NCBI RefSeq assembly: GCF_003402235.1
Contig: NZ_QEWO01000005.1
Location: 310,001-374,000 of the forward strand
Length of the DNA stretch: 64,000 nt
Direction of reading: 5' to 3'
Source: Parahaliea mediterranea
GTDB lineage: Bacteria > Pseudomonadota > Gammaproteobacteria > Pseudomonadales > Halieaceae
The notes under the pieces were generated by a model. That model did no database searches and was not told the DNA's origin. It saw only the letters and a list, made by a program, of their open reading frames with translations. Below, in pieces: positions 1 through 64,000 of this stretch; the first letter of the stretch is position 1; the number at the start of each line of letters is the position of its first letter. Position numbers and translations under genes: made by a program.

Positions 1-1091
1 CCTTCGACGCCCGTTCCACCGCCCTCAGTTACAGTTCGCGTTTGCTGTTCGAGCGCAGCGGCCTGTGGCCGGCGCTGACCGAACGCGCCTGCGCCATTGA
101 TACCATCCATGTGTCGCGGCGCGGCCGCTTTGGCAGCGCGGTGCTGGCGGCGGCCGAGCACGGTTGGCCGGCCCTGGGCTATGTGGTGGAGAACAGCTGG
201 CTTGGCCACGGCCTGGCCGAGGCGCTGCACCGGCAGGGGCGGGTTGAGGTGGTGAGCCCGGCCCAGGTCAGCCGGGTTGAGGCGGCGGGCGCGGGCTGCG
301 CCGTGCATCTGCAGCAGGGCGATGAGGCACACTGCCTGCAGGCCAGCCTGCTGGTGGTGGCCGACGGAGCCGATTCCGCCCTGCGCGAATCCCTGGGCAT
401 GACCTCGCGCGACAAGCCCTATGGCCAGCAGGCCCTGATCGCCAATGTCGCCTTTGCCGAGCCCCACCGTGGTTGTGCCTTCGAACGTTTTACCGGGTCC
501 GGCCCGCTGGCCCTGCTGCCTTTGGTGGCGGCCGCTGGCAGCGCCCACCGCAGCGCCCTGGTGTGGGCCCTGCCGCCGGAGCGGGCCGAGGCCCTGCAGG
601 CGGCGCCGGAAGCAGATTTCATCGCCGAGCTGCAACAGGCCTTTGGCTATCGCCTGGGCCGCTTTTTGCGCGCGGGAGAGCGGCACACCTATCCCCTGGC
701 CCTGCGCCAGAGCAGCGAACAGGTGCGCCAGGGGGTGGTGGTGATGGGCAACGCGGCCCACACCCTGCACCCGGTGGCGGGGCAGGGCTTCAACCTGGCG
801 CTGCGCGATGCCGCTCGCCTGGCGCAGGTATTGGCCGCCGCCGAGGACGGCCGCTATGGCGAGCTGGCGCTGCTGCAGCGTTACCTGCGCGCCCAGCAAG
901 CGGACCAGCGGCGCACCATCGGCGCCAGCGATTTGCTGCCCGCCCTGTTCATGCACCCCGATCCGCTGCTGGGACTGGGGCGCGACCTGGCCCTGTCCGG
1001 GCTGGATGTGGCGCCCCGGCTGAAGCGCGAGTTTGTACGCTATGCCGCGGGCGTTGCCGCCCTGAATACGCGCGAGGAGGCTGCCCCATGA
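1..1091 (+). CDS. ubiH: 2-octaprenyl-6-methoxyphenol hydroxylase UbiH, 5' end cut by window
   Basis: This is an FAD-dependent aromatic hydroxylase of ubiquinone biosynthesis. The reading frame is open from base 3, so the true start lies upstream and the N-terminal Rossmann GxGxxG segment is missing. The visible part begins with FDARSTALSYSS, which matches the DAR motif that follows the FAD fold in UbiH. It then has the DG motif (LLVVADGADSALR) and the GD motif (VVMGNAAHTLHPVAGQG), which bind FAD and NAD(P)H. The next gene starts inside its stop codon (ATGA), so the two are translationally coupled. UbiH rather than UbiF or UbiI is chosen from the motif wording and from being first in the usual ubiH-ubiI pair; the exact ring position it hydroxylates is inferred from the family. 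Confidence 0.9.
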   Translation, partial: FDARSTALSYSSRLLFERSGLWPALTERACAIDTIHVSRRGRFGSAVLAAAEHGWPALGYVVENSWLGHGLAEALHRQGRVEVVSPAQVSRVEAAGAGCAVHLQQGDEAHCLQASLLVVADGADSALRESLGMTSRDKPYGQQALIANVAFAEPHRGCAFERFTGSGPLALLPLVAAAGSAHRSALVWALPPERAEALQAAPEADFIAELQQAFGYRLGRFLRAGERHTYPLALRQSSEQVRQGVVVMGNAAHTLHPVAGQGFNLALRDAARLAQVLAAAEDGRYGELALLQRYLRAQQADQRRTIGASDLLPALFMHPDPLLGLGRDLALSGLDVAPRLKREFVRYAAGVAALNTREEAAP

Positions 1092-2302
1092 ACGGCGGGC
1101 GGGATGTTGATATCGCCATCGTCGGCGCTGGCATGGCCGGCACCGCACTGGCGCTGGCGCTGTCTGGCCAGGGCCTGCGCCTGGCCCTGATCGAGTCGCG
1201 GCCGCTGCTGGCGGCGCCATTGCCCGCCGAGCGGGATGTCGCCAGTTTCGATACCCGGGTCAGCGCCCTCAGCCCGGAATCGGTTGCGCTGCTGGAGCGC
1301 CTAGCGGCCTGGCCGGACATCACCGCCTACCGGCACTGTCCCTATCAGCACATGACGGTGTGGGATGCCGAGGGCACCGGCCATATCGAATTCGACGCCG
1401 CGGATGTGGACTGCGCCGCCCTCGGCCACATCGTGGAGAATCGCGCGGTGGTCAACGCCCTGGTCGGTCGCCTGCAGGCGGCGGGCGATGTGCGGGTGGT
1501 GGCGGGCAAGCTTGCCGGGCTGGCGCGCGATGATGACGGCATCACCCTGTCGCTGGCGGAGGGTGAGAAACTGCGCGCCGGCCTGCTGGTGGCGGCGGAC
1601 GGCGCCTTGTCCAGCGTGCGTTCGATGATGGCGTTTCGCACCCGGGAGTGGGACTACGGTCACCGCGCCCTGGTCACCACGGTGATGACCGAGCAGCCGC
1701 ACCAGCACACCGCCTGGCAGCGCTTTTTGCCCTCCGGGCCGCTGGCCTTCCTGCCCCTGCCGGGCGAGTCCGGGCGCCCTGTGTGCTCCATCGTCTGGTC
1801 CCTGCAGGATGCGTTGGCCGACGAAGTGCTGTCCCTGGATGACAAGGCCTTCTGCCGGCGCCTGGGCGAGGCTTTCGAGCACCGCCTGGGCCGGGTGCTG
1901 GCGGCGTCCCCGCGCGCGGCCTTCCCCCTGCGCCAGCGCCACGCGGTGGATTACGTGCAGCCCCGCGTGGCCCTGGTGGGCGATGCCGCCCACACCATCC
2001 ATCCACTGGCCGGGCAGGGCATCAACCTCGGTTTCAAGGATGTCGCCGCGTTGGCGGAAGAGGTACTCGCGGCCCACCGCCGCGGGCGCGACGTGGGCCA
2101 GTTGGAAGTGCTGCGCCGCTACCAGCGCCGGCGCAAGGGCGAAAATCTGCTCATGATGGGCGCCATGGATGCCTTCAAGACCCTGTTCGAGCAGCAGGCC
2201 CTGCCCCTGCGCTGGTTGCGCAGCGCCGGCATGGGCGCCGTGCACCGGGCGGTGCCGCTCAAGCAGGAAATCATGCGCCGGGCCATGGGGCTTGGCGGCT
2301 AG
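1088..2302 (+). CDS. ubiI: UbiH/UbiF/UbiI-family FAD monooxygenase, probably UbiI (VisC)
   Basis: This 404-residue flavoprotein hydroxylase should act on the ubiquinone precursor ring, most likely the C5 step. The N-terminus has a complete dinucleotide fold (DIAIVGAGMAGTALALAL, residues 7-24). The DG motif follows (LLVAADGALSSVR), then the GD motif (ALVGDAAHTIHPLAGQGINL). The ATG overlaps the ubiH stop as ATGA, which fixes the start; an in-frame open stretch upstream is only the shadow of ubiH. Pairing with ubiH is the standard gammaproteobacterial arrangement. UbiF cannot be excluded by eye because the three paralogues are very alike. Confidence 0.85.
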   Translation: MNGGRDVDIAIVGAGMAGTALALALSGQGLRLALIESRPLLAAPLPAERDVASFDTRVSALSPESVALLERLAAWPDITAYRHCPYQHMTVWDAEGTGHIEFDAADVDCAALGHIVENRAVVNALVGRLQAAGDVRVVAGKLAGLARDDDGITLSLAEGEKLRAGLLVAADGALSSVRSMMAFRTREWDYGHRALVTTVMTEQPHQHTAWQRFLPSGPLAFLPLPGESGRPVCSIVWSLQDALADEVLSLDDKAFCRRLGEAFEHRLGRVLAASPRAAFPLRQRHAVDYVQPRVALVGDAAHTIHPLAGQGINLGFKDVAALAEEVLAAHRRGRDVGQLEVLRRYQRRRKGENLLMMGAMDAFKTLFEQQALPLRWLRSAGMGAVHRAVPLKQEIMRRAMGLGG

Positions 2303-2333
2303 GCAGCCAGCGGCAGATTTTAGCGCCGCAGGG

Positions 2334-2362
2334 TTGGGGATTACGCAGCGGGGCGGTTAGAA
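2334..2362 (+). promoter_or_regulatory. possible sigma70 promoter for gcvH
   Basis: TTGGGG (2334-2339) and TTAGAA (2357-2362) are separated by 17 bases just upstream of gcvH. The -35 is a weak match. This is a pattern reading only. Confidence 0.35.
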
Positions 2363-2378
2363 TGGCGCCCTTGTTAAC

Positions 2379-2396
2379 AGCGGCCCCCGGGCCGCT
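2379..2396 (+). other. perfect hairpin in the gcvH leader
   Basis: AGCGGCCC and GGGCCGCT form a perfect 8-bp stem around a 2-base loop, 30 bases before the gcvH start. There is no T-run after it, so it is not a classic terminator. It could be a processing or stability element, or chance in GC-rich DNA. Confidence 0.4.
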
Positions 2397-2425
2397 CGCC
2401 CACTAGCCTCCGACGAGGGATCACC

Positions 2426-2818
2426 ATGAGCCAGACCCCCAGTGAATTGAAGTACGCCAGCAGCCACGAATGGGCGCGCTTGGAAGAGGACGGCACGGTG
2501 ACCGTCGGTATCACCGACCACGCCCAGGAAGCGCTGGGCGATGTTGTATTTGTGGAACTGCCCGGTGTGGGCGATACCCTGGCGGCGGGTGATGACGCCG
2601 GCGTTGTGGAGTCGGTGAAGGCCGCCTCCGACATCTACGCTCCCATTGGCGGCGAAGTGATTGCCGTGAACAGCGCCCTTGAGGACGAGCCGGAAACTGT
2701 CAACGCCGACCCCTACAACGATGGCTGGTTCTACAAACTCCAGCCCACCGATACCGGGGAGCTGGACAAACTGCTGTCCGCCGAGGACTACCAGCAACAC
2801 TGCGACGACGAAGACTGA
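2426..2818 (+). CDS. gcvH: glycine cleavage system H protein
   Basis: GcvH carries the lipoyl arm that shuttles the aminomethyl group between the P, T and L proteins of glycine decarboxylation. The 130-residue length is normal. The lipoylation site is clear: [13 protein letters not shown], with Lys65 as the modified residue. The opening [10 protein letters not shown] is also typical. The gene stands alone here: gcvT and gcvP, often adjacent, are not in the window, and rlmI follows with almost no gap. The odd context does not weaken the call because the protein is strongly conserved. Confidence 0.95.
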
Positions 2819-2848
2819 TTGCGCCGGCGCTTGGCGCCGCATCGCCGC

Positions 2849-4036
2849 ATGCCCCAACACGCTGACCTCTTCCTGCGCAAAGGCGCCGAGCGCCGCCTGC
2901 GCGCGGGGCACCTGTGGGTCTTTTCCAACGAAGTGGATACCGCCCGCAGCCCTCTGGCCGCCTTTGCGGCGGGTGACTGCGCCAGCGTGCGCGCCAGCAA
3001 TGGCGCCCTGCTGGGCAGTGTCTACCTGGAACCGAACAGCCTGATCTGCGCCCGGCTCTACGCACCCGGGCGCGAAGCCCAGCTCGGCACCGAACTGCCT
3101 GCGGCGCTGGCCAACGCCCTGGCCACACGGCAACTCGCCTTCGAGCAGCCTTACTACCGCCTGGTGTATGGCGACAGCGATCTGCTGCCGGGGTTGGTGG
3201 TCGATCGCTTCGGCAACTACCTGGTGGTGCAGTTCAACAACGCCGGCATCGAGCGCTACGAGCGCGAGATCATCGCCGCCCTCGTCGCATTGCTGGCTCC
3301 GGCGGGCATTTTGCTGCGGGCCGACAGCCGCAACCGCCGCGAGCAGGGCCTTGAAGACCGCGTCGCGGTGGTGCATGGCGAAGTGCCGGAACAACTGGCA
3401 CTGGAAGAAAACGGCGTGCGGTTTCTGGCGCCCGTACACGCCGGCCAGAAAACCGGCTGGTTCTACGACCACCGCATGGCCCGGGCGCGCCTGGCGCCCT
3501 ACGTCAAAGGCCGCGATGTGCTGGATGTGTACAGCTACATTGGCGGCTGGGGCATTCAGGCCGCTGCCTTCGGCGCCAGCTCAGTCTGTTGCCTGGACAG
3601 CTCCGCCACGGCCCTGGACGGCGTGGACGTCAATGCCCGCCAGAACGGCGTGCAAGACCGTGTTACCACCTTGCAGGGCAGCGCTGCCGAGGCGATGGAG
3701 GCCCTGGTGGCCGAGGGGCGTCGCTTTGGGGTGGTCATTCTCGACCCGCCGGCGTTTATCCAGCGCAAGCGGGATATTAAAAAGGGCATCAAGGCGTATC
3801 AGCGCATCAATGGGTTGGGTTTGAAGCTCCTCGCGCCGGGCGGTGTGCTGGTGTCGGGCTCCTGCTCGATGCACCTGGAGCGTGCGGATCTGGTGGCTGC
3901 CGTGCAGGCGGCAGCGGTGCGGGCAAACCGGCAGGTGCGCCTGATCGAGCAGGGCGCGCAGGGGGCGGATCACCCGATCCATCCGGCGATTCTGGAGACG
4001 GAGTATCTGAAGGCTTTGTTTTTTCGGGTTGTTTAG
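2849..4036 (+). CDS. rlmI: 23S rRNA m5C1962 methyltransferase RlmI-like
   Basis: This SAM-dependent methyltransferase has an N-terminal PUA-like RNA-binding part (RKGAERRLRAGHLWVFSNEVD region) and a C-terminal Rossmann methyltransferase fold. The SAM-binding segment is around VLDVYSYIGGWGIQAAAFGA and the catalytic-loop motif is VVILDPPAFIQRK. A TTG directly after the gcvH stop (2819) would extend the frame by ten residues. The ATG at 2849 gives MPQHADLFLRKGAERR and a 395-residue protein, matching the usual length of about 396, so it is preferred. The gene probably shares a transcript with gcvH. A paralogous rRNA methyltransferase is possible but less likely. Confidence 0.87.
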   Translation: MPQHADLFLRKGAERRLRAGHLWVFSNEVDTARSPLAAFAAGDCASVRASNGALLGSVYLEPNSLICARLYAPGREAQLGTELPAALANALATRQLAFEQPYYRLVYGDSDLLPGLVVDRFGNYLVVQFNNAGIERYEREIIAALVALLAPAGILLRADSRNRREQGLEDRVAVVHGEVPEQLALEENGVRFLAPVHAGQKTGWFYDHRMARARLAPYVKGRDVLDVYSYIGGWGIQAAAFGASSVCCLDSSATALDGVDVNARQNGVQDRVTTLQGSAAEAMEALVAEGRRFGVVILDPPAFIQRKRDIKKGIKAYQRINGLGLKLLAPGGVLVSGSCSMHLERADLVAAVQAAAVRANRQVRLIEQGAQGADHPIHPAILETEYLKALFFRVV

Positions 4037-4037
4037 T

Positions 4038-4310
4038 ATTGGGTGGCCTAACGGCCGCTGCATCGCCGCCGCATCGCCGCCGCCAGGTGAAACCCTTTTG
4101 CTCCATTCCAGGCGTTCGGTGTGCCTTCCTTTGGTTGGTTGTACCTCGTTAGTTGCAAACGGCTTTGGTTGTGGCACCGAGTGCACAGGATTACTGGCGC
4201 GTAGATAGTCCTGAAGTTCGGCAGTGCCCTTCGCGATGCTGCGAGACGAGGTAAGCGCAGACCGAGCCCACAGCCGCCGCCTTCCAAGTCCGCAAAAGGG
4301 CTTCACCTGT
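4038..4310 (+). repeat. left arm of a long imperfect inverted repeat
   Basis: From just after the rlmI stop this arm pairs with 4527-4790. Clear matches to the reverse complement of the other arm are 4045-4061 (16 of 17), 4096-4107 (11 of 12), 4142-4157 (16 of 16), 4161-4175, 4211-4235 (24 of 25), 4243-4256 (14 of 14) and 4281-4310. The arm holds a smaller internal palindrome: TACCTCGT (4142-4149) and ACGAGGTA (4246-4253). No ORF with coding character is present. Confidence 0.85.
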
Positions 4311-4526
4311 CGACGTCCATGCGGGTGCCAATGGCAGGGTTGTCACTGCGGGTGGAGAGGGTTGGTGCTGCGAGTTAAGTGGCCTTTGGGCTGTCCAATA
4401 CGCTTCACCAGTGTTACTTCAACAACGGCATGGCTTAGCAGTCACACCCAGCCCCTATTCCTGTAGCCCTCACTGAGAACGAAACCAGTGTGACACTGCA
4501 TCGCCAACCCGACGCGTTGCCGGTGA
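4311..4526. other. spacer between the inverted repeat arms, no gene seen
   Basis: About 215 bases separate the arms. Weak further similarity may extend the arms inward (for example GTTGTCACTG near 4339 against the complement of the GTGTGACACTG block near 4488). I see no credible coding region, RNA gene or promoter here. Confidence 0.6.
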
Positions 4527-4790
4527 ACAGGTGAGTCTTTTACGGACTTGGAGGGCGTCGGATGCGAACTCGATCCCAGCTTACCTCGTCTCCAACCACC
4601 GCGAAGGGCACTACCGAACTTCAGAAAGATCAACGTGCCCAAAATACTGTGCACTCAGGCGCCACAACCAAAGCCGTCTGCAACTAACGAGGTAAAAAAC
4701 AATAAAAGGAACGCGCACCGCATGCGCCCGTAATGGAGTAAAAGAGCTCACCTGATCGCCGGCAGCGCAGCGGCCGTAAGGCCGCCAATG
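4527..4790 (-). repeat. right arm of the long imperfect inverted repeat
   Basis: This is the inverted counterpart of 4038-4310, with matching blocks at 4767-4783, 4732-4743, 4679-4694, 4600-4624, 4579-4592 and 4527-4554. It ends within about eight bases of the stop of the convergent HAD gene. The pair could be two opposed copies of a dispersed repeat, or one structure-forming element between convergent genes. Confidence 0.85.
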
Positions 4791-4797
4791 ACCACGC

Positions 4798-5451
4798 TCA
4801 ACGCAGGGAAATCACCTCCCAGCCCTCAGCCTCCGCGTACGCCCGCAAGGTGTCATCCGGATCCACCGCCACCGGATTGTCCACCCGCTTCAACAGCGGC
4901 AAATCATTGTGCGAATCGGAATAAAACCACGCCCCCTCCAGCGATTCACCCTGCGCCTTGCGCCAGGCCTCCAGGCGTACCACCTTGCCCTCGCCAAACG
5001 AGGGAATCCCCGTCGGCTCTCCGGTGTAGAGGCCATCAACCCGCTCCGCCTCACAGGCCAGCAGCTCATCAATACCCATCGCGCTGGCAATCGGCCGGGT
5101 GATGAACTCATTGGTAGCGGTGATCACCAGCAGGCGGTGGCCGCGCTGGCGGTGATCCTCGATCAGCGCGCGGGCGCTGGGCAGCAGCAGGGGCTCGATC
5201 ACGCTGCGCATGAAATCGGCGTGCCAGGCGGCGAGTTCCGCCGGGTCGCGGCCGGCGAGGGGGGCGAGGGCAAAGCGCAGGTAGGCCTGGATGTCGAGCT
5301 GGCCCGACTGGTAGTCGCGGTAGAACTGTTCATTGCGCTCGGCGAATTCAGCGCCGTCCACCAGGCCGCGGTCGCAGACGAAACAGCCCCACAAGTGGTC
5401 GCTGTCGCCGGCAATCAGGGTGTTATCAAGGTCGAAAATGGCTAGTGTCAC
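4798..5451 (-). CDS. HAD-IB family phosphatase (SerB-like)
   Basis: This 217-residue hydrolase has the HAD motifs in order. Motif I is AIFDLDNTLIAGDSDHLW with nucleophile Asp and the second Asp two residues on. Motif II is the LLVITATNEFITRP segment. Motif IV is FYSDSHNDLPLL. The layout and helical cap match subfamily IB, related to phosphoserine phosphatase. Its substrate is not known. It is divergent from rppH-ptsP, an order also seen in Pseudomonas as far as I recall, which supports a conserved neighbourhood rather than recent transfer. Confidence 0.88.
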   Translation of the reverse strand: MTLAIFDLDNTLIAGDSDHLWGCFVCDRGLVDGAEFAERNEQFYRDYQSGQLDIQAYLRFALAPLAGRDPAELAAWHADFMRSVIEPLLLPSARALIEDHRQRGHRLLVITATNEFITRPIASAMGIDELLACEAERVDGLYTGEPTGIPSFGEGKVVRLEAWRKAQGESLEGAWFYSDSHNDLPLLKRVDNPVAVDPDDTLRAYAEAEGWEVISLR

Positions 5452-5582
5452 GGGGCTCTCCTGCTGTGCGGCGCAGGATAGCGGGGGTCGGCGGCGCTGT
5501 AAAACCCGACGCGGGGGCCGTTTCTCAGGGGCGAGAAAGTGTGGAACAATAGCCGGCCCACAATAAAAGGCAATGATTCAGG

Positions 5583-6083
5583 GTGATCGATTCAGAAGGC
5601 TTCCGCCCCAACGTGGGCATCATGCTCGCTAACCGCGAAGGCCGCCTGTTATGGGCGCGCCGCATCGGCGGTAAGGATGCCTGGCAGTTCCCCCAGGGCG
5701 GCATCAACCGCGGCGAGTCTGCAGAGGACGCTCTGTACCGCGAACTGTGGGAAGAGGTCGGCCTGAAGCCGGAGGCGGTGGAAATCCTCGGCTCGACCCG
5801 CGGCTGGTTGCGCTATCGCCTGCCCAAGCGCTTTATCCGCCGCGGCCAGCAGCCGCTGTGCATCGGCCAGAAGCAGAAGTGGTTCCTGCTGCGCATGCTC
5901 GCCGATGACGCGGCGGTGCGCCTCGACTGCAACGACAAGCCCGAATTCGACCACTGGGAGTGGGTCAGCTACTGGTATCCCCTGGATCAAGTGGTGCCCT
6001 TCAAGCGCGAAGTCTACCGCCGCGCCCTCAAGGAAATGGCCCAGGTGGTGGGCCGCCGGATCCAGCAGCCGGCGGGGCTGTAA
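5583..6083 (+). CDS. rppH: RNA pyrophosphohydrolase RppH
   Basis: RppH removes pyrophosphate from the 5' end of triphosphorylated transcripts and so opens them to RNase E decay. The 166-residue protein starts at a GTG and reads [15 protein letters not shown], the standard RppH opening. The Nudix box is complete: [17 protein letters not shown] followed by WEEVGL. The sequence WQFPQGG just before it is characteristic. The ptsP start follows after five bases, so they form an operon. No in-frame ATG upstream is plausible, which supports the GTG. Confidence 0.95.
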
Positions 6084-6088
6084 GCGCC

Positions 6089-8350
6089 ATGCTGGAAACC
6101 CTGCGCCATATTGTCCAGGAGGTGAACGCCGCCGAGGGCCTCAACGAGGCCCTGGACATCATTGTGCGCCGGGTGCGCGATGCCATGGGGACCGAGGTGT
6201 GCAGCGTGTACATGCGCGACCCACTGAGCAACCGCTATATTTTTCGCGCCACCGAGGGCCTGAACAAGCGCCTGGTCGGCCAGGCCAGCCTGGCCTCCGG
6301 CGAGGGCCTGGTGGGGCTGGTGGCCGAGCGCGAAGAGCCGATCAACCTGGAGGATGCGGAGACTCACCCCGCCTTCCAGTTCCTGCAGGGCATTGGTGAA
6401 GAGGCCTTCCACGCCTTCCTTGGGGTGCCCATCATCCACCAGCGCGATGTGCTAGGGGTGCTGGTGGTGCAGCAGGCCCAGCGCCGTCGCTTCGATGAGG
6501 ACGACGAGGCCTTCCTGGTCACCATGTCGGCCCAGCTGGCGGGGGTGATTGCCCACGCCCAGGTGACCGGCGCAGTGCAGGAAGAGCTGCTGGACGGGGC
6601 CGAGCCGGCCCGGATCAACGGCATACCCGGCGCTCCCGGCATTGCCATCGGCACGGTGGTCGTGGTGTCGCCGGAGGCTGATCTTTTCGCGGTGCCCAAG
6701 CGCATCGTCAACAACCGCCGCGCCGAACTGCGCGCCTTTCGCCAGGCCCTGAACGCCGTGCAGGCCGACATTCGCGCAGTGTCCGACAACCTGCGTGGCG
6801 AGATGAGCGCCGAGGATCACGCGCTTTTCGATGTCTACCTCGGCATTCTGGACGACTCCGCCATTGGCGGCGAAGTGGCGGCCCTGATCAAGGCCGGGCA
6901 CTGGGCCCAGGGCGCCCTGAGCCAGGTGATGATCAAGCACATCCGCCATTTTGAGCGCATGGAGCACAGCTACCTGCGCGAGCGCGCGGTGGATGTGAAA
7001 GACCTCGGCACCCGGGTGCTGTCCTACCTGCAGGCCAATGACACCAGCCGCGACAAAGACTACCCCGAGCAGTGCATTCTGGTGGGCGAGGAGCTCACCG
7101 CCACGGCCTTGGGCGAAGTGCCGCGGGACCAGCTCGTCGGGCTGATTTCCGTGCGCGGCTCGGGTAATTCCCACGTGGCCATTCTGGCCCGCGCCATGGG
7201 CATCCCAACGGTGATGGGGGCGGTGGATTTGCCCTACGCGCGCCTGCAGGACCGGGAGGTGATTGTCGACGGCTACCAGGGCGCCGTGCATCTCAACCCG
7301 GTGCCCGAAGTGCGTCAGCGCTTCCAGGACCTGCTCAATGAAGACCTGGCCATCAACAAGGATCTGGAGGCCCTGCGCGACCTGCCCTGCGAAACCCTGG
7401 ACGGCCACCGCCTGCCGCTGTGGGTCAATACCGGGCTGATGGTGGATGTGGGCCGCTCCCTGGATCAGGGTGCCGAAGGGGTCGGCCTGTACCGCACCGA
7501 GGTGCCCTTCCTGCTGCGCGACCGCTTCCCCTCGGAAGAAGAGCAGCGCCAGATTTACCGCGAACAGCTGCAGGCCTTTGCCCCCAGGCCGGTGACCATG
7601 CGCACCCTGGATATCGGCGGCGACAAGGCCCTGCCCTATTTTCCCATCGAGGAGGACAACCCCTTCCTCGGCTGGCGCGGCATTCGCGTCACCCTCGACC
7701 ATCCGGAAATTTTCCTGGCCCAGGTGCGGGCCATGCTCAAGGCCAACGAGGGCCTTGGCAACCTGCGCATCATGCTGCCCATGGTCAGCAATATCGCCGA
7801 GCTGGACGAGGCTCTGGTGCTGATTCGCCGCAGCCACCGCGAATTGCAGCAGGAGGGCTTTGCCGGTGAATTACCGCCGATCGGGGTGATGGTGGAGGTG
7901 CCCTCGGCGGTGTACCAGGCGCGCGCCCTGGCGCGGCGGGTGGACTTTCTGTCGGTGGGCAGCAACGACCTGACCCAGTACCTGCTGGCGGTGGATCGCA
8001 ACAACGCCCGGGTGGCGGATTTGTACCACTCCTTCCACCCGGCTGTCCTGCAGGCCCTGCGCTCTGTGGCCGAGGCGGGGCAGAGCGAGGGCAAGCCGGT
8101 GGGGATCTGCGGCGAGCTGGCCGGCGACCCGCTGGGTGCGGTGCTGATGCTTGCCATGGGCTACAACGTGCTGTCGATGAACGCCACCAGCCTGCCGCGG
8201 GTCAAGCAGGTTCTGCGCAAGCTCACCCATGCCAGGGCCTGTGAGGTGCTGGCGGAGGTCATGGCGATGGAGGACGCGGCGGCGGTCACCCGGCGCCTGG
8301 AGGCCCTGATGGTAGAGAGCGGCCTGCAGAGCTTCAGCCGCTCCCGCTGA
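6089..8350 (+). CDS. ptsP: phosphoenolpyruvate-protein phosphotransferase PtsP (EI-Ntr)
   Basis: PtsP is enzyme I of the nitrogen-related PTS; it takes phosphate from PEP and passes it to NPr. The 753-residue protein opens with a GAF domain (about residues 1-160), then the EI N-terminal domain (about 170-400) and the PEP-binding barrel (about 420-720). The phospho-histidine is His362 in SGNSHVAILARAMGIPTV. The C-terminal PEP-site motif GICGELAGDPLGA has the expected Cys. ATG 6089 is chosen because it gives MLETLRHIVQEVN, the usual start; the longer open frame upstream is only the rppH shadow. It is probably co-transcribed with rppH. Confidence 0.95.
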   Translation: MLETLRHIVQEVNAAEGLNEALDIIVRRVRDAMGTEVCSVYMRDPLSNRYIFRATEGLNKRLVGQASLASGEGLVGLVAEREEPINLEDAETHPAFQFLQGIGEEAFHAFLGVPIIHQRDVLGVLVVQQAQRRRFDEDDEAFLVTMSAQLAGVIAHAQVTGAVQEELLDGAEPARINGIPGAPGIAIGTVVVVSPEADLFAVPKRIVNNRRAELRAFRQALNAVQADIRAVSDNLRGEMSAEDHALFDVYLGILDDSAIGGEVAALIKAGHWAQGALSQVMIKHIRHFERMEHSYLRERAVDVKDLGTRVLSYLQANDTSRDKDYPEQCILVGEELTATALGEVPRDQLVGLISVRGSGNSHVAILARAMGIPTVMGAVDLPYARLQDREVIVDGYQGAVHLNPVPEVRQRFQDLLNEDLAINKDLEALRDLPCETLDGHRLPLWVNTGLMVDVGRSLDQGAEGVGLYRTEVPFLLRDRFPSEEEQRQIYREQLQAFAPRPVTMRTLDIGGDKALPYFPIEEDNPFLGWRGIRVTLDHPEIFLAQVRAMLKANEGLGNLRIMLPMVSNIAELDEALVLIRRSHRELQQEGFAGELPPIGVMVEVPSAVYQARALARRVDFLSVGSNDLTQYLLAVDRNNARVADLYHSFHPAVLQALRSVAEAGQSEGKPVGICGELAGDPLGAVLMLAMGYNVLSMNATSLPRVKQVLRKLTHARACEVLAEVMAMEDAAAVTRRLEALMVESGLQSFSRSR

Positions 8351-8362
8351 GTTGCAGGGGCT

Positions 8363-9154
8363 TCAAGCCAGGGTAAAACGCTCCCGGTGCGACCCGCTTT
8401 CCCGGCCACTGGCGTCGAAACTGGTTTCGCGCCAATCCATCGTGCCCGCGCGGCTTACCGCCAGGGTGGTGGTGGCACGGGTGCCGTAGGCGCTGGTGCA
8501 GATGAACTGGGCTGATAGTTGCTCATCCATTGCCTCTCCCAGTCCCAGTGGCGCCAGGGCATCGGGGGCCGCCAGGCGCCGATCCTGAACGATGTCCTGC
8601 AATGCCTCGTGTAACTGTAGCTCGCCCTTCTTGCCCACCTTGTTACCCCGCACAAGCAGGTTCTGCAGGCGCTGTTTACCCAGTTCGACCTTGGGCCAGG
8701 GGGTATCGAGGCTGGCATTGCTCAGGCCATAGAGACCGGGCGCCAGCGCCCGCTGGCCACCACCGCCGGCATTGCTCCAGTACCACAGCGCATGGCGATC
8801 GCCGAACAGCAGGTTGAAGCCGGCGTACTGCCCAGCCTGCTCCGCCCGTCGGGCCAGCCATTGCCGGGGCGGCTCTTGCCCATCCAGCCAGTCCAGTGGC
8901 AGTTCACCCCGTGAGCGGGGTGCCGGTGCGCTGCGGGACGGGTCGCGGAAATTGGTGATGGCGGCAAAGCGCCCACCGCGGGTGATGCCCATCCAGGTGC
9001 CGCCGGCCTGCAGGTCGCGTCCGGCCAGCAGGTGGGGACGGGCGGGCCAGAAGCCCGAGGCGGCGGTGGGGCGGGCGTGGAACTCGTCCCGGTTGGCCGC
9101 CATGAGCAGGGGGTAATCGGGATGGCAGCGGTAGGCGAAAATAATCAGGCACAT
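8363..9154 (-). CDS. NRDE (TANGO2-like) family protein
   Basis: The 263-residue protein begins MCLIIFAYRCHPDYPLL and has the name-giving AANRDEFHARPT motif at residues 18-29. The segment AGGTWMGITRGGRFAAITN is typical of the family too. The Cys2 at the exposed N-terminus resembles an Ntn-hydrolase nucleophile, which is a structural suggestion only. The family's bacterial function is unsettled; eukaryotic TANGO2 has been linked to lipid or haem handling. It is convergent with ptsP, with 12 bases between the stops, and divergent from lgt. Confidence 0.88.
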   Translation of the reverse strand: MCLIIFAYRCHPDYPLLMAANRDEFHARPTAASGFWPARPHLLAGRDLQAGGTWMGITRGGRFAAITNFRDPSRSAPAPRSRGELPLDWLDGQEPPRQWLARRAEQAGQYAGFNLLFGDRHALWYWSNAGGGGQRALAPGLYGLSNASLDTPWPKVELGKQRLQNLLVRGNKVGKKGELQLHEALQDIVQDRRLAAPDALAPLGLGEAMDEQLSAQFICTSAYGTRATTTLAVSRAGTMDWRETSFDASGRESGSHRERFTLA

Positions 9155-9297
9155 GGGGCCATGCTATTTTCCCCGCCGTTAAATAGCCATCCCCGCCCGC
9201 CAGCGCCGCGATTGAGTATCCCCTCGCGCTGGCCGATAATGGCCGCCGGCGCCGCGGCTGTGCGCGCGCTGTTCATCCACCTGCCCCTGCGAGCCCC

Positions 9298-10110
9298 ATG
9301 CTGCCCTATCCCGAGATCGATCCCGTCGCCTTTTCCATCGGTCCCGCAAAAGTGCATTGGTATGGCCTTGCCTACCTGACGGGCCTTGCCTTTGCCTGGT
9401 GGTTGGCGGTGCGCCGCAGCGCCCGCGCCGACAGCCCGGTCAAGCGCGCGCAGGTGGACGACCTGATTTTCTACGGCGCCCTCGGCGTGGTGCTCGGGGG
9501 GCGCTTTGGCTATGCGTTGTTCTACGGCACCGAGCAGTGGATGGCCGACCCCACCTGGCTGCTGCGGGTGTGGCAGGGGGGCATGTCCTTCCACGGCGGT
9601 TTTCTCGGCGTGCTGCTGGCCATGTACCTGTACGCCCGCAAGCACCGCATTGTGTTTGGCAGCCTGATGGATTTTGTCGCCCCGCTGGTGCCGGTGGGGT
9701 TGGGGCTGGGGCGCCTGGGCAACTTCATCGGCCAGGAGCTGTGGGGGCGGGCGGCGGATGTGCCCTGGGCCATGGTGTTCCCGAAGGACCCGCTGCAGCT
9801 GGCCCGCCATCCCTCCCAGCTTTACCAGTTTGCCCTGGAGGGCGTGGTGCTGTTTGCCATCCTCATGCTCTATTCCGCCCGGCCGCGGCCTGCCTGGGCC
9901 GTATCCGGCGTGTTCTCGCTGGCCTACGGCTGCCTGCGGTTTTTCGTTGAATTCTTCCGCGAGCCGGACGCCCACCTGGGCTTCCAGGCCTTCGGCTGGA
10001 TGACCCGGGGGCAGTTGCTCTGCCTGCCGATGATCGGCCTCGGCCTGTTCCTGCTGTGGTACGCCCACCGCCGGGGCGCCGTCTCGCCCGCCAAGGACGC
10101 CCGCTCATGA
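9298..10110 (+). CDS. lgt: prolipoprotein diacylglyceryl transferase
   Basis: Lgt transfers diacylglycerol from phosphatidylglycerol to the lipobox cysteine of prelipoproteins, in the inner membrane. The 270-residue protein starts [16 protein letters not shown], has about seven hydrophobic segments, and carries the Lgt signature [14 protein letters not shown] around residues 138-151. The conserved FHGG motif ([10 protein letters not shown]) is present. It overlaps thyA by ATGA, giving the common lgt-thyA pair. Several predicted lipoproteins in this window would be its substrates. Confidence 0.96.
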
Positions 10111-10940
10111 AACCGTACCTGGAACTGCTCAAAGACATTCTCGACAACGGCCACCGCAAGGCCGACCGCACCGGCACCGGCACCCTGTCGGTCTTTGCCC
10201 GCCAGTTCCGCCACGACCTGGCGGACGGCTTTCCGCTGCTGACTACCAAGAAGCTTCACTTCAAGAGCATCGCCAACGAGCTGATCTGGTTCCTCAAGGG
10301 CGATACCAACACCCGTTGGCTGAAGGACAACGGCGTCAGCATCTGGGACGAGTGGGCCACCGAGACCGGCGACCTCGGCCCCCTCTACGGCGCCCAGTGG
10401 ACGGCCTGGCCCACCCGCGACGGCGGCCACATCAACCAGATTGACTACGTGGTGGATTGCCTGCGCAACAAACCCGACAGCCGGCGCATCCTGTTCCACG
10501 GCTGGAACGTTGAGTACCTGCCGGACGAGTCCATGAGCCCCCAGGACAACGTGCGCGCGGGCCGCATGGCCCTGCCGCCCTGCCACCTGCTGTACCAGTT
10601 CTACGTGGCCGGCGGCCGGCTGTCGGCGCAGCTGTACATTCGCTCATCCGATTCCTTCCTCGGCCTGCCCTACAACACCGCCAGCCTCGCCCTGCTGGTA
10701 CACATGCTGGCCCAGCAGTGCGACCTGGCGCCCGGTGAAATCATCATCACCACTGGTGACTCCCACATCTACAGCAACCACCTGGAACAGGTGCGCGAGC
10801 AACTGTCGCGCACTCCCCGCGACTTGCCGCGGCTGGAAATCCTGCGCCGGCCGGACAGTATCTACGACTACCGCTTCGAGGACTTTGCCGTGCACGGCTA
10901 CGATGCCCATGCCAACATCCCCGCGCCGGTGGCGGTGTGA
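10107..10940 (+). CDS. thyA: thymidylate synthase
   Basis: ThyA converts dUMP to dTMP with methylene-tetrahydrofolate. The 277-residue protein has the N-terminal phosphate-binding Arg ([11 protein letters not shown]), the catalytic Cys159 in [14 protein letters not shown], and the nucleotide-binding [12 protein letters not shown]. Compared with the 264-residue E. coli enzyme there is an insertion of about 13 residues (around 138-151) before the catalytic cysteine; I recall a similar insertion in pseudomonad ThyA. The start is set by the overlap with the lgt stop. The product dihydrofolate is recycled by folA next door. Confidence 0.96.
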
Positions 10941-10985
10941 GTGGCGGGTGTGAGTGGCGTGAACGGAGGTTGCAGAGAGAATGCC

Positions 10986-11504
10986 GTGGCGCTCGGGGTC
11001 ATCGTGGCGGTAGCCGAGAACGGCGTGGTGGGGCGCGACAATACCCTGCCCTGGCACCTGCCAGGGGACCTCGCCTGGTTCAAGCGCAACACCCTGGGCA
11101 AGCCGGTGATCATGGGGCGGCGCACCTGGGAGTCGATCGGCCGCCCCCTGCCGGGGCGCCTGAACATCGTGGTCAGCCGCAACCCGGCCTATCGCGCCGA
11201 GGGCGCCACGGTGGTGGATTCACTGCCGGTGGCACTGGCCCTGGGGCGGGCGCAGGCCGCCACGGACGGGGCCTGCGAGGTCATGGTGATCGGCGGCCCT
11301 GGGTTGTATGCCGAGGCGCTACCGCTGGCGGACCGCTTTTATGTTACCGAAGTGCACGCAGTAGTGGCGGGGGATGCCGTGCTGCCACCGGTGGACTGGC
11401 GCGCCTGGCGGGAAGTCTCCCGGGAACCGCAGAAGGCTGCCGATGCCAACGGCTACGACTACAGTTTCGTGGTGTTCGAGCGCGAACAGGCTAATAGTCG
11501 TTAG
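10986..11504 (+). CDS. folA: dihydrofolate reductase
   Basis: FolA reduces dihydrofolate made by ThyA. The protein reads LGVIVAVAENGVVGRDNTLPWHLPGDLAWF, with the substrate-binding Asp in the LPGDL part, followed by VIMGRRTWESIG (cofactor site). The frame is open from directly after the thyA stop, but GTG 10986 gives a 172-residue protein beginning at the conserved first strand, close to the usual 160-170. A GAGAGA stretch at 10975-10980 is a plausible ribosome site; an out-of-frame ATG at 10981 is a decoy. A GTG at 10941 would add 15 residues with no family support. Confidence 0.93.
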   Translation: MALGVIVAVAENGVVGRDNTLPWHLPGDLAWFKRNTLGKPVIMGRRTWESIGRPLPGRLNIVVSRNPAYRAEGATVVDSLPVALALGRAQAATDGACEVMVIGGPGLYAEALPLADRFYVTEVHAVVAGDAVLPPVDWRAWREVSREPQKAADANGYDYSFVVFEREQANSR

Positions 11505-11656
11505 TTGGATGGGTGAATTCCCACGTCATTGTGTTACTTTGGCTGCAGAAACAAGTTATTTGTGTAACGTAACTACACAAGGGAGGGGGGCTCTTCAAGC
11601 AGATTTTGACTTTCGTTGAAAAAGGGTAGGCGTTGGGTTTAAATTCTGCCCCTCGG

Positions 11657-11685
11657 TTTACCGACTCTCACTTTTCCACTATATA
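11657..11685 (+). promoter_or_regulatory. possible promoter of the TonB2-type operon
   Basis: TTTACC (11657-11662) and TATATA (11680-11685) are 17 bases apart, in an AT-richer gap of about 240 bases before the six-gene operon. Imperfect copies of a TCACTTTTC-type block lie on both sides of the -10 (about 11668 and 11696). The factor binding there, if any, is unknown; I see no clear Fur box. Confidence 0.45.
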
Positions 11686-11747
11686 GAAGTACCGAGTCAC
11701 TTTTCACTCAGCTCTGATTCACTCAGTTGGAAGGAAGCACAATTCCC

Positions 11748-12533
11748 ATGACTATGCATCGATTCAAGAATGTATTGATCGCTGCGGTGGTTACCACAGG
11801 CGCCGTTTTCGGCTCTGTGGCAGCCGTGCAAGCCAATACACTGGACTCCATTCTTCAGGTGGGCGAAGCCAAGAACGATGCTGCGCGCAAATCGCAGCAG
11901 AAGATCGACCGCCTCGCCGATGAAACCCGCGACCTGCTCGACGACTACAAAACGGTCAACAAGCAGATCGACGGCCTGAAAGTCTACAACGGCCGTCTGC
12001 AGAAGCAGATCGACAACCAGATTGCCCGCATTGCCGACATCGATGATTCCATCGCCCAGGTGACTGTGATTCAGCGCCAGATGACCCCCCTGGTCATCCG
12101 CATGATTGACGGCCTGGAAAAATTCGTTGAGCTGGATGTGCCCTTCCACATGGAAGAGCGCCAGCAGCGTATTGACTTCCTCCGTGCCAATCTGGATCGC
12201 TCCGATGTCAGCGTGGCCGAAAAATTCCGTCAGGTTCTCGAAGCCTACAAGATCGAAGCCGAGTACGGCCGCAAGCTCGATGCCTATAAAGGCAGCGTCG
12301 AAATCGACGGCGTAGAGCGCGACGTTAACTTCTTCCGCGTGGGTCGCATTGCCCTGCTGTACCAGACAACAGACACCGAAATCTCCGGTGCCTGGGACCA
12401 ATCCACTCGCAGCTGGGTTCCTCTGGACCGCGGCGAATACCGCAACGCCATCATGAAAGGCCTGCGTATCGCCCGTAAGGAAGCGTCCATTGACCTTATG
12501 AACCTGCCCATTGAAGCGCCGGAGGCTCAGTAA
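11748..12533 (+). CDS. DUF3450 periplasmic protein of a TonB energy-transduction operon
   Basis: This 261-residue protein has a signal peptide (MTMHRFKNVLIAAVVTTGAV, cleavage near VQA-NT) and a long helical region rich in Lys, Asp and Gln between residues 35 and 110 that looks coiled coil. It fits the DUF3450 family, which is found as the first gene of TtpC/ExbB/ExbD/TonB clusters in Shewanella and relatives. Its job is unknown; a role in contacting the inner-membrane complex from the periplasm is inferred from context. ATG 11748 has GGAAGGA upstream; a TTG further upstream is less likely. Its stop overlaps the next ATG by one base. Confidence 0.85.
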   Translation: MTMHRFKNVLIAAVVTTGAVFGSVAAVQANTLDSILQVGEAKNDAARKSQQKIDRLADETRDLLDDYKTVNKQIDGLKVYNGRLQKQIDNQIARIADIDDSIAQVTVIQRQMTPLVIRMIDGLEKFVELDVPFHMEERQQRIDFLRANLDRSDVSVAEKFRQVLEAYKIEAEYGRKLDAYKGSVEIDGVERDVNFFRVGRIALLYQTTDTEISGAWDQSTRSWVPLDRGEYRNAIMKGLRIARKEASIDLMNLPIEAPEAQ

Positions 12534-13927
12534 TGAAATTCAAGTTTGTAACCGCCGCCGCTGTCGCTTTGAGCGGTGCCCTGACCCTCACCGCGGGCTT
12601 TGCCCAGGCGCAGGAGCCGAAGTCTCTGGAGGAACTGCTGCAGTTCGTCAAGCAGGGCCAGGTTTCTGAAGCGAAAGAAAACCGCGCCCGCGAGCAGCGC
12701 TTTGCCCAGGCCAAGGCCGAGCAGGCCAACCTGCTGAAACAGGCCGAGAACGAGCGCGCCCGCCAGGAACAGCTGTCGACTGAACTGGAAGTGACCTTCG
12801 AAGAGAACGAACTGGCCGTCGCCGAAAAGCAGAAAGTGCTGAAAGAGCGTCTGGGTACCCTGGCCGAACTGTTCGGTCACCTCACCTCCACCGCTGGCGA
12901 CCTGTCCAGCAACCTGGAGAACTCACTGACCAGCTCCCAGTACCCCAACCGCCAGGAATTCCTGGACAGCCTGATCAAGAAGATGGCGGACAGCGACAAG
13001 CTGCCCAGCATCGAGGAGATCGAGCGCGTCTGGTATGAACTGCAGCGCGAAATGGTTGAATCCGGCAAGGTCGTGACCTTCAACGCCGAAATCGCCAAGC
13101 CCAACGGTGACAAGGTGGAGCAGCAGGTTACCCGTATTGGCCTGTTCAACGTGGTATCCGAAGAAGGCAAATACCTGCAGTTCGTGCCGAGCAAAGGCAC
13201 CCTGGAAGAACTGTCTCGCCAGCCTTCCGGCCCCTACCAGGGCTGGGCCAAGGATCTAGTGGCCTCCACCGGTGGCGACGGCTTCCAGAAGTTTGGTGTT
13301 GACCCCACTGGCCCGACGGGCGGCTCCTACCTGGCGGCGCTGATCAACAGCCCCAACCTGGAAGAGCGCTGGCACCAGGGTGGCTACGTTGGCTACGCAA
13401 TCACCGCGGTGGGTGTGTTCGGCTTCCTGCTGGCCATCTGGCGCCTGATTGTCCTGACCGGCGTGAGCGCGAAAGTGAGCAGCCAGCTCAAGTCTGACAA
13501 GGCCAACACCAACAACCCGCTGGGCCGTGTGCTGAAAGTGCACGAAGACAACCCCAGCATGGACACCGAAACCCTGGAGCTGAAGCTCGACGAGCAGATC
13601 CTCAAGGAAACCCCCAAGCTGGAAAGTGGTCTGACTCTGTTGAAGATCATTTCCGCAGTAGCCCCGCTCATGGGTCTGCTGGGTACGGTGACCGGTATGA
13701 TTATCACCTTCCAGGCCATCACCATCTTCGGTGCGGGTGATCCCAAAGCCATGGCTGGCGGTATTTCCGGCGCCCTGGTAACTACCGTACTGGGTCTGCT
13801 GGTTGCAATCCCCACCGTACTGCTGCACACCATCGTGAATGGCCGCGCCCAGCGCATCATCCACGTGCTGAACGAGCAGAGCACCGGGATCATTGCCGAG
13901 CACACCGAGGGCACCCGAGGTAAATAA
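12533..13927 (+). CDS. MotA/TolQ/ExbB proton-channel family protein, TtpC-like
   Basis: TtpC-like proteins are the extra component of vibrio-type TonB2 systems. This 464-residue protein has a signal sequence ending near AQAQE, a periplasmic coiled-coil region (about 30-125), a globular periplasmic part (about 130-280), a membrane segment near 288-305 (YAITAVGVFGFLLAIW) and a C-terminal ExbB/TolQ domain. That domain has LLKIISAVAPLMGLLGTVTG and GGISGALVTTVLGLLVAIP. The large N-terminal extension separates it from ordinary ExbB. It is followed two bases later by a second, short ExbB. Confidence 0.9.
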   Translation: MKFKFVTAAAVALSGALTLTAGFAQAQEPKSLEELLQFVKQGQVSEAKENRAREQRFAQAKAEQANLLKQAENERARQEQLSTELEVTFEENELAVAEKQKVLKERLGTLAELFGHLTSTAGDLSSNLENSLTSSQYPNRQEFLDSLIKKMADSDKLPSIEEIERVWYELQREMVESGKVVTFNAEIAKPNGDKVEQQVTRIGLFNVVSEEGKYLQFVPSKGTLEELSRQPSGPYQGWAKDLVASTGGDGFQKFGVDPTGPTGGSYLAALINSPNLEERWHQGGYVGYAITAVGVFGFLLAIWRLIVLTGVSAKVSSQLKSDKANTNNPLGRVLKVHEDNPSMDTETLELKLDEQILKETPKLESGLTLLKIISAVAPLMGLLGTVTGMIITFQAITIFGAGDPKAMAGGISGALVTTVLGLLVAIPTVLLHTIVNGRAQRIIHVLNEQSTGIIAEHTEGTRGK

Positions 13928-13929
13928 TT

Positions 13930-14457
13930 ATGGTCTGGTTCGATAGTGCTTACGAGGCCGTCTCCCGCTTTATGGACATGGGCGGGAACGTACTCTGGCT
14001 GATCGCCATCCTGCTTTTCGTGATGTGGGCACTGATCTTCGAACGAGTCTGGTATTTCAAGGCCGGGTGGAAGAAAGACGTGGCGCAAGCCATTTCCACC
14101 TGGGAGGCGCGCCCGGAACGTAAGTCCTGGGCCGCCCACCAGATTCGCGACAAGCTCATTTCCGAAGCGCGGATGCAGATCAACCAGTATCTGCCTGTCA
14201 TCAAAACCATGGTGGCCTTGTGCCCCCTGCTCGGGTTGCTGGGAACGGTGACCGGGATGATCGAGGTGTTCAACATTATGGCGGTTACCGGTGGTGGTGA
14301 CGCCAAGTCCATGGCCGGCGGTGTATCGCGGGCCACCATCCCCACCATGGCCGGCATGGTCGCCGCCCTGTCAGGGGTATTTGCCAACACCTACGTCACC
14401 CGTGTTGCCCAGCGCGAAAGCGAGTTCCTGGAAGACAACCTGACCACCGATCACTAA
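13930..14457 (+). CDS. exbB: ExbB biopolymer transport protein
   Basis: ExbB is the inner-membrane scaffold of the proton-driven motor that powers TonB. The 175-residue protein is the short form, with three membrane segments: about 16-36 (MGGNVLWLIAILLFVMWALI), about 95-115 (ALCPLLGLLGTVTGMIEVF) and about 135-155. The conserved GLLGTVTGMI and GGVSRATIPTMAGMVAALSG match ExbB/TolQ. It lies between the TtpC-like gene and exbD with small gaps, so it forms one complex with them. Confidence 0.93.
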   Translation: MVWFDSAYEAVSRFMDMGGNVLWLIAILLFVMWALIFERVWYFKAGWKKDVAQAISTWEARPERKSWAAHQIRDKLISEARMQINQYLPVIKTMVALCPLLGLLGTVTGMIEVFNIMAVTGGGDAKSMAGGVSRATIPTMAGMVAALSGVFANTYVTRVAQRESEFLEDNLTTDH

Positions 14458-14469
14458 GAGAGCAAATTC

Positions 14470-14874
14470 ATGCGCAGGAACAATCAAGCAGCTGCGGAAG
14501 ATGAAGCCCAGATCGACCTGACGCCCATGCTGGACGTCGTGTTCATCATGCTGATCTTCTTCATCGTAACCGCTTCTTTCATTAAAGAAGCCGGGGTCGA
14601 AGTGAACCGCCCTGAGGCCTCCACGGCTCAGCCCAAGGAAAACGTCAACATCCTGGTGGCCATCACTGCGACCAATGAAATCTGGATGGACAACCGTCGT
14701 ATTGATGTACGTGCCGTGCGCGCCAACATCGAACGCCTGCACGCGGAAAACCCCAAGGGTGCCGTGGTGATCCAGGCGGACAACGAGTCCAATACCAAGA
14801 CCGTAACCGGAGTGCTGGATGCCGCGCGTGAAGCGGGTGTCTACGACGTGTCTCTGGCAACTGAAGATAAGTAG
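14470..14874 (+). CDS. exbD: ExbD biopolymer transport protein
   Basis: ExbD is the single-pass partner of ExbB. The 134-residue protein has a short cytoplasmic start, then IDLTPMLDVVFIMLIFFIVT at about residues 17-36. The Asp in PMLDVVF is the proton-carrying residue of the family. The periplasmic domain follows to the C-terminus. The position between exbB and tonB supports the role. Confidence 0.94.
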   Translation: MRRNNQAAAEDEAQIDLTPMLDVVFIMLIFFIVTASFIKEAGVEVNRPEASTAQPKENVNILVAITATNEIWMDNRRIDVRAVRANIERLHAENPKGAVVIQADNESNTKTVTGVLDAAREAGVYDVSLATEDK

Positions 14875-14879
14875 TCGTT

Positions 14880-15488
14880 ATGAGTCGTAATTTAGTCAGA
14901 CTGATCCTCGGTGCGTTGCTCGCGATCCCGGTTGCTGGCGGTCTGTTCTTCATTATGCAGTATCTGATCGCCACGGCTGATCCGGAAATCGACGATACCA
15001 AACAGCGCAAGCTGGCGGATATCCACATGCCGGAACGTGAGATCGAGACGCAGCGTACGGAGCAGAAGCCGGACAAGGTAGACGATCCCGAAGAGCCACC
15101 GCCGGATCTCGATACCCCTGATATTGATATGGACATGGATACCAACGTGGTCAATACCGCGCCGGCTCAGGAAGTGGCCATTGAAATCAGCTCCAGCGGC
15201 ATGGCCGCAACCGATGGCGAATACCTGCCCATCGTGAAGGTTGCGCCCATCTACCCGCGCCGTGCGCAAACCCGTGGTATCACCGGTTACTGCATCGTGG
15301 AGTACACGGTGACCAAGTCCGGTTCCATTCGTGACCCGCGCCCGGTCGATTGCCAGCCCTCCGGTGTGTTCGAAAGCGCCTCCGTCAAGGCCGCCGAGAA
15401 GTTCAAGTACAAGCCCCGCGTCGTCGATGGCGAAGCGATCGAAGTGGCGGGTGTACAGAACAAGTTCACCTACGAGCTGGAACAGTAG
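14880..15488 (+). CDS. tonB: TonB energy transducer
   Basis: TonB spans the periplasm and pulls on the TonB boxes of outer-membrane receptors. The 202-residue protein has an N-terminal anchor (LILGALLAIPVAGGLFFIM), a short Pro/Asp-rich linker (about 60-90, with PEEPPPDLDTPDIDMDMD) and a TonB C-terminal domain (IVKVAPIYPRRAQTRGITGY onward). The linker is short compared with E. coli TonB, as in TonB2 proteins, which may explain the need for the TtpC-like partner. It could serve both TonB-dependent receptors in this window; that is inference. Confidence 0.93.
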   Translation: MSRNLVRLILGALLAIPVAGGLFFIMQYLIATADPEIDDTKQRKLADIHMPEREIETQRTEQKPDKVDDPEEPPPDLDTPDIDMDMDTNVVNTAPAQEVAIEISSSGMAATDGEYLPIVKVAPIYPRRAQTRGITGYCIVEYTVTKSGSIRDPRPVDCQPSGVFESASVKAAEKFKYKPRVVDGEAIEVAGVQNKFTYELEQ

Positions 15489-15503
15489 AACGGTTGATGC
15501 GTT

Positions 15504-16841
15504 ATGAAAATGTCTAAACCCCACACCTGGCTTCGGCCCGCCCTGCTGGCGGTGCCCGTGGTTGCGGTCCAGGTCGCCGTGTCCCAGTTGCAGGCTGACC
15601 TCGGCTACGCCCCCATGGGGGCAGCCCTGGCCCAGGAGCAACAGGCCGACCAGCGCGAAACGCGCAAGACGCCCGCCCTGCGGAACAAGGTCTATGAAAA
15701 GCTGGCCGAGGCCCAGGCCGCTGCTGAAGCTCAGGACTTCAACACCGCGGCCAAGATTCTCGACGAGATGCTGGCGGGTCGTCGCGACAACGAGCTGAAC
15801 TCCTACGAGTTGGCCAACGTGTACAACCTGTATGCGTTTATCCACTACTCGCGGGAGGACTATCCCAAAGCCCTGCAGGCCTATGAGAATGTCATCAAGC
15901 AGCCCGACATTCCGTTGGCGATGGAAATCAATACCCGCTATACCGTTGCCCAGCTGTACTTTGTGCAGGAGCAGTGGCAGAAGGGTATCGATGCCCTGAA
16001 CAAGTGGTTCGCTATGACGGAAACGCCCAACGCCAACGCCTATGTGCTGCTGGCCCAGGGTTATTACCAGATGAAGGACTACGACAAGTCACTTTCCAAT
16101 GTGAACAAAGCCATCAGCATGTACCGTGCCGACGGCAAGATTCCCAAGGAACAGTGGTTGAACCTGGCCCGCTTCCTCTACTTCGACAAAGGCGACGTGA
16201 ACAACGCAGTGGCCGTGCTCGAGGAACTGCTCACCCACTATCCGAAAAAGGACTACTGGGTACAGCTGTCGCACATGTACGGCGAGCAGAAGAAAGAAAC
16301 CGACCAGCTCTCCGCCATGGAGACGGCCTACGTCCAGGGCATGCTCGACAGGGGCACTGAGCTGGTGACTATGGCCTACCTCTACCTGAACGGCGAGGTG
16401 CCTTGGAAGGCGGCGCAGGTTGTCGATAAAGGCCTGAAAGCCGAAAAGGTTGAAGGCACGTCGAAGAACTACGAGATCCTCGGCAACGCCCTGCGCCAGG
16501 CACAGGAGGTCGAAAAGGCCATCCCTGCCATGGAGCAGGCGGCGGCCAAGTCTGACGACGGCGAGCTGTACGCCCGCCTCGGCAACATCTATCTTGACGG
16601 TGAGCAGTACGACGAAGCCATCGAGGCCATCAACAAGGGCTTAAAGCGTGGTGGCGTGAAGCGCCCTGATACCGCACGCCTGGTGTTGGGCATGGCCTAC
16701 TTCGAGAAAAAGCAGTACGCCAAGGCGCGGGATGCCTTCCAGGCAGCCGGCCGTGACAAGCGTTCTGCCCAGTTCGCCGAGCAGTGGATCAAGTACATGG
16801 ATTCAGAACTGGACCGCCAGAAGAAACTGGCCGAAGGCTGA
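15504..16841 (+). CDS. TPR-repeat periplasmic protein of the TonB operon
   Basis: The 445-residue protein has a hydrophobic N-terminus (about 10-25; the signal cleavage site is unclear, perhaps near ALAQ-EQQ) and then repeated helical hairpins of TPR type over most of its length. Examples are NVYNLYAFIHYSREDYPKAL, AYVLLAQGYYQMKDYDKSL and ELYARLGNIYLDGEQYDEAI. A TPR gene ends many TtpC-type TonB operons. It probably works as a protein-binding scaffold in the periplasm. A strong terminator follows. Confidence 0.88.
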   Translation: MKMSKPHTWLRPALLAVPVVAVQVAVSQLQADLGYAPMGAALAQEQQADQRETRKTPALRNKVYEKLAEAQAAAEAQDFNTAAKILDEMLAGRRDNELNSYELANVYNLYAFIHYSREDYPKALQAYENVIKQPDIPLAMEINTRYTVAQLYFVQEQWQKGIDALNKWFAMTETPNANAYVLLAQGYYQMKDYDKSLSNVNKAISMYRADGKIPKEQWLNLARFLYFDKGDVNNAVAVLEELLTHYPKKDYWVQLSHMYGEQKKETDQLSAMETAYVQGMLDRGTELVTMAYLYLNGEVPWKAAQVVDKGLKAEKVEGTSKNYEILGNALRQAQEVEKAIPAMEQAAAKSDDGELYARLGNIYLDGEQYDEAIEAINKGLKRGGVKRPDTARLVLGMAYFEKKQYAKARDAFQAAGRDKRSAQFAEQWIKYMDSELDRQKKLAEG

Positions 16842-16907
16842 TCCAATCGCGGGAGCCCTGTGCTCCCGCTGCGGCGGGCCTGTGCGCCAGCTGCGCCAGT
16901 CCCACCA

Positions 16908-16938
16908 ACAAAAAAGGAGCCAATCGGCTCCTTTTTTG
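16908..16938. terminator. bidirectional rho-independent terminator
   Basis: GGAGCC (16916-16921) and GGCTCC (16926-16931) form a stem around AATC, flanked by A6 on one side and T6 on the other. The A and T runs extend the pairing and give a U-tract in both directions, so it can end both the TonB operon and the convergent cold shock gene. Confidence 0.9.
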
Positions 16939-16965
16939 TGGCTCCGCCCACAAGGGGCAGCTTAA

Positions 16966-17172
16966 TCAGATGGCGACAACATTCTCGGCCTGAGGGCCTT
17001 TCTGTCCGTCGGTCACGTTGAACTGGACTTTCTGTCCGTCCGCCAGGGTTTTGAACCCATCACCCTGGATGGCACTGAAGTGAACGAAAACGTCAGGGCC
17101 GTTTTCACGCTCGATAAAGCCGAAGCCCTTGGTTTCGTTGAACCACTTTACGGTGCCGGTTTCTGTAGACAT
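16966..17172 (-). CDS. cold shock protein (CspA family)
   Basis: This is a 68-residue single-stranded nucleic-acid-binding OB-fold protein. RNP1 is KGFGFIER and RNP2 is DVFVHFSAI, with the usual opening [12 protein letters not shown]. An open frame adds 17 residues upstream, but the ATG at 17172 gives the normal family length. The upstream region is AT-rich and contains a small hairpin (GGCAT/ATGCC around a 7-base loop, about 17192-17209 on the plus strand), consistent with a leader. Which Csp paralogue it is cannot be told from sequence alone. Confidence 0.95.
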
Positions 17173-17440
17173 AAGTATTACCTGTATAACGTTGGCATTC
17201 CTGTGGATGCCGGGATTAATCATTATTTATGATCAACGAACCGAGGAACTTTGGGAACTTCGACCGCGCGCATAAATACCGCTGATCACTCAGCACCTTT
17301 GAGTGTATCACTGCTTAAGGAACCGTATAGTCGCTTGGCCAGAACTTATTTTGGGAATATTGCGGCTTTCTGTGGCCTTCAGGCCGGATTCATCCTGGGG
17401 TCGCACATTGGCCAGCCACAAGTGAGGGGATGAGAGCCCG

Positions 17441-18097
17441 GTGCGCGTACTGTTAGTGGAAGACGATCAACAGCTCGGCGAGTCGCTGGAGGCCGCCCTG
17501 CGCCTGGAGGGCTATGCGGTGGACTGGCTGCGCTCCGGCGAGCCGGTGCGCGCTGCCCTGGGCGCCACCCCCTACGATGTGCTGGTGCTGGATCTGGGGC
17601 TGCCCGGTGTCCCCGGGATGCAGGTGCTGCGCCAGTTGCGCGCCGACAAGCACCACCTGCCGGTGCTGTTGTTGACTGCGCGCAATACCCTGGCAGACCG
17701 GGTGGACGGGCTGGATGGCGGGGCGGACGATTACCTGGGCAAGCCCTTTGATATGGACGAGCTGTTTGCCCGCCTGCGTTCGCTGCTGCGACGGGAGTCG
17801 GGCTATCGCAGCCAGCTGCTGGAGGCGGCGGGTATTGCCTTGGACCCGGTGAATCGCACGGTGGAGGCGGGCGGCGAGGCGGTAACCCTCACCGCCCGCG
17901 AGTTTGCCATTCTGGAAATCCTGATCCGCAATGCCGGGCGCTTTGTGTCCCGGGCCCGGCTGGAAGAGGGTATCTACAGCTGGGGGGAGGAGGTGGGTTC
18001 CAATACCGTGGAGGTGTACGTTTCGCGCCTGCGTAAACGCTTTGGCAGTGAGGCCATCGAAACCATGCGCGGCGTGGGCTACAGGATGCACCGCTAA
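17441..18097 (+). CDS. OmpR-family response regulator (QseB/PmrA-like)
   Basis: The 218-residue regulator starts at GTG and reads MRVLLVEDDQQLGESLEAAL. The receiver has the acidic pocket (EDD at 7-9), the phospho-acceptor Asp51 in VLVLDLGLPG, and the conserved Lys in DYLGKPFDMDEL. The C-terminal winged helix (about 125-215) has TLTAREFAILEILIRN and VEVYVSRLRKRFG. Its stop overlaps the sensor kinase start by one base. The signal it responds to is not evident; the overall type resembles QseB or PmrA. Confidence 0.93.
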   Translation: MRVLLVEDDQQLGESLEAALRLEGYAVDWLRSGEPVRAALGATPYDVLVLDLGLPGVPGMQVLRQLRADKHHLPVLLLTARNTLADRVDGLDGGADDYLGKPFDMDELFARLRSLLRRESGYRSQLLEAAGIALDPVNRTVEAGGEAVTLTAREFAILEILIRNAGRFVSRARLEEGIYSWGEEVGSNTVEVYVSRLRKRFGSEAIETMRGVGYRMHR

Positions 18098-19539
18098 TGC
18101 GCTCGCTCAAGCGCCGCCTGACCTGGATTCTGCTCGGTTTGATCCTTTTTTCGTGGGTCGGCTCCGCCGCGGTGACGGTGTTCTACACCGGGCGGGTTCT
18201 GGTGCAGCAGGTGGATCGCCAGCTGCAACAGTACGCCGGCCTGCTGGGCTACATTTCCGATGTCTTCGAGCGCCAGCTGGCGGCCGGGCTCCCTTTGGCC
18301 GAGCCAAAGCTGGATGCCCACCTGCGGGCGGAGGCGGCGGAGCCCCTGGTGGTGGATTACGGCGCAGCGGCCAGTGGCACCGTGGCCCCGGCCCTGAATG
18401 TGTGGCTGGACGGGCGCCTGCTGGCGGTGTTCGAGAACTCGCCGCGCTTTGACCCGCCCCGGCAACCCGGGTTTTCCTTTCGCGAGCTGCCAAGGCGCGG
18501 TTCCCACTGGCGGCTCTACAGCCACCACGACCCGGAGCTGGACCTGTGGATTGTGGTGGGTATCGACCTGGATCAGGCGCGCTGGGCGTTGCTGGTCAGC
18601 CTGGCCCAGGTGCTGCTGCCCCTGCTGCTGATTCTCCCCCTGACCCTGCTGGTGCTTACTTTGGGTGTGCACCGTGGCCTCAAACCCCTGCGCACACTGG
18701 CCGAGCAGATTGGCCGGCGCAGTCCCCAGGCGCTGGACCCGGTGCAGGTGGAGTCGGTCCCGGGGGAAGTGAAGCCGGTGGTGGCGGCGCTTAACGCCCT
18801 GCTGGAGCGGCTGGCCCACGCCCTGGAGTCAGAGCAGCGCTTCACCGCCAATGCCGCCCATGAGCTGACCACGCCCCTGGCCGCGATCAAGGCCGAGGTG
18901 CAACTGTGCCAGCGCCAACTGGCGGATGCCGAGGCGCAGTCGATGCTGGAGCGCATCACCGTACGGGTAGATCGCGCCCACCACACGGTGGCCCAGCTGC
19001 TGACCCTGGCGCGGCTGGATCCAGAGGCCCCGCTGGCCACCGAGCCGGTGGACCTGGAGCGCCTGCTGCGCGACGTGCTGGCGGAAGACGCCCACCTCGC
19101 CGGGGAGCGCGGCCTGCGGGTGAATGCAGGCGGCATTGCCACGGCCCGCGTGGCCGGCAACAGTGAGGCGCTGGCTATCTTGCTGCGCAATCTGCTGAAC
19201 AATGCATTGCGCTACGCCAGGGCAGGTAGCGAGGTCACCCTGCAGTTGGGGGCGCGGGGCGATGGCACGGTGGCGCTGGTGGTGGCCAATGATTGCGATG
19301 CCCTGTCCGGTGATGAATTCGCGAGCCTCACCCGGCGCTTTTACCGGGTGCCCGGCAGCCCGGGCGCCGGGGCCGGGCTCGGCCTGTCGATTGCCGAGCG
19401 GGTGGCCAACCTGCACGGCGCGCGCCTGCTGACTGGCGCGGCGCAGGGCGGGCGTGGGTTTCGGGTGCAGGTGGTGTTCGGGTCAGCCCAGGGGGGCGTG
19501 GGCGGCGCCAATCAGCCCCGGCTGGGCGGTGGTGATTAG
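18097..19539 (+). CDS. sensor histidine kinase, partner of the preceding regulator
   Basis: The 480-residue kinase has a first membrane segment (about 9-30), a periplasmic sensor part (about 31-165), a second membrane segment (about 166-190), a HAMP-like linker, and the dimerisation box FTANAAHELTTPLAAIK with His255. The N box is LLRNLLNNALRYA and the G2 box is GAGLGLSIAERV. The last 57 bases run antisense over the end of the glucokinase gene. The extracellular domain suggests a QseC/PmrB-type sensor of envelope conditions, but the ligand is unknown. Confidence 0.92.
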   Translation: MRSLKRRLTWILLGLILFSWVGSAAVTVFYTGRVLVQQVDRQLQQYAGLLGYISDVFERQLAAGLPLAEPKLDAHLRAEAAEPLVVDYGAAASGTVAPALNVWLDGRLLAVFENSPRFDPPRQPGFSFRELPRRGSHWRLYSHHDPELDLWIVVGIDLDQARWALLVSLAQVLLPLLLILPLTLLVLTLGVHRGLKPLRTLAEQIGRRSPQALDPVQVESVPGEVKPVVAALNALLERLAHALESEQRFTANAAHELTTPLAAIKAEVQLCQRQLADAEAQSMLERITVRVDRAHHTVAQLLTLARLDPEAPLATEPVDLERLLRDVLAEDAHLAGERGLRVNAGGIATARVAGNSEALAILLRNLLNNALRYARAGSEVTLQLGARGDGTVALVVANDCDALSGDEFASLTRRFYRVPGSPGAGAGLGLSIAERVANLHGARLLTGAAQGGRGFRVQVVFGSAQGGVGGANQPRLGGGD

Positions 19540-20448
19540 CAGAACTGGCACCGCGCCGAGGTGGCTGGTCATCGCGCCCTTTTCCTGAAAGCGCGCCAGA
19601 AAGCGGCTCTGCAGCAGGAAGTCGGCGATCCGCGGGGCAATGCCACCGGCCAGGTAGAGCCCGCCGTAGCTGCCGGTTGCCAGCACGAAGTCGCCGCAGA
19701 CCGACCCCAGCAGGGCGCAGAAATGGCCCAGCGCATCGCTGGCGAGGGCCTCTTCACCGGCCAGGGCGCGGCGGGTGATGTCCTCGGGGCTGTCGCTGCC
19801 GGCAGGGGCCCCGCGCAGTTCCGCCAGGGTCCGGTACAGGCGCTGCAGGCCGGGGCCGGAGATCAGCAGTTCGGCAAAAATGTCCCGGTGCCGGGACAGC
19901 AGCAGGCCGAACAGGGCCAGCTCCTCCTCGCCCTGGGGCGACAGGCCCATGTGGCCGGGTTCGCAGGGCGTGGCGTGGTAGGTGCCCTGCACCGGCTCCA
20001 CCGTGGCGCCGCCGAGGCCAGTACCGGGGCCGACCACCGCCAGGCGCTGGCAGGCCCCTGGCCGGCCGGGGTGCATCACGCGCCGGTCCTGATCGCCCAG
20101 GAAGGGTAGGGCGTGGGCATTGCTCTCGAAGTCGTTGATCCAGCCCGAGGCCTGAAAGCCAAAGCGCTCGGTCAGGCGGCTGCGGGAGAAGGACCAGTCC
20201 ATGTTCACCATGCTGATGCGATCGCCCTCCAGCGGCGCGGCGATGGCAATGCAGGCCTGGCTGGGCCTGGCCTCGTCGAGTTGCCCCAACCAATCCGCCA
20301 CCACGTCCTCGAACTGGGCGTAGTCGCGGTTGATGTAGGTGCGCAGGGCGCGAAACTCATTGCGCGCTGTATCGTAGAGCGCCAGGCGGGCGTTGGTGCC
20401 GCCGATGTCTGCTACCAGTCGGGTGGCCAGTGTCACCGGGCTGTTCAT
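19483..20448 (-). CDS. glk: glucokinase
   Basis: Glk phosphorylates free glucose. The 321-residue protein has the phosphate-binding DIGGTNARLALYD at residues 14-26, the sugar-binding WINDFESNAHALPFL with the catalytic Asp, and AVVGPGTGLGGATV. The C-terminal GSYGGLYLAGGIAPRI is typical of bacterial glucokinases (Pfam Glucokinase). It follows pyk with a four-base overlap (20445-20448), forming a two-gene glycolytic operon. Its 3' end overlaps the sensor kinase on the other strand by 57 bases. Confidence 0.93.
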   Translation of the reverse strand: MNSPVTLATRLVADIGGTNARLALYDTARNEFRALRTYINRDYAQFEDVVADWLGQLDEARPSQACIAIAAPLEGDRISMVNMDWSFSRSRLTERFGFQASGWINDFESNAHALPFLGDQDRRVMHPGRPGACQRLAVVGPGTGLGGATVEPVQGTYHATPCEPGHMGLSPQGEEELALFGLLLSRHRDIFAELLISGPGLQRLYRTLAELRGAPAGSDSPEDITRRALAGEEALASDALGHFCALLGSVCGDFVLATGSYGGLYLAGGIAPRIADFLLQSRFLARFQEKGAMTSHLGAVPVLLITTAQPGLIGAAHAPLG

Positions 20449-21893
20449 CCGACCGGCAGGATTTTCATGATGTTGGTGGCCCCCGGGTGCCCCATCACCA
20501 TGCCGAAGGTCAGCAGGATGGAGTCGCCGTGCTGCAGGTAGCCCTCGCTGCGCAGGAACTCAATGGCCCGCGCCTCGATGTCACTCTGGCCGTAGGTCTC
20601 CGCATCAAAGTAGAGTGGCACCACACCGCGGCACAGGCACAGTTTCTGCAGGGTTTCGCTGTGGCGGCTGAGAGCGAAGATGGGCAGGCCCGAGCTCAAT
20701 CGCGACATCAGCCGCGGGGTGGTACCCGACTCCGTCAGGCAGGCAATACCGCGCACATTGGGGTAGTGGTTGGCGGCATAAATCGCCGACATAGCGATGG
20801 TTTCCTGGGCGCTGGCGAACTGGCGGTCCAGCCGATAGCGGGAGGTGCGGGCCACCGGGTGGCGCTCGGCGCCAAGGGCCGCGTCGGCCATGGCGTGCAC
20901 CACTTCCGCGGGATAGTTGCCCACCGCCGTCTCCGCCGAGAGCATCACGGCGTCGGTGCCATCAAGTACGGCGTTGGCGACATCAAACACCTCGGCCCGG
21001 GTGGGCAGCGGGTTGCTGATCATGGATTCCATCATCTGGGTGGCGGTGATCACCACCCGGTCGGCTTTGCGGGCCCGGGAGATGAGGTCCTTCTGGATAC
21101 CGATCAACTGGGCGTCGCCCACTTCCACGCCAAGGTCGCCGCGGGCCACCATGATGCCAAAGCCCGCTTCAAGGATGTGGTTCAGGGTGGCTTCGTCGGC
21201 CACCACTTCGGCGCGCTCGATCTTGGCGATGATGGCCGGGCTCAGGTTGTGCTGGGCCAACAGGTCGCGGGTCTGGTAGATATCCGCGGCGCTGGATACG
21301 AAGGACACTGCCACGAAGTCGGGCTGCACCTGGGCCAGGCTGTCGATGTCGGCGATGTCCTTGCTGGTCAGCGCCGGTGCCGCCAGGCCGCCGCCAAGGC
21401 GGTTGATGCCTTTGCGCGAGCCGAGCTTGCCACCTTGGGTCACAGTGCAGGTAACAGCGCCATGTTCCACTGCGTCCACCTGCATGCGCAGGCGGCCGTC
21501 GTCCAGCAGCAGGGTGTCGCCGGGGGTCACGCTGTCGCAGAGTTCGCGGTAGTCGAGCCCGACCCCGCGTGCGTCGCCCTCGCCTTCGGCGATGTCCAGA
21601 TCCAGGCGGAAAGTATCGCCGCTGGTGAGTTCCACCGCGCCATCGCGGAAGGTGCTGATGCGAATCTTGGGTCCCTGCAGGTCGGCCAGAATGCCCACGT
21701 AGCGCCCGGCGGCCGCGGCCTGCTTGCGGATGCGGCGGGCAACTTCCGCGTGGTGGGCGGCGGAGCCGTGGCTGAAGTTGAGCCGGAAGACGTTCACGCC
21801 AGCGCTGATCAGCTTTGCCAGCATGGCCTCGGACTCGCTGCCCGGGCCGATGGTCGCCACAATCTTGGTGCGGCGATTAACCTTGAGGGTCAC
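20445..21893 (-). CDS. pyk: pyruvate kinase
   Basis: Pyruvate kinase makes ATP and pyruvate from PEP and ADP. The 482-residue protein opens RRTKIVATIGPGSESEAML, then has VNVFRLNFSHGSA, the active-site signature IIAKIERAEVV, and MVARGDLGVEV. The domain TQMMESMISNPLPTRAEV is also standard. Sequence type suggests PykA rather than PykF, but I am not certain. A gap of about 145 bases upstream (21894-22038) should hold its promoter. It is co-transcribed with glk. Confidence 0.95.
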   Translation of the reverse strand: MTLKVNRRTKIVATIGPGSESEAMLAKLISAGVNVFRLNFSHGSAAHHAEVARRIRKQAAAAGRYVGILADLQGPKIRISTFRDGAVELTSGDTFRLDLDIAEGEGDARGVGLDYRELCDSVTPGDTLLLDDGRLRMQVDAVEHGAVTCTVTQGGKLGSRKGINRLGGGLAAPALTSKDIADIDSLAQVQPDFVAVSFVSSAADIYQTRDLLAQHNLSPAIIAKIERAEVVADEATLNHILEAGFGIMVARGDLGVEVGDAQLIGIQKDLISRARKADRVVITATQMMESMISNPLPTRAEVFDVANAVLDGTDAVMLSAETAVGNYPAEVVHAMADAALGAERHPVARTSRYRLDRQFASAQETIAMSAIYAANHYPNVRGIACLTESGTTPRLMSRLSSGLPIFALSRHSETLQKLCLCRGVVPLYFDAETYGQSDIEARAIEFLRSEGYLQHGDSILLTFGMVMGHPGATNIMKILPVG

Positions 21894-22038
21894 ACTCCTG
21901 TCCTATCGTTGGGGGGCGGCAAATCGGGGAATAGCCCTTCGTGTGTAGTGTTTACAGCGTGGTGGTTAGCGAAGGGCAGCGCGTTGTGCATGGGGGAATA
22001 ATGCCCTGTTCGGCGCCCGACTGCCAGCGCCGGGCGCC

Positions 22039-23073
22039 TCAGGGTGTCGGCCGGGCTTCTGTGCGGGCATCGACATGGGTATCAATATAGCCCCGTGCGA
22101 GGTCAGGAAAGTCGGTAAACAGGCCGTCCACACCGACCTGGCCGATGAACAGGTCCAGCAGTTCGTCAAAGCTTGTGATGCCCGGCGGCAGCTGGTCGCG
22201 GCGGAAGGTGTAGGGGTGGACCGCTAGGCCCAGCGCATGGGCCCGGGCCACCAGGTCGCTGAGCTGGGGCCGGCCCTTTGCATCCCGACCACGGTAGATC
22301 TGCATCAGCCAGGGGCCGATGCCGTCGGCATATTCGGCGATGGCGGCAAGGCCGGCATCGCTTTGCAGGTGGTCGTAATCCACGGCGCTGTTCTCGCCCC
22401 AGCGGTTGTCGGCAATGAGCTGGATCAGCGGCAGCGGCGTGCGCAGGTCGTGGCGCAGGTAGCGCAGTGTGGCATCGTCAAAACATTGTAAAAATACGTC
22501 ATCGCGGCGCTCGGCATAGCCAGTGTCGCGCAGCACGTCCAGTACCCGGCGGGCAATGTCCTGGCCCTGCCGGCGATGAAAGCGTGGTGCCTTCAGCTCG
22601 ATGTACAGCCCGCTGTGGCGGCCGCGGCTGCGGTTCAGGCCGCTGATCAGGGCGATTTCTTCGGCGAGTGTGGGCACACCAAGGCCGCTGCGGCCGGCGG
22701 GGAAGCGCTCGGGGAAGGCCAGGCTGCCGTCGGGCTGGCGTCGTTCGCCGGCTTCAAGCTGGCGTATCTCGACCAGGTCAAAATCGATGGCGTAGTAGCG
22801 CCCGTCGTCACGGGCGCGCCCGGGAAAGCGGCTGGCCACGTCGGTGGTGGCGTCCAGGTAGATGTCGTGCAGTACGATGGGCACGCCATCGCGGGTCAGC
22901 ACCACATCCTGTTCGAGGTAGTCGGCCCCCATGCCGTGGGCCAGGGCCTTGGCGGCCAGGGTGTGTTCCGGTAGGTAGCCGCTGGCACCGCGGTGGGCGA
23001 TCACCAGGGGCGGGGCACGCTCAGCCATGGCGCTGCTTACCGCAAGGCAAAGGGCCAGGGCCAGTGTGCGCAT
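22039..23073 (-). CDS. glpQ: periplasmic glycerophosphodiester phosphodiesterase
   Basis: GlpQ cleaves glycerophosphodiesters from lipid turnover to glycerol-3-phosphate and an alcohol. The 344-residue protein has a signal peptide (LALALCLAVSSAMA). The GDPD active-site motifs follow: VIAHRGASGYLPEHT, with catalytic His, then DYLEQDVVLTRDGVPIVLHD, with the metal-binding Glu/Asp and second His. Length and the ELKAPRFH metal segment match the GlpQ class. It begins six bases after the solute-binding protein gene ends, so the two are probably one transcript. Confidence 0.92.
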   Translation of the reverse strand: MRTLALALCLAVSSAMAERAPPLVIAHRGASGYLPEHTLAAKALAHGMGADYLEQDVVLTRDGVPIVLHDIYLDATTDVASRFPGRARDDGRYYAIDFDLVEIRQLEAGERRQPDGSLAFPERFPAGRSGLGVPTLAEEIALISGLNRSRGRHSGLYIELKAPRFHRRQGQDIARRVLDVLRDTGYAERRDDVFLQCFDDATLRYLRHDLRTPLPLIQLIADNRWGENSAVDYDHLQSDAGLAAIAEYADGIGPWLMQIYRGRDAKGRPQLSDLVARAHALGLAVHPYTFRRDQLPPGITSFDELLDLFIGQVGVDGLFTDFPDLARGYIDTHVDARTEARPTP

Positions 23074-23079
23074 CGTGGG

Positions 23080-23889
23080 TCAGGGCAGGGCCGCCAGCCA
23101 TTCTTTGTCTTCCAGCCATTGCTTGCGCAACTGGGCCACCACGCCAATGCGGGTGTAGGCCTCCAGGTAGTTGTCCACCAGGTTGAAGAATTCGCGGTCG
23201 TCCTTGTCCAGGGCAATACCTATGGGCTCCACCGTGAGGGGCTTGTCCAGGGTCACCAGACCCAGGTCCGGGAAGCGCAGCACCGTGAGGCGGCACACCG
23301 GCATGTCGGCCACCATGCCGTCGGCGTCGCCTTCCAGGATCATTTTCACGGCTTCATCGTAGTGTTCCACCTCAATCAGGGTGGCCTCCGGCGCGCCCTC
23401 GCGCACAAAGCTGGCGCTGGTGGAGTTTTTCAGGGCGGTGAGGGTGAGATCGCCGCGATTGAACTCGTCTGAGCCGGAGACCTTGGCCAGCACAGAGTCC
23501 TTGGTCAGCAGTGATTTGCCGGACATCATGTAGGGGCCGACAAAGGCCGCCTCTTCGCTGCGCTCGGGGGTGATGGCCATGCCGGAAATGACCATGTCGA
23601 TGGTGCCGTTGTCGAGGGAGGACATCAAATCGCCAAAGGGCATGACTTTGATCTCCAGCTTCACCCGCATGGCGTTGGCCAGGGCCTTGGCCAGGTCGAC
23701 GTCAAAGCCCATCAGGTTTTTGTCGCGGCTGAGCATATTGAGCGGCGGCTGGTCGGCGGTCATGCCGACTTTCAGGGTTTTGAAATCAATCACCCGTTGG
23801 AGTGTTTCCCCGGCCTGGGCCAGCCCCGTAACACTGAGGCAGGCAAGGGTGAGGCTGGTGAGGATCAGGCGGCGAAACAGTCCGGACAT
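23080..23889 (-). CDS. extracellular solute-binding protein family 3 (amino-acid type)
   Basis: This 269-residue periplasmic binding protein has a signal peptide (LILTSLTLACLSVTGLAQAG). The domain-3 pattern follows: LKVGMTADQPPLN, then LMGFDVDLAKALANAMRVKL and DMVISGMAITPERSEEAAFV. ATG 23889 has a good GGAGCCCC-type upstream site; the longer frame upstream (22 residues) is rejected because it precedes the signal peptide. No permease or ATPase genes are adjacent, so it is an orphan binding protein or serves a sensor or a distant transporter. The ligand is probably a small amino acid, from family only. Confidence 0.87.
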   Translation of the reverse strand: MSGLFRRLILTSLTLACLSVTGLAQAGETLQRVIDFKTLKVGMTADQPPLNMLSRDKNLMGFDVDLAKALANAMRVKLEIKVMPFGDLMSSLDNGTIDMVISGMAITPERSEEAAFVGPYMMSGKSLLTKDSVLAKVSGSDEFNRGDLTLTALKNSTSASFVREGAPEATLIEVEHYDEAVKMILEGDADGMVADMPVCRLTVLRFPDLGLVTLDKPLTVEPIGIALDKDDREFFNLVDNYLEAYTRIGVVAQLRKQWLEDKEWLAALP

Positions 23890-23988
23890 GGGGGCTCCCT
23901 GTGGTGTGCGGGCGCCAGTGGGCGCCCGCTGCAAACAGCTTTCAGTGTAGGCCACTTGGCCTACGAAACCCAGCGCGTGGCGGGCGGC

Positions 23989-24303
23989 TTAAAACACGCA
24001 GTGCTTGGCGTAGTCGGCCGCTTCGTTGCTGCTCCAGTCGCCCTTGGGTTTTTCCGCGAGGGATTCGCACCATGCCTCAGAGCCAACGGTGGTGGCTTCA
24101 AACACACAGTGGCTGGCGAAGGTCACCGCATCATCCGCCGTCCATTCGGATTTGGGCTGGTCTTTTTTGCTGTCACACCAGCCTTTGCTGCCGGGCTTGT
24201 CGCTGCAGGCGGCGAGGGCGAGGGTGGCAGTGAGTGTGGCTGTGAGCAGTAGTGGGGTGTGAAGGAGGGAGCGAAAGGGGGTGCGAAGGGGTTTCACGGG
24301 CAT
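23989..24303 (-). CDS. lipoprotein with two tandem DUF3012 modules
   Basis: The 104-residue protein has an export signal and a lipobox (LALAACSDK, Cys33). Two copies of a 31-residue module follow: GSKGWCDSKKDQPKSEW ending HCVF and GSEAWCESLAEKPKGDW ending HCVF. Each has two cysteines, probably forming disulfides in the periplasm. The module matches DUF3012 as I remember it; most family members have one copy. Function unknown. It is divergent from the VOC lipoprotein gene, with about 150 bases between starts. Confidence 0.8.
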   Translation of the reverse strand: MPVKPLRTPFRSLLHTPLLLTATLTATLALAACSDKPGSKGWCDSKKDQPKSEWTADDAVTFASHCVFEATTVGSEAWCESLAEKPKGDWSSNEAADYAKHCVF

Positions 24304-24456
24304 GTCCTCAAGGGTTAGTTGCGATGCTACCAGTATGGCACCAATCGGCAGCCAGGCGAGAATGCACTATGCTGTTGGACACAGGCCGCAGGGAGCGACT
24401 GCCCGGGCCATTCAATAACGACGATGAGAAAGGCGCGAAGAGAAAAGGGGCGAACA

Positions 24457-25392
24457 ATGACAATACACAACCGCCTGTGGCAGCGGGCGGCCGCCGGGCT
24501 TGCCACCTTGGCGCTGCTTAGCGGCTGCGCCGGCACGGGCTTCAGCCTGCCGGGGGTTGCCAGCCACCCAGACGGCACCCACCTGGCCGGCAAGGTGGTA
24601 TGGCACGACCTGCTCAGTGATACACCGGCCGAAACCGAGGCCTTTTACCGCGGCCTGTTTGGCTGGGAGTTCGAGGCGCTGCCGCTGCAGGGCGCCAATT
24701 ACACACTCATCCGCCACCGGGGCCGTCTGATCGGTGGCCTGGTCGATCAGAACCAGCTGCCCACCCGGGCCGATGTGTCCCAGTGGGTAGTGGTGATTTC
24801 GGTGGCGGATATCGAGGCGGCGGTGGCTGCCCTCGACGCTGCCGGTGGCAAGGTACTCACACCGCCCACCTCCCTTGGCGAGCGCGGCGACATTGCCGTG
24901 GTGACCGACGTTGAGGGCGCCGCCTTTGCCCTGCTGCAAACCCGCCACGGCGACCCGGCGGATGGCGGCGCCCGGCCCGCCAGTGGTGACTTTCTGTGGG
25001 ACGAGCTGTGGGCGGCAGATACGCGCAGGGCCGGGGCCTTTTACCGCCAGGCCCTGGGCTACCAGCTGGCGCAGCGGGAACTGGGCAGCGCCGGCCAGGC
25101 GCTCAACTACCAGGTGCTGAGCAGTGCCGGCCAGCCCCGGGCGGGGCTGCGTGACCTGCCTGTGCAGGGGCTCAAGCCCACCTGGGTCAGCTATGTGCGG
25201 GTGGCGGATGCGGTCGAACTGGATCGCACGCTGGCAAAGGTGGAAGGGCTTGGCGGGCGTATTCTGGTGCCGGCCACGGACCGGCCGGCGGGCGGCCGGG
25301 TGGCCTTGATTGCCGGGCCTTCAGGCGCGGGGATTGCACTGCAGACCTGGGATGAATCAGCGCCGGTTGGCGTCAACGGGGGTGAACAATGA
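24457..25392 (+). CDS. exported lipoprotein with two VOC (glyoxalase-like) domains
   Basis: The 311-residue protein has a signal peptide and lipobox (LALLSGCAGTG, Cys near residue 24). Two glyoxalase/bleomycin-resistance-like domains follow. The first (about 45-165) opens VVWHDLLSDTPAETEAFYRG and ends DVEGAAFALLQT. The second (about 177-305) opens FLWDELWAADTRRAGAFYRQ and ends PSGAGIALQTWD. This fused VOC pattern is usual in cytoplasmic enzymes such as the CFP32 type; an envelope-anchored form is unusual. Metal ligands are not obvious, so catalysis is uncertain. ATG 24457 has AAGGGG upstream. The next gene overlaps by ATGA. Confidence 0.85.
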   Translation: MTIHNRLWQRAAAGLATLALLSGCAGTGFSLPGVASHPDGTHLAGKVVWHDLLSDTPAETEAFYRGLFGWEFEALPLQGANYTLIRHRGRLIGGLVDQNQLPTRADVSQWVVVISVADIEAAVAALDAAGGKVLTPPTSLGERGDIAVVTDVEGAAFALLQTRHGDPADGGARPASGDFLWDELWAADTRRAGAFYRQALGYQLAQRELGSAGQALNYQVLSSAGQPRAGLRDLPVQGLKPTWVSYVRVADAVELDRTLAKVEGLGGRILVPATDRPAGGRVALIAGPSGAGIALQTWDESAPVGVNGGEQ

Positions 25393-25574
25393 AGGGCTCG
25401 TTGAAAGGGTTGCGCCTGGCGGTTCTGTCCGTGCTGGTGCTGGGCCTGTCGGGGTGCTCCGACCCCCATGTGTACGGCAGCATTGGTATTTCCACCGGCT
25501 ACAGCTCCTGGGGACACGGGGGCTGGGGTGGAGGTATCGGCACCAATATCTCCATAGGCGGGCGCATTCACTGA
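25389..25574 (+). CDS. small glycine-rich lipoprotein
   Basis: This 61-residue protein overlaps the preceding stop by ATGA, a strong sign that it is translated. It has a signal sequence and lipobox (LVLGLSGCSDPH, Cys23), then a short tail rich in Gly, Ser, Ile and His (STGYSSWGHGGWGGGIGTN). I recognise no domain. Coupling with the VOC lipoprotein suggests they reach the same membrane. Confidence 0.75.
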   Translation: MKGSLKGLRLAVLSVLVLGLSGCSDPHVYGSIGISTGYSSWGHGGWGGGIGTNISIGGRIH

Positions 25575-25646
25575 CCCGTGCCGTGCCGGGCGTACCGCGA
25601 AGGGGCCGGGGTGCAGCCCCTTCTGGTAGGCCCTGGCGGTGGTGAG

Positions 25647-27107
25647 TTACTTCTTCACCTGCATCTTGATGGTCTTCTCGGTGGCCTTGTTGTAGGGCGG
25701 TAACATGCCGCCCAGCTTGGCAACATTGGCATTGGCCTGCTTGTAGATTGACTTGGCATGGCTGAAGGTCTTGAAGCCCTCGTGACCGTGATAGGCCCCC
25801 ATGCCGCTCGGGCCCACCCCCCCGAAGGGCAGCTCTTCCTGCATGATGTGCATGATCACGTCGTTGATACAGGCGCCGCCGGAGGTGGTGCGGGTGAGTA
25901 CCGCGTCTTCCTCGTTGGCATCCTGGCCGAAGTAGTAGGCCGCCAGCGGGCGCGGGTTGGCGTTGACGAAGGCGATGGTTTCGTCAAAGTCGCGGTAGGT
26001 GCGAATCGGCAGCAGCGGGCCGAAGATTTCCTCCTGCATCAATTTCAGGTCATCGGCGGGCTCCGGCACCAGGGTGGGCGGGATTTTGCGGGTGCCCTGC
26101 TGCTGGCTGAAATCCTCATTGGCCGGGTTCAGGGGCATTACCTTGACGCCGCGCTCCTCGGCTTCTTTCAGGTAGCCCTGCAGGCGCTCGAAGTGGCGCT
26201 CGTTCACCACCGAGGTGTATTGCGGGTTATCCAGCAGTTTGGGGTACATGGTGGCCACCGCCTGCTGGGCCGCCTCGATCACCTCGTGCAGTTTTTCTTC
26301 CGGCACCATCAGGTAGTCCGGGGCCAGGCAGATCTGGCCGGCGTTGAGGGTCTTGCCGAGCATGATGCGGGTCAGGGCCTGCTCCAGGTCGGCGCTGCGG
26401 GAGATGATCACCGGTGATTTGCCGCCCAGTTCCAGGGTCACCGGCACCAGGTTGCGGGCGGCGGCGGCCATGATGTGGCGGGCGATGGAGGTGGCGCCGG
26501 TAAACAGCAGGTGGTCAAAGGGTAGGCCGGAGAAGGCCACCCCAACCTCGGGCCCGCCGGTGAAGATGGCGACTTCGGTCTCGTCCCAGGCCTCGCGCAC
26601 CATTTCGGCCATCACTTCCGAGGTGGCCGGGGTGAACTCGGAGGGTTTGATCATGGCCCGGTTGCCGGCGGCCAGAATACCCGCCAGCGGCCCGAAGGTC
26701 AGGTTGACCGGGAAGTTCCACGGCGAGATAACGCCCACCACGCCCAGTGGCTGGTATTCGATGCGCGAGCGTCCGCCCAGCAGGTTGAGGGGGAACATGG
26801 TGGGGCGACGCTCGCCCTTCATCCATTTGCGCAGGTGCTTTTTGGCGTGCTTCATCGGCGTGACCGAGGCCGCCACATCGGTGAGCAGGGTCACCTCCCG
26901 GGCGCGACAGCTGAAGTCGCTGTTCAGGGCCTCGATCATCTTGTCCTGGTATTTCAGCAGTACGTCGATGCCGCGATCCAGGCGGTCGATGCGGGTGTCT
27001 GCGCTGACCTTGCCTTCAGCAATGTAGCTGGCGCGCTGGGCATCCAGCACGGCCTGCATGCGCGTTTCGGTATCGCTGTGTTCCTGGACGGTTTGCGGTG
27101 CGTTCAT
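25647..27107 (-). CDS. coniferyl-aldehyde dehydrogenase-like aldehyde dehydrogenase
   Basis: This NAD(P)-dependent aldehyde dehydrogenase has 486 residues. Its catalytic residues are present: Asn131 in ISPWNFPVNLT, Glu226 in VTLELGGKSPV and Cys260 in LNAGQICLAPDYL. The N-terminus lacks the usual first part of hydroxysuccinate types and the C-terminal HEGFKTFSHAKSIYKQ is typical of the CALDH branch, which oxidises hydrophobic or aromatic aldehydes. Coniferyl aldehyde as substrate is a family name only; medium-chain aliphatic aldehydes are equally possible. It is divergent from the sulfatase gene. Confidence 0.88.
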   Translation of the reverse strand: MNAPQTVQEHSDTETRMQAVLDAQRASYIAEGKVSADTRIDRLDRGIDVLLKYQDKMIEALNSDFSCRAREVTLLTDVAASVTPMKHAKKHLRKWMKGERRPTMFPLNLLGGRSRIEYQPLGVVGVISPWNFPVNLTFGPLAGILAAGNRAMIKPSEFTPATSEVMAEMVREAWDETEVAIFTGGPEVGVAFSGLPFDHLLFTGATSIARHIMAAAARNLVPVTLELGGKSPVIISRSADLEQALTRIMLGKTLNAGQICLAPDYLMVPEEKLHEVIEAAQQAVATMYPKLLDNPQYTSVVNERHFERLQGYLKEAEERGVKVMPLNPANEDFSQQQGTRKIPPTLVPEPADDLKLMQEEIFGPLLPIRTYRDFDETIAFVNANPRPLAAYYFGQDANEEDAVLTRTTSGGACINDVIMHIMQEELPFGGVGPSGMGAYHGHEGFKTFSHAKSIYKQANANVAKLGGMLPPYNKATEKTIKMQVKK

Positions 27108-27232
27108 GGCGAGACTCCTGCCCTTTAGCCGGTGAGCTTTTATGTGAGCATTTCAGTATAGTCGCGCCCTGCCGCCAAAATAACAGCCAGGGCAGGTTAT
27201 ATCCGGCCAAATTTCTGATTGCGGGAGCCGCT

Positions 27233-28699
27233 ATGTACCGTTTCATTCGCCTGACTCTTCCCCTGCTGGCAGCCCTGTTGGCCACCCTGTTTGCCACCCT
27301 GCCACGGGGCGCGGCCGCCGCGGCGCCAGCCGGTGGCGGCGAGGCGCGCGACGCTCGCCCCAATTTTGTGCTGATTCTGGCGGACGACCTGGGGGTGGAA
27401 GCGGTGGGCGCCTATGGTGGCGAGTCCTACCGCACCCCGCACATCGATCGTCTGGCGGCGCAGGGGGTGCGTTTTGACAACGCCCATGCCACACCGCTGT
27501 GCACGCCCACCCGGGTGATGCTGCTCACCGGCAAGGAGAGCTGGCGCAATTACACCCACTTTGGTTACCTGGACCCGACAGAGACCACCTTCGCCCAGCG
27601 CCTGCAGCAGGCCGGCTATGCGACCTTCGCCACCGGCAAATGGCAGCTGGTGAGCAACAAGTACCAGGAGTTGGATGGCATGTCGCCAGCCGCTGCGGGC
27701 TTTGCCGACTACGCTCTGTGGCAGGTGCAAGCCCGCGAGGGCGAGAGCGACCGCTACGACAACCCGACCCTGCAAACGCCCGCCGGGCCGCAGGCGGGCG
27801 AGCCTGGCGCACCGGGCAGTTACGGCCCGGCCCGTTTTTCGGCGGCCATCCAGCGCTTTATTCGCGACAGCGCGGCCAGGGGCCAGCCCTTTCTGGCCTA
27901 CTACCCCATGGTGCTGCCGCACCGCCCCTTTAGCGCGCCGCCCGGCACCAGCGGCGCCGACCGCCAGCAGCGCTTTGCCGACATGATGGCCTACATGGAC
28001 AGCATCGTCGGCGACATCCGGGCGACGCTGGAGACGGCGGGGGTGGCCGAGAACACCCTGCTGCTGTTCATTGGTGACAACGGGACCGATCGCAAGATCA
28101 CCTCGCGCTGGCGGGGGCGCGAGGTGGCCGGGGGCAAGGCGACCTCGCTGAATCTGGCGACCCACGTGCCCTTCATCGCCTGGTGGCCCGGGCAACTGGC
28201 GCCGGCTGCGCGGGCGGAACTGGTATCGCTGGCCGATGTGCTGCCCACCCTGCTGGCGTTGGGCGCGCCGCGGCAGGCGCTGCCGCCCAACGTGGACGGG
28301 CGCAGCCTGTGGCCCCTGCTGGCCGGTGGTGCGGCAAATGACTGGCGCGACAGCCTGTTCATGCACTACGACCCGCGCTGGAGTGACAACGTGCCGGCCC
28401 GCTACGCCTTCGATACCCGCTGGAAGCTCTACCAAGACGGCCGCCTGTTCCACATTGCCGATGACCCGCTGGAGCAGCAGGCCCTGCAGCCGCCGCTGCC
28501 GGCGGCCGCCGAGGCTGCCCGGCAGCGCCTGCAGCGGCGGCTCGATGCGGCCGGCGGCGAACTCAGCGGCGTGCTCTCGCCCCAGGAGCAGTACCGCCGC
28601 GAGCGCGATTGGCGCCGCACGCTGATTGCCCTCGGCCTGTTGGCGATAGGAGGCCTGTGGTACGGCCGGCGCCGCTACCGGCGCGCTACCCTGAGCTAG
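27233..28699 (+). CDS. exported sulfatase with C-terminal membrane tail
   Basis: This 488-residue type I sulfatase has a signal peptide (about 1-28). The metal-binding LILADDLG (Asp51, Asp52) and the formylglycine site CTPTR (Cys90 to Arg94) in ATPLCTPTRVMLLTGK are intact. The conserved ATGKWQL and FIGDNGTDRKI also fit. The C-terminus has a hydrophobic stretch (LIALGLLAIGGLWYG) followed by RRRYRR, suggesting an inner-membrane anchor. Cys90 needs maturation by a formylglycine-generating enzyme, which is not encoded in this window. The substrate (arylsulfate or sulfated glycan) is unknown. ATG 27233 is chosen to begin at the signal peptide. Confidence 0.88.
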   Translation: MYRFIRLTLPLLAALLATLFATLPRGAAAAAPAGGGEARDARPNFVLILADDLGVEAVGAYGGESYRTPHIDRLAAQGVRFDNAHATPLCTPTRVMLLTGKESWRNYTHFGYLDPTETTFAQRLQQAGYATFATGKWQLVSNKYQELDGMSPAAAGFADYALWQVQAREGESDRYDNPTLQTPAGPQAGEPGAPGSYGPARFSAAIQRFIRDSAARGQPFLAYYPMVLPHRPFSAPPGTSGADRQQRFADMMAYMDSIVGDIRATLETAGVAENTLLLFIGDNGTDRKITSRWRGREVAGGKATSLNLATHVPFIAWWPGQLAPAARAELVSLADVLPTLLALGAPRQALPPNVDGRSLWPLLAGGAANDWRDSLFMHYDPRWSDNVPARYAFDTRWKLYQDGRLFHIADDPLEQQALQPPLPAAAEAARQRLQRRLDAAGGELSGVLSPQEQYRRERDWRRTLIALGLLAIGGLWYGRRRYRRATLS

Positions 28700-28858
28700 G
28701 TGGCGGCGCTGCCCGGGCGGCCTGAGTGCTTTGGCGGTTTGAATGCTTCACGGCCGCTTGCAATCTGCAAAGCAATTGGCACGCATGGCTTTCAGTAAAT
28801 CATGCCGTCAACAAATCTTCGCTTGGCAGAGCGGCCCTGTGCTGCTAAAAACCGCACC

Positions 28859-29209
28859 ATGAGCTATGCCCACGACCCCAGTGATTCGCGCACACCCTCG
28901 CCGCCTTTCGGCTATTCGCGCGAATGCCATTACGACCGCGACAAGCAGGTGCACATTGTGGCGGAGTATCACGCCAACAAAATCCGCCCCAGCCGCATCG
29001 CCTACCGGGTCGGGATTGATATTGCCTTCATTGAAGCGCTGATCGCCGGGGAGGAGGAGCCCCAGCGCTTTCCTGCTCTGGTGGCCCGCTATCGCCGCCA
29101 GCGTTACCAGAAGCGGCTGGGCGATGCCCAGCGCAAGCAGACCGGCAGCGCCCGTTACGAACTGCAGCAGCAGGTGGAGCGGGAGTTTCGCAACGAGGTG
29201 GATATCTAG
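28859..29209 (+). CDS. hypothetical protein with possible helix-turn-helix
   Basis: The 116-residue protein begins MSYAHDPSDSRTPS. An ATG at 28802 would add 19 residues, with no clear ribosome site at either start. The middle (about 42-66, NKIRPSRIAYRVGIDIAFIE) reads like a helix-turn-helix of the type that opens transposases or small regulators. The C-terminus is highly charged (RYRRQRYQKRLGDAQRKQTG) and probably helical. I do not recognise the family. It is convergent with the mscS-type gene, with about 33 bases between stops. Confidence 0.65.
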   Translation: MSYAHDPSDSRTPSPPFGYSRECHYDRDKQVHIVAEYHANKIRPSRIAYRVGIDIAFIEALIAGEEEPQRFPALVARYRRQRYQKRLGDAQRKQTGSARYELQQQVEREFRNEVDI

Positions 29210-29242
29210 GCGCGCCGAGCCAACCAGGGGGCAGGCGGGCCG

Positions 29243-30292
29243 CTATTCGCCCTCGCCCTGCTCCAACAGTCGGGCCAGGCGCAGCTCCTCTGCTTCCATG
29301 CGCGCAATGCGGCGCTCTACCTGCTCCCGCTCGTCGTCGGTGACGGTTTTCAGGTGGGCCTTTTCCCGCTTCACCGCCTGTCGCGCCAGTTCCTGCTGCT
29401 GGCGCAGTTCCTCCACGCTGGCGGCGGCTTCGGCCTGGTCGAAGATCTTGTCCTCCGGCGCCGGTTCGGCGCTGCCGGCGCTGTGCTGGTTGTGCATCAC
29501 CGGCTGTGGGGGGATGACCTTGGCGCTTGGGTCCAGGGGGCGCTGGTTCATAAAGCTGGGGGAGACAATCTCCACGCCGTTGCCGTGCAACTGCTCAAGG
29601 ATTTTTTTGCGCAGGTTGGAGCGGGCGCTCAACAGGTTTTTCATTTCCGGCAAAAAGCCGCAGGCGCGGTACACCACCGCGTGATCCAGCAGTTCCTGCA
29701 CCAGCACAAAGGGTTCGCTGAGGCCCGCTTCTTCCCCGGCCCGGTATAGCAGGTCCTGCACCTGGGTGTAGGGTACGTCGTAGCCGATGGACACCTCGGC
29801 GGTGATGATGGTGCCGTCGCGGTGCAGCACCGTCACCGGGTTGTTCACCAGGTAGAGGTTGGGCAGGGTGGTCAGGTCGCGCCACTCGGTCTGGATCTGG
29901 GTGTTGATCAGCGAATGGCGTGCCACCCGGCCGAACTCCCCGTCCACGCGCACGTAGTCGCCGGGGCGAAAGGGGCGGGTGATGTGCAGCATCACGCCGG
30001 CCATGGCATTGGACACAAAGGTGGTGGAAGACAGGGCAATCACTGCAGTGAGCACCACCCCAAGCAGGCTGAGAATCTGGCCCTGGGTTTCGTCGGACAG
30101 CGGCAGCACAATCACCAGCACCACCACGGCGAGGGAGATGATGGCCCAGTTCAGCAACTGGCGCAGCACCTCGGTGCTGCTGCGCTGGCCACGGCTGACA
30201 ATGCGACTGGCGGTCACAATCACCAGGGCGGTGAAACCCAGCACCAGCAGTGCGGGCCAGAAATCGGCGAACAGGTCCGTCAGCTCGCTCAT
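29243..30292 (-). CDS. MscS-family mechanosensitive channel
   Basis: The 349-residue protein has three membrane segments: about 10-30 (FWPALLVLGFTALVIVTA), 45-65 (WAIISLAVVVLVIVLPL) and a pore helix at about 75-100 (GVVLTAVIALSSTTFVSNAM). The cytoplasmic beta domain has RPFRPGDYVRVDG, typical of MscS. The last 80 residues form a charged helical tail (ELRQQQELARQAVKREKAHL) that should be coiled coil and is not part of the minimal channel. It presumably protects against hypo-osmotic shock. It is divergent from the carboxypeptidase gene. Confidence 0.87.
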   Translation of the reverse strand: MSELTDLFADFWPALLVLGFTALVIVTASRIVSRGQRSSTEVLRQLLNWAIISLAVVVLVIVLPLSDETQGQILSLLGVVLTAVIALSSTTFVSNAMAGVMLHITRPFRPGDYVRVDGEFGRVARHSLINTQIQTEWRDLTTLPNLYLVNNPVTVLHRDGTIITAEVSIGYDVPYTQVQDLLYRAGEEAGLSEPFVLVQELLDHAVVYRACGFLPEMKNLLSARSNLRKKILEQLHGNGVEIVSPSFMNQRPLDPSAKVIPPQPVMHNQHSAGSAEPAPEDKIFDQAEAAASVEELRQQQELARQAVKREKAHLKTVTDDEREQVERRIARMEAEELRLARLLEQGEGE

Positions 30293-30371
30293 GGGGGGAC
30301 GCTCCGGTGCGGTTTATGCTTAAATGCGGCCAGCTTATCGACTCTCACCTGCGAAATAAACCGGAAGACCC

Positions 30372-31928
30372 ATGCCCCGATTACCGCACTTTTTTCTTGT
30401 TTGTGCCCTGGCCCTTGGCCTGGCGAGCCCCTTCTCCGGCGCCGCAGAGCCGGCCACTGACAGCGCCCAAAACCCGGCTAAGGCTCAGGCAAAGGCCGAC
30501 ATCCCCGAGCCCCTGCATGCCGAGTCCAAGCAGCGGGTGAAGATCGATGGCAAGACCATCGACCTCAAGGCCACCGCCGGCCAGCTGCTGATGAAGGACG
30601 ACAAGGGAGAGCCCATCGCCCTGTTCGGCTACACCGCCTATGAAAAAGAAGGCGCCGACCGGCGCACCCGGCCGGTGCTGTTTGCCTACAACGGCGGGCC
30701 GGGGTCTGCGTCCATGTGGTTGCACATGGGCATCCTTGGCCCCCAGCGCACCGTGGTGAATGATGGCGATTTCGCCACCGAAGGCCCCTTCCGCCGGGTC
30801 AACAACGCCTTCAGCATTCTCGATCTTGCCGACGTGGTGATGATCGACCCGGTGGGCACGGGATTTTCCATCCCGGTGGGGGAGGCCAAGGGCGAGGACT
30901 TCTGGGGAGTGGACCAGGATATTGCCTCGGTGTCCGACTTCATCGCCCGCTGGACCACCGACAACGGCCGCTGGCAGTCGCCCAAGTACCTGCTGGGTGA
31001 AAGCTACGGCGGTATTCGCAGCGGCGGCGTGGCCTACCAGCTGCTGCAGACTCACTCCATTGCCCTGAACGGGGTGATCCTGGTGTCACCCTACATGGAC
31101 TTTGCCGCCGGCAATGCCGGCCTGGCGATGGATTTGCCCTACGTCAATTACTTCAGCACCTACGCCGCCACCGCCTGGTATCACAAGGCCATCGACAACC
31201 GCCCGGACAACCTGCAGGCCTTTTTGCGCCAGGCCGAGGACTTTGCCGAGAACGTTTACGCGCCGGTGCTCTTCAAGGGCGCCAGCGCCACCGCCGAGGA
31301 GCGCCAGCGGGTGCTTGCGGGCATGGAACGCTTTACCGGCATCAGCGCCGACTACTGGGACCGCGCCAACCTGCGGGTGGACGAGGGGCGCTTTGCCAAG
31401 GAACTGCTGCGCGATCGCCGCCAGACCACCGGGCGTATCGATTCGCGTTTTGTGAACGACGGCCTTAACCACATTGGCGAGCAATTCACCTACGACCCCT
31501 TCTTCCCGGCCGTGGGCCCCGCCTTTGTGGCCACCTTCAATGATTACTACCGCGAAGTGCTGGGGGTGAAGACCGATCGCAAATACGTGACCTCCGGCGG
31601 CCTGTTCATGCGCTGGGACAACACCCACGCCCAGCCCGGCCAGACCCAGTACGAGAAAGTCCCCTACGCCAACACCGCCGTGGATTTGGCCCACACCATG
31701 GTGCAAAACCCCAACATGCGCCTGCTGGTGCAGCAGGGCTATTACGATTTGGCCACGCCCTACGGCGCCACCGATCACTTCCTCAACCACCTGCCGATTC
31801 CGGAGCGGCTGCGCGACCACATTACCGTGGAGCACTACGAGGCGGGGCACATGATGTACATCCACCCGCCGTCCATGAAGAAGTTCCGGGACGACCTGGC
31901 GGCCTTTATTGCCGCCGGCCAGGGCTGA
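30372..31928 (+). CDS. secreted serine carboxypeptidase (peptidase family S10)
   Basis: The 518-residue protein has a signal peptide (HFFLVCALALGLASPFSGAA). S10 landmarks are present: the oxyanion segment LFAYNGGPGSASMWLHMG, the nucleophile Ser211 in LLGESYGGIRSGG, the Asp in GYYDLATPYGATDHF and the His in HYEAGHMMY. S10 enzymes remove C-terminal residues from peptides at acid pH. Such a protein exported to the periplasm suggests peptide scavenging. The stop is 22 bases from the stop of the convergent tetR-type gene. Confidence 0.9.
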   Translation: MPRLPHFFLVCALALGLASPFSGAAEPATDSAQNPAKAQAKADIPEPLHAESKQRVKIDGKTIDLKATAGQLLMKDDKGEPIALFGYTAYEKEGADRRTRPVLFAYNGGPGSASMWLHMGILGPQRTVVNDGDFATEGPFRRVNNAFSILDLADVVMIDPVGTGFSIPVGEAKGEDFWGVDQDIASVSDFIARWTTDNGRWQSPKYLLGESYGGIRSGGVAYQLLQTHSIALNGVILVSPYMDFAAGNAGLAMDLPYVNYFSTYAATAWYHKAIDNRPDNLQAFLRQAEDFAENVYAPVLFKGASATAEERQRVLAGMERFTGISADYWDRANLRVDEGRFAKELLRDRRQTTGRIDSRFVNDGLNHIGEQFTYDPFFPAVGPAFVATFNDYYREVLGVKTDRKYVTSGGLFMRWDNTHAQPGQTQYEKVPYANTAVDLAHTMVQNPNMRLLVQQGYYDLATPYGATDHFLNHLPIPERLRDHITVEHYEAGHMMYIHPPSMKKFRDDLAAFIAAGQG

Positions 31929-31950
31929 GGCGCCAGCGCGGCGCCTTCTC

Positions 31951-32604
31951 TCAGCGCGCGCGCTTTTTGCACACCTTGCGAAAACCTGCGGCCACAAAAG
32001 GGATCATGTGGTCGTAGGCCGCTTCAAAATCATCTGAGGTGCAGCGCCCGCCCGACAGCTTGTCGATGCGCCCGGTCTGGGCCAGGGTGAGGGTGAGGGC
32101 GCCGGACAGGTTGTTGTAGCACCAGTACAGGTCCTCGTCGGTAGCCTCCGGCAGGGCCCTGCGCAGCGCTTCGATGAATTCCTGCACCAGCGCATCAAAC
32201 AGCTTGCTCATCATGCGCGGCCCCCAGTAGGGGGAGTTGTTGATGTAGGCGATCAGCGCGAGATAGTTGCGCCAGCCCGGGTCGCCGGTTTCCTGGGCCA
32301 GTTCCAGTGGCCGCAGGAAGGCTTCGATAATCTGCTCGACACTCGGCCCGCGCTTGCCGGCTTTGGCCTGGCACCGGTGCAGGGCGTCGCGGCGGGCATC
32401 GTTCAGCAGGGCCGCCCGGCGGTCGAACACCGCCTGGAACAGGTCCAGCTTCTTGCCGAAGTGGTAGCTGGCCAGGGCCACATCCACCCCGGCGCCGCTG
32501 GCGATCTGGCGCAGCGTTACCCCGTCGTAGCCATGCAGGGCGAACAATTCCTCGGCAACATCGAGGATTTTCTCGCGCTTGCTCGGGCTGTCTTTCCTGC
32601 TCAT
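31951..32604 (-). CDS. TetR-family regulator, likely repressor of the adjacent uptake genes
   Basis: This 217-residue regulator has a TetR N-terminal domain: REKILDVAEELFALHGYDGV, then the helix-turn-helix VTLRQIASGAGVDVALASYHF at about residues 29-49, and FGKKLDLFQAVF. The C-terminal ligand domain (about 70-210) has no family I can name with confidence. It is divergent from the symporter gene, with a perfect 10-4-10 palindrome between them. Two more copies of the core palindrome sit before the TonB receptor, so it probably controls itself and the whole cluster. The ligand is likely the transported compound or its CoA ester (inference). Confidence 0.92.
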   Translation of the reverse strand: MSRKDSPSKREKILDVAEELFALHGYDGVTLRQIASGAGVDVALASYHFGKKLDLFQAVFDRRAALLNDARRDALHRCQAKAGKRGPSVEQIIEAFLRPLELAQETGDPGWRNYLALIAYINNSPYWGPRMMSKLFDALVQEFIEALRRALPEATDEDLYWCYNNLSGALTLTLAQTGRIDKLSGGRCTSDDFEAAYDHMIPFVAAGFRKVCKKRAR

Positions 32605-32683
32605 CGGTACTGCGCTCTCCCTGTGCCCTGGTCACCGTTGCCGCCACCGCAGCGGCCGAAGGGCATCGACAATAGCACAGAAA

Positions 32684-32707
32684 CAATTTCAACGGTTGTT
32701 GAAATTG
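32684..32707. promoter_or_regulatory. palindromic operator 1 (putative TetR site)
   Basis: CAATTTCAAC and GTTGAAATTG are perfect inverted arms around GGTT. This lies between the divergent tetR-type gene and the symporter gene. The core TTCAAC-N4-GTTGAA recurs at 34287-34302 and 34320-34335. A TTGAAA (32699-32704) inside the right arm could act as -35 for the symporter with CAGAAT (32722-32727) as -10, so binding would block it. Confidence 0.8.
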
Positions 32708-32770
32708 GGCTGGGCCTGGTACAGAATCCGCACTCCGCCGACAACAATAATCCTGCGGTGAGGTGCCAGC

Positions 32771-34237
32771 ATGACTCCCGACGTTTTCAAATACCTGGTC
32801 AGCGCCGCCTACGTGGCGCTGGTGTTCTACCTGTCCTGGGTGGGCATGCGCCGCACCCGCGACGTGCGCGGCTTTTCCATCGGCAATAAGGACATGAGCC
32901 CCTATGTGATCGGCATTACCCTCGCCGCGTCCATTGCCTCCACCGCCACCTTTGTCATCAACCCGGGCTTTGTTTACGTTCACGGGCTGTCCGCCTACCT
33001 GCACTACGGGGTGGCGGGCTCGCTGGGCATTCTCACCGCCTTTCTGGTACTGACGCGCGGCTTCCTGCGCTTGGGCGAAAGCCATAACGCGCTGACCATT
33101 CCCCAGTGGATTTACTGCCGTTACCGCCACCGGGGGCTGAGTCTGTTTTTTGCCTTTATCAACCTGCTGTCCATCACCTTTGTGGTGCTGATCCTGGTGG
33201 GCTGCAGCCTGCTGGTGACGGGGCTGTTTCCGGTGGACCAGAAAACCGCCCTGGTGCTGGTGCTGCTGTTTGTTTTCTCCTACGTGCTGATGGGCGGCAC
33301 CTACGCCCACGCCTACACCAATACCTTGCAGGGGGTGATGATGATGGCGATCACCGCCCTGCTGTTTGTGCAGGGCTTCAAATACCTGGGGGATGCGCCG
33401 CTGGATGCGCTGCGCGCCGTGGGCGCCGATTACGCCGCGGCCTTCAACCCGTCCAGCGATCTCTACTTCAGCTTTTTCTCGGTGTTTCTCTCGGGCTTTA
33501 TTGTGACCTTTGCGCTGATGCTGCAGCCGCACATTCTCACCAAAGTGCTGTACCTGCGCAGCGAGCGGGACATCGGCAAGTTCATCGGCACCACCGTGGT
33601 GGTGGGCACCCTGTTCACCCTGATGCTGATGCTCGGCTTTTACGCCCGCCTGGCGGGGCTGGAGATCGACGCCCAGGACACTGTGGTGCGCGAGTACCTG
33701 CTGCACGAGTTTTCCGGCGACCCGCTCGGCCAGTACCTGCTGGTGCTGATCTTCCTCACCCTGCTGGCGGCGGGCATGAGTACCCTCGATGGCATTCTGG
33801 TGTCGCTGTCGGCGATGGTGGTGAACGACATTGTGGAGCCGCTGTTTGGTGCTCGCATCAACGGCCTTGCCCTGTCGCGCTGGGTGCTGGTGGCGGTCGG
33901 GGTGATTGGTGTGGCGCTGGCCTGGAACCCACCGCCGCTGATCGGGCTGTTTGCCCAGAAAGGTGTCTACGGCCTGGCGGCCGCTTCCACCGTGCCCATT
34001 CTGTTCGGGGTGCTGTTGCGCCGCGATATGCCCCTGTGGGTGGTGGGTGGCGCGGCGCTGGTGGCGCTGTTGACGCACCTCGGGCTCAACCTCAGTGGCC
34101 GGGTGGCCAACCCGGCGGTGTCGGCCACTTGGGCGATTCTGGCCTCGCTGCTGGTGGGCGTTGCCGGCCTGGTTTGGCATCGCGGGCTTGCCGCGGGGCG
34201 CGGCAGCCGCGCCGGAGAATCCGCGCCGGGCGCTTGA
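32771..34237 (+). CDS. sodium:solute symporter (SSS family)
   Basis: The 488-residue inner-membrane protein has about 13 hydrophobic segments and SSS-type features: FSIGNKDMSPYVIGITLAAS near residues 36-55 and LLAAGMSTLDGILVSLSAMV near 335-354, the second being the usual SSS signature region. The substrate cannot be read from sequence; the family carries sugars, amino acids, short carboxylates and others. The linked acyl-CoA synthetase and TonB receptor favour a carboxylate (inference). It is preceded by operator 1. A GTGAGGTG-like ribosome site is about ten bases before the ATG. Confidence 0.9.
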   Translation: MTPDVFKYLVSAAYVALVFYLSWVGMRRTRDVRGFSIGNKDMSPYVIGITLAASIASTATFVINPGFVYVHGLSAYLHYGVAGSLGILTAFLVLTRGFLRLGESHNALTIPQWIYCRYRHRGLSLFFAFINLLSITFVVLILVGCSLLVTGLFPVDQKTALVLVLLFVFSYVLMGGTYAHAYTNTLQGVMMMAITALLFVQGFKYLGDAPLDALRAVGADYAAAFNPSSDLYFSFFSVFLSGFIVTFALMLQPHILTKVLYLRSERDIGKFIGTTVVVGTLFTLMLMLGFYARLAGLEIDAQDTVVREYLLHEFSGDPLGQYLLVLIFLTLLAAGMSTLDGILVSLSAMVVNDIVEPLFGARINGLALSRWVLVAVGVIGVALAWNPPPLIGLFAQKGVYGLAAASTVPILFGVLLRRDMPLWVVGGAALVALLTHLGLNLSGRVANPAVSATWAILASLLVGVAGLVWHRGLAAGRGSRAGESAPGA

Positions 34238-34279
34238 GGCTACCGGTTCAAGTTGCCTGTTCAGACTGCCGGTTCAGGC

Positions 34280-34308
34280 TTGACAATTCAACAATCGTTG
34301 AATATCTT
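34280..34308 (+). promoter_or_regulatory. strong-looking sigma70 promoter of the receptor operon
   Basis: TTGACA (34280-34285, consensus -35) and TATCTT (34303-34308) are separated by exactly 17 bases. Operator 2 fills the spacer. The expected transcription start is near 34315, about 75 bases before the receptor ATG. Confidence 0.75.
34286..34303. promoter_or_regulatory. palindromic operator 2 inside the promoter spacer
   Basis: ATTCAAC and GTTGAAT are perfect 7-base arms around AATC. The site occupies the space between the -35 and -10 boxes, the classic position for a repressor that excludes RNA polymerase. Confidence 0.8.
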
Positions 34309-34319
34309 TTCTGCACAAA

Positions 34320-34335
34320 TTCAACAAACGTTGAA
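34320..34335. promoter_or_regulatory. palindromic operator 3 near the transcription start
   Basis: TTCAAC and GTTGAA are perfect 6-base arms around AAAC. The centre is 33 bases from the centre of operator 2, about three helical turns, so two bound dimers would lie on the same face. Confidence 0.75.
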
Positions 34336-34390
34336 ACCGCTCGCAAGGCGGACAACACTTGATACGATAACGCTAACGACAGGTGTCACT

Positions 34391-36622
34391 ATGAAGACTA
34401 CGCTCAAGCGGGCGCCCCTCGCCCTTGCTGTATCCCTTGCCTCTGCGCTGAGTGCGGCTCCGTCGCTCGCCCAGCAAGCCGGTGCCACCGCCCTCGAAGA
34501 AGTTGTGGTGACCGCGCGCAAGCGCACCGAAAACCTGCAGGACGTGCCCATAGCCGTCAGTGCGTTTTCCGCCGCGGACCTCGCCATCCAGGGCGTGGAC
34601 GACATCACCGACCTGCAATACAGCCTGCCCAACACCACCCTGCAGGTGAGCCGTGGCACCAACACCACCCTCACCGCCTACATTCGCGGTATCGGCCAGC
34701 AGGACCCACTGTGGGGCTTTGAGCCCGGTGTTGGCATTTACGTGGACGATGTCTACATCGCCCGCCCCCAGGGCGCGGTGCTCGACGTGCTGGATGTGGA
34801 AAACATCGAAGTGCTGCGCGGGCCCCAGGGCACCCTGTACGGCAAAAACACTATCGGCGGCGCGCTCAAATACACCACCCGGCGAGTGGGCAACGAGCCC
34901 ACCTTTGAAGTGGAAGGCACTGTGGGCGACTACCAGCGCCGCGACCTGAAGGTGATGGGCTCGGTGCCGATTATCGAGGACACGCTGTTTATCAGCGGCG
35001 GCGCAGCGGTGCTCAAGCGCGACGGCTACGGCGAGTTTCGCAACACCGGCGCCGACAACTACAACAAGGATGTGGCTACCGGCCACCTGAAACTGGAGTG
35101 GCGGCCCAGCGACAGCCTGGCCTTGATACTGGCCGGCGACAAAACCCGCGATACCTCCAACGCCAAGGGCGGTTATCGCCTCACGCCGAGCCTGATCACC
35201 GGCCAGCAGCCCTACAGCAGCGTGTTCGACAGCGACACCAGCCTGCCCACCGACAACCTGGTGGAAACCGAGGGCGCGTCGCTGCACGCCATCTGGGACA
35301 TCAGTGACCGCTGGCAGCTCAAGTCCATCACCGCCTACCGCGAAGGGCGCACCGATACCCCCATCGACTTCGACGCCACCGCGGTTGCCAGCGTGGACGT
35401 GCCGGCGATCTACGAAGACGACCAGACCACCCAGGAGTTCCAGCTCAACTACAGCGGCGATCGCTTCAATGCCGTTGGCGGGCTGTACTACTACGAGGGC
35501 AATGCCTGCGGCGTGTTCGACCTGATTCTGGGTGTGTTCAACACCACCGTGGAAAACGGCGGCTGCGTGGATACCGAGAGCTATTCCGCTTACTTCCAGG
35601 GCGCTTACGATGTCACCGAGGCGCTGAGCCTGAGCTTTGGCGGCCGCTACACCCAGGACGAAAAATCCGCCAGTGTGTACCGCAATGTGTACCTGGGCGC
35701 GCGCTACCCGGATAGCGGCGGCGGTACCCTGGTTGCCGTCCAATCGGACTTTGACGACAGCGACAGCTGGGGTGAATTCACCCCCCACCTGGGTGTGCAG
35801 TACACTTTCAACGACAACCTGATGGCCTACGCGTCCTATACCTCCGGTTTCAAGTCCGGTGGCTACGACATGCGCGCCAATATCTCCGTCAACCCGAACG
35901 GCGACGAGCCTTTTGATCCGGAAACAGTGGATGCCTATGAAATCGGCTTCAAGTCGACCCTATGGGACCGTCGCCTGCGCCTGAACGCGGCGGCATTCTA
36001 CAACGACTACACCGATATGCAGGTCACCGTGCAGCGCGCCGTGGGCGGCGCCGACTTTGCCTCGCAGGTGCTCAATGCCGGCGCGTCCGAAATGCAGGGC
36101 TTCGAACTGGAACTGGTGGCGGCACTGACCGACGCGTTGACCTTGAGCGCCACCTACGGTTATATCGATGCCGAGTTCACCGAGCTTGAGTGGTTCGACC
36201 CGAACGCCCAGGCCAACGTGGATGTTTCCGACCAGTGGGTGATCTCCAATACCCCCGAGTACGTCTACAACATCGGCGTGCAGTACGACCTGGACATCGG
36301 TGGCTGGGGCACCACGTTGCTGGCCAGCGCCGCCTACCGCGACGACGTGCACATCTTCGAAGTTCCCTCGGTGCTGGATGAAGAGGGCTACACCCTCTAC
36401 AACGCCAGCATCGTCCTGCGCTCGCCCAATGAGCGCTGGACCCTCGGCCTGCACGGCAAAAACCTGAGCGATGAGGAGTACCGCATCGCCGGCTATAACT
36501 TCGCGGCCACCTATGACGACCAGGGTAATCTGGTGGCGGCAGGCCTTGGCGGCGAAGACACGGTGACGGGCTTCTATGGCGACCCGCGCACCATCGCCTT
36601 CACCGTGAATTACGCCTTCTGA
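34391..36622 (+). CDS. TonB-dependent outer-membrane receptor
   Basis: The 743-residue protein has a signal peptide (LALAVSLASALSAAPSLAQ) and an early EEVVVTARKR that acts as or lies beside the TonB box. The plug domain (about 45-160) contains VEVLRGPQGTLYGKNTIGG-like sequence (IEVLRGPQGTLYGKNTIGGA). The beta barrel runs to the terminal Phe (TIAFTVNYAF). The open frame extends 46 residues upstream, but that stretch holds the promoter and operators, so ATG 34391 is chosen. The type matches the large TonB receptor family of Halieaceae-like and sphingomonad genomes that takes up aromatic or lipid-like compounds, not classic siderophore receptors; this is an impression. Confidence 0.92.
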   Translation: MKTTLKRAPLALAVSLASALSAAPSLAQQAGATALEEVVVTARKRTENLQDVPIAVSAFSAADLAIQGVDDITDLQYSLPNTTLQVSRGTNTTLTAYIRGIGQQDPLWGFEPGVGIYVDDVYIARPQGAVLDVLDVENIEVLRGPQGTLYGKNTIGGALKYTTRRVGNEPTFEVEGTVGDYQRRDLKVMGSVPIIEDTLFISGGAAVLKRDGYGEFRNTGADNYNKDVATGHLKLEWRPSDSLALILAGDKTRDTSNAKGGYRLTPSLITGQQPYSSVFDSDTSLPTDNLVETEGASLHAIWDISDRWQLKSITAYREGRTDTPIDFDATAVASVDVPAIYEDDQTTQEFQLNYSGDRFNAVGGLYYYEGNACGVFDLILGVFNTTVENGGCVDTESYSAYFQGAYDVTEALSLSFGGRYTQDEKSASVYRNVYLGARYPDSGGGTLVAVQSDFDDSDSWGEFTPHLGVQYTFNDNLMAYASYTSGFKSGGYDMRANISVNPNGDEPFDPETVDAYEIGFKSTLWDRRLRLNAAAFYNDYTDMQVTVQRAVGGADFASQVLNAGASEMQGFELELVAALTDALTLSATYGYIDAEFTELEWFDPNAQANVDVSDQWVISNTPEYVYNIGVQYDLDIGGWGTTLLASAAYRDDVHIFEVPSVLDEEGYTLYNASIVLRSPNERWTLGLHGKNLSDEEYRIAGYNFAATYDDQGNLVAAGLGGEDTVTGFYGDPRTIAFTVNYAF

Positions 36623-36637
36623 AGAGCGAGGCGGTGA

Positions 36638-38200
36638 ATGATGTTCAGTGGTTTTGAATCACACGCCCCCCTGCTGCCGGAAATCCTGGCCCTGCACGGG
36701 CGCTGGCGCGGCGAGCGCGACGCCCTGGTGTGCGAAGGGCAGCGCCTGAGCTGGCGCGAGTTCTGCGCCGCCAACCACCGCTTTGCCCACGCCCTGCACG
36801 GGGCCGGCATCGGCCGGGGCGAGCGGGTGGGGGTGGTCATGTCCAACGGCGTGGAGATGGCGGTGACCCTGTTCGGTTGCATGGCGGCCGGCGCGGTGTC
36901 GGTGCCAATCAACCTGTCGGTGGCGGACGAGGCGATTGCGGCCATGCTCGCCGATGCCGGTGTGCGTGCCCTGGTGGTGAGCGCCGACCAGCAGCCGCGT
37001 CTTCACGCGCTGCGGCACAGGCTGGGGCCGTCGATCACGCTGCTGGTTACCACCGGCACCGCCGCGGGTGACTGGCAGTGCTTCCGGCAGTTTTGCGATG
37101 GCCAGCCGGAGGGCCTGCCGGATAGTGGCCTGCAGGGTACTGACTTCCTGAACATTATTTACAGTTCCGGTACAACCGGCATGCCAAAAGGCATTGTGCA
37201 CACCCACGCCGGGCGCCGCGACTGGGCCTACGACCTGGCCATCGCCCTGCGCTACCACGGCGCGGCCCGCACCCTGCTCACCATTGGCCTGTACTCGAAT
37301 ATTTCCTGGGTGGCGATGCTGTGCACGGTGCTGGGCGGCGGCACGCTGGTGATTCACCCGCGCTTTGATACCGACGCCTTTCTGGATACGGTGGCGGCAG
37401 AGCGCATTACCCACACCGCCATGGTGCCCATCCAGTTCCAGCGCGTGGTGGAGGCGATGGGGCAGCGCGAGCACGATGTCAGTTCCCTGCAGGCCATGAT
37501 GAGCTGCGGCTCGCCCCTGCACGAGCGCCTGAAGCGCAGTATTTTCCAGGCCTTTCCCTGCGGCATTATTGAGCTTTACGGGCTCACCGAGGGCATTATC
37601 ACCACCCTGGATACCGAGGATGCCGAGGGGCGCTGGTCGTCGGTGGGCAAGCCGCTGCTGGGCACAGACATCTGTATCGTGGATGAGGGCGGCCGCAAGC
37701 TCGGGCCGGGGGAGTCCGGCGAAGTGGTGTCGCGCGGGCGCATCACCATGCCTGGCTATCTTGGCCGTGACGAGGCCAGCCGCGAGGCCGAGTACATCGA
37801 TGACAACGGCGTGCAGTGGCTGCGCTCGGGCGATATCGGCATGGTGGACGAAGCGGGCTTTCTGTACATCGTCGATCGCAAGAAGGACATGATCCTGAGC
37901 GGCGGGCAGAACGTCTATCCGCAGGACATCGAGGCCGTGCTGGTGGAACACCCGGCGGTGGACGACGTGGCGGTGATCGGCGCCACCAGCCAGCGCTGGG
38001 GCGAAACCCCGGTGGCGCTGGTGGTGGCAGTGTCCGGCGGCGCCGATGCCGGGGCCATTCGCGCCTGGGCCAACGAGCGGCTGGGCAAGCAGCAGCGCCT
38101 GAGTGATGTCATACTGGTGGACGAACTGCCGCGCAACCCCAATGGCAAAATCCTCAAGCGGGAACTGCGGCGCACCTTTGCCGAATTAAGCTATGCCTGA
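36638..38200 (+). CDS. acyl-CoA synthetase (AMP-forming, ANL superfamily)
   Basis: The 520-residue enzyme activates a carboxylic acid to its CoA thioester through an acyl-AMP. The P-loop is IIYSSGTTGMPKGIVHTH at about residues 169-186. The A5-type motif is IELYGLTEGI, and WLRSGDIGMVDEAGFLYIVD and DRKKDMILSGGQNVYPQDIE are the hinge and A8 region. The final NPNGKILKRELR holds the catalytic Lys. It lies 15 bases after the receptor gene and overlaps the hydrolase gene by eight bases. The acid it activates is unknown; fatty or aryl acids are both possible. Confidence 0.93.
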   Translation: MMFSGFESHAPLLPEILALHGRWRGERDALVCEGQRLSWREFCAANHRFAHALHGAGIGRGERVGVVMSNGVEMAVTLFGCMAAGAVSVPINLSVADEAIAAMLADAGVRALVVSADQQPRLHALRHRLGPSITLLVTTGTAAGDWQCFRQFCDGQPEGLPDSGLQGTDFLNIIYSSGTTGMPKGIVHTHAGRRDWAYDLAIALRYHGAARTLLTIGLYSNISWVAMLCTVLGGGTLVIHPRFDTDAFLDTVAAERITHTAMVPIQFQRVVEAMGQREHDVSSLQAMMSCGSPLHERLKRSIFQAFPCGIIELYGLTEGIITTLDTEDAEGRWSSVGKPLLGTDICIVDEGGRKLGPGESGEVVSRGRITMPGYLGRDEASREAEYIDDNGVQWLRSGDIGMVDEAGFLYIVDRKKDMILSGGQNVYPQDIEAVLVEHPAVDDVAVIGATSQRWGETPVALVVAVSGGADAGAIRAWANERLGKQQRLSDVILVDELPRNPNGKILKRELRRTFAELSYA

Positions 38201-39062
38201 CCCTGTGGATGTGTTCTACCCCGCCCCCGACGGGCTGACCCTCTACGCCTGCGACTTCAACCACGCCGGTGCCGACGCCCCTGTGCTGCTGTGCCTGCAC
38301 GGCCTGACCCGCAACAGCCGTGATTTCACCCGCCTGGCATCCGACCTGGAGGCGAACTACCGGGTGATCTGCGCCGACCAGCGCGGCCGCGGGCGCTCCG
38401 ACTACGACAGCAACCCCGCCAACTACCAGCCGGCCACCTACGTGCAGGATATGTTCGCCCTGCTGGATTATCTCGCCGTACCCAAGGTGGCCGTGATCGG
38501 CACCTCCATGGGCGGGTTGATGGGCATGATGATGGGCGCCCTGCAGCCGGGGCGCATCAGCGGCCTGTTGCTGAACGACATTGGCCCCCAGGTGGAGCCG
38601 GCCGGGCTGGCGCGCATTCAGTCCTACGTGGGCAAGAGCGGCCCAGTGAGCAACTGGGACGAGGCCCTGGCCCAGTGCCGCGCGATCAACGGCGCGGCCT
38701 TTGCGGATTTCAGCGAACAGCAGTGGCGCGACTTTACCCGCGGCCTGTACCGGGACGAGGCGGGCGTGCCGGTGCTGGACTACGACCCGGCCATTGCCCA
38801 GCCTATCGACGCCGCGCGCGAAAATGCCGTGCCGCCAGACCTGTGGCCGCTGTTCGAGGGCCTGGCCATGCCGGTGCTGGTGGTGCGCGGGGCATCGTCC
38901 GACATTCTCTCTGCGGCCACCGCCGCCGCCATGTGCGCGCGTGGCGCCAACTGCCGCCTTCAGCAGGTGCCCCGGCGCGGCCATGCGCCCACCCTGGACG
39001 AGGCTGATGCGCGCCAGGCCCTCACCGCCTGGCTGGGGCAGCTGGCTGACCCAACCGCCTAA
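38193..39062 (+). CDS. alpha/beta hydrolase
   Basis: This 289-residue cytoplasmic hydrolase has the nucleophile elbow GTSMGG with Ser105. The oxyanion strand is LLCLHGLTRNSRDF and the catalytic His is in RRGHAPTLDEAD near residue 267. ICADQRGRGRSDYDSNP is typical of the family close to esterases and C-C hydrolases. Its start lies inside the synthetase gene (eight-base overlap), so it is the last gene of the receptor operon. A role in releasing the acid from an imported ester is attractive but inferred. Its 3' end overlaps the glycosyltransferase gene on the other strand by four bases. Confidence 0.9.
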   Translation: MPDPVDVFYPAPDGLTLYACDFNHAGADAPVLLCLHGLTRNSRDFTRLASDLEANYRVICADQRGRGRSDYDSNPANYQPATYVQDMFALLDYLAVPKVAVIGTSMGGLMGMMMGALQPGRISGLLLNDIGPQVEPAGLARIQSYVGKSGPVSNWDEALAQCRAINGAAFADFSEQQWRDFTRGLYRDEAGVPVLDYDPAIAQPIDAARENAVPPDLWPLFEGLAMPVLVVRGASSDILSAATAAAMCARGANCRLQQVPRRGHAPTLDEADARQALTAWLGQLADPTA

Positions 39063-39079
39063 GGGCTGACCCAACCGCC
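39044..39079. repeat. 20-base tandem duplication across two convergent stops
   Basis: GGCTGACCCAACCGCC occurs at 39044-39059 and again at 39064-39079. The duplication spans the ends of both the hydrolase gene and the convergent glycosyltransferase gene. Confidence 0.85.
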
Positions 39080-39973
39080 CGCCCGCAGCCGGGCGGCCAG
39101 CGGCAGGGCGCCAAATACAGCGGCCAGCTTCTCGTCGTTGCCGTTACGCCGGCTCCAGTTTTCCCGCTTCAGCGAGCGCTGCTGGCTGCCGGGAATGGTC
39201 AAAAAGCGTTCCTTCCAGTGTTGCTCGCCCGGCACCACCGCGCAGGGCGTGCCCTGCAGCAGGCTCATGGCCTTCAGCCACACATCGTCGGCCCGGGGGC
39301 ACAGGCGCTGAAACTGCGTGACGTCGGTCGCCATCGGGTGCAGGGCGCCGGGAAAATACAGCACCCCGCCCACCCCGGTGGGGAACACCCGCAGTGACGG
39401 CTCACTACTGCCCCCGCCGAGTTGCCAGTGCTCGTAGGGCAGCGGCATGCCGGCGCTGTCGGTGCGCATGTCGTGGCCGCGATGGCAGTGGATGACTGTC
39501 GGCCGGGCCTGCCACGCGCGGTACAGGGGCGCCACCAGGTCCGGCGGGTAGAGCATGTCGTCATCCACCGTGAGCACCAGGGCCGCGGGGTAGTCCGCCA
39601 GGGCGTAGACAATCTTCTTGTAGGGGCCGAGGTCGCCGTCGCGAAACTGGATATCCAGCCCCCAGCGGCACAGCGCGGTTAGCGAGTGCGGCAGTTGCCG
39701 GCGCGGGAAGTTCTGCAGCGACAGCCACAGCAACACCCGGTCCGGCGGCAGGCTCTGGCTCAGCAGGCTCTCGATGCACAAGTGCAGTTGTTCGATGCGC
39801 CCGGGGAAGGAGGTCAGGGACACAATCAGCTCGTGGGGCTCGCTGTTGCCGGTGCCGCGTTGGCTGCGCGTTTGCGCCTGCCCGGCGAGCTGCTGGCAGC
39901 GGGCGGCGGCCAGTGCCTGTTGCTGCCGGCGTCGCTGGCGGCGCTCCCGGGCCCGGCGCAGCGCGGCCATCAT
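39059..39973 (-). CDS. glycosyltransferase (GT-A type), cell-surface glycan cluster
   Basis: The 304-residue protein has a basic N-terminus rich in Arg and Gln (about 1-35), then LIVSLTSFPGRIEQLHLCIE, a usual opening of this glycosyltransferase group. The metal-binding motif is LVLTVDDDMLYPPDL near residue 130. KKIVYALADYPAAL also fits. It is likely cytoplasmic and adds one sugar to a lipid-linked glycan. The start ATG overlaps the ligase stop (ATGA), and it is the last gene of the minus-strand operon. Confidence 0.82.
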   Translation of the reverse strand: MMAALRRARERRQRRRQQQALAAARCQQLAGQAQTRSQRGTGNSEPHELIVSLTSFPGRIEQLHLCIESLLSQSLPPDRVLLWLSLQNFPRRQLPHSLTALCRWGLDIQFRDGDLGPYKKIVYALADYPAALVLTVDDDMLYPPDLVAPLYRAWQARPTVIHCHRGHDMRTDSAGMPLPYEHWQLGGGSSEPSLRVFPTGVGGVLYFPGALHPMATDVTQFQRLCPRADDVWLKAMSLLQGTPCAVVPGEQHWKERFLTIPGSQQRSLKRENWSRRNGNDEKLAAVFGALPLAARLRAGGWVSP

Positions 39974-41292
39974 GCGGGTGCGTCCTGCCGGTCGCACAGG
40001 GCCAGGCAGCCGCCGGCCACCAGGGCGAACAGGTAGCTGCCGGACTGGTAGAACACGAAGGACTCAAAACCGTTGGCCACCAGCCAGTAGGGCAGGAAGG
40101 CGCACCAGAAGGTGAATACCGGCGCCGGCAAAATACCGCGGCGCCAGCAGCGCCAGAAGTGCCGGCTCAGCCAGCCGAGCAGGGCGGCGTACAGCAGCAG
40201 GCCGAGTGCTCCCCAGTTCACCAGCGTGTCCAGGTAGCTGTTGTGCAGGTGACGAAAGCGTTCGCGCTCGCCGTCACTGAGCCCGCTGGCGGCCTGCACC
40301 ACCGCGGCGCGGCCGCCGCCGCCCCAGCCGAACAGGGGGCGCTGGGCGATCCAGCCCACCGAGGCGCGCCAGGTGTTAAGCCGCACCCGCACGTTTTCCT
40401 GCAGGCTGCCCGGGGTTTCGCTGTGCAGGCGCTCGTACACCCCGCTGCCCAGGGGGCTGGCGGCCAGCAGGGCCAAAGCCAGCAGGGCCACCACCAGCCG
40501 GGGGCGGTGGCCCTGCCGGTGGCGCACTAGCGTGGCTGCGATGGCACCGCACAACAGGGCCAGCCACACGCCGCGGGTCTGGCTCAGCAGCACGCCGCAC
40601 AGGCAGGCGGCCATTGCCGGCACCCGCGCCGGCCCGGGCATGGGCACCAGCCACACCCCGAGCAGGGCGGCGCCAAACAGCAGGGCGGTGTGCTGGGCAT
40701 TGAGCAGGCCAAAGTCCACCCGTTCGCCGCCCAGGCCCCGGGCCAGCTCCTGCCAGCCCTGGCCGAGGGTCCAGGGCAGCAACAGCAGGGCGAGCAGGGC
40801 GCAGCCCCAGCACAGGGCAACCCGCTGCCAGCGTCCGGCGCTGCACAGGGCCACCGGTATCAGGAAGAACCACGCCGCCAGCCGGTGCAGGCGCGGGGAG
40901 CGCTCCGCCAGTGAGGGGTGCAGCCAGTGGCTGAGGGCCCAGCTGGCCAGTTGTAGCGCCAGTGCCGCCAGCAGCAGCCAGCACAGGGGGGCAAGGGCGG
41001 CAAGGGCGGGTGAGGGGCTTATGGGAACTGGACGAAGCGGGGGAGTCGGGGAAGATAAGGCAGAGCCACCACGCTGCGACCGCTGCCTCCAGCGCCACAG
41101 GGCCAGCGCCACCGTCCCGGCCACCAGCAACTGCGCCGCCAGTTCGGCAACTTCCGGTAGGGTGAAGGCCACGCTGGCCCACACCAGCAGCAGGCACAGG
41201 CCCAGCGTTGCCGCAGCGCCGGTGGCGGGCTGGGCCGGACCAGCGGCTGTGGACAGGGCCGGGCCAGGGCGGAGAGCGGGCGGTGCCGGCAT
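39970..41292 (-). CDS. O-antigen ligase/polymerase-like membrane protein (Wzy_C)
   Basis: This 440-residue polytopic protein has many hydrophobic segments. Its long periplasmic loop contains RHLHNSYLDTLVNWGALGLL near residue 350, the conserved His region of the WaaL/Wzy_C family. RLNTWRASVGWIAQRPLFGW just before it is also typical. It should join a lipid-linked glycan to lipid A core, or polymerise it; the two roles are not distinguishable by eye. ATG 41292 overlaps the upstream stop (TGATG); a GTG six bases earlier is an alternative. It is flanked by YrbL-like and glycosyltransferase genes. Confidence 0.85.
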   Translation of the reverse strand: MPAPPALRPGPALSTAAGPAQPATGAAATLGLCLLLVWASVAFTLPEVAELAAQLLVAGTVALALWRWRQRSQRGGSALSSPTPPLRPVPISPSPALAALAPLCWLLLAALALQLASWALSHWLHPSLAERSPRLHRLAAWFFLIPVALCSAGRWQRVALCWGCALLALLLLPWTLGQGWQELARGLGGERVDFGLLNAQHTALLFGAALLGVWLVPMPGPARVPAMAACLCGVLLSQTRGVWLALLCGAIAATLVRHRQGHRPRLVVALLALALLAASPLGSGVYERLHSETPGSLQENVRVRLNTWRASVGWIAQRPLFGWGGGGRAAVVQAASGLSDGERERFRHLHNSYLDTLVNWGALGLLLYAALLGWLSRHFWRCWRRGILPAPVFTFWCAFLPYWLVANGFESFVFYQSGSYLFALVAGGCLALCDRQDAPA

Positions 41293-41990
41293 CAGCACAG
41301 GCGCCGGGATTCGTCCAGCCAGCCGTGAATGCCAAAGTCGCCCCTGGCCTGCCGCCGCGCCAGCAGTGCGGCAATGGCCTGGTGCAGGTGATCAATGCGC
41401 CGCCGCGCCTTGCGCCGGGCCAGGGCGGGCAGGTGGTTGGCCAAAGGCAGGAAGTCGGGCCAGCCAAGGCCGTCGATCACCTTCAGGGCGCGGGGGCCGT
41501 TGGCGTCGCACTGCACCACGATGTTGTGCAGCAGCAGGCGCCGCGAGGGCATGCCCAGCGCCGTCCAGTGCTGGGCAAACGCCTCCAGCACGCTGCCCAG
41601 GCTGTCTGCCTCGCCGCGCTCCCACAGATAGTGCTTTAAAGTGCGGGCAATGCGCCCGTCGCTGTCGCGCAGCAGTTCGCTGCACAGGCCCGGGCCGAGG
41701 CTGGTGGGCACGGTGCCGTACAGGCGCGGTATCAGGCTGAAGGCCGCCTCGCCGCAGTGCGCCTGCAGGTGGCGATAGGTGGCAGCCTCCTGCTGGTTGT
41801 CGTCGAAGCTGGCCAGGCGGCGCAGACGCTTCCAGGGGGGCGCTTGCCGGCGCTTCTGGCGGGGCGAGCGATCCGCCCGCTGCACCTTGATGCAGCGGCG
41901 GCTGTCGCGGGGGTCAACAAAGCAGAGCCGGTTGCCGCCGCGGGCAAAGGCGGCGGATTGTACAAGTTGTAGCGGGGCGCCCTCGCTCAC
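41292..41990 (-). CDS. YrbL-like (PhoP-regulated family) kinase-fold protein
   Basis: The 232-residue protein resembles the YrbL family, with FARGGNRLCFVDPRDSRRCIK at residues 15-35, ELLRDSDGRIARTLKHYL, and the kinase-type RRLLLHNIVVQCD and LKVIDGLGWPDFLPL segments. These mirror the catalytic and metal loops of lipopolysaccharide kinases such as WaaP, although the normal catalytic Asp is replaced by His or shifted, so activity is uncertain. It sits inside the glycan operon with four-base overlaps, hinting at phosphorylation of a core sugar. YrbL itself has no settled function. Confidence 0.8.
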   Translation of the reverse strand: MSEGAPLQLVQSAAFARGGNRLCFVDPRDSRRCIKVQRADRSPRQKRRQAPPWKRLRRLASFDDNQQEAATYRHLQAHCGEAAFSLIPRLYGTVPTSLGPGLCSELLRDSDGRIARTLKHYLWERGEADSLGSVLEAFAQHWTALGMPSRRLLLHNIVVQCDANGPRALKVIDGLGWPDFLPLANHLPALARRKARRRIDHLHQAIAALLARRQARGDFGIHGWLDESRRLC

Positions 41991-43051
41991 CGGCGCCGCC
42001 TTCGGGGGCGCGGGGCCGAGGCCACGTCAAACAGTAAATCCCGGTACTGGCGGGCGATGGTGGCGCGGCTGTAGTGCTGCTGGTAGTGGGTCTTGCCGGC
42101 GCTGGCCAGGCGCGTGGCGGCGGCGGGGCTGGCCAGTAGTTCGCGGATGCGCGCGGCCAGGGCATCGGCCCTGTCCACCTCGCACAGCAGGCCGGTGGCG
42201 CCCTCTTCAATCAGCTCCTGCGGCCCTTGGGAGCGGGTGGCGACGATGGGGCAGCGGTGGTACCAGGCCTCCAGCACAATGCTGCCCAGCCCCTCGTGGC
42301 GCGACGGGCACACAAAGGCATCGGCGCTGCGCATCAGCGCGTCCACGTCACGGCGCCAGCCCAGAAAGCGCACCCGGTCGGCAAGGCCCAGTCCCCGGCT
42401 CAGGTTTTCCAGGGCCGCCCGTTCTGGGCCGTCCCCCGCCAGCCACAGCCACACCCCGGGCAGCTCGGCCAGGGCCCTGAGCAGGGTGTCGAAGCCCTTG
42501 TTGTGGTGGGCGCGCCCGGCGGCCAGCAGCAGTGGCACCTCAGGTGGCGTGTTCAGCAGTGCCCGCGGCACGGGCTCGGGGGTGGTTTCTGCCGCGAAGT
42601 TGGGCAGGCAATGCACTTGCGCGGCCGGCATGCCGCCGCGCACCAGGTGGTCGCACAGGCCCCGGGTAATGCCCACCCAGTGATCCGCATGGCGGTAGTA
42701 CTTGAGGTCGTAGTAGTGCCCCAGGCGGCACACCAGCCGGTAGCTGCCGGCGGGGGTGCTGCGGCTGGCGCGGTTCATGTAGGTGAGCACAACGTCCGGG
42801 GCCAGCTTGCGCAGGGCCAGATGGTAGCGCCAGTGGCCGGGCAGGCTCAGCGGGCCGCCGAAGCGAAAGGTCTGCACCGGCACCCCCGCCGCGCCCAGTT
42901 GCGCTTCGCGCTCGGCGTTGGCGCGGGTGAAGGCGAACTGGCGCAGGCCGGGCTGCTGTGCCAGCGCGCAGACCAGCCGCGTGTAGAAGTTCTCGGCGCC
43001 GCCGTAGGGCGCGCCGGCCAGGGCCTGCACCACGGTGAGGGCATCGCTCAC
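41987..43051 (-). CDS. glycosyltransferase family 4
   Basis: This 354-residue GT-B enzyme has an N-terminal acceptor domain (about 1-170, LTVVQALAGAPYGGAENFYT) and a C-terminal donor domain. The donor domain contains LLLAAGRAHHNKGFDTLL, DRVRFLGWRRDVDALM, and PSRHEGLGSIVLEAWYHRCP, with the Glu-x7-Glu motif of GT4. GTG 43051 overlaps the upstream stop (GTGA) and is preferred; ATG 43066 would add five residues. The C-terminus is basic (RPRRRRR), suggesting membrane association. The sugar is unknown. Confidence 0.88.
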   Translation of the reverse strand: MSDALTVVQALAGAPYGGAENFYTRLVCALAQQPGLRQFAFTRANAEREAQLGAAGVPVQTFRFGGPLSLPGHWRYHLALRKLAPDVVLTYMNRASRSTPAGSYRLVCRLGHYYDLKYYRHADHWVGITRGLCDHLVRGGMPAAQVHCLPNFAAETTPEPVPRALLNTPPEVPLLLAAGRAHHNKGFDTLLRALAELPGVWLWLAGDGPERAALENLSRGLGLADRVRFLGWRRDVDALMRSADAFVCPSRHEGLGSIVLEAWYHRCPIVATRSQGPQELIEEGATGLLCEVDRADALAARIRELLASPAAATRLASAGKTHYQQHYSRATIARQYRDLLFDVASAPRPRRRRR

Positions 43052-44070
43052 GCGCGCTGCTCCCACACATAGTCGTGGCTGAAGGGCAGGCCGAGGCTGG
43101 CCTCCACGATGTAGCGTGCGTACAGGGTGCAGTTCATTTCGCGGTGGAAGAAGTCGCGGGTGTTGGCGGCCCAGTGCTGGCGCTGTGCGTCGTCGTGATA
43201 AAAGCGCGTCACCTGCGCCAACAGGGAGTCCTCGTCGGTGAAGTAGGCCAGGCTCTCGGCGGGGAACAGGGTGTCAAAGCCCGCCGCGGCGTGGGTAAAC
43301 ACCAGCAGGCCGTTGCCGGCCATTTGCGCCATGCGCGCCGAGGAATACCAGTGCCCGCCCTCCTGGCGGTTGAGGTTGAGCCCCATGCGGCTGGCCGCCA
43401 GGGTCTGGTCGTAGTCGCGCCCCCACACCCCGGGCACGCCAAAGCTGCCGGGGGTGTGCAGGCGCAGCGCCGGTGGCAGCCGCTCCCGGAGGGCCGCCAC
43501 CAACTTGCCGCGCTGGGTGTGGGCCTGGGATTTGCTGCAAAACAGCAGGTCGTGGCTGAAGGTGGTCTGGCGGCTGTTGTCGGCGCTCTCGATGGCCGGG
43601 TCCACTGGGTTTGGCATGTGGTGCAGCCGGGCGCGCCGGCCGGCAAAGGGGGCGAGCTCCGCACTGCCGGTGGAGACGAACATAACGTCCACCGCCGCGC
43701 AGCGCTGGCGGATTTTGGCGGCGTTTTCCGGCACAAACAGCGGGTCGTTGTTGAGGCCGGCGATGACCACCCCCGGGCACAGCCGGCGCAGTGCGTCCAG
43801 TGTCTGATTGGTGATGAGGTCGCAGTGGCCGAGCAGCACCAGGTCCGGGGCAAAGGCCTCGGCGGTTTGCAGCAGGCGCTGGTTGCAGCGCCGGGCGCCG
43901 AGGTCGCGGATGCCCAGGGGGGCCTCGAAGGCCGCCACGTCCCGGTCGGAAAAGGTCTGCACCAGGTAGTGTTCGTTGCGCACCAGTCCGTGGAACAGCT
44001 TGCGCGCCCAGCTCACCCGGGTATGGCCGTACTTGCGCAACTGCTGGTGGGCCACATGGAGAATGCGCAT
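43048..44070 (-). CDS. CgeB-like glycosyltransferase
   Basis: The 340-residue protein has the pattern of the CgeB/DUF3880-type GT-B family. It opens MRILHVAHQQLRKYGHTRVS, and has HHMPNPVDPAIESAD and the donor-side block GLNLNRQEGGHWYSSARMAQ then MAGNGLLVFTHAAAGFDTLF. FFHREMNCTLYARYIVEASL is the usual C-terminal region. It overlaps its upstream neighbour by one base (TGATG). The substrate is not predictable. Confidence 0.83.
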   Translation of the reverse strand: MRILHVAHQQLRKYGHTRVSWARKLFHGLVRNEHYLVQTFSDRDVAAFEAPLGIRDLGARRCNQRLLQTAEAFAPDLVLLGHCDLITNQTLDALRRLCPGVVIAGLNNDPLFVPENAAKIRQRCAAVDVMFVSTGSAELAPFAGRRARLHHMPNPVDPAIESADNSRQTTFSHDLLFCSKSQAHTQRGKLVAALRERLPPALRLHTPGSFGVPGVWGRDYDQTLAASRMGLNLNRQEGGHWYSSARMAQMAGNGLLVFTHAAAGFDTLFPAESLAYFTDEDSLLAQVTRFYHDDAQRQHWAANTRDFFHREMNCTLYARYIVEASLGLPFSHDYVWEQRA

Positions 44071-45206
44071 CAGGCCCGCTGCCTCCGCTCCGCCATTCCC
44101 TCTTCGTACACCGCCATTGTGGCCGCCGCCTGGGCCGCCAGGGTGAACTGCTGCGGCAGGCGCGGCGGGGGCGGCGGCGCGGCCAGAATGCCGCGCACGC
44201 AGGCCGCCAGTTGCAGGCGGTTGTCCGGTGTCACCAGGCCCTGTGCAAAGGCCGCGCGCAGGGATTCCGCCGGCCCGCCGCGATCCCAGGCTACCACCGG
44301 CACCCCCACCGCTAGCGCCTCGATGACCGTGCGGCCAAAGGGCTCGGCCTTGCGCGACAGGCTCAGCACCGCGGCGGCGTGGGCATACAGGGCGCGCATG
44401 TCGTTGCGGTGGCCGAGAAAGGTCACGTAGTCCTCAAGGCCTTGGGCCCGCACTTGCTGCTGCAGGGCCTTCAGGTAGTGCTCCTTGCCGGGGGTCGGCT
44501 CGCCGGCAATCACCCCGTGGCAGTTTTCTCCCTCGCGCTTGAGGTCGGCGATCAGGTCGATGAATTCATGCTGGCCCTTCCAGGGGCTGAGCCGCCCGGG
44601 CATCAGCAGCAGCTGGCGGCCCCGGGTCTGGGGGTGCTCGGCGGCAAACTGGCGCTGCCACGGGCTCGGGCCGCAGGGGCGGGGGCCTGTGGCGTTTTTG
44701 GGGAATTCGCTGGTGTCCACGCCGCGGGGAATCACCCGGATGCGGCCCGGCTCCACCTGGGGGTAGTGGCGCAGGATGTAGTCGCGCACACAGTCGGAAA
44801 TGGCAATCACCCGGTCGCCGCAACCCATGATGGCGCTGTAGCGGCTGACCGAATACAGGCCGTGGAAGGTGGAGACCAGTAGCGGGCGCTGGGCGCTGGG
44901 CAGCGGGCGCAGGGCCAGCCACACCATCCACGCCGGCACCCGCGAGCGCAGGTGGATGACATCCGGCGCCAGCGACACCAGCAGGCGGCGCAAGGCGCCA
45001 ACGCGCAGCAGTGAGACCGGGGACTTGGCGTGCACCGGAAAGGTGAGGTGGGCGCTGCCCTGGCGGCGCAGTTGCTCCTGCAGGCGCCCGCCGGCGGACA
45101 TCACCAGCGACTCGTGCCCCGCCGCGGTCAGGGCCCGGGCAAAATCCAGGGTGCCGCGTTCAACACCCCCGCTATCGAGGCGGGGCAAAACCTGGAGCAC
45201 TTTCAC
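44070..45206 (-). CDS. glycosyltransferase family 4
   Basis: The 378-residue GT-B enzyme opens MKVLQVLPRLDSGGVERGTL, the classic GT4 start with the GGVE glycine loop. The donor domain has LLLMPGRLSPWKGQHEFIDL and SLSRKAEPFGRTVIEALAVG, which includes the conserved Glu-x7-Glu. IPRGVDTSEFPKN is also standard. It resembles core lipopolysaccharide glycosyltransferases. It overlaps the ELM1-like gene by 35 bases. Confidence 0.9.
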   Translation of the reverse strand: MKVLQVLPRLDSGGVERGTLDFARALTAAGHESLVMSAGGRLQEQLRRQGSAHLTFPVHAKSPVSLLRVGALRRLLVSLAPDVIHLRSRVPAWMVWLALRPLPSAQRPLLVSTFHGLYSVSRYSAIMGCGDRVIAISDCVRDYILRHYPQVEPGRIRVIPRGVDTSEFPKNATGPRPCGPSPWQRQFAAEHPQTRGRQLLLMPGRLSPWKGQHEFIDLIADLKREGENCHGVIAGEPTPGKEHYLKALQQQVRAQGLEDYVTFLGHRNDMRALYAHAAAVLSLSRKAEPFGRTVIEALAVGVPVVAWDRGGPAESLRAAFAQGLVTPDNRLQLAACVRGILAAPPPPPRLPQQFTLAAQAAATMAVYEEGMAERRQRA

Positions 45207-46101
45207 CGCTGGGCAGGCTCCAGGTGTGGCTGAGCAGGCTCAGCAGGTGCCGGGCCACGCGCTCGGTTTCCCGCAAAGGCGGCGCCACCACAGGCGCTGT
45301 GGCCGTGTTCTGCAGGAGTGATACGAGGGTGCAGACCCGCTGGTCTGCCACCAGTTGATCCAGGCCGCGACTGACCCGGCTGGGGCGCCGCCGGGGCACC
45401 GGCAGAATGCCCACCCGGGCACCGCTGGCAAGGCCCTCGTACACCATCGAGGCGCTGTCCTCGCTGACCCACACCTGCTCCGCGCCGGCCAACTGGCGGC
45501 GCAGCCAGTCGCGGTCGGTCTGATCCGCGGTGACGAGTTGGCAGTGCGCCGGGGCCAGGGCAGCGGCGGCGCGGGCGAAGCTGGCGGGCGTGCGGCGGGA
45601 GGTGGTCATAATCCAGTGGCAGTCCGCCGTGCTGGCCAGCAGGGCGTTGAGCTGGGTCAGCATGTGTTCGTTGTGCCAGCGGTGGTTGCGGGACGCGCCG
45701 CCCAGCAGGATCAGGCCGCGGCCAGCCTGGCGCAGCGGCGAATAGCGAATATCGGTGAGGGTGCCCTCGGTCAGCAGCACCCGCGGCCCCGGAGCGAGCC
45801 CGTCGTGGCGCGGCACAATACACAAGTCGAACAGCCAGCGCGGCAGGCTGGGCTTCATCAATGCGACCAGTTTGCCCCCGTAGCGCCATTTCAGCTGCAG
45901 GCTGGGGCGGTGGGTGCGGTGGCCGGCGCACAGGATGAGGTCCGGCGGCTGGCCGGCCCCGGCCGCCTGGCGCAGTGGCTGGTGGGCGGTTTCAAACCAG
46001 CGCACCCGGCAGTGCTGGCGTTCCGCCAGCGCACCGGCCAGGCCCGAAAGCTGGCTGTGGTGGCCCGGCTTGCCATCGCTGACGCACCAGAGGGTGAGCA
46101 T
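45172..46101 (-). CDS. ELM1/GtrOC1-like protein of a surface-glycan operon
   Basis: The 309-residue protein matches the mitochondrial-fission ELM1 family as found in bacteria. It opens LTLWCVSDGKPGHHSQLSGL, the family hallmark, and has DLILCAGHRTHRPSLQLKWR, LLGGASRNHRWHNEHML and WVSEDSASMVYEGLASGARV. The last resembles the donor site of GT-B glycosyltransferases, so it may itself be one. ATG 46101 starts directly at the hallmark; an open frame of 25 more residues lies upstream without a good start. It is the first gene of the seven-gene operon. Confidence 0.83.
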   Translation of the reverse strand: MLTLWCVSDGKPGHHSQLSGLAGALAERQHCRVRWFETAHQPLRQAAGAGQPPDLILCAGHRTHRPSLQLKWRYGGKLVALMKPSLPRWLFDLCIVPRHDGLAPGPRVLLTEGTLTDIRYSPLRQAGRGLILLGGASRNHRWHNEHMLTQLNALLASTADCHWIMTTSRRTPASFARAAAALAPAHCQLVTADQTDRDWLRRQLAGAEQVWVSEDSASMVYEGLASGARVGILPVPRRRPSRVSRGLDQLVADQRVCTLVSLLQNTATAPVVAPPLRETERVARHLLSLLSHTWSLPSGESAPGFAPPR

Positions 46102-46307
46102 GTCCGGCACGGTTGTGCTCCCGTGTGGCGAGGGTAGAGTGAGCGGGTGATCATGGCAGCGAGCTTGCGGTGGCAATGTGACGCCAGCGTGATGTTTTGC
46201 TGAAGCTTTTGTGACGGCGCCAGGCGTTGGCAGGCAACTTTCCTGCGCCCGCGCTGTCTACGCACCACTGGCCGCAGGCCAGTGCTCTCGAACACAAGGG
46301 GAATGGA

Positions 46308-47219
46308 ATGACGACGATCGCAAGGAGAGTGCGCGGCGCTGCACGGGCAGCACTGGCGCTATCGGTTGTTGCCGTGGCGGGCCTGGTACAGGGCTGTGGC
46401 GGTGACGCGACACCAGACAAGGCAGAGGAGGGGGCGGTGGCCACCATCGAAGGAAGCGTAATGTACCGCGAGCGCATGCGCCTGCCGCCCAACGCCCAGG
46501 TGGAGGTGGAACTGCAGGACATCTCCCTGGCCGACGCGCCGGCACAGACCCTGGCGACCGTGCTGCTGCCGGGCGACGCCGGCCCGCCCTACACCTTCCA
46601 CATCGAGTACGACCAGGATCGCATCGACGAGCGTCACCGCTACGCCCTGCGGGCCGAGATTCACGCCGGCGGCAAATTGCTGTTCACCAGCACCGAGCAC
46701 ATCGATCCCTTTGGCGAGGCGCCCATCAACATTCTGGTGTCGCGGGTGCCGGAGCCGGTAGCGGCCCAGACTCCCAATACGCCCGATGCTCCTCATACTC
46801 CCGATGCTCTTCATACTCCCGATGCTCTTCATACTCCCGATACGGCGGCGCCGGCCACCGCGACCCTGGAGGGTACGCGCTGGCGGCTGCAGCGCCTGGA
46901 CGGCGAGGCGGTGGCTATGGCCGAGGGCAGCAAGCCGCTGGATTTGCTGCTGGACGCCAAGGCCCAAAAGGCCGGTGGCTTCTCCGGCTGCAATCGCTTC
47001 AGTGGCACCTACTCCCGGGAGGGCAGCTCCGAGCACGGGGCGGCGCTGCGCTTTGGCCCCCTGGCCGGCACGCTGATGGCCTGCGCCGAGGACACCGGCC
47101 TTGAGCGCCGTTACCTGGACGCCCTCGGTGCGGTGGACAATTTCCGCCTGACGCCCGATGGGCATCTGGAACTGGCTGCGGGCCCCGAGGTGGTGGCGGT
47201 GTTCAGCGCCGCGCCCTGA
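46308..47219 (+). CDS. lipoprotein with YbaY-like and META domains
   Basis: The 303-residue protein has a signal peptide and lipobox (VVAVAGLVQGCGGDA, Cys near 30). A YbaY-like beta domain follows (about 45-145: GSVMYRERMRLPPNAQVEVE). Then comes a Pro/Thr/Asp/His linker (about 152-180) with repeated HTPDAL units. A C-terminal META/HslJ domain ends it (about 185-300: LEGTRWRLQRLDGEAVA, GFSGCNRFSGTY, TLMACAEDTGLERRYLDAL). META proteins are linked to envelope stress, but their molecular role is unknown. ATG 46308 sits at the start of the signal peptide. Confidence 0.88.
   Translation: MTTIARRVRGAARAALALSVVAVAGLVQGCGGDATPDKAEEGAVATIEGSVMYRERMRLPPNAQVEVELQDISLADAPAQTLATVLLPGDAGPPYTFHIEYDQDRIDERHRYALRAEIHAGGKLLFTSTEHIDPFGEAPINILVSRVPEPVAAQTPNTPDAPHTPDALHTPDALHTPDTAAPATATLEGTRWRLQRLDGEAVAMAEGSKPLDLLLDAKAQKAGGFSGCNRFSGTYSREGSSEHGAALRFGPLAGTLMACAEDTGLERRYLDALGAVDNFRLTPDGHLELAAGPEVVAVFSAAP
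46775..46840 (+). repeat. in-frame 15-base tandem repeats in the linker
   Basis: The block CTCATACTCCCGATG and close variants (CTTCATACTCCCGATGCT) recur in tandem, encoding HTPDA/HTPDAL/HTPDT. The unit is a multiple of three, so gain or loss of copies changes linker length without a frameshift. Confidence 0.85.
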
Positions 47220-47254
47220 GGCCGACGCTGGCTGGGGCCTGCTTTGGCTGGAGT

Positions 47255-47275
47255 CGGCTCTATGGAGCCGGTTTT
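47255..47275 (+). terminator. probable rho-independent terminator
   Basis: CGGCTC (47255-47260) and GAGCCG (47265-47270) pair around TATG and are followed by GTTTT. A TTTGGCTGGAGTC repeat flanks it on both sides. The T-run is short. Confidence 0.5.
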
Positions 47276-47342
47276 GGCTGGAGTCAGTGCCGCCGCTTGC
47301 GTATACTCCGCCCGTTTTCCGAACAACAGCTGACCTTCACTG

Positions 47343-47642
47343 ATGCGTCACGCCCTCCACAGGCAGATCCGTAAACAGCGCTTCGCCCGCATTCTGGTGC
47401 TGGCGGCGCTGCTGTGCGCGGTGGCGGTGCCGGTGGTGGAGGCGGCTCACCTGCACGGCATCGGTGACGGCAATGCCGAGTGTCTGCTGTGCAAAACCCC
47501 GTCGCTGGCGCCGCTGGCGGCGGCCACGCCGGACTTCGCCCTGGAGCGCTGCCGCGCCATTGCCGCGCCCCGCCTCAACAGCGCCTGCCTTGTTGCGCGC
47601 TATCAACCGCAACGCAGCCGGGGGCCACCCCACTACGCCTGA
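47343..47642 (+). CDS. small exported DUF2946-like protein, upstream of the zinc receptor
   Basis: This 99-residue protein has a hydrophobic segment (ARILVLAALLCAVAVPVVEA, about 14-33) and a short soluble part with AAHLHGIGDGNAECLLCKTP, which has His and two Cys that could bind metal. It resembles the DUF2946 group of small proteins often found before copper or zinc receptor genes. The receptor gene starts 42 bases later, so they are probably one operon. A TATACT (47302-47307) upstream could be a -10. Function not known. Confidence 0.68.
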   Translation: MRHALHRQIRKQRFARILVLAALLCAVAVPVVEAAHLHGIGDGNAECLLCKTPSLAPLAAATPDFALERCRAIAAPRLNSACLVARYQPQRSRGPPHYA

Positions 47643-47683
47643 AACAACGCCGGAACTTTCCCGTTTTTCCAGGAGTAGAAACA

Positions 47684-49816
47684 ATGAATCGCATTTTGCC
47701 TATCGCGCTGGCAGTGGCCGGCGCGAACGCGGCTGTTGCCGAACAACTGCCGCTTGAACACGTACTGGTCTCCGTGCCCCTGCACAAACAGACCGCCGAA
47801 ACCGCCCTGCCTGTGACCGTGCTCAGCGGTGACGCCCTCAGCCGGGCCGCCGCCGCCACCATTGGCGACACCCTCAACAATGCCCCGGGCCTGGCCAACG
47901 CGTCCTTTGGCCCCGGTGTTGGCCAGCCGGTGATCCGCGGCCAGCAAGGGCCCCGGGTGACCGTGCTGCAAAACGGTACCAGCAGCGCCGACGCCTCCAG
48001 CCTGTCGGCTGACCACGCGGTGTCGGTGGAGGCCCTGCTGGCCGACAGCATCGAAATCCTGCGCGGCCCCTCCACCCTGCTCTATGGCGGCGGCGCCATT
48101 GGCGGCGTGGTGAACGTGGTGGACAACCGCATTCCCACCCGGCGCATCGACGGTGTGGAAGGCGGTGCGGAGTATCGCCACGACGCCGCTTCCGACATGG
48201 ATACCACCGTGGGGCGCCTGGAGGCCGGTAGCGGTAACTTCGCCTTCCACCTGGATGCGCTGTACCGCGACTGGAACGACCTGGAAATCCCGGGGGAAGC
48301 CGCCAGCGGTCACGGTGGCCACGACGATCACGACCATGACCATGACCATGACCATGACCACGGCGAGGCCCACGAGGACGAAACCACCGACGGCTACATC
48401 GCCAACACCGGCGGGCGCACCCGCAGCGTTACCGCCGGCGCCAGCTATCACTTTGACGATGGCTTCCTGGGGCTGGCGGTCAACCGCCTGGAAAACCAGT
48501 ACGGCATCCCCGCTGGCGCCCACGAGCACCACGGGGAAGAGGGCGAGGATCACGCCGACCACGACCACGACCACGACCACGACCATGATCATGAGAGCGA
48601 GCACGGTCACGAAGACGGCGGCGTGCGTATCGACATGGTCCAGACCCGCTACGACCTGGCGCTGCACCTGCACGAACCCCTGCCCGGCCTGGAGGTGGCC
48701 CGGGGCTTTGTCACCTACACCGACTACGAGCACAGCGAAATCGAGCCCAGCGGCGAGGTGGGCACCCGCTACAGCAGCGACAGCTGGGAGGGGCGGCTGG
48801 AACTGGTGCACGCCCCGCTGGCCGATTTTCACGGCGTGTTTGGCCTGCAGGCCAAATCCCGTGAATTCAGTGCCCTCGGTGAAGAGGCCTTTATTCCGGT
48901 GACCGACAGCCAGGATGTGGGGATATTCCTGCTGGAGGACTATCACTACCGGGCGTTCACCTTCGAGGGTGGCCTGCGCTACGACCGGGATGAACGCGAC
49001 CCGGCAGGCACTGCCCCCAGCCGCAACTTCAACGCGCTGAGTGCATCGGTGTCCGGCCTGTGGGATGTGAGCAGCGCCTGGCAACTGGGGCTGTCCCTGT
49101 CCCGCTCCGAGCGCGCGCCGGCCATCGAGGAGTTGTATTCCAACGTCCAGAACAGCGGCCCTGATAGCTGGATTGCCCATGCCGCCACCAGCGCCATCGA
49201 GATCGGCAACCCCGACCTCGACACTGAGGTGTCCAACAATGCGGACGTTTCACTGCGCTGGGACAACGGGGCCCACTCTGTTTCGGTCACCCTGTTCTAC
49301 AACGACTTCAGTGACTACATCGACCTGCAGAACAGCGGTGTGGAAGTGGATGAGTTGCCGGTGATGGTGTACGCCCAGCAGGATGCCACCTTCCAGGGCG
49401 TGGAGGTGGATTCCGAGTTCACCCTGGCCGAAGCGGGCGATGGCCTGCTCATGCTGCGCCTGTTTGGCGATGCCATTCAGGGGGAGCTGGACAACGGCGA
49501 CGATGTGCCGCGCCTGCCGCCCTTGCGAATTGGCGGCCGCCTGGCCTGGCAAGCCAATGCCCTGGAAGTCTGGGGGCAGGTGGTGGATGCCGCCGAGCAG
49601 GATCACCCGGGGCGCAACGAGGAGGCCACCGACGGCTACACCCGCTGGGATGCGGGGGTGGATTACAACCTCGCCCTGGGCGACGGCCAGCTGACCCTGT
49701 TCGCGGCGCTCAACAACATCACCGACGAGGAAATCCGCCTGAGCACGTCCTTCCTGCGCGATGTGGCGCCGGAGGCCGGGCGCAGCGTGGAGGCCGGCCT
49801 GCGCTACAACTTCTAG
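47684..49816 (+). CDS. znuD: TonB-dependent zinc receptor, ZnuD-like
   Basis: The 710-residue protein has a signal peptide (LPIALAVAGANAAVA), a plug domain (about 35-150, with IEILRGPSTLLYGGGAIGGV) and a beta barrel ending in Phe (VEAGLRYNF). Two His/Asp-rich loops stand out, residues about 210-230 and 280-309, made of HD and DH repeats. ZnuD receptors for zinc have such loops. The opening QLPLEHVLVSVPLHKQTAET contains the TonB-box-like region. Zinc as substrate is inferred from loops and family; nickel or another metal is possible. ATG 47684 is chosen because the upstream frame overlaps the previous gene. Confidence 0.88.
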   Translation: MNRILPIALAVAGANAAVAEQLPLEHVLVSVPLHKQTAETALPVTVLSGDALSRAAAATIGDTLNNAPGLANASFGPGVGQPVIRGQQGPRVTVLQNGTSSADASSLSADHAVSVEALLADSIEILRGPSTLLYGGGAIGGVVNVVDNRIPTRRIDGVEGGAEYRHDAASDMDTTVGRLEAGSGNFAFHLDALYRDWNDLEIPGEAASGHGGHDDHDHDHDHDHDHGEAHEDETTDGYIANTGGRTRSVTAGASYHFDDGFLGLAVNRLENQYGIPAGAHEHHGEEGEDHADHDHDHDHDHDHESEHGHEDGGVRIDMVQTRYDLALHLHEPLPGLEVARGFVTYTDYEHSEIEPSGEVGTRYSSDSWEGRLELVHAPLADFHGVFGLQAKSREFSALGEEAFIPVTDSQDVGIFLLEDYHYRAFTFEGGLRYDRDERDPAGTAPSRNFNALSASVSGLWDVSSAWQLGLSLSRSERAPAIEELYSNVQNSGPDSWIAHAATSAIEIGNPDLDTEVSNNADVSLRWDNGAHSVSVTLFYNDFSDYIDLQNSGVEVDELPVMVYAQQDATFQGVEVDSEFTLAEAGDGLLMLRLFGDAIQGELDNGDDVPRLPPLRIGGRLAWQANALEVWGQVVDAAEQDHPGRNEEATDGYTRWDAGVDYNLALGDGQLTLFAALNNITDEEIRLSTSFLRDVAPEAGRSVEAGLRYNF
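48325..48362 (+). repeat. tandem GACCAT repeats coding for the first His/Asp loop
   Basis: Six-base units GACCAT/GACCAC repeat about six times. They are in frame and encode alternating Asp and His in the receptor's first metal loop. Confidence 0.85.
48557..48592 (+). repeat. tandem GACCAC repeats coding for the second His/Asp loop
   Basis: Six-base units GACCAC/GACCAT repeat about six times and encode the second Asp/His loop. The two tracts are similar but differ in codon choice (CAC versus CAT), so they were not made by a single recent copying event. Confidence 0.85.
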
Positions 49817-49828
49817 CGCGCACTGGCC

Positions 49829-49854
49829 CGCCGCTAACGGCCCTGTTAGCGGCG
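49829..49854. other. perfect 10-bp hairpin between convergent genes
   Basis: CGCCGCTAAC and GTTAGCGGCG form a perfect 10-base stem around GGCCCT, 13 bases after the receptor stop. The minus-strand acetyltransferase stop codon lies inside the stem. No T-run follows in either direction, so it may be a weak terminator or a 3'-end protecting structure. Confidence 0.6.
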
Positions 49855-50358
49855 ACGCCAGCCATACTGGCGGATAGGCGCTTCGCCCTCCGCCATTAGC
49901 ACTTCTTTTTCATACTGCAGCCCCAGCTTCTCCAGCAGGCGAATGGAGGGCGCATTATCGGGGTTGACGATGGCGATCAGGCGGCTAAAGCCGAGGTCGT
50001 CGAGGGCGTAGCGCCACACTGCCTGCGCCGCCTCCAGGGCGTAGCCCCGGCCGCGTGCCAGCGGCAGAAAGCCGTAGCCAATGTCCACGTCCGCCAGTTG
50101 CGGGCGTTTCACCAGGCCGCACAGGCCGAGAAACTCCCCGTCTTCGCGCCGCCGCACCGCGTACATGCCAAAGCCGTGTTCCCGGTAGCTGGCCATGGGG
50201 CCGTCTTCGATATACGCCCGGGCCTGCGCGTCGGTGCGCACGCCGCGGTCCGCCACGTTGGCGATAAAGTCCGGGTCGTTCAGCACCGCCAGCACATGGG
50301 GGGCGTCTTCGGGCGTGAGCGAGGCAATGGTGAGCCGCTCGGTGGTCAGTGTCAGCAT
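49846..50358 (-). CDS. GNAT-family N-acetyltransferase (RimJ/RimL-like)
   Basis: The 170-residue protein opens MLTLTTERLTIASLTPEDAP, the typical start of the RimJ/RimL group. The acetyl-CoA binding motif A is FLPLARGRGYALEAAQAVWR, with R/Q-x-x-G-x-G/A, and VNPDNAPSIRLLEKLGLQYE is motif B. Such enzymes acetylate small molecules or protein N-termini. The substrate is unknown. It is convergent with the receptor and divergent from ubiX. Confidence 0.88.
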   Translation of the reverse strand: MLTLTTERLTIASLTPEDAPHVLAVLNDPDFIANVADRGVRTDAQARAYIEDGPMASYREHGFGMYAVRRREDGEFLGLCGLVKRPQLADVDIGYGFLPLARGRGYALEAAQAVWRYALDDLGFSRLIAIVNPDNAPSIRLLEKLGLQYEKEVLMAEGEAPIRQYGWRRR

Positions 50359-50465
50359 GGGTGGTCTCCGCCTTTGCCACAGCTTACCCCAGCGCGTGCC
50401 GTGGCGGTGAATTCGCCGCCACGGGCTGTTACAGTGCGCACATTCTTTCAGGGCAGGGCAGCACC

Positions 50466-51029
50466 ATGACGCAGCGCTTGATCGTGGGTATCAGCGGCGC
50501 CTCGGGCATTCTCTACGGCGTGCGGGCGCTGGAGCTGCTGCGCAGTGCCGGTGTCGAAACACATCTGGTGATGTCCGCCTCGGCCCAGCTCACCGCCCAC
50601 CACGAGCTGGATATCGCTCTCGATGACATCAAGGCCCTGGCCAGCGAAGTGCATGCCGTGAAGAACGTGGGCGCCTCTATTGCCAGCGGCTCCTTTCCCA
50701 CCGGCGGCATGCTGGTTGCGCCCTGTTCGGTGCGCACCATGTCGGAGATCGCCACTGGCGTTACCTCCTCCCTGCTCACCCGCGCCGCCGACGTGGTGCT
50801 GAAGGAGCGCCGCCGCCTGGTGCTGATGCTGCGCGAGACGCCCCTGCACACCGGCCACCTGCGCACCATGACCCAGCTGTCGGAAATGGGTGCGGTGATA
50901 GCACCGCCAGTGCCCGCCTTCTATACCCGCCCCGCCAGCATCGACGACATGGTCACCCAGAGCGTGGGCCGGGCCCTGGACCTGTTCGGCCTGGCGCTGC
51001 CGGAGGTGGAGCGTTGGCGCGGTGACTGA
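50466..51029 (+). CDS. ubiX: flavin prenyltransferase UbiX
   Basis: UbiX makes prenylated FMN, the cofactor of UbiD decarboxylase in ubiquinone synthesis. The 187-residue protein has the FMN-binding start LIVGISGASGILYGVRALEL, ASGSFPTGGMLVAPCSVRTM, and LKERRRLVLMLRETPLHTGH, all UbiX hallmarks. ATG 50466 begins at the first strand; the longer frame overlaps the divergent acetyltransferase promoter. The MFS gene follows after 25 bases. It complements ubiH/ubiI at the other end of the window. Confidence 0.95.
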   Translation: MTQRLIVGISGASGILYGVRALELLRSAGVETHLVMSASAQLTAHHELDIALDDIKALASEVHAVKNVGASIASGSFPTGGMLVAPCSVRTMSEIATGVTSSLLTRAADVVLKERRRLVLMLRETPLHTGHLRTMTQLSEMGAVIAPPVPAFYTRPASIDDMVTQSVGRALDLFGLALPEVERWRGD

Positions 51030-51054
51030 CCCGGCAGCGGCGGGCGGATAGACC

Positions 51055-52218
51055 ATGCCCATCCTGTTCGGGGTGGTGCTGCTGGACCTGATCGGCTTCG
51101 GCATTGTCATCCCCATCCTGCCCTTTCTTTCGCCCCAGCTCGGGGCCAGCAAAATGGATATCGCCCTCATTATCGTGGCCTATGCCGCGGGGGCGGGGCT
51201 GTGTGGCGGCTTCTGGGGCCGCCTGTCGGACCGCATCGGGCGCAAGAAGGTCATCATGATCTGCCTGGCCGGCGCGGCGCTGGGTTACGTCATGCTGGGC
51301 CTGGCCAGCGAGCTGTGGATGGTGTACGCCGCGCGGGCCTTTGCCGGGCTGATGGCCGGCAACTTCGGCGTGGCCTCGGCCATGGTGGCCGACCTCACCC
51401 GCCCCGACCAGCGCGCCCGGGGCATGGGCATGATTGGCGCTGCCTGGGGCCTTGGCATCATGCTCGGGCCTTTTGTGGGCGGCCTGCTGGCCGGCAGCAG
51501 CGGCGACTTTACCCTGCCCTGCATTGCCGCGGGGGGCATGTCGGCCCTGGCCATTGTGGCCGCGGCGGTATTCCTGCCCGAGTCGGTGAGCGCCGAGCGC
51601 CGGGCCGCCAACCGCGAGCAGCAACGCACCCACGGCAGTGGCAGTGCGCTTGGCCTGTTAAAAGATACCGGCAACCGCCTGCTGGCCCTGCAGTACGTGC
51701 TGCACAACAGCGTGGCCAGCGGATTTACCTACCTGGTGCCCCTGTGGACCGGCGACCTGCTGGGCTGGGGGGCGCGCGAGGTGGGGCTGCTGTTTGGCGC
51801 CCAGGGGGCGATTATGGTGGTGTTGCAGGCCGGCTTGCTGGGCCCGCTGGTGCGCCTGCTGGGTGAGTGGCGCCTGCTGCGGGTGATGATCAGCATGTTC
51901 CTGGGCGGGGTGGTGGTGGCCCTGTTCGCCAGTGGCCCGGTGTCCATGGCCGCGGCGGTGTTTATCGCCATGTCCGGGGGCACCCTGTGCATGCCCCTGC
52001 TCAACACCATCACCAGCCAGCGCACGCCGCAGGCCCTGCGCGGGCAGATGCTGGGCACTACCAGCGCCGCCGCCTCCTGGGGGCGGGTGTGCGGGCCGTT
52101 GATGGGCGGGGTTGGCCTGGCGCTGTTTGGCTACACCGGCGCCTGGATTGCCTGCGCGCTGGTGCTGTGCGCCTATCTCAGCTGGGCCTGGTGCGCGGGG
52201 CCGAAGGCGGCCGCCTAG
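51055..52218 (+). CDS. MFS transporter (TetA-like drug efflux type)
   Basis: The 387-residue protein has about 12 membrane segments. The opening LFGVVLLDLIGFGIVIPILP is the TetA-type helix 1, and motif A is GFWGRLSDRIGRKKVIMI between helices 2 and 3. GFWGRLSDRIGRK also gives the usual charged loop. Substrate is unknown; drug or metabolite efflux is likely by family. It sits 25 bases after ubiX but has no clear link to it in function. Confidence 0.88.
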   Translation: MPILFGVVLLDLIGFGIVIPILPFLSPQLGASKMDIALIIVAYAAGAGLCGGFWGRLSDRIGRKKVIMICLAGAALGYVMLGLASELWMVYAARAFAGLMAGNFGVASAMVADLTRPDQRARGMGMIGAAWGLGIMLGPFVGGLLAGSSGDFTLPCIAAGGMSALAIVAAAVFLPESVSAERRAANREQQRTHGSGSALGLLKDTGNRLLALQYVLHNSVASGFTYLVPLWTGDLLGWGAREVGLLFGAQGAIMVVLQAGLLGPLVRLLGEWRLLRVMISMFLGGVVVALFASGPVSMAAAVFIAMSGGTLCMPLLNTITSQRTPQALRGQMLGTTSAAASWGRVCGPLMGGVGLALFGYTGAWIACALVLCAYLSWAWCAGPKAAA

Positions 52219-52237
52219 CCGGCGGCCGCCGCCGTGG

Positions 52238-53272
52238 TCAGATATCCGCGCCGTTGATGCTGGCCGACACCAGCACATTGCTGGCGCTGCCCTCGGTGGA
52301 CTTCAGGAACATGCCACTGTTCACGGCGAACCACTCATTGATGGTGCTGGTGCCATCGTCGGTGGTGCTGAGCACGCGGAAGCGGCAGGCCTGGTAGGTG
52401 CCGGCGGGCACCTTCACCGACTCAATGCCAAGGAAGGTGGTGTCCAGACTCACCCGGGTAGACGTTTTGGTGTTAAAGCCCATCACGCGGGTGTTGAGGT
52501 TCACGGTGTAGTCCTGCTGGTAGGATTCCCCGGCCTTCAAATCGAAGCGCTGCAGGCGGTAGGGGGCCAGCTCGATGTTCGACTGGCTGGCGCGGGGGGT
52601 GAAGCTCTCCACGTCGGTGCCATACACCAGGCTGCGGTGTTCATCCGGCTTGAATTCAAAGAACTGCACCGAGCGCGAGGTGGAGGGCGCCGCGCCGGTG
52701 GCGGTGGTGTTGGATACCGCCTTCAGCATGGCGCGCCCCTTGAAGCTGCCGCTGGAGATCACCTGGTCGTAGGATTCGTTCACCACTTCGCCGCCACTGC
52801 TGGTGCTGCGATAGCTGGCCACAATCGTGGTGTCGATGGCGCCCATGGTGGGGTTGAAGCAGCGCCGGGCATCACCCGTGCCGGAGCCGGAGCCGCCGGC
52901 GGGTTTGCGAAACACCGCTTCCAGAAAGAACACTTCGCCGGGCTTGTCGAGAAAGCTCATCAGCACATCGTTGCCGGCAAAGCCTGAGGTGTTAATGGTG
53001 CAGGCTTTTTTACTGCCGCCGCACAGCCCCCGGTCGCGCTTGCGCCAGCCGACAAATTCATAGCCCGGCTCGGCCTGGGCGACAAAGGTTTCATCAAAGT
53101 TCAGGTCGCTCACATCCACCTTGGCGCAGCTCTGGCCCGCTTTGCAGCTGAAGCGTTTCGACTGGGTGGTGATGGTGCCGCCCTCGGTGGCGGAGAGTTG
53201 GATTTTGCAGCCGCCAAGGGTGAGGGCGGAGGCGAGGACCAGCCAGATGGCATGGCGAGTGGTCATTTTCAT
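52238..53272 (-). CDS. lipoprotein with a bacterial-repeat-like N-terminal domain
   Basis: The 344-residue protein has a signal peptide and lipobox (LASALTLGGCKIQ, Cys22). The region 25-90 (EGGTITTQSKRFSCKAGQSC and FVAQAEPGYEFVGWRKRD) resembles InlB-like or bacterial immunoglobulin-type repeats with extra cysteines. A Gly/Ser linker (GGSGSGTGD, about 125-135) precedes a beta-rich C-terminal domain (about 140-340) that I do not recognise; its KVPAGTYQACRFRV is like DUF3108-type domains. It is exposed on the outer membrane or periplasmic side. It is convergent with the MFS gene. Confidence 0.72.
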   Translation of the reverse strand: MKMTTRHAIWLVLASALTLGGCKIQLSATEGGTITTQSKRFSCKAGQSCAKVDVSDLNFDETFVAQAEPGYEFVGWRKRDRGLCGGSKKACTINTSGFAGNDVLMSFLDKPGEVFFLEAVFRKPAGGSGSGTGDARRCFNPTMGAIDTTIVASYRSTSSGGEVVNESYDQVISSGSFKGRAMLKAVSNTTATGAAPSTSRSVQFFEFKPDEHRSLVYGTDVESFTPRASQSNIELAPYRLQRFDLKAGESYQQDYTVNLNTRVMGFNTKTSTRVSLDTTFLGIESVKVPAGTYQACRFRVLSTTDDGTSTINEWFAVNSGMFLKSTEGSASNVLVSASINGADI

Positions 53273-53552
53273 GGTGAACTTTCCTTGTTATGACGAGAAG
53301 GCTGCCCCAAAGCGATGCCCGCATGGCGATGGCGTGACAGCTGGCCGATTATCGGTTGACTGAATTTTGGCCGCCATAGGCAAACTGAGAACTGGCTCGC
53401 AAACCGGCCAAGCCCCCCTTGCATCGGCGTCTGAGCCGCAGCGCGGCCATCAGGTGACATGGCCACCCGCACACGGGTATGATGCCCGCCCAACATACCC
53501 AAAGTTCAACAAACAGCCCATGTAGTCAAACGCCGGGCTGAAGGAGGAAAAC

Positions 53553-54317
53553 ATGCCGACGAACCTGTTTGATTTGAGTGGCAAGATTGCGCTGGTCAGT
53601 GGCGCCAGCCGCGGTATTGGAGAGGCCATTGCCCGCCTGCTGGCGGAGCAGGGCGCCCATGTGATTGTGTCCAGCCGCAAGATCGATGACTGCCAGCGGG
53701 TGGCCGATGAGATCGCCGCCGCTGGTGGCAGCGCCGAGGCCTTCCCCTGCCATGTGGGCAGCATGGACGACATCGCCGCCCTGTTCGCCCATATCCGCAG
53801 CACCCATGGCCGCCTGGATATCAGCGTGAACAACGCCGCCACCAACCCCTACTTTGGCCATGTGCTCGACACTGACCTTGCCGCCTTCAACAAGACCGTG
53901 GATGTGAACATCCGGGGTTACTTTTTTATGTCCATCGAGGCGGGCAAACTCATGCGCGAGCAGGGCGGCGGCGCCATCGTCAACACCGCGTCCATCAACG
54001 CCCTGCAGCCGGGCGCCATGCAGGCGATCTACTCCATCACCAAAGCGGCGGTGGTGAACATGACCAAGGCCTTCGCCAAGGAATGCGGCGGGCTGGGTAT
54101 TCGCTGCAATGCTCTGCTGCCGGGGCTGACCAAAACCAAGTTTGCCGGCGCCCTGTTCGACAACGAAGACATCTACCAGCAGGTCAAGCAGCAAATCCCC
54201 ATGGGCCGGCACGCCGAGCCGCAGGAAATGGCCGGCACGGTGCTGTACCTGGTGTCCGACGCCAGCAGCTACACCAACGGCGAGTGCATTGTGGTGGACG
54301 GCGGCGTCACCCTGTAA
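53553..54317 (+). CDS. short-chain dehydrogenase/reductase (SDR)
   Basis: The 254-residue classical SDR has the cofactor motif LVSGASRGIGEAIARLL (TGxxxGxG type), the NNAATNP strand, and the catalytic Ser-Tyr-Lys set in VNTASINALQPGAMQAIYSITKAA. The preference for NAD(H) or NADP(H) is not settled by eye; SRKIDD after strand 2 suggests NADP(H). A strong AAGGAGGA ribosome site lies at about 53540. The substrate is unknown. Confidence 0.9.
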   Translation: MPTNLFDLSGKIALVSGASRGIGEAIARLLAEQGAHVIVSSRKIDDCQRVADEIAAAGGSAEAFPCHVGSMDDIAALFAHIRSTHGRLDISVNNAATNPYFGHVLDTDLAAFNKTVDVNIRGYFFMSIEAGKLMREQGGGAIVNTASINALQPGAMQAIYSITKAAVVNMTKAFAKECGGLGIRCNALLPGLTKTKFAGALFDNEDIYQQVKQQIPMGRHAEPQEMAGTVLYLVSDASSYTNGECIVVDGGVTL

Positions 54318-54371
54318 CGCGGCCTGCCGGGTGCCCCCGCTTGGGATGCACCCGTGGTGGGCGGGCTGTTA

Positions 54372-54449
54372 TGTGGGCGGATGACTCGCCTGGGATTTTT
54401 GTGGGCGTAGCTACTCGCCTATGGTTTTGTGGGCGTAGCTACTCGCCCA
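54372..54449. repeat. three direct repeats TGTGGGCG...ACTCGCC
   Basis: Copies at 54372-54390, 54400-54420 and 54429-54449 have the pattern TGTGGGCGTAGCTACTCGCC, with the first copy differing in the middle. Starts are 28 and 29 bases apart. The third overlaps the cupin stop region. They lie between the SDR and cupin genes. Confidence 0.8.
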
Positions 54450-55179
54450 CGGCCTGAGGCGTGTTGCTGAGGGCGTGGCTGGCCTCTGGCGCTTCGCGCA
54501 GGTAGGTAAAGCCGCCTTCTTTTATATACAGCTCGCAGTAGTCGTCGCTGGTGGGGGTCAGTGAGCCGCCCACGGGAATGCGCAGCCAGGTGTGCGTGTC
54601 GTAGTCGCCCTGCTCATCGGCAAAGCGGCCCTTCAGCACAAACAGCTCGGCGCCGCGGGGGAAGTTGATCTGCCCCAGTTCCGCTGGGCTGTCCCAGGCT
54701 TCCAGGCGCATGAAGTCGGTGTAGGGTTCCTGGGCGTAGAGTTTCTTCCACTGCACACTGCGCCGCACCGAGCTCTGCCAGGGCTGGTCCAGGGTCTGCA
54801 GGGCCACCTTGTCACGCCCCGCGCCCGGGTACTGGCGCAGCTTCACAAACAGGGTGCAGCCCTGCTCCGACCAGGGCGCGTGGCGAAAGCCCTCCGGGTT
54901 CAGCAGGTAGCTGCCGGCCGGCCAGTCTCCCTGCTCGTCACTGAACACGCCGTCCAGCACCAGGATTTCCTCCCCCTGGGGATGGTCGTGGCTGGGAAAG
55001 CGGGCGCCCGGTTCATAGCGCACCACCGATGTCACCTGCCCGGATTCTGCCGGGCCAACGCGGTGCACGCGCTTGCGCCACACATCCACGCCGGGGCTGG
55101 CGCTCCAGGGCATGGCCTGAGTAGCGACCACCACGCGCTGGCTGAGGTCGCCGTTGATGGCTTGATTCTCGTCTGTCAT
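54439..55179 (-). CDS. tandem-cupin protein (ChrR-like cupin)
   Basis: The 246-residue protein has two cupin-like halves. The first (about 30-120) has ARFPSHDHPQGEEILVLDGV with the His and Glu metal ligands and FSDEQGDWPAGSYLLNPEG. The second (about 140-235) has GAELFVLKGRFADEQGDYDT but lacks most His ligands, so it is probably structural. ChrR-type anti-sigma cupins and cysteine dioxygenase-like proteins share this fold. There is no N-terminal zinc anti-sigma domain. ATG 55179 is the only sensible start; a much longer open frame runs upstream as the shadow of the dehydrogenase gene. Confidence 0.83.
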   Translation of the reverse strand: MTDENQAINGDLSQRVVVATQAMPWSASPGVDVWRKRVHRVGPAESGQVTSVVRYEPGARFPSHDHPQGEEILVLDGVFSDEQGDWPAGSYLLNPEGFRHAPWSEQGCTLFVKLRQYPGAGRDKVALQTLDQPWQSSVRRSVQWKKLYAQEPYTDFMRLEAWDSPAELGQINFPRGAELFVLKGRFADEQGDYDTHTWLRIPVGGSLTPTSDDYCELYIKEGGFTYLREAPEASHALSNTPQAVGE

Positions 55180-55449
55180 TTTGCGGTAAACCTGTTGGAT
55201 GCCGGGTCTGTCGCCCGGTAATGCGTATTGGACTGCGCGACGATGGCGCGGTTCCCCGTGGTTGCGGATTACACGGCCTTGCCAATCAGCATAGACCGGC
55301 GCGGGGGCCCTGCATAGCTGCATAGGGCGGCTTGGGGGATGCACTGTGGCGAAGGGCTGTGGCGAAGGGCGGCGGCACGGCCAGCGAGACGTGCACGAAA
55401 TTCCCCTTTGCGCTATTGCCGTTAAATCACTTTGCGGTATTCTCAAAGC

Positions 55450-56418
55450 ATGAGCAAAAAAGTGTTTGTGACCCACCAGCTCCCCGGCGAGCGCATCCAC
55501 CAACTGGCCGAGTTGTGCGACCTCAACCTGTGGATGGGGCCGGGGCTTTTGAGCGCCGAGAGCCTGCGCGAAGAGCTGCGCGACTGCCACGGCCTGCTGT
55601 GCCTGCTGACTGATCGCGTCGACGCTGCGCTGCTGGCCGAGGCGGGCCAGCTTGAGTTCATCTCCAGCATGTCGGTGGGTGTCGACCACATTGACCTCGC
55701 CGCCGCCGGCCGGCGCGGCATTGCCGTGGGCAATACGCCGGGCGTGCTGGTGGACACCACTGCCGATACCGCCTTTGCCCTGCTGCTGGCGGCCGCGCGC
55801 CGGGTCAGCGAAGCCGACCGTTTTGTGCGCCAGGGCAACTGGCGGCAGGAGAACGCCTGGGCGCCGGACTTTTTCACCGGCAAGGACGTGAGCGGGGCCA
55901 CCCTGGGCATTGTCGGGCTGGGCGCTATTGGCCGCGCGGTGGCAAAACGGGCCCAGGGCTTTGGCATGGAGGTGCTGGGCTGGTCGCGTAGCGGGCGTGA
56001 GGTGGCGGGCGTAGCCGGTGTGTCGCTGGATGAGTTGCTGCTGCGCAGCGACTTTGTCAGCGTGCACACCGCGCTGAATGCCCAGACGCGCCACATGATA
56101 AATGCCGAGCGGATTGCCACCATGAAACCCGGCGCGGTGCTGGTGAATGCCGCCCGCGGGGGCATTGTCGACGAAGTGGCGCTGGCGGCGGCGCTGGTGC
56201 GTGGCGACCTTTACGCCGCGGGCATCGACGTCTTCGAGCGCGAGCCCATTGCTGCCGATAACCCCCTGTTGCATCTGCCCAACGTGGTGCTGACGCCCCA
56301 CATCGGCAGCGCCACCGCCCACACCCGGGCGCGCATGGCAGACCTGGCAGTGGACAACATCATCGCCGCCCTGGACGGGCAGCCCATGCCCAACTGCGTC
56401 AACCCGGACGTTTACTGA
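55450..56418 (+). CDS. D-2-hydroxyacid dehydrogenase (glyoxylate/hydroxypyruvate reductase type)
   Basis: This 322-residue NAD(P)-dependent enzyme has the dinucleotide motif LGIVGLGAIGRAVAKRAQGF. The catalytic Arg is in LVNAARGGIVDEVAL, the Glu is in GIDVFEREPIAADN, and the His is in VVLTPHIGSAT. WSRSGRE after the second strand indicates preference for NADP(H). The likely substrates are glyoxylate and hydroxypyruvate, as in GhrB, but other 2-ketoacids are possible. ATG 55450 starts MSKKVFVTHQLPGERIHQL. Confidence 0.9.
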   Translation: MSKKVFVTHQLPGERIHQLAELCDLNLWMGPGLLSAESLREELRDCHGLLCLLTDRVDAALLAEAGQLEFISSMSVGVDHIDLAAAGRRGIAVGNTPGVLVDTTADTAFALLLAAARRVSEADRFVRQGNWRQENAWAPDFFTGKDVSGATLGIVGLGAIGRAVAKRAQGFGMEVLGWSRSGREVAGVAGVSLDELLLRSDFVSVHTALNAQTRHMINAERIATMKPGAVLVNAARGGIVDEVALAAALVRGDLYAAGIDVFEREPIAADNPLLHLPNVVLTPHIGSATAHTRARMADLAVDNIIAALDGQPMPNCVNPDVY

Positions 56419-56424
56419 GTGCGG

Positions 56425-57003
56425 TCAGTCGGCGTCCGGCAGCCGGCGCAGGCCGTGCTTGATGGCGCTGTTCACCGTTTTCTTCATGGCCTCGATGTCG
56501 GTCTGGTTCACCCGGTCGACGATCTTGGTGATCACCACCCGCCACACTTCCTCCTTGCGCCCCACGTCATTGAACTGCAGGCCGATGTTGCTGGTTTCCT
56601 TCACGCCGCCAAGGGCGATGGCGTTATCGATGGAGGCCTGGTCCAGGTTGCGGTTGGGGATCTGCCCGGGGTAGGTGGAGATATTGCTGGCTGACTCGGC
56701 GGTCTCGCCCATGCGCAGGCCCTCGGCGTAGACGTAGTCCACGCTGAACTGGGCGCGGGCCGGGTCCAGCACATAGCCCTTTGCCTTCAGTTCGGCATCC
56801 ACCGCTTTGCGCAGCACCGGGTCCACCTGGTAGATGGGGTCGGTGGAGCCGCGGCGATTGTCCAGCGGTTCGCTGCGCCATTTGTAATACTGGTAGTTCC
56901 CCGCCTCAAAGGCCGCCGTGTCGTCGGGGCGGGTTTCCACGCTGCTGCAGGCGGCTATCGACAGTGCCAGCAGGGCGGTAACAACAATTCGGTTGAGCAA
57001 CAT
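56425..57003 (-). CDS. DUF4136 lipoprotein
   Basis: The 192-residue protein has a signal peptide and lipobox (LLALSIAACSSVE, Cys19). The rest matches the DUF4136 pattern: NYQYYKWRSEP near 37-47, DPVLRKAVDAELKAKGYVLD, and FSVDYVYAEG. These are small beta-rich envelope lipoproteins with unknown function. It is convergent with the hydroxyacid dehydrogenase (gap seven bases) and divergent from the LysR gene. Confidence 0.85.
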   Translation of the reverse strand: MLLNRIVVTALLALSIAACSSVETRPDDTAAFEAGNYQYYKWRSEPLDNRRGSTDPIYQVDPVLRKAVDAELKAKGYVLDPARAQFSVDYVYAEGLRMGETAESASNISTYPGQIPNRNLDQASIDNAIALGGVKETSNIGLQFNDVGRKEEVWRVVITKIVDRVNQTDIEAMKKTVNSAIKHGLRRLPDAD

Positions 57004-57158
57004 GACGGGCCTCGTGAGTGGGCGTTGATTCAGGCGGCTAAATGGTAGCAGCCGCCTGCAAGAGCGGCCACCGAAGATGGCCTAAAGGCGTGAAAAGCGG
57101 TGCAGGGCTGGGGGGGCTTTGGTAGCATCGGGCAAAAATAGCTAACCACGGGCCCCGG

Positions 57159-58130
57159 ATGATATCCAGAAAGCTGATTCGCACCGATCTCAATCTGCTG
57201 GTGGCCCTGCAGATTCTGCTGGAAGAGCGCAACGTGACCCGCGCCGCAGAGCGCCTGTCGGTGTCGCAGCCAGCGCTGTCCAAAACCCTGCAAAAACTGC
57301 GCGATTCCTTCGACGACGAACTCTTCACCCGCACTGCCCACGGCCTGGTGCCCACGCCGCGTGCCGAGGCCCTGGCGCAGCAGCTGCCCAACCTGCTGGA
57401 AAATGTCGAGCAGGTACTGGGCAGCGACAACTTCAGCCCGGATACCTTCGTGGGCACTTTCAAACTGCTGTTGCCGCCCATCATCAGCGAGGGCCTGCTG
57501 CCGGGCTTGATGGCCGAGCTGCAGCAGGTTGCCCCCCAGGTGCAGATCATTGCCGGCGAGGTGACGCCCGATTACCAGGAGCGGTTGAAAAAGGGCGAGG
57601 CGGACTTTGCCACCTTTGTGGCGAGTGAGACCGAGCGCGATATTCTCGCAGAGCCCATCGAGGCCCTGCCGCCGCGCTGCTACATGGGCGTGGGGCACGA
57701 ACTGGTGGGGCGCGATTTCAGCCTGAAGGACTTCCTGCGCTATCCCCACCTGCGCCTGTACCTGCCTGGCCTGGCCCGGGAGAACACCTCCCTGGTGGAC
57801 GACGTGCTGGGGCAGTACGGCGTGCACCGCACCATCGCCCTGGAAACCACCCAGTTTTCCGCCGCGGTGGGCGTGCTGACGCGTACCCATTCACTGCTGG
57901 TCGCCAACGCCGGCTTTGAAGACAGCGGCCTGTACCGCGACCTGATCATCGGCTGCGAACTGCCCCAGGAATTGCAGCGCATGATTCGCAACACCTACAG
58001 CGACCACCGCGGCAAGATGTCGCTGATGCGTCACACCCGCACCTCGCGCAGCGCCGCTCACCAGTGGCTGCGCGGTTTGCTCATGAAGCACCTCGCCACC
58101 CGCACCGCCGGCGATGCCAGCGCGGCCTGA
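57159..58130 (+). CDS. LysR-family transcriptional regulator
   Basis: The 323-residue regulator opens MISRKLIRTDLNLLVALQIL and has the helix-turn-helix NVTRAAERLSVSQPALSKTL at about 24-43. The effector domain (about 92-300) has TFVGTFKLLLPPIISEGLLP. LysR regulators usually control a divergent gene, here the DUF4136 lipoprotein, or nearby metabolism such as mmsA. Neither is proven. It is convergent with the AraC-family gene, two bases apart. Confidence 0.92.
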   Translation: MISRKLIRTDLNLLVALQILLEERNVTRAAERLSVSQPALSKTLQKLRDSFDDELFTRTAHGLVPTPRAEALAQQLPNLLENVEQVLGSDNFSPDTFVGTFKLLLPPIISEGLLPGLMAELQQVAPQVQIIAGEVTPDYQERLKKGEADFATFVASETERDILAEPIEALPPRCYMGVGHELVGRDFSLKDFLRYPHLRLYLPGLARENTSLVDDVLGQYGVHRTIALETTQFSAAVGVLTRTHSLLVANAGFEDSGLYRDLIIGCELPQELQRMIRNTYSDHRGKMSLMRHTRTSRSAAHQWLRGLLMKHLATRTAGDASAA

Positions 58131-58132
58131 CC

Positions 58133-59011
58133 TTACTTGCGAACAGAGCTTCGGTAGTCGCGCGGCGACAGCCCCATGGTCTTGCGGAACAGGCGCGAAA
58201 AATACAGCGGGTCAGCGTAACCCACCTCGGCCGCAATGGCCTTGACGCTGAGGTCCGAGCTGTCCAGCAGCTGGCAGGCGTATTCGATCTTCATGTGCAG
58301 AAAGTGCTTGATGGGTGAGTAGCCCGTCAGCGCCTTGTAGCGGCCAGAAAAATGAAACTTGGACAGGTGGGCGACGGCGGCCAGGTCGTCCAGCTCCAGG
58401 CTCTGGTGAATATTGTCCTGCATGTAGGCCTGCAACGACTCCAGGTTGAGGCCGGCCGGGTGGCTGGCCTGCTCGCGGTTGGCCTCCAGCGCAAACTGGG
58501 TGAACAGGTGGCGCAACTGGTTGGCGGCGTTGATGAAGGCACGGCTGCTGTAGCCCGTTTTGCCCACCGCCAGCAGGCTGTGAAACCCCGCCGCCAGCGC
58601 CGGCGCCAGTCCCACCCGCACAATGGGCCGCCCGTCCCGATACCCCATATACTCCGCGAACAGCCGCGAACTCACCCCCTGGAAGTGTACCCAGTACAGC
58701 GTCCACGGCTGGCTGCCCGCGGCATAACTGTGGGCCAACCCCTGGGGCAGCAGCATTAGGTCGCCGGCCCCCACCGGGTAGCGCGTTTCACCCACCCGCA
58801 GCCGCCCCTGTCCCTCCACGCAGTACAGCAGCAGGTTGTCGTCGTGCCGCGGCCGGCGCATGCGATGCCCCTTCGCCTGGGGGTAATAGCCCATGGCGGT
58901 GGGATAGCAGTCCCGCGTGAGGGGGTGGCGGTGCAGTTGTTCCAGCAGAAAAGCCGGCGTCAGCAGGCGCACGCCCTGGGGGGGAAGGGGCCATTGGGAG
59001 GGGGTGCTCAT
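58133..59011 (-). CDS. AraC-family transcriptional regulator
   Basis: The 292-residue protein has an N-terminal cupin-like sensor domain (about 40-150; NLLLYCVEGQGRLRVGETRY and GAGDLMLLPQGLAHSY) and C-terminal double helix-turn-helix (about 190-290). SLELDDLAAVAHLSKFHFSG and VKAIAAEVGYADPLYFSRLF are the two recognition units, and SPRDYRSSVRK is the usual end. It may regulate mmsA downstream on the plus strand, as MmsR does in Pseudomonas, but a large unrelated gene lies between them. ATG 59011 is preferred because upstream frame lacks a ribosome site. Confidence 0.92.
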   Translation of the reverse strand: MSTPSQWPLPPQGVRLLTPAFLLEQLHRHPLTRDCYPTAMGYYPQAKGHRMRRPRHDDNLLLYCVEGQGRLRVGETRYPVGAGDLMLLPQGLAHSYAAGSQPWTLYWVHFQGVSSRLFAEYMGYRDGRPIVRVGLAPALAAGFHSLLAVGKTGYSSRAFINAANQLRHLFTQFALEANREQASHPAGLNLESLQAYMQDNIHQSLELDDLAAVAHLSKFHFSGRYKALTGYSPIKHFLHMKIEYACQLLDSSDLSVKAIAAEVGYADPLYFSRLFRKTMGLSPRDYRSSVRK

Positions 59012-59134
59012 TCTGGTGTTTGGGTATCCGCTGGCTGCCGCTGCGTTGATGGTACCAGCCCTGCCCGGGGGGCGTCCCCGCTGGTTCTGGCGAATTTTTT
59101 TGCCGCCCATATGGACTGTTGCTATGTTCAACAG

Positions 59135-62100
59135 ATGTCCGCTGATCGACAAACCCGTCAATGGCTTTCCGGCGCTACCCTGGCCGTGGCCCTGTGGTTG
59201 TGCCTGGCAGCCGGAGAATCTGTGGCCAAGGGGCGCCCCGGCTGTGAGCGGAACGAGATTGGGGGCCTGGAAAGCTATACGTTCGACGGCCTGGTCGAGC
59301 AAAGGTCAGGCAACTTCTGGGAACTGGCGTGGCCGGCGCCCGGGGCGAAGGCCCCTGCAGAGCTGCTGCCACCCCAGGACCTCGGGCAGATGGCTGCTGA
59401 CCCGGCGGCCGCCGGCGCACAACTGCTGGCGGCTATCGACGCCAGGCTGTGCCGGCAGCGACCCGCACTGCCGGAGCTTAAGTGGAAGACCTTCCTGCAA
59501 GCGCAGCACGGTGGGGGTGGAGGCTTAGCCTGGCAATCGCTCTATGCCCTGCAGTCAATCGGCGGCGTTGCGGTGGAGCATGCTTCCTGCCAGGCCAATT
59601 TCGCCCGTGATGGCCGCTTTCTCAACCTGGCCTGCCGCTTGGTGCTACCGGAGCATGTTGCACTGCGCGAAGAACAGTGGCCCGATGATGCCACGGTCAT
59701 TGCAGCGGCGGAGAAGGCTTACCTCGCCGACCTTGCCAATGTGCCCGGGCCCGGCCAGAGCGTGGCAACCATCGAGCGTCGCTACTACGGGGAGGCTCCG
59801 GTGGTGCTGGCCCATCACTCCGGCTGCGGCTGGAGCAGCGTACATGCCCTTACTTTGGAGGCCAGTTACGCTTGCGATCCGGAACCCGCCGTCCCTGCCG
59901 GGCAGTCCGCAGTGGATGACGGGCACCTGTTGCTGCTGGACGACATACCGCCCTATTTCACCGACGGTGCCTTTGTGGCCGACGGCCAGGGCGGCTTTAT
60001 TATCGCCGGTGAGTTGCAGCGCACATGGCAGGATGAGGCCGCCGGGCTGCAGATTGACCGGGGTGTCTACCTGCTGGCCTATGACGCAAGTGGCGCGCTG
60101 CGGTGGCGCCGACGCCTGGAGAATGCGAGCAATCGCTTCTGGCTATACCCGCAGGCCGGGGGAGAGTGGCTGGTGTGGCAGCATTACAGCGAAGTCGACG
60201 ATGGGCAAGAGACCGCCTACGCGCATTGGCAGCTGCTATCCGCAGAGAGCGGTCAACCACTGCAAGCCGCCCGGCGTTTCATCTTGCCTTCTTACGGCGA
60301 GCTACAGGTTGGGCCGGCGGGGCAGCGGGTTTATTTGCAGGTTTCCCAGCCGCGGAGTCCGCAGCAACTGTGGGCAATGGATCGCAACGGCACCATGCTG
60401 TGGAAATCCCCCGTTGGGGATACCTCCCTGAGCTGGGGGTTTCAGCCGATGGCCGGTGGCGGTGTGGCCGTCCTGCTTGTCAACGGGCCGGACGATGAGC
60501 ACTACACCCTGCGCCAATTGGGCCCTGGGGGCGAGACAGTCCACGAGGCGACCCTGCAGCTCTCCCGCGACCATTCGGTAGCGTTATTGCAGGTAGGGCG
60601 CGGTAGGGCCGACATCAAAGTGGAGACCGGCGCATCTGATGCCCGCGCTCACGCCGAACTGCAGAGCTACTCCTTGAGTGATGGCGAGCTATTGCAGCGA
60701 CGTATCCTGCCGCGTGAACAGATGCAGCTGTTGCCCGATGGGCAGGTTGTCTACTTTGGGCGCGACAAGGGCTGGGCCCTGGTGGGCGAGGAGGGGCCGG
60801 GCGGGAGCTGGCGTCGGCACCTGCGCTTGGGCCCCGACGCTGCGAGCTTTTCACACGCGGTAGTGGACGGCGATGAGCTGGTTTTGCTGGCCCATGTGGA
60901 CTACCCGCGCAAGGCGTCTACCACGCCCGATCGTCGCGCTGTGCTGCGGATCAACCGCGCTGATGCTCGGCAGTTTGACCGCGCTACCGATTGCCCCCTG
61001 GTGCGGGGCGCCGAGTTGCGCGAGCTGGAACTGACCCTGTGGCAGGATTTTCATCTGACCTTCCGTACACCCTACGAAGAGCGCCGGCCGGACTGGGATT
61101 GCCCGGATCGGCAGCGTATACAGTACCGGGATTTTATGGTGGCGCTGACCGGGGCGCTCGCCCATCGCGACTACCTGGGGCGGGGTTTCTTCGCGGTGAT
61201 AGAGCTCGAGTCTGGCCAGCCCGGGGTGCAAATTCGCGGTGGCAGCGAGGGTTTTGGGTACCAGGGAGGGCAACGGGGCTACGCTGTGCGGGCGGAATTT
61301 GGTGACGCTGATGCACTGGCGGCTTTCTTGCACGAAAAGCTGGAACCCCACGCCCGGCGCAGCTTCGCGCTGCGAGATGCCTTTTTCCTGCATACCGGCG
61401 TGGGGCTCGCGGCAATGTACCCCTACCGGGGCGAAGAGGGCACTTTGGCCCAGTACCAAACCATGATGGAGCGCCTGTTGGCTGAAGTCCGGCGCAAGCC
61501 CGCAACAGCCTACCTGGGCCCGGATCATCTTCAAGGTGCTGTCCTTGCGTTGGGTGAACAAGGCCTGTCTTTTCAGGGCGGAGCGAGTACTTACACTGAA
61601 TCCCCGATAGCCGTGCCTGAATTCAGTGCCGCAACCCTGCTGTCGCTGCTGAAGGTGCATCGCAGCGAACGCTCTGAGCAGTACCGCCAGAATTGTAGCG
61701 AAGCCTTGCAGCGGGACCGCGATGCACAGGAGCGGCTCAACCTGGCATTGGAGTGTAAGAAGCCTGCCCAGATACGCCAAGCGTTGGCCCAGGGCGCCAA
61801 TCCTCACCACGTATGGGAGGGGGCAGAGGGCACGCCAGCGGTCCACGGCGCCAGGGGGTATCCCAAGGGGCTGGCAATGATGCTGGCGGCGGGAGCCGCG
61901 CTAGATGAGCGCGACCGCTTTGGCAATACCCTGCTGCACACGGCAGCGCGACACGGTGAGCGCGCCAACCTGTTGCGCCTGGCCCGTGACTACCCGGCAC
62001 TGGCCAATACCACCGCCTACGACGGGGCCACCGCCCTGCACCGGGCCTTGGTTGAGCCGCGCTACGATCCCGCGGTTCTGGCGCCGCTGATCAGCGCCCA

Positions 62101-62401
62101 GCGCGATATCAACGCACGCAACATCGATGGCGAAACGGCACTGCATCTTGCCCTGCACTCTCCGGCGGTAGTGGCCAGGTTGCTGGCTGCAGGAGCCGAT
62201 CCCAACGCGCGGGATGAGCGCGGCAGAACGCCTCTGCATCGAGCAGCAGCCATGTGGCTGGGTCAGGGGAGTATCGCTGAACTGTTGGCCGCCGGCGCTG
62301 ATGCAGCGCTGCAGGACGCCGATGGGAAAACGGCGCTGGATATCGCACGGCAGAGGCTTTTGCCAGCCAATGCCGACCTGTTGGGTGGGGTATCACTGTG
62401 A
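59135..62401 (+). CDS. large exported protein with C-terminal ankyrin repeats, function unknown
   Basis: The 1088-residue protein has a probable signal peptide (WLSGATLAVALWLCLAAGES, about 9-30). Residues about 40-240 contain several Cys and a conserved-looking domain I do not know. Residues about 265-650 consist of repeated strand-like blocks (GVYLLAYDASGALRWRRRLE; QQLWAMDRNGTMLWKSPVGD) like a PQQ-type beta-propeller. Residues about 650-860 are a mixed domain. Residues about 866-1085 carry at least five ankyrin units (RFGNTLLHTAARHGERANLL, GATALHRALVEP, DGETALHLALHSPAVVARLL, RGRTPLHRAAAMWLGQGSIA). ATG 59135 precedes the signal; ATG 59111 is the alternative. The next gene overlaps its stop. 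Confidence 0.8.
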   Translation: MSADRQTRQWLSGATLAVALWLCLAAGESVAKGRPGCERNEIGGLESYTFDGLVEQRSGNFWELAWPAPGAKAPAELLPPQDLGQMAADPAAAGAQLLAAIDARLCRQRPALPELKWKTFLQAQHGGGGGLAWQSLYALQSIGGVAVEHASCQANFARDGRFLNLACRLVLPEHVALREEQWPDDATVIAAAEKAYLADLANVPGPGQSVATIERRYYGEAPVVLAHHSGCGWSSVHALTLEASYACDPEPAVPAGQSAVDDGHLLLLDDIPPYFTDGAFVADGQGGFIIAGELQRTWQDEAAGLQIDRGVYLLAYDASGALRWRRRLENASNRFWLYPQAGGEWLVWQHYSEVDDGQETAYAHWQLLSAESGQPLQAARRFILPSYGELQVGPAGQRVYLQVSQPRSPQQLWAMDRNGTMLWKSPVGDTSLSWGFQPMAGGGVAVLLVNGPDDEHYTLRQLGPGGETVHEATLQLSRDHSVALLQVGRGRADIKVETGASDARAHAELQSYSLSDGELLQRRILPREQMQLLPDGQVVYFGRDKGWALVGEEGPGGSWRRHLRLGPDAASFSHAVVDGDELVLLAHVDYPRKASTTPDRRAVLRINRADARQFDRATDCPLVRGAELRELELTLWQDFHLTFRTPYEERRPDWDCPDRQRIQYRDFMVALTGALAHRDYLGRGFFAVIELESGQPGVQIRGGSEGFGYQGGQRGYAVRAEFGDADALAAFLHEKLEPHARRSFALRDAFFLHTGVGLAAMYPYRGEEGTLAQYQTMMERLLAEVRRKPATAYLGPDHLQGAVLALGEQGLSFQGGASTYTESPIAVPEFSAATLLSLLKVHRSERSEQYRQNCSEALQRDRDAQERLNLALECKKPAQIRQALAQGANPHHVWEGAEGTPAVHGARGYPKGLAMMLAAGAALDERDRFGNTLLHTAARHGERANLLRLARDYPALANTTAYDGATALHRALVEPRYDPAVLAPLISAQRDINARNIDGETALHLALHSPAVVARLLAAGADPNARDERGRTPLHRAAAMWLGQGSIAELLAAGADAALQDADGKTALDIARQRLLPANADLLGGVSL

Positions 62402-62817
62402 GAGGTGTGTGTTGCGGTCTCGCGCTGTTGTGGGCAGTGAGCGGTTTTGCGGCGGCACCAGGCCCACACCTGCCGCCGCGCTATTCGGAGCCGGGCATGT
62501 GGCACTGGCGCCTGCCCTACGAATTGCGGTTTGACGGCGGTTGCCTGATACAGCGCGCGCCCACGCAGGTTCTGCTGGAGTTCAAGATCCAGGCCGACGG
62601 CCGTGTGGCCTCGGTGCGAGCCCGGCCGCCGGCGCCCGCCCACGATGCACTGGATGCTCTGTTACAGGCTGCCCGTTCCTTCTATTTTCGCCAGAGAATC
62701 ATCGAATGGGAGGCGCAGCCCTATACCACGGTTGTCGCACTACCGCTGCCCAATGACAGTTGCTGGCACCCGCCGCTGGGCGATGAGCAGGGTGCCGCCT
62801 TCCCTCAAGGCGGCTAG
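62398..62817 (+). CDS. small exported protein with a TonB-C-like segment
   Basis: This 139-residue protein starts at GTG overlapping the previous stop (GTGA), so it is coupled to the ankyrin-repeat gene. It has a signal peptide (GLALLWAVSGFAAAPGP). The part VLLEFKIQADGRVASVRARP, then FYFRQRIIEWEAQPYTTVVALP, resembles the TonB C-terminal pattern (strand, DG turn, helix, strand). Two Cys (in GGCLIQRAP and DSCWHPP) may form a disulfide. The TonB likeness is a reading by eye. It probably acts with the upstream protein. Confidence 0.72.
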   Translation: MRGVCCGLALLWAVSGFAAAPGPHLPPRYSEPGMWHWRLPYELRFDGGCLIQRAPTQVLLEFKIQADGRVASVRARPPAPAHDALDALLQAARSFYFRQRIIEWEAQPYTTVVALPLPNDSCWHPPLGDEQGAAFPQGG

Positions 62818-62948
62818 CACTGCCCGGTTGTACGGGCCTGTTTGCAGCAATAAAGTCCATATCCTTCGCAACTTCGTGAATATGCCCCTGCCCGGGGAGC
62901 TGCTACCTTTATGGATAACGATTCGGATAATCCAGCAGGTACGCACGC

Positions 62949-64000
62949 ATGACACGCCAGGTTCCCCTGTTCATCAACGGTGAGTTCGTCACCAGCGGCA
63001 GCAGCAACAAACTGCCGGTTACCAACCCCGCCAACCAGCAGCTGCTGGCCGAGGTGCCCATGGCCACCGAGGCCGAGGTGGAGGCCGCCATTGCCTCGGC
63101 CAAGCAAGCCTTCCAGAGCTGGCGCAATGTGCCGGTGGCCGAGCGCGCGCGGCTGATGATGCGCTACGTGGCGCTGCTGAAGGAGCACCACGACGAGCTG
63201 GGCGAGCTGCTGTCGCAGGACACCGGCAAAACCTTTGAGGATGCCAAGGGCGATGTGTGGCGCGGTATCGAGGTGGTGGAGCAGGCCGCCAATATCGGCT
63301 CCAACATGATGGGCGAGACGGTGGAGAACGTGGCCAACGGCATCGACACCTACAGCTACATCCAGCCCATTGGCGTGTGCGCCGGCATTACGCCCTTTAA
63401 CTTCCCGGCGATGATCCCCCTGTGGATGTACCCGCTGGCGATTGCCGCCGGCAATACTTTTGTGCTCAAGCCCTCCGAGCAGGATCCGCTGACCCCGGTG
63501 CGGCTGGTGGAGCTGTTCATCGAGGCCGGCGCGCCCAAGGGAGTGCTGAACATGGTGCACGGCGGCGCCGATGTGGTGAACCAGATTCTCACCCACAAGG
63601 ACATCCAGGCCATCTCCTTCGTTGGCTCCTCCCGCGTGGGCGACCACATCTACCGCACCGGCACCGATGCCGGCAAGCGGGTGCAGTGCATGATGGGCGC
63701 CAAGAACCACATGGTGGTGATGCCCGACGCCGACAAGAACAGCACGCTCAATGCGCTGGTGGGTGCCTCGGTGGGTGCCGCCGGCCAACGCTGCATGGCG
63801 ATTTCGGTGGCGGTGTTTGTGGGCGAATCGAAGGCGTGGATCGACGAGCTCGGCGAGCGCATGGCCACGGCCCGCCCCGGCGCCTGGAACGACGCCGGCG
63901 CCAGCTACGGCCCGATTATCTCCCGCCCGGCCTATGAAAAAGTCCTCGGCCTGATCCAGAAGGGCAAGGACGAGGGCGCCACCTGCCTGCTCGATGGCAG
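62949..64000 (+). CDS. mmsA: methylmalonate-semialdehyde dehydrogenase, 3' end cut by window
   Basis: MmsA is the CoA-acylating aldehyde dehydrogenase of valine and beta-alanine-type breakdown, turning methylmalonate semialdehyde into propionyl-CoA. The frame is open to the window end (350 codons seen; the full protein is about 500). It opens [20 protein letters not shown], has [20 protein letters not shown] and the catalytic Cys282 in [16 protein letters not shown]. Unlike ordinary aldehyde dehydrogenases there is no Glu in the usual base position ([12 protein letters not shown] replaces the ELGGK block), as in MmsA/IolA enzymes. ATG 62949 gives the standard start. Confidence 0.93.

Follow-up and report, generated by a model that had tools for sequence, protein, structure and literature searches.

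A 64,000-nt stretch of the Parahaliea mediterranea genome (assembly GCF_003402235.1, contig NZ_QEWO01000005.1, positions 310,001-374,000 of the forward strand), here termed the window, carries a cluster of five genes with associated putative regulatory sites (Table 1). The genes had been described in a sequence-only reading as a self-contained TetR-controlled cluster for uptake, ester cleavage and CoA activation of an unknown compound. Their orientations and families are borne out by a check of the open reading frames and by Pfam matches above gathering scores, the bar used for domain calls on the five proteins. The eight-base overlap reported between the last two genes is also present, the synthetase gene ending at 38200 and the hydrolase gene starting at 38193.

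Table 1. Genes and putative regulatory sites of the cluster (window positions)
Feature	Position	Strand	Description
TetR-family repressor	31951..32604	-	TetR_N and TetR_C_30 (PsrA-like C-terminal domain); divergent from symporter
Operator O1, TTCAAC-GGTT-GTTGAA	32688..32703		TetR/SSF intergenic region
SSF-family Na+/solute symporter	32771..34237	+	PF00474; predicted 3-hydroxybutyrate/oligomer importer
Sigma-70-like promoter, TTGACA-17-TATCTT	34280..34308	+	Putative, for receptor-synthetase-hydrolase transcript; 10/12 positions match
Operator O2, TTCAACAATCGTTGAA	34287..34302		Within promoter-like site
Operator O3, TTCAACAAACGTTGAA	34320..34335		33 bp past O2
TonB-dependent receptor	34391..36622	+	Plug and TonB barrel; predicted oligomer importer
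Class I AMP-forming acyl-CoA synthetase	36638..38200	+	AMP-binding and AMP-binding_C; predicted 3-hydroxybutyryl-CoA synthetase
Alpha/beta hydrolase	38193..39062	+	Abhydrolase_1; predicted 3-hydroxybutyrate-oligomer hydrolase

None of the five window proteins scores over the cut-off of any NCBIfam model, and a substrate is not assignable this way. The symporter matches PF00474 with 102.7 bits (threshold 22.8), a family shared with the sodium/solute symporters PanF, PutP and ActP. Its nearest NCBIfam models are panF and PutP, but with panF it reaches 90 bits against a cut-off of 328; no PDB chain was found by sequence at E 0.001. Relatives of the symporter are 57-92% identical, and some are from outside the phylum. 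The longest open reading frame of the receptor starts at TTG 34253. The most likely start is nevertheless ATG 34391, because the leader from 34253 to 34390 contains the promoter-like sequence and two operators; from this ATG the protein has a signal-peptide-like beginning, as judged by eye.

The synthetase carries the motif YSSGTTGMPKG, and Lys504, assigned by eye as catalytic, is conserved in at least 97% of 28 sequences. It resembles the FadD13/4-coumarate-type AMP-forming CoA ligases, with a near full-length match to its best solved relative, FadD13 (3r44). It differs in that all substrate-specific models stay below cut-off and that its orthologues are tied to the cluster. The hydrolase has a putative Ser105, Asp237, His264 triad, also assigned by eye and conserved in at least 97% of 47 sequences, and no signal peptide was seen on inspection by eye. 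PDB searches with the synthetase and the hydrolase gave generic relatives only.

A palindromic predicted operator, not noted in the sequence-only reading, ties the parts of the cluster together. Its consensus is TTCAAC-N4-GTTGAA, which we take to be of the general PsrA-like kind, and the three sites of the cluster are the only ones in the window genome. With up to one mismatch allowed, chance would give 0.03 matches, and none of 100 shuffles reaches three. O1 forms the core of a perfect 10-bp inverted repeat, CAATTTCAAC-GGTT-GTTGAAATTG, and tandem pairs such as O2/O3 recur in relatives. The region contains two promoter-like sites of 10/12 quality where shuffled sequence would give 1.5, and therefore the putative promoter is convincing only by its position over the operators. 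The repressor shares both of its domains with PsrA-type TetR regulators; its score of 94 bits, however, is below the 300 required by the PsrA equivalog model, and with three sites in the genome appears to be a local regulator.

TetR proteins adjoining the symporter in relatives are 57-94% identical, and the operator motif is present in 54 of the 58 regions examined between TetR and SSF genes, L086 among them being a duplicate of L129. It is absent from four loci that have the cluster (L164, L167, L172 and L174). Genome-wide counts covered 52 genomes with the symporter and 20 symporter-free kin; the operator is found in all 52 of the former and in three of the latter. Operator matches additionally occur at G004 and G037:C126:150. 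Lone operators in G001 (C39), G025 (C18), G010 (C38), G033 (C1:252757), G028 and G031 were set aside as chance occurrences, the open reading frames in or near which they lie having no link by eye to poly(3-hydroxybutyrate) (PHB).

Conservation was surveyed in 120 genomes from 28 genera of the window organism's GTDB family. The symporter is present in 40 genomes and 16 genera, and in 29 of the 40, the window included, all five genes are at one locus in the same order. Among these 29 the symporter is broken or gapped in two (G001 and G013), the L043 hydrolase and the L055 TetR each match in two pieces, and at L049 about 2.9 kb separates symporter and receptor. Four of the 40, all of one genus, have TetR, symporter and hydrolase only at the locus. 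At three loci (L050, L067 and L064) either the hydrolase lies beyond the end of the sampled region or contig, or the TetR gene is off the contig, and at four more the contig ends earlier still. The synthetase has an orthologue in 38 of the 40 symporter genomes and in one of the 80 others. Where a receptor and synthetase pair sits away from the cluster, as in G041 and G024, it keeps two operators. Plasmid records gave distant matches only. That the five genes are unrelated neighbours with no joint function is contradicted by this gene order, by the shared and retained operators and by the distribution of the synthetase, and is extremely improbable. In most of the related genomes possessing them the genes lie side by side, as the sequence-only reading had suggested should be looked for, and its proposal of a dedicated pathway under TetR control is supported.

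PHB is a widespread microbial storage polymer, a natural polyester that is also a commercial biodegradable plastic, and its depolymerases are well studied. In a wider set of 85 related loci, some have genes for its use beside the cluster. Extracellular PHB depolymerase genes are found at most about 8 kb from the symporter in nine; ten proteins from these exceed the cut-offs of both NF050058 (type 1 scl-PHA depolymerase, 150) and TIGR01840 (107.85). A 3-hydroxybutyrate dehydrogenase (BDH) is encoded inside the cluster in at least 12 of the 85, with 334-373 bits against TIGR01963 (cut-off 307), part of the SDR open reading frames having been scored. At L106 a BDH-like protein of 294 bits, just below cut-off, lies between receptor and hydrolase, the place of the synthetase in its kin. 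Within 12 kb, L090 has BDH, hydrolase, receptor, symporter, depolymerase, a LysR-like open reading frame (by eye), both subunits (A and B) of a 3-oxoacid CoA-transferase and a BktB-type thiolase. On the symporter tree, loci with an adjoining depolymerase or BDH gene fall into several separate parts. In G021, from the window organism's own family, two tandem operators lie 134 and 171 bp upstream of an over-cut-off depolymerase gene, and operators also precede depolymerase genes in G607 and G702.

Thus the pathway of the earlier description stands, and its "unknown compound" can probably be replaced by short-chain PHA, that is, PHB or (R)-3-hydroxybutyrate oligomers, on the comparative evidence of depolymerase, BDH and operators in relatives. 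The cluster is quite likely a one-regulator scavenging regulon for the breakdown products of external PHB. The alternative is that it serves another ester or hydroxy acid (other hydroxyalkanoates, fatty-acid esters or an aromatic ester) and that the PHB genes of relatives are additions. Family models assign neither hydrolase nor synthetase, the regulator bears a PsrA-type C-terminal domain, PsrA senses fatty acids, and in Acanthopleuribacter a class 2 lipase adjoins the relative of the cluster. In addition, a genome-wide search with PF10503 finds depolymerase-like proteins no more commonly with the symporter (11 of 52 genomes) than in symporter-free kin (4 of 20; Fisher 1.0); of 15 matches in the 52 genomes, five are within 10 kb of the symporter and one further match has operators. 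The close kin Haliea, Seongchinamella and Pseudohalioglobus showed no depolymerase-like gene next to the cluster. Another substrate is nonetheless improbable, given the recurrence of depolymerase and BDH in separate parts of the symporter tree and the operators of the G021 depolymerase gene.

With PHB as the source, extracellular depolymerases, mainly those of other organisms, would release short (R)-3-hydroxybutyrate oligomers. These would pass the outer membrane through the TonB-dependent receptor, and Na+ symport would carry them over the inner membrane. In the cytoplasm the hydrolase would cleave them to 3-hydroxybutyrate and the synthetase would convert this to 3-hydroxybutyryl-CoA; its oxidation at the CoA level and subsequent thiolysis would fall to enzymes whose genes lie elsewhere. 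The repressor would act on two promoters via the three operators, and 3-hydroxybutyrate, oligomers of it or its CoA ester would presumably release it. We infer these substrates from the relatives of the cluster. In archaeal CO2-fixation cycles, 4-hydroxybutyrate-CoA ligases are likewise AMP-forming and activate a hydroxybutyrate with CoA; likened here by description alone, they act on the other isomer and in a biosynthetic cycle.

The step assigned to the synthetase bears on the dehydrogenase. BDH over cut-off is found in one of 44 synthetase genomes, compared with six of seven cluster genomes without synthetase as judged on the 20-kb locus only (Fisher 3e-6, uncorrected). Independent pairs on the symporter tree have no power to establish this near-exclusivity; zero to two of five are informative, all in the expected direction. 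The best reading is that the synthetase makes 3-hydroxybutyryl-CoA and takes over the entry step of the dehydrogenase. PRK08217-type SDRs are encoded at four synthetase loci (L093, L094, L135 and L154) and, in the synthetase genome G050, downstream of an operator; they fit an oxidation at the CoA level. Perhaps the same pathway instead uses an acetoacetyl-CoA synthetase downstream of an unrecognized 3-hydroxybutyrate dehydrogenase. The textbook route given in PMC7830162 runs from 3-hydroxybutyrate via acetoacetate to acetoacetyl-CoA by AacS or ScoAB, and the window genome is rich in SDRs, the best of which reaches 229.8 bits with TIGR01963, below cut-off. If the synthetase acted after BDH, the two would be expected in the same genomes; the near-exclusivity thus counts against this route, as do the PRK08217-type SDRs; we consider it unlikely.

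The window cluster itself has neither a depolymerase nor a BDH gene. A search for PHA synthase (PF07167, PhaC_N, E 0.001) gave no match in the window genome, and self-made PHB is therefore an unlikely substrate. One PF10503 protein is encoded (36.7 bits, Pfam threshold 23); it is borderline, with 141.7 bits against 150 for NF050058 and 58 against 107.85 for TIGR01840, and its gene is on another contig without operators. A broader proposal, to which we give slightly less than even weight, is that Gram-negative cells may import PHB oligomers by such a receptor, Na+ symporter and cytoplasmic hydrolase under a local TetR operator code, that in Halieaceae a catabolic (R)-3-hydroxybutyryl-CoA synthetase may replace the classical BDH, and that the window organism, with no PHA synthase match and at most a borderline depolymerase, may live mainly off the oligomers of others.

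The sequence-only reading could point to no known catabolic operon with just this combination of genes, and our findings agree; functionally, the cluster resembles a variant of extracellular PHB utilization. The latter comprises a PhaZ depolymerase, the oligomer hydrolase PhaY, Bdh, AacS or ScoAB and thiolase, according to the main text of PMC7830162, in which the words "transporter", "symporter" and "outer membrane" are absent. Both have ester hydrolysis, predicted for the cluster, followed by acetyl-CoA entry, and relatives of the cluster hold depolymerase, Bdh, ScoAB and thiolase genes. In contrast, the window cluster further comprises a receptor for the outer membrane, a Na+ symporter and a synthetase, and CoA activation is predicted to precede oxidation. 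Oligomer uptake by Gram-negative cells seems little described: among the titles and abstract openings listed in literature searches, none concerned such a receptor, symporter or synthetase. Concrete candidate genes for both membranes and a testable CoA-ligase route are provided by the cluster, along with an operator that leads to further PHB genes in other genomes. If the proposal is true, Bdh as a marker enzyme would overlook PHB users.

Bacteriovorax-type loci carry a FabH-like protein, which is not accounted for by PHB use. For the Bacteriovoracaceae variant, an OleABCD-like olefin system was considered and rejected, since the SDR there resembles FabG and the FabH-like protein scores above the cut-off of PRK06840.

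The sequence-only reading had described a TetR regulator, an SSF symporter, a TonB-dependent receptor, an AMP-forming acyl-CoA synthetase and an alpha/beta hydrolase in the Parahaliea mediterranea window, and all five open reading frames are present as described, each over its Pfam cut-off. None of the five proteins scores above the cut-off of any NCBIfam model, and therefore function is not readable from these proteins alone. The host genome (G000) is 5.09 Mb in 29 contigs, with the window at C25:310001-374000, and by symporter sequence its closest named relative is Parahaliea aestuarii (92%), which points to a marine gammaproteobacterium in the family Halieaceae as the likely host. The proposal made here is that the cluster is probably a scavenging regulon for PHB oligomers run by one TetR, with the symporter and receptor as predicted importers, the hydrolase as a predicted 3-hydroxybutyrate-oligomer hydrolase and the synthetase as a predicted 3-hydroxybutyryl-CoA synthetase.

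At E values up to 1e-30, 40 of the 120 GTDB-family genomes, from 16 of 28 genera, have the symporter. At E values up to 1e-60 it is found in 17 of 244 genomes drawn from the order, three of 369 from the class and one of 398 from the phylum, the last being the window itself; these three draws overlap with the family draw in some genomes. The five genes had been regarded as a self-contained unit, and they are indeed neighbours in most of the related genomes that possess them. When the five window proteins were mapped onto the loci of the 40 symporter-bearing family genomes, the order TetR(−) SSF(+) receptor(+) synthetase(+) hydrolase(+) was present in 29, window counted. These 29 include two genomes in which the symporter frame is broken (G001, L041:6597-7491) or gapped (G013, L040:9160-10612) with the other cluster genes in place, which may represent assembly error or real loss, two loci with one gene matching in two pieces (L043, L055), and one with ∼2.9 kb separating symporter from receptor (L049). 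Among the remaining 11, four, all of one genus, have only TetR-SSF-hydrolase at the locus, L050 and L067 are cut ahead of the hydrolase, four loci stop at contig ends, and the contig of L064 is without TetR.

A synthetase orthologue (60–100% identity) is found in 38 of the 40 symporter genomes vs one of the 80 others in the same family draw (G084; Fisher 1e-27, kinship uncorrected), a count that omits 49–51% matches on contig C24 of the window genome and in G038, taken as paralogues. The symporter genomes with no match are G057 and G060, the second of which has a copy truncated by the end of its contig. The paralogue of the window genome, 49% identical, is at G000:C24:27175-28722.

The peptidase gene that adjoins the TetR gene (Table) has a homologue close to TetR in eight of 39 family loci examined, and its proximity is therefore perhaps old synteny rather than function. 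Downstream of the cluster, and convergent, are a protein with no Pfam match and a Wzy/O-antigen-ligase-like protein. Elsewhere in the window, GC falls to 58–60% at 12001-18000 vs 62–72% in the rest; within this stretch are a gene of the MotA/TolQ/ExbB type (12533-13927) and one for a TPR protein (15504-16841).

Table. Locations of sites, genes and loci discussed in the text
Feature	Location	Strand	Context
S10-type peptidase gene	window 30372-31928	+	upstream of cluster, adjoins TetR gene
Exact operator site	window 32688-32703		TetR-SSF intergenic region
Promoter-like site TTGACA-17-TATCTT	window 34280-34308		contains operator 34287-34302
Exact operator site	window 34287-34302		receptor leader, within promoter-like site
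Exact operator site	window 34320-34335		receptor leader
Borderline extracellular PHA-depolymerase-like protein, 339 aa, N-terminal hydrophobic stretch	G000:C23:10927-11946 (L193:527-1546)	−	sole PF10503 protein of window genome
3-Hydroxybutyrate dehydrogenase over TIGR01963 cut-off	L090, L108, L110, L113, L116, L119, L120, L161, L164, L165, L172, L174		symporter loci
FabH-type symporter cluster	L142:5089-10004, L150:5141-9997, L169, L171		Bacteriovoracaceae, Halobacteriovorax, Acanthopleuribacter, Holophagae

The TetR-SSF intergenic region contains a perfect 10-bp inverted repeat, CAATTTCAAC-GGTT-GTTGAAATTG. Its core, TTCAAC-N4-GTTGAA, is seen in 54 of 58 such regions examined (one locus is counted twice, L086 being L129, and the examined set leaves aside L093, L094, L134 and L135, where TetR is over 600 bp off) and is absent from those of L164, L167, L172 and L174. 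The whole window genome has exactly three operator sites, the three of the cluster; the chance expectation for the window, at up to one mismatch, is 0.03 sites. Given the operators and promoter-like site in the receptor leader, the receptor probably starts at ATG 34391, and receptor, synthetase and hydrolase are probably a second TetR-controlled transcript.

At least one operator site is found in all 52 symporter genomes examined, and three sites in 33 of them; three of 20 symporter-free relatives have one site. The reversed pattern, as a control, gives 10 sites in eight of the 52 and seven in six of the 20, with none in the window genome, and a lone stray site therefore means little. In the genus in which the cluster is split, the receptor-synthetase pair lies ∼178 kb off in one of the two genomes followed (G041) and on another contig in the other (G024), with two tandem operators ahead of it and a synthetase that is 65% identical. 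By eye, acyl-CoA dehydrogenase- and enoyl-CoA hydratase-like open reading frames adjoin the split-off pair at L181:636-9843, and an amidohydrolase-like one lies beside it at L182:5541-11456. Operators also precede depolymerase genes. G021, which belongs to the family and has the cluster, shows two extra tandem operators on a separate contig, 134 and 171 bp upstream of a 685-aa open reading frame that scores 174 vs 150 bits with NF050058, the model for extracellular type 1 short-chain PHA depolymerases (cut-off 150 bits), and 146.5 vs 107.85 with TIGR01840. Two operators are 62 and 94 bp upstream of a depolymerase frame in G607, and one is immediately ahead of the longest reading of another in G702. 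In G050 an operator is upstream of a PRK08217-type SDR (410 bits vs 298).

Gene families were clustered around the symporter in 85 loci (80 symporter relatives plus L088, L089, L090, L093 and L094), with flanks of up to 8 kb, many shortened by contig ends. A PHB-depolymerase-like gene is present in nine (L089, L090, L093, L094, L121, L123, L135, L151 and L157), and ten proteins of these loci exceed both NF050058 (152–182 vs 150 bits) and TIGR01840. The 3-hydroxybutyrate dehydrogenase (BDH) is above cut-off in at least 12 of the 85, a lower bound in that only part of the SDR frames were scored; two of the locus dehydrogenases have D-3-hydroxybutyrate dehydrogenases as their best solved relatives. 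In L106 a BDH-like gene (294 vs 307 bits, TIGR01963) lies between receptor and hydrolase, the synthetase slot of its kin. No synthetase orthologue is seen in any of the 13 BDH loci, of which L116 ends just past the symporter and is uninformative. Within ∼12 kb, L090 has BDH, hydrolase, receptor, symporter, depolymerase, a LysR-like frame, 3-oxoacid CoA-transferase A and B and a BktB-type thiolase, a set that in outline would take extracellular PHB all the way to acetyl-CoA.

Genome-wide, PF10503 has 15 matches in 11 of the 52 symporter genomes. Five are within 10 kb of the symporter (one each in G216, G607 and G702, and two of the four in G340), a further one, in G021, has operators, and seven are weak (34–44 bits), the window genome's own included. 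The family is not commoner with the symporter (11 of 52 genomes vs four of 20 symporter-free kin), and this counts against the PHB reading. In G038, a sister species in the window's genus that lacks the symporter, three genes adjoin one another at L185:4968-9123: a TonB receptor (47% to that of the window), an extracellular PHB depolymerase (NF050058, 202 bits) and a 3-hydroxybutyrate dehydrogenase (323.5 bits); this trio is an alternative PHB set.

The synthetase is present in 44 of the 52 symporter genomes (38 by orthologue search, G060, and G165, G230, G243, G607 and G702 from locus mapping), absent from the locus in seven and left unassigned in one (G057). In the seven, every operator site sits in the cluster. 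BDH is over cut-off anywhere in the genome in one of the 44 (G050) vs six of the seven (Fisher 3e-6, uncorrected); the seventh, G340, scores 304.8, slightly below cut-off. Opposite states occur within one genus (G216 vs G243), and a symporter tree of 86 rows has at least 10 changes in synthetase presence and at least five in BDH, the tree being by a quick method with local gene content and with split or truncated loci entered as lacking. Lineage effects may nevertheless lie behind the contrast, because independent pairs on well-supported branches (0–2 informative of five) are too few for a test. Some synthetase genomes also have PRK08217-type SDRs, in the locus or behind an operator. Taken with the synthetase/BDH contrast, this is most simply read as activation of 3-hydroxybutyrate itself by the synthetase, with oxidation afterwards at the CoA level.

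Neither a PhaC_N match nor a BDH over cut-off is present in the window genome, and PHB storage by the known route seems absent from the host. Its PF10503 protein narrowly misses the NF050058 cut-off (141.7 vs 150) and is far below that of TIGR01840 (58 vs 107.85); the host is a weak candidate for a PHB degrader at best. The natural role would be the scavenging of oligomers from PHB of other organisms. The 3-hydroxybutyrate monomer would pass porins and oligomers may not; oligomer scavenging would thus explain the need for a TonB-dependent receptor.

The standard PHA degradation route comprises PhaZ, PhaY, Bdh and AacS or ScoAB (PMC7830162); 'transporter', 'symporter' and 'outer membrane' do not occur in that article's main text. 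In titles and abstract openings, with subscription journals mostly outside the search, no description was found of a TonB receptor/symporter/CoA-ligase system for PHB or 3-hydroxybutyrate; an earlier one is possible.

Beyond the order, symporter relatives of 57–65% identity occur at 21 loci of Bacteriovoracia/Bdellovibrionales/Oligoflexia, Acanthopleuribacter and Holophagae. A different AMP-ligase (23–30% identical) is directly ahead of the symporter in 19 (exceptions, L153 and L173), and thus the symporter-ligase association extends beyond the five-gene cluster. A FabH-like gene is upstream in 17, and the single one tested exceeds PRK06840. Downstream, Acanthopleuribacter and Holophagae have a further large open reading frame, which in the case tested (L171) is a TonB receptor. 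An exported hydrolase and a class 2 lipase were identified by testing in Acanthopleuribacter, and Holophagae have similar frames. A distinct conserved cluster surrounds this symporter (Table), with the order hydrolase, FabH-like PRK06840, SDR, hydrolase, AMP-ligase, symporter, followed in Acanthopleuribacter and Holophagae by TonB-receptor-like and exported hydrolase/lipase frames. The genome of Acanthopleuribacter pedis has two contigs (L169, L170) with identical symporter proteins and an equally distant FabH-like gene, which may reflect either recent duplication or an effect of the assembly.
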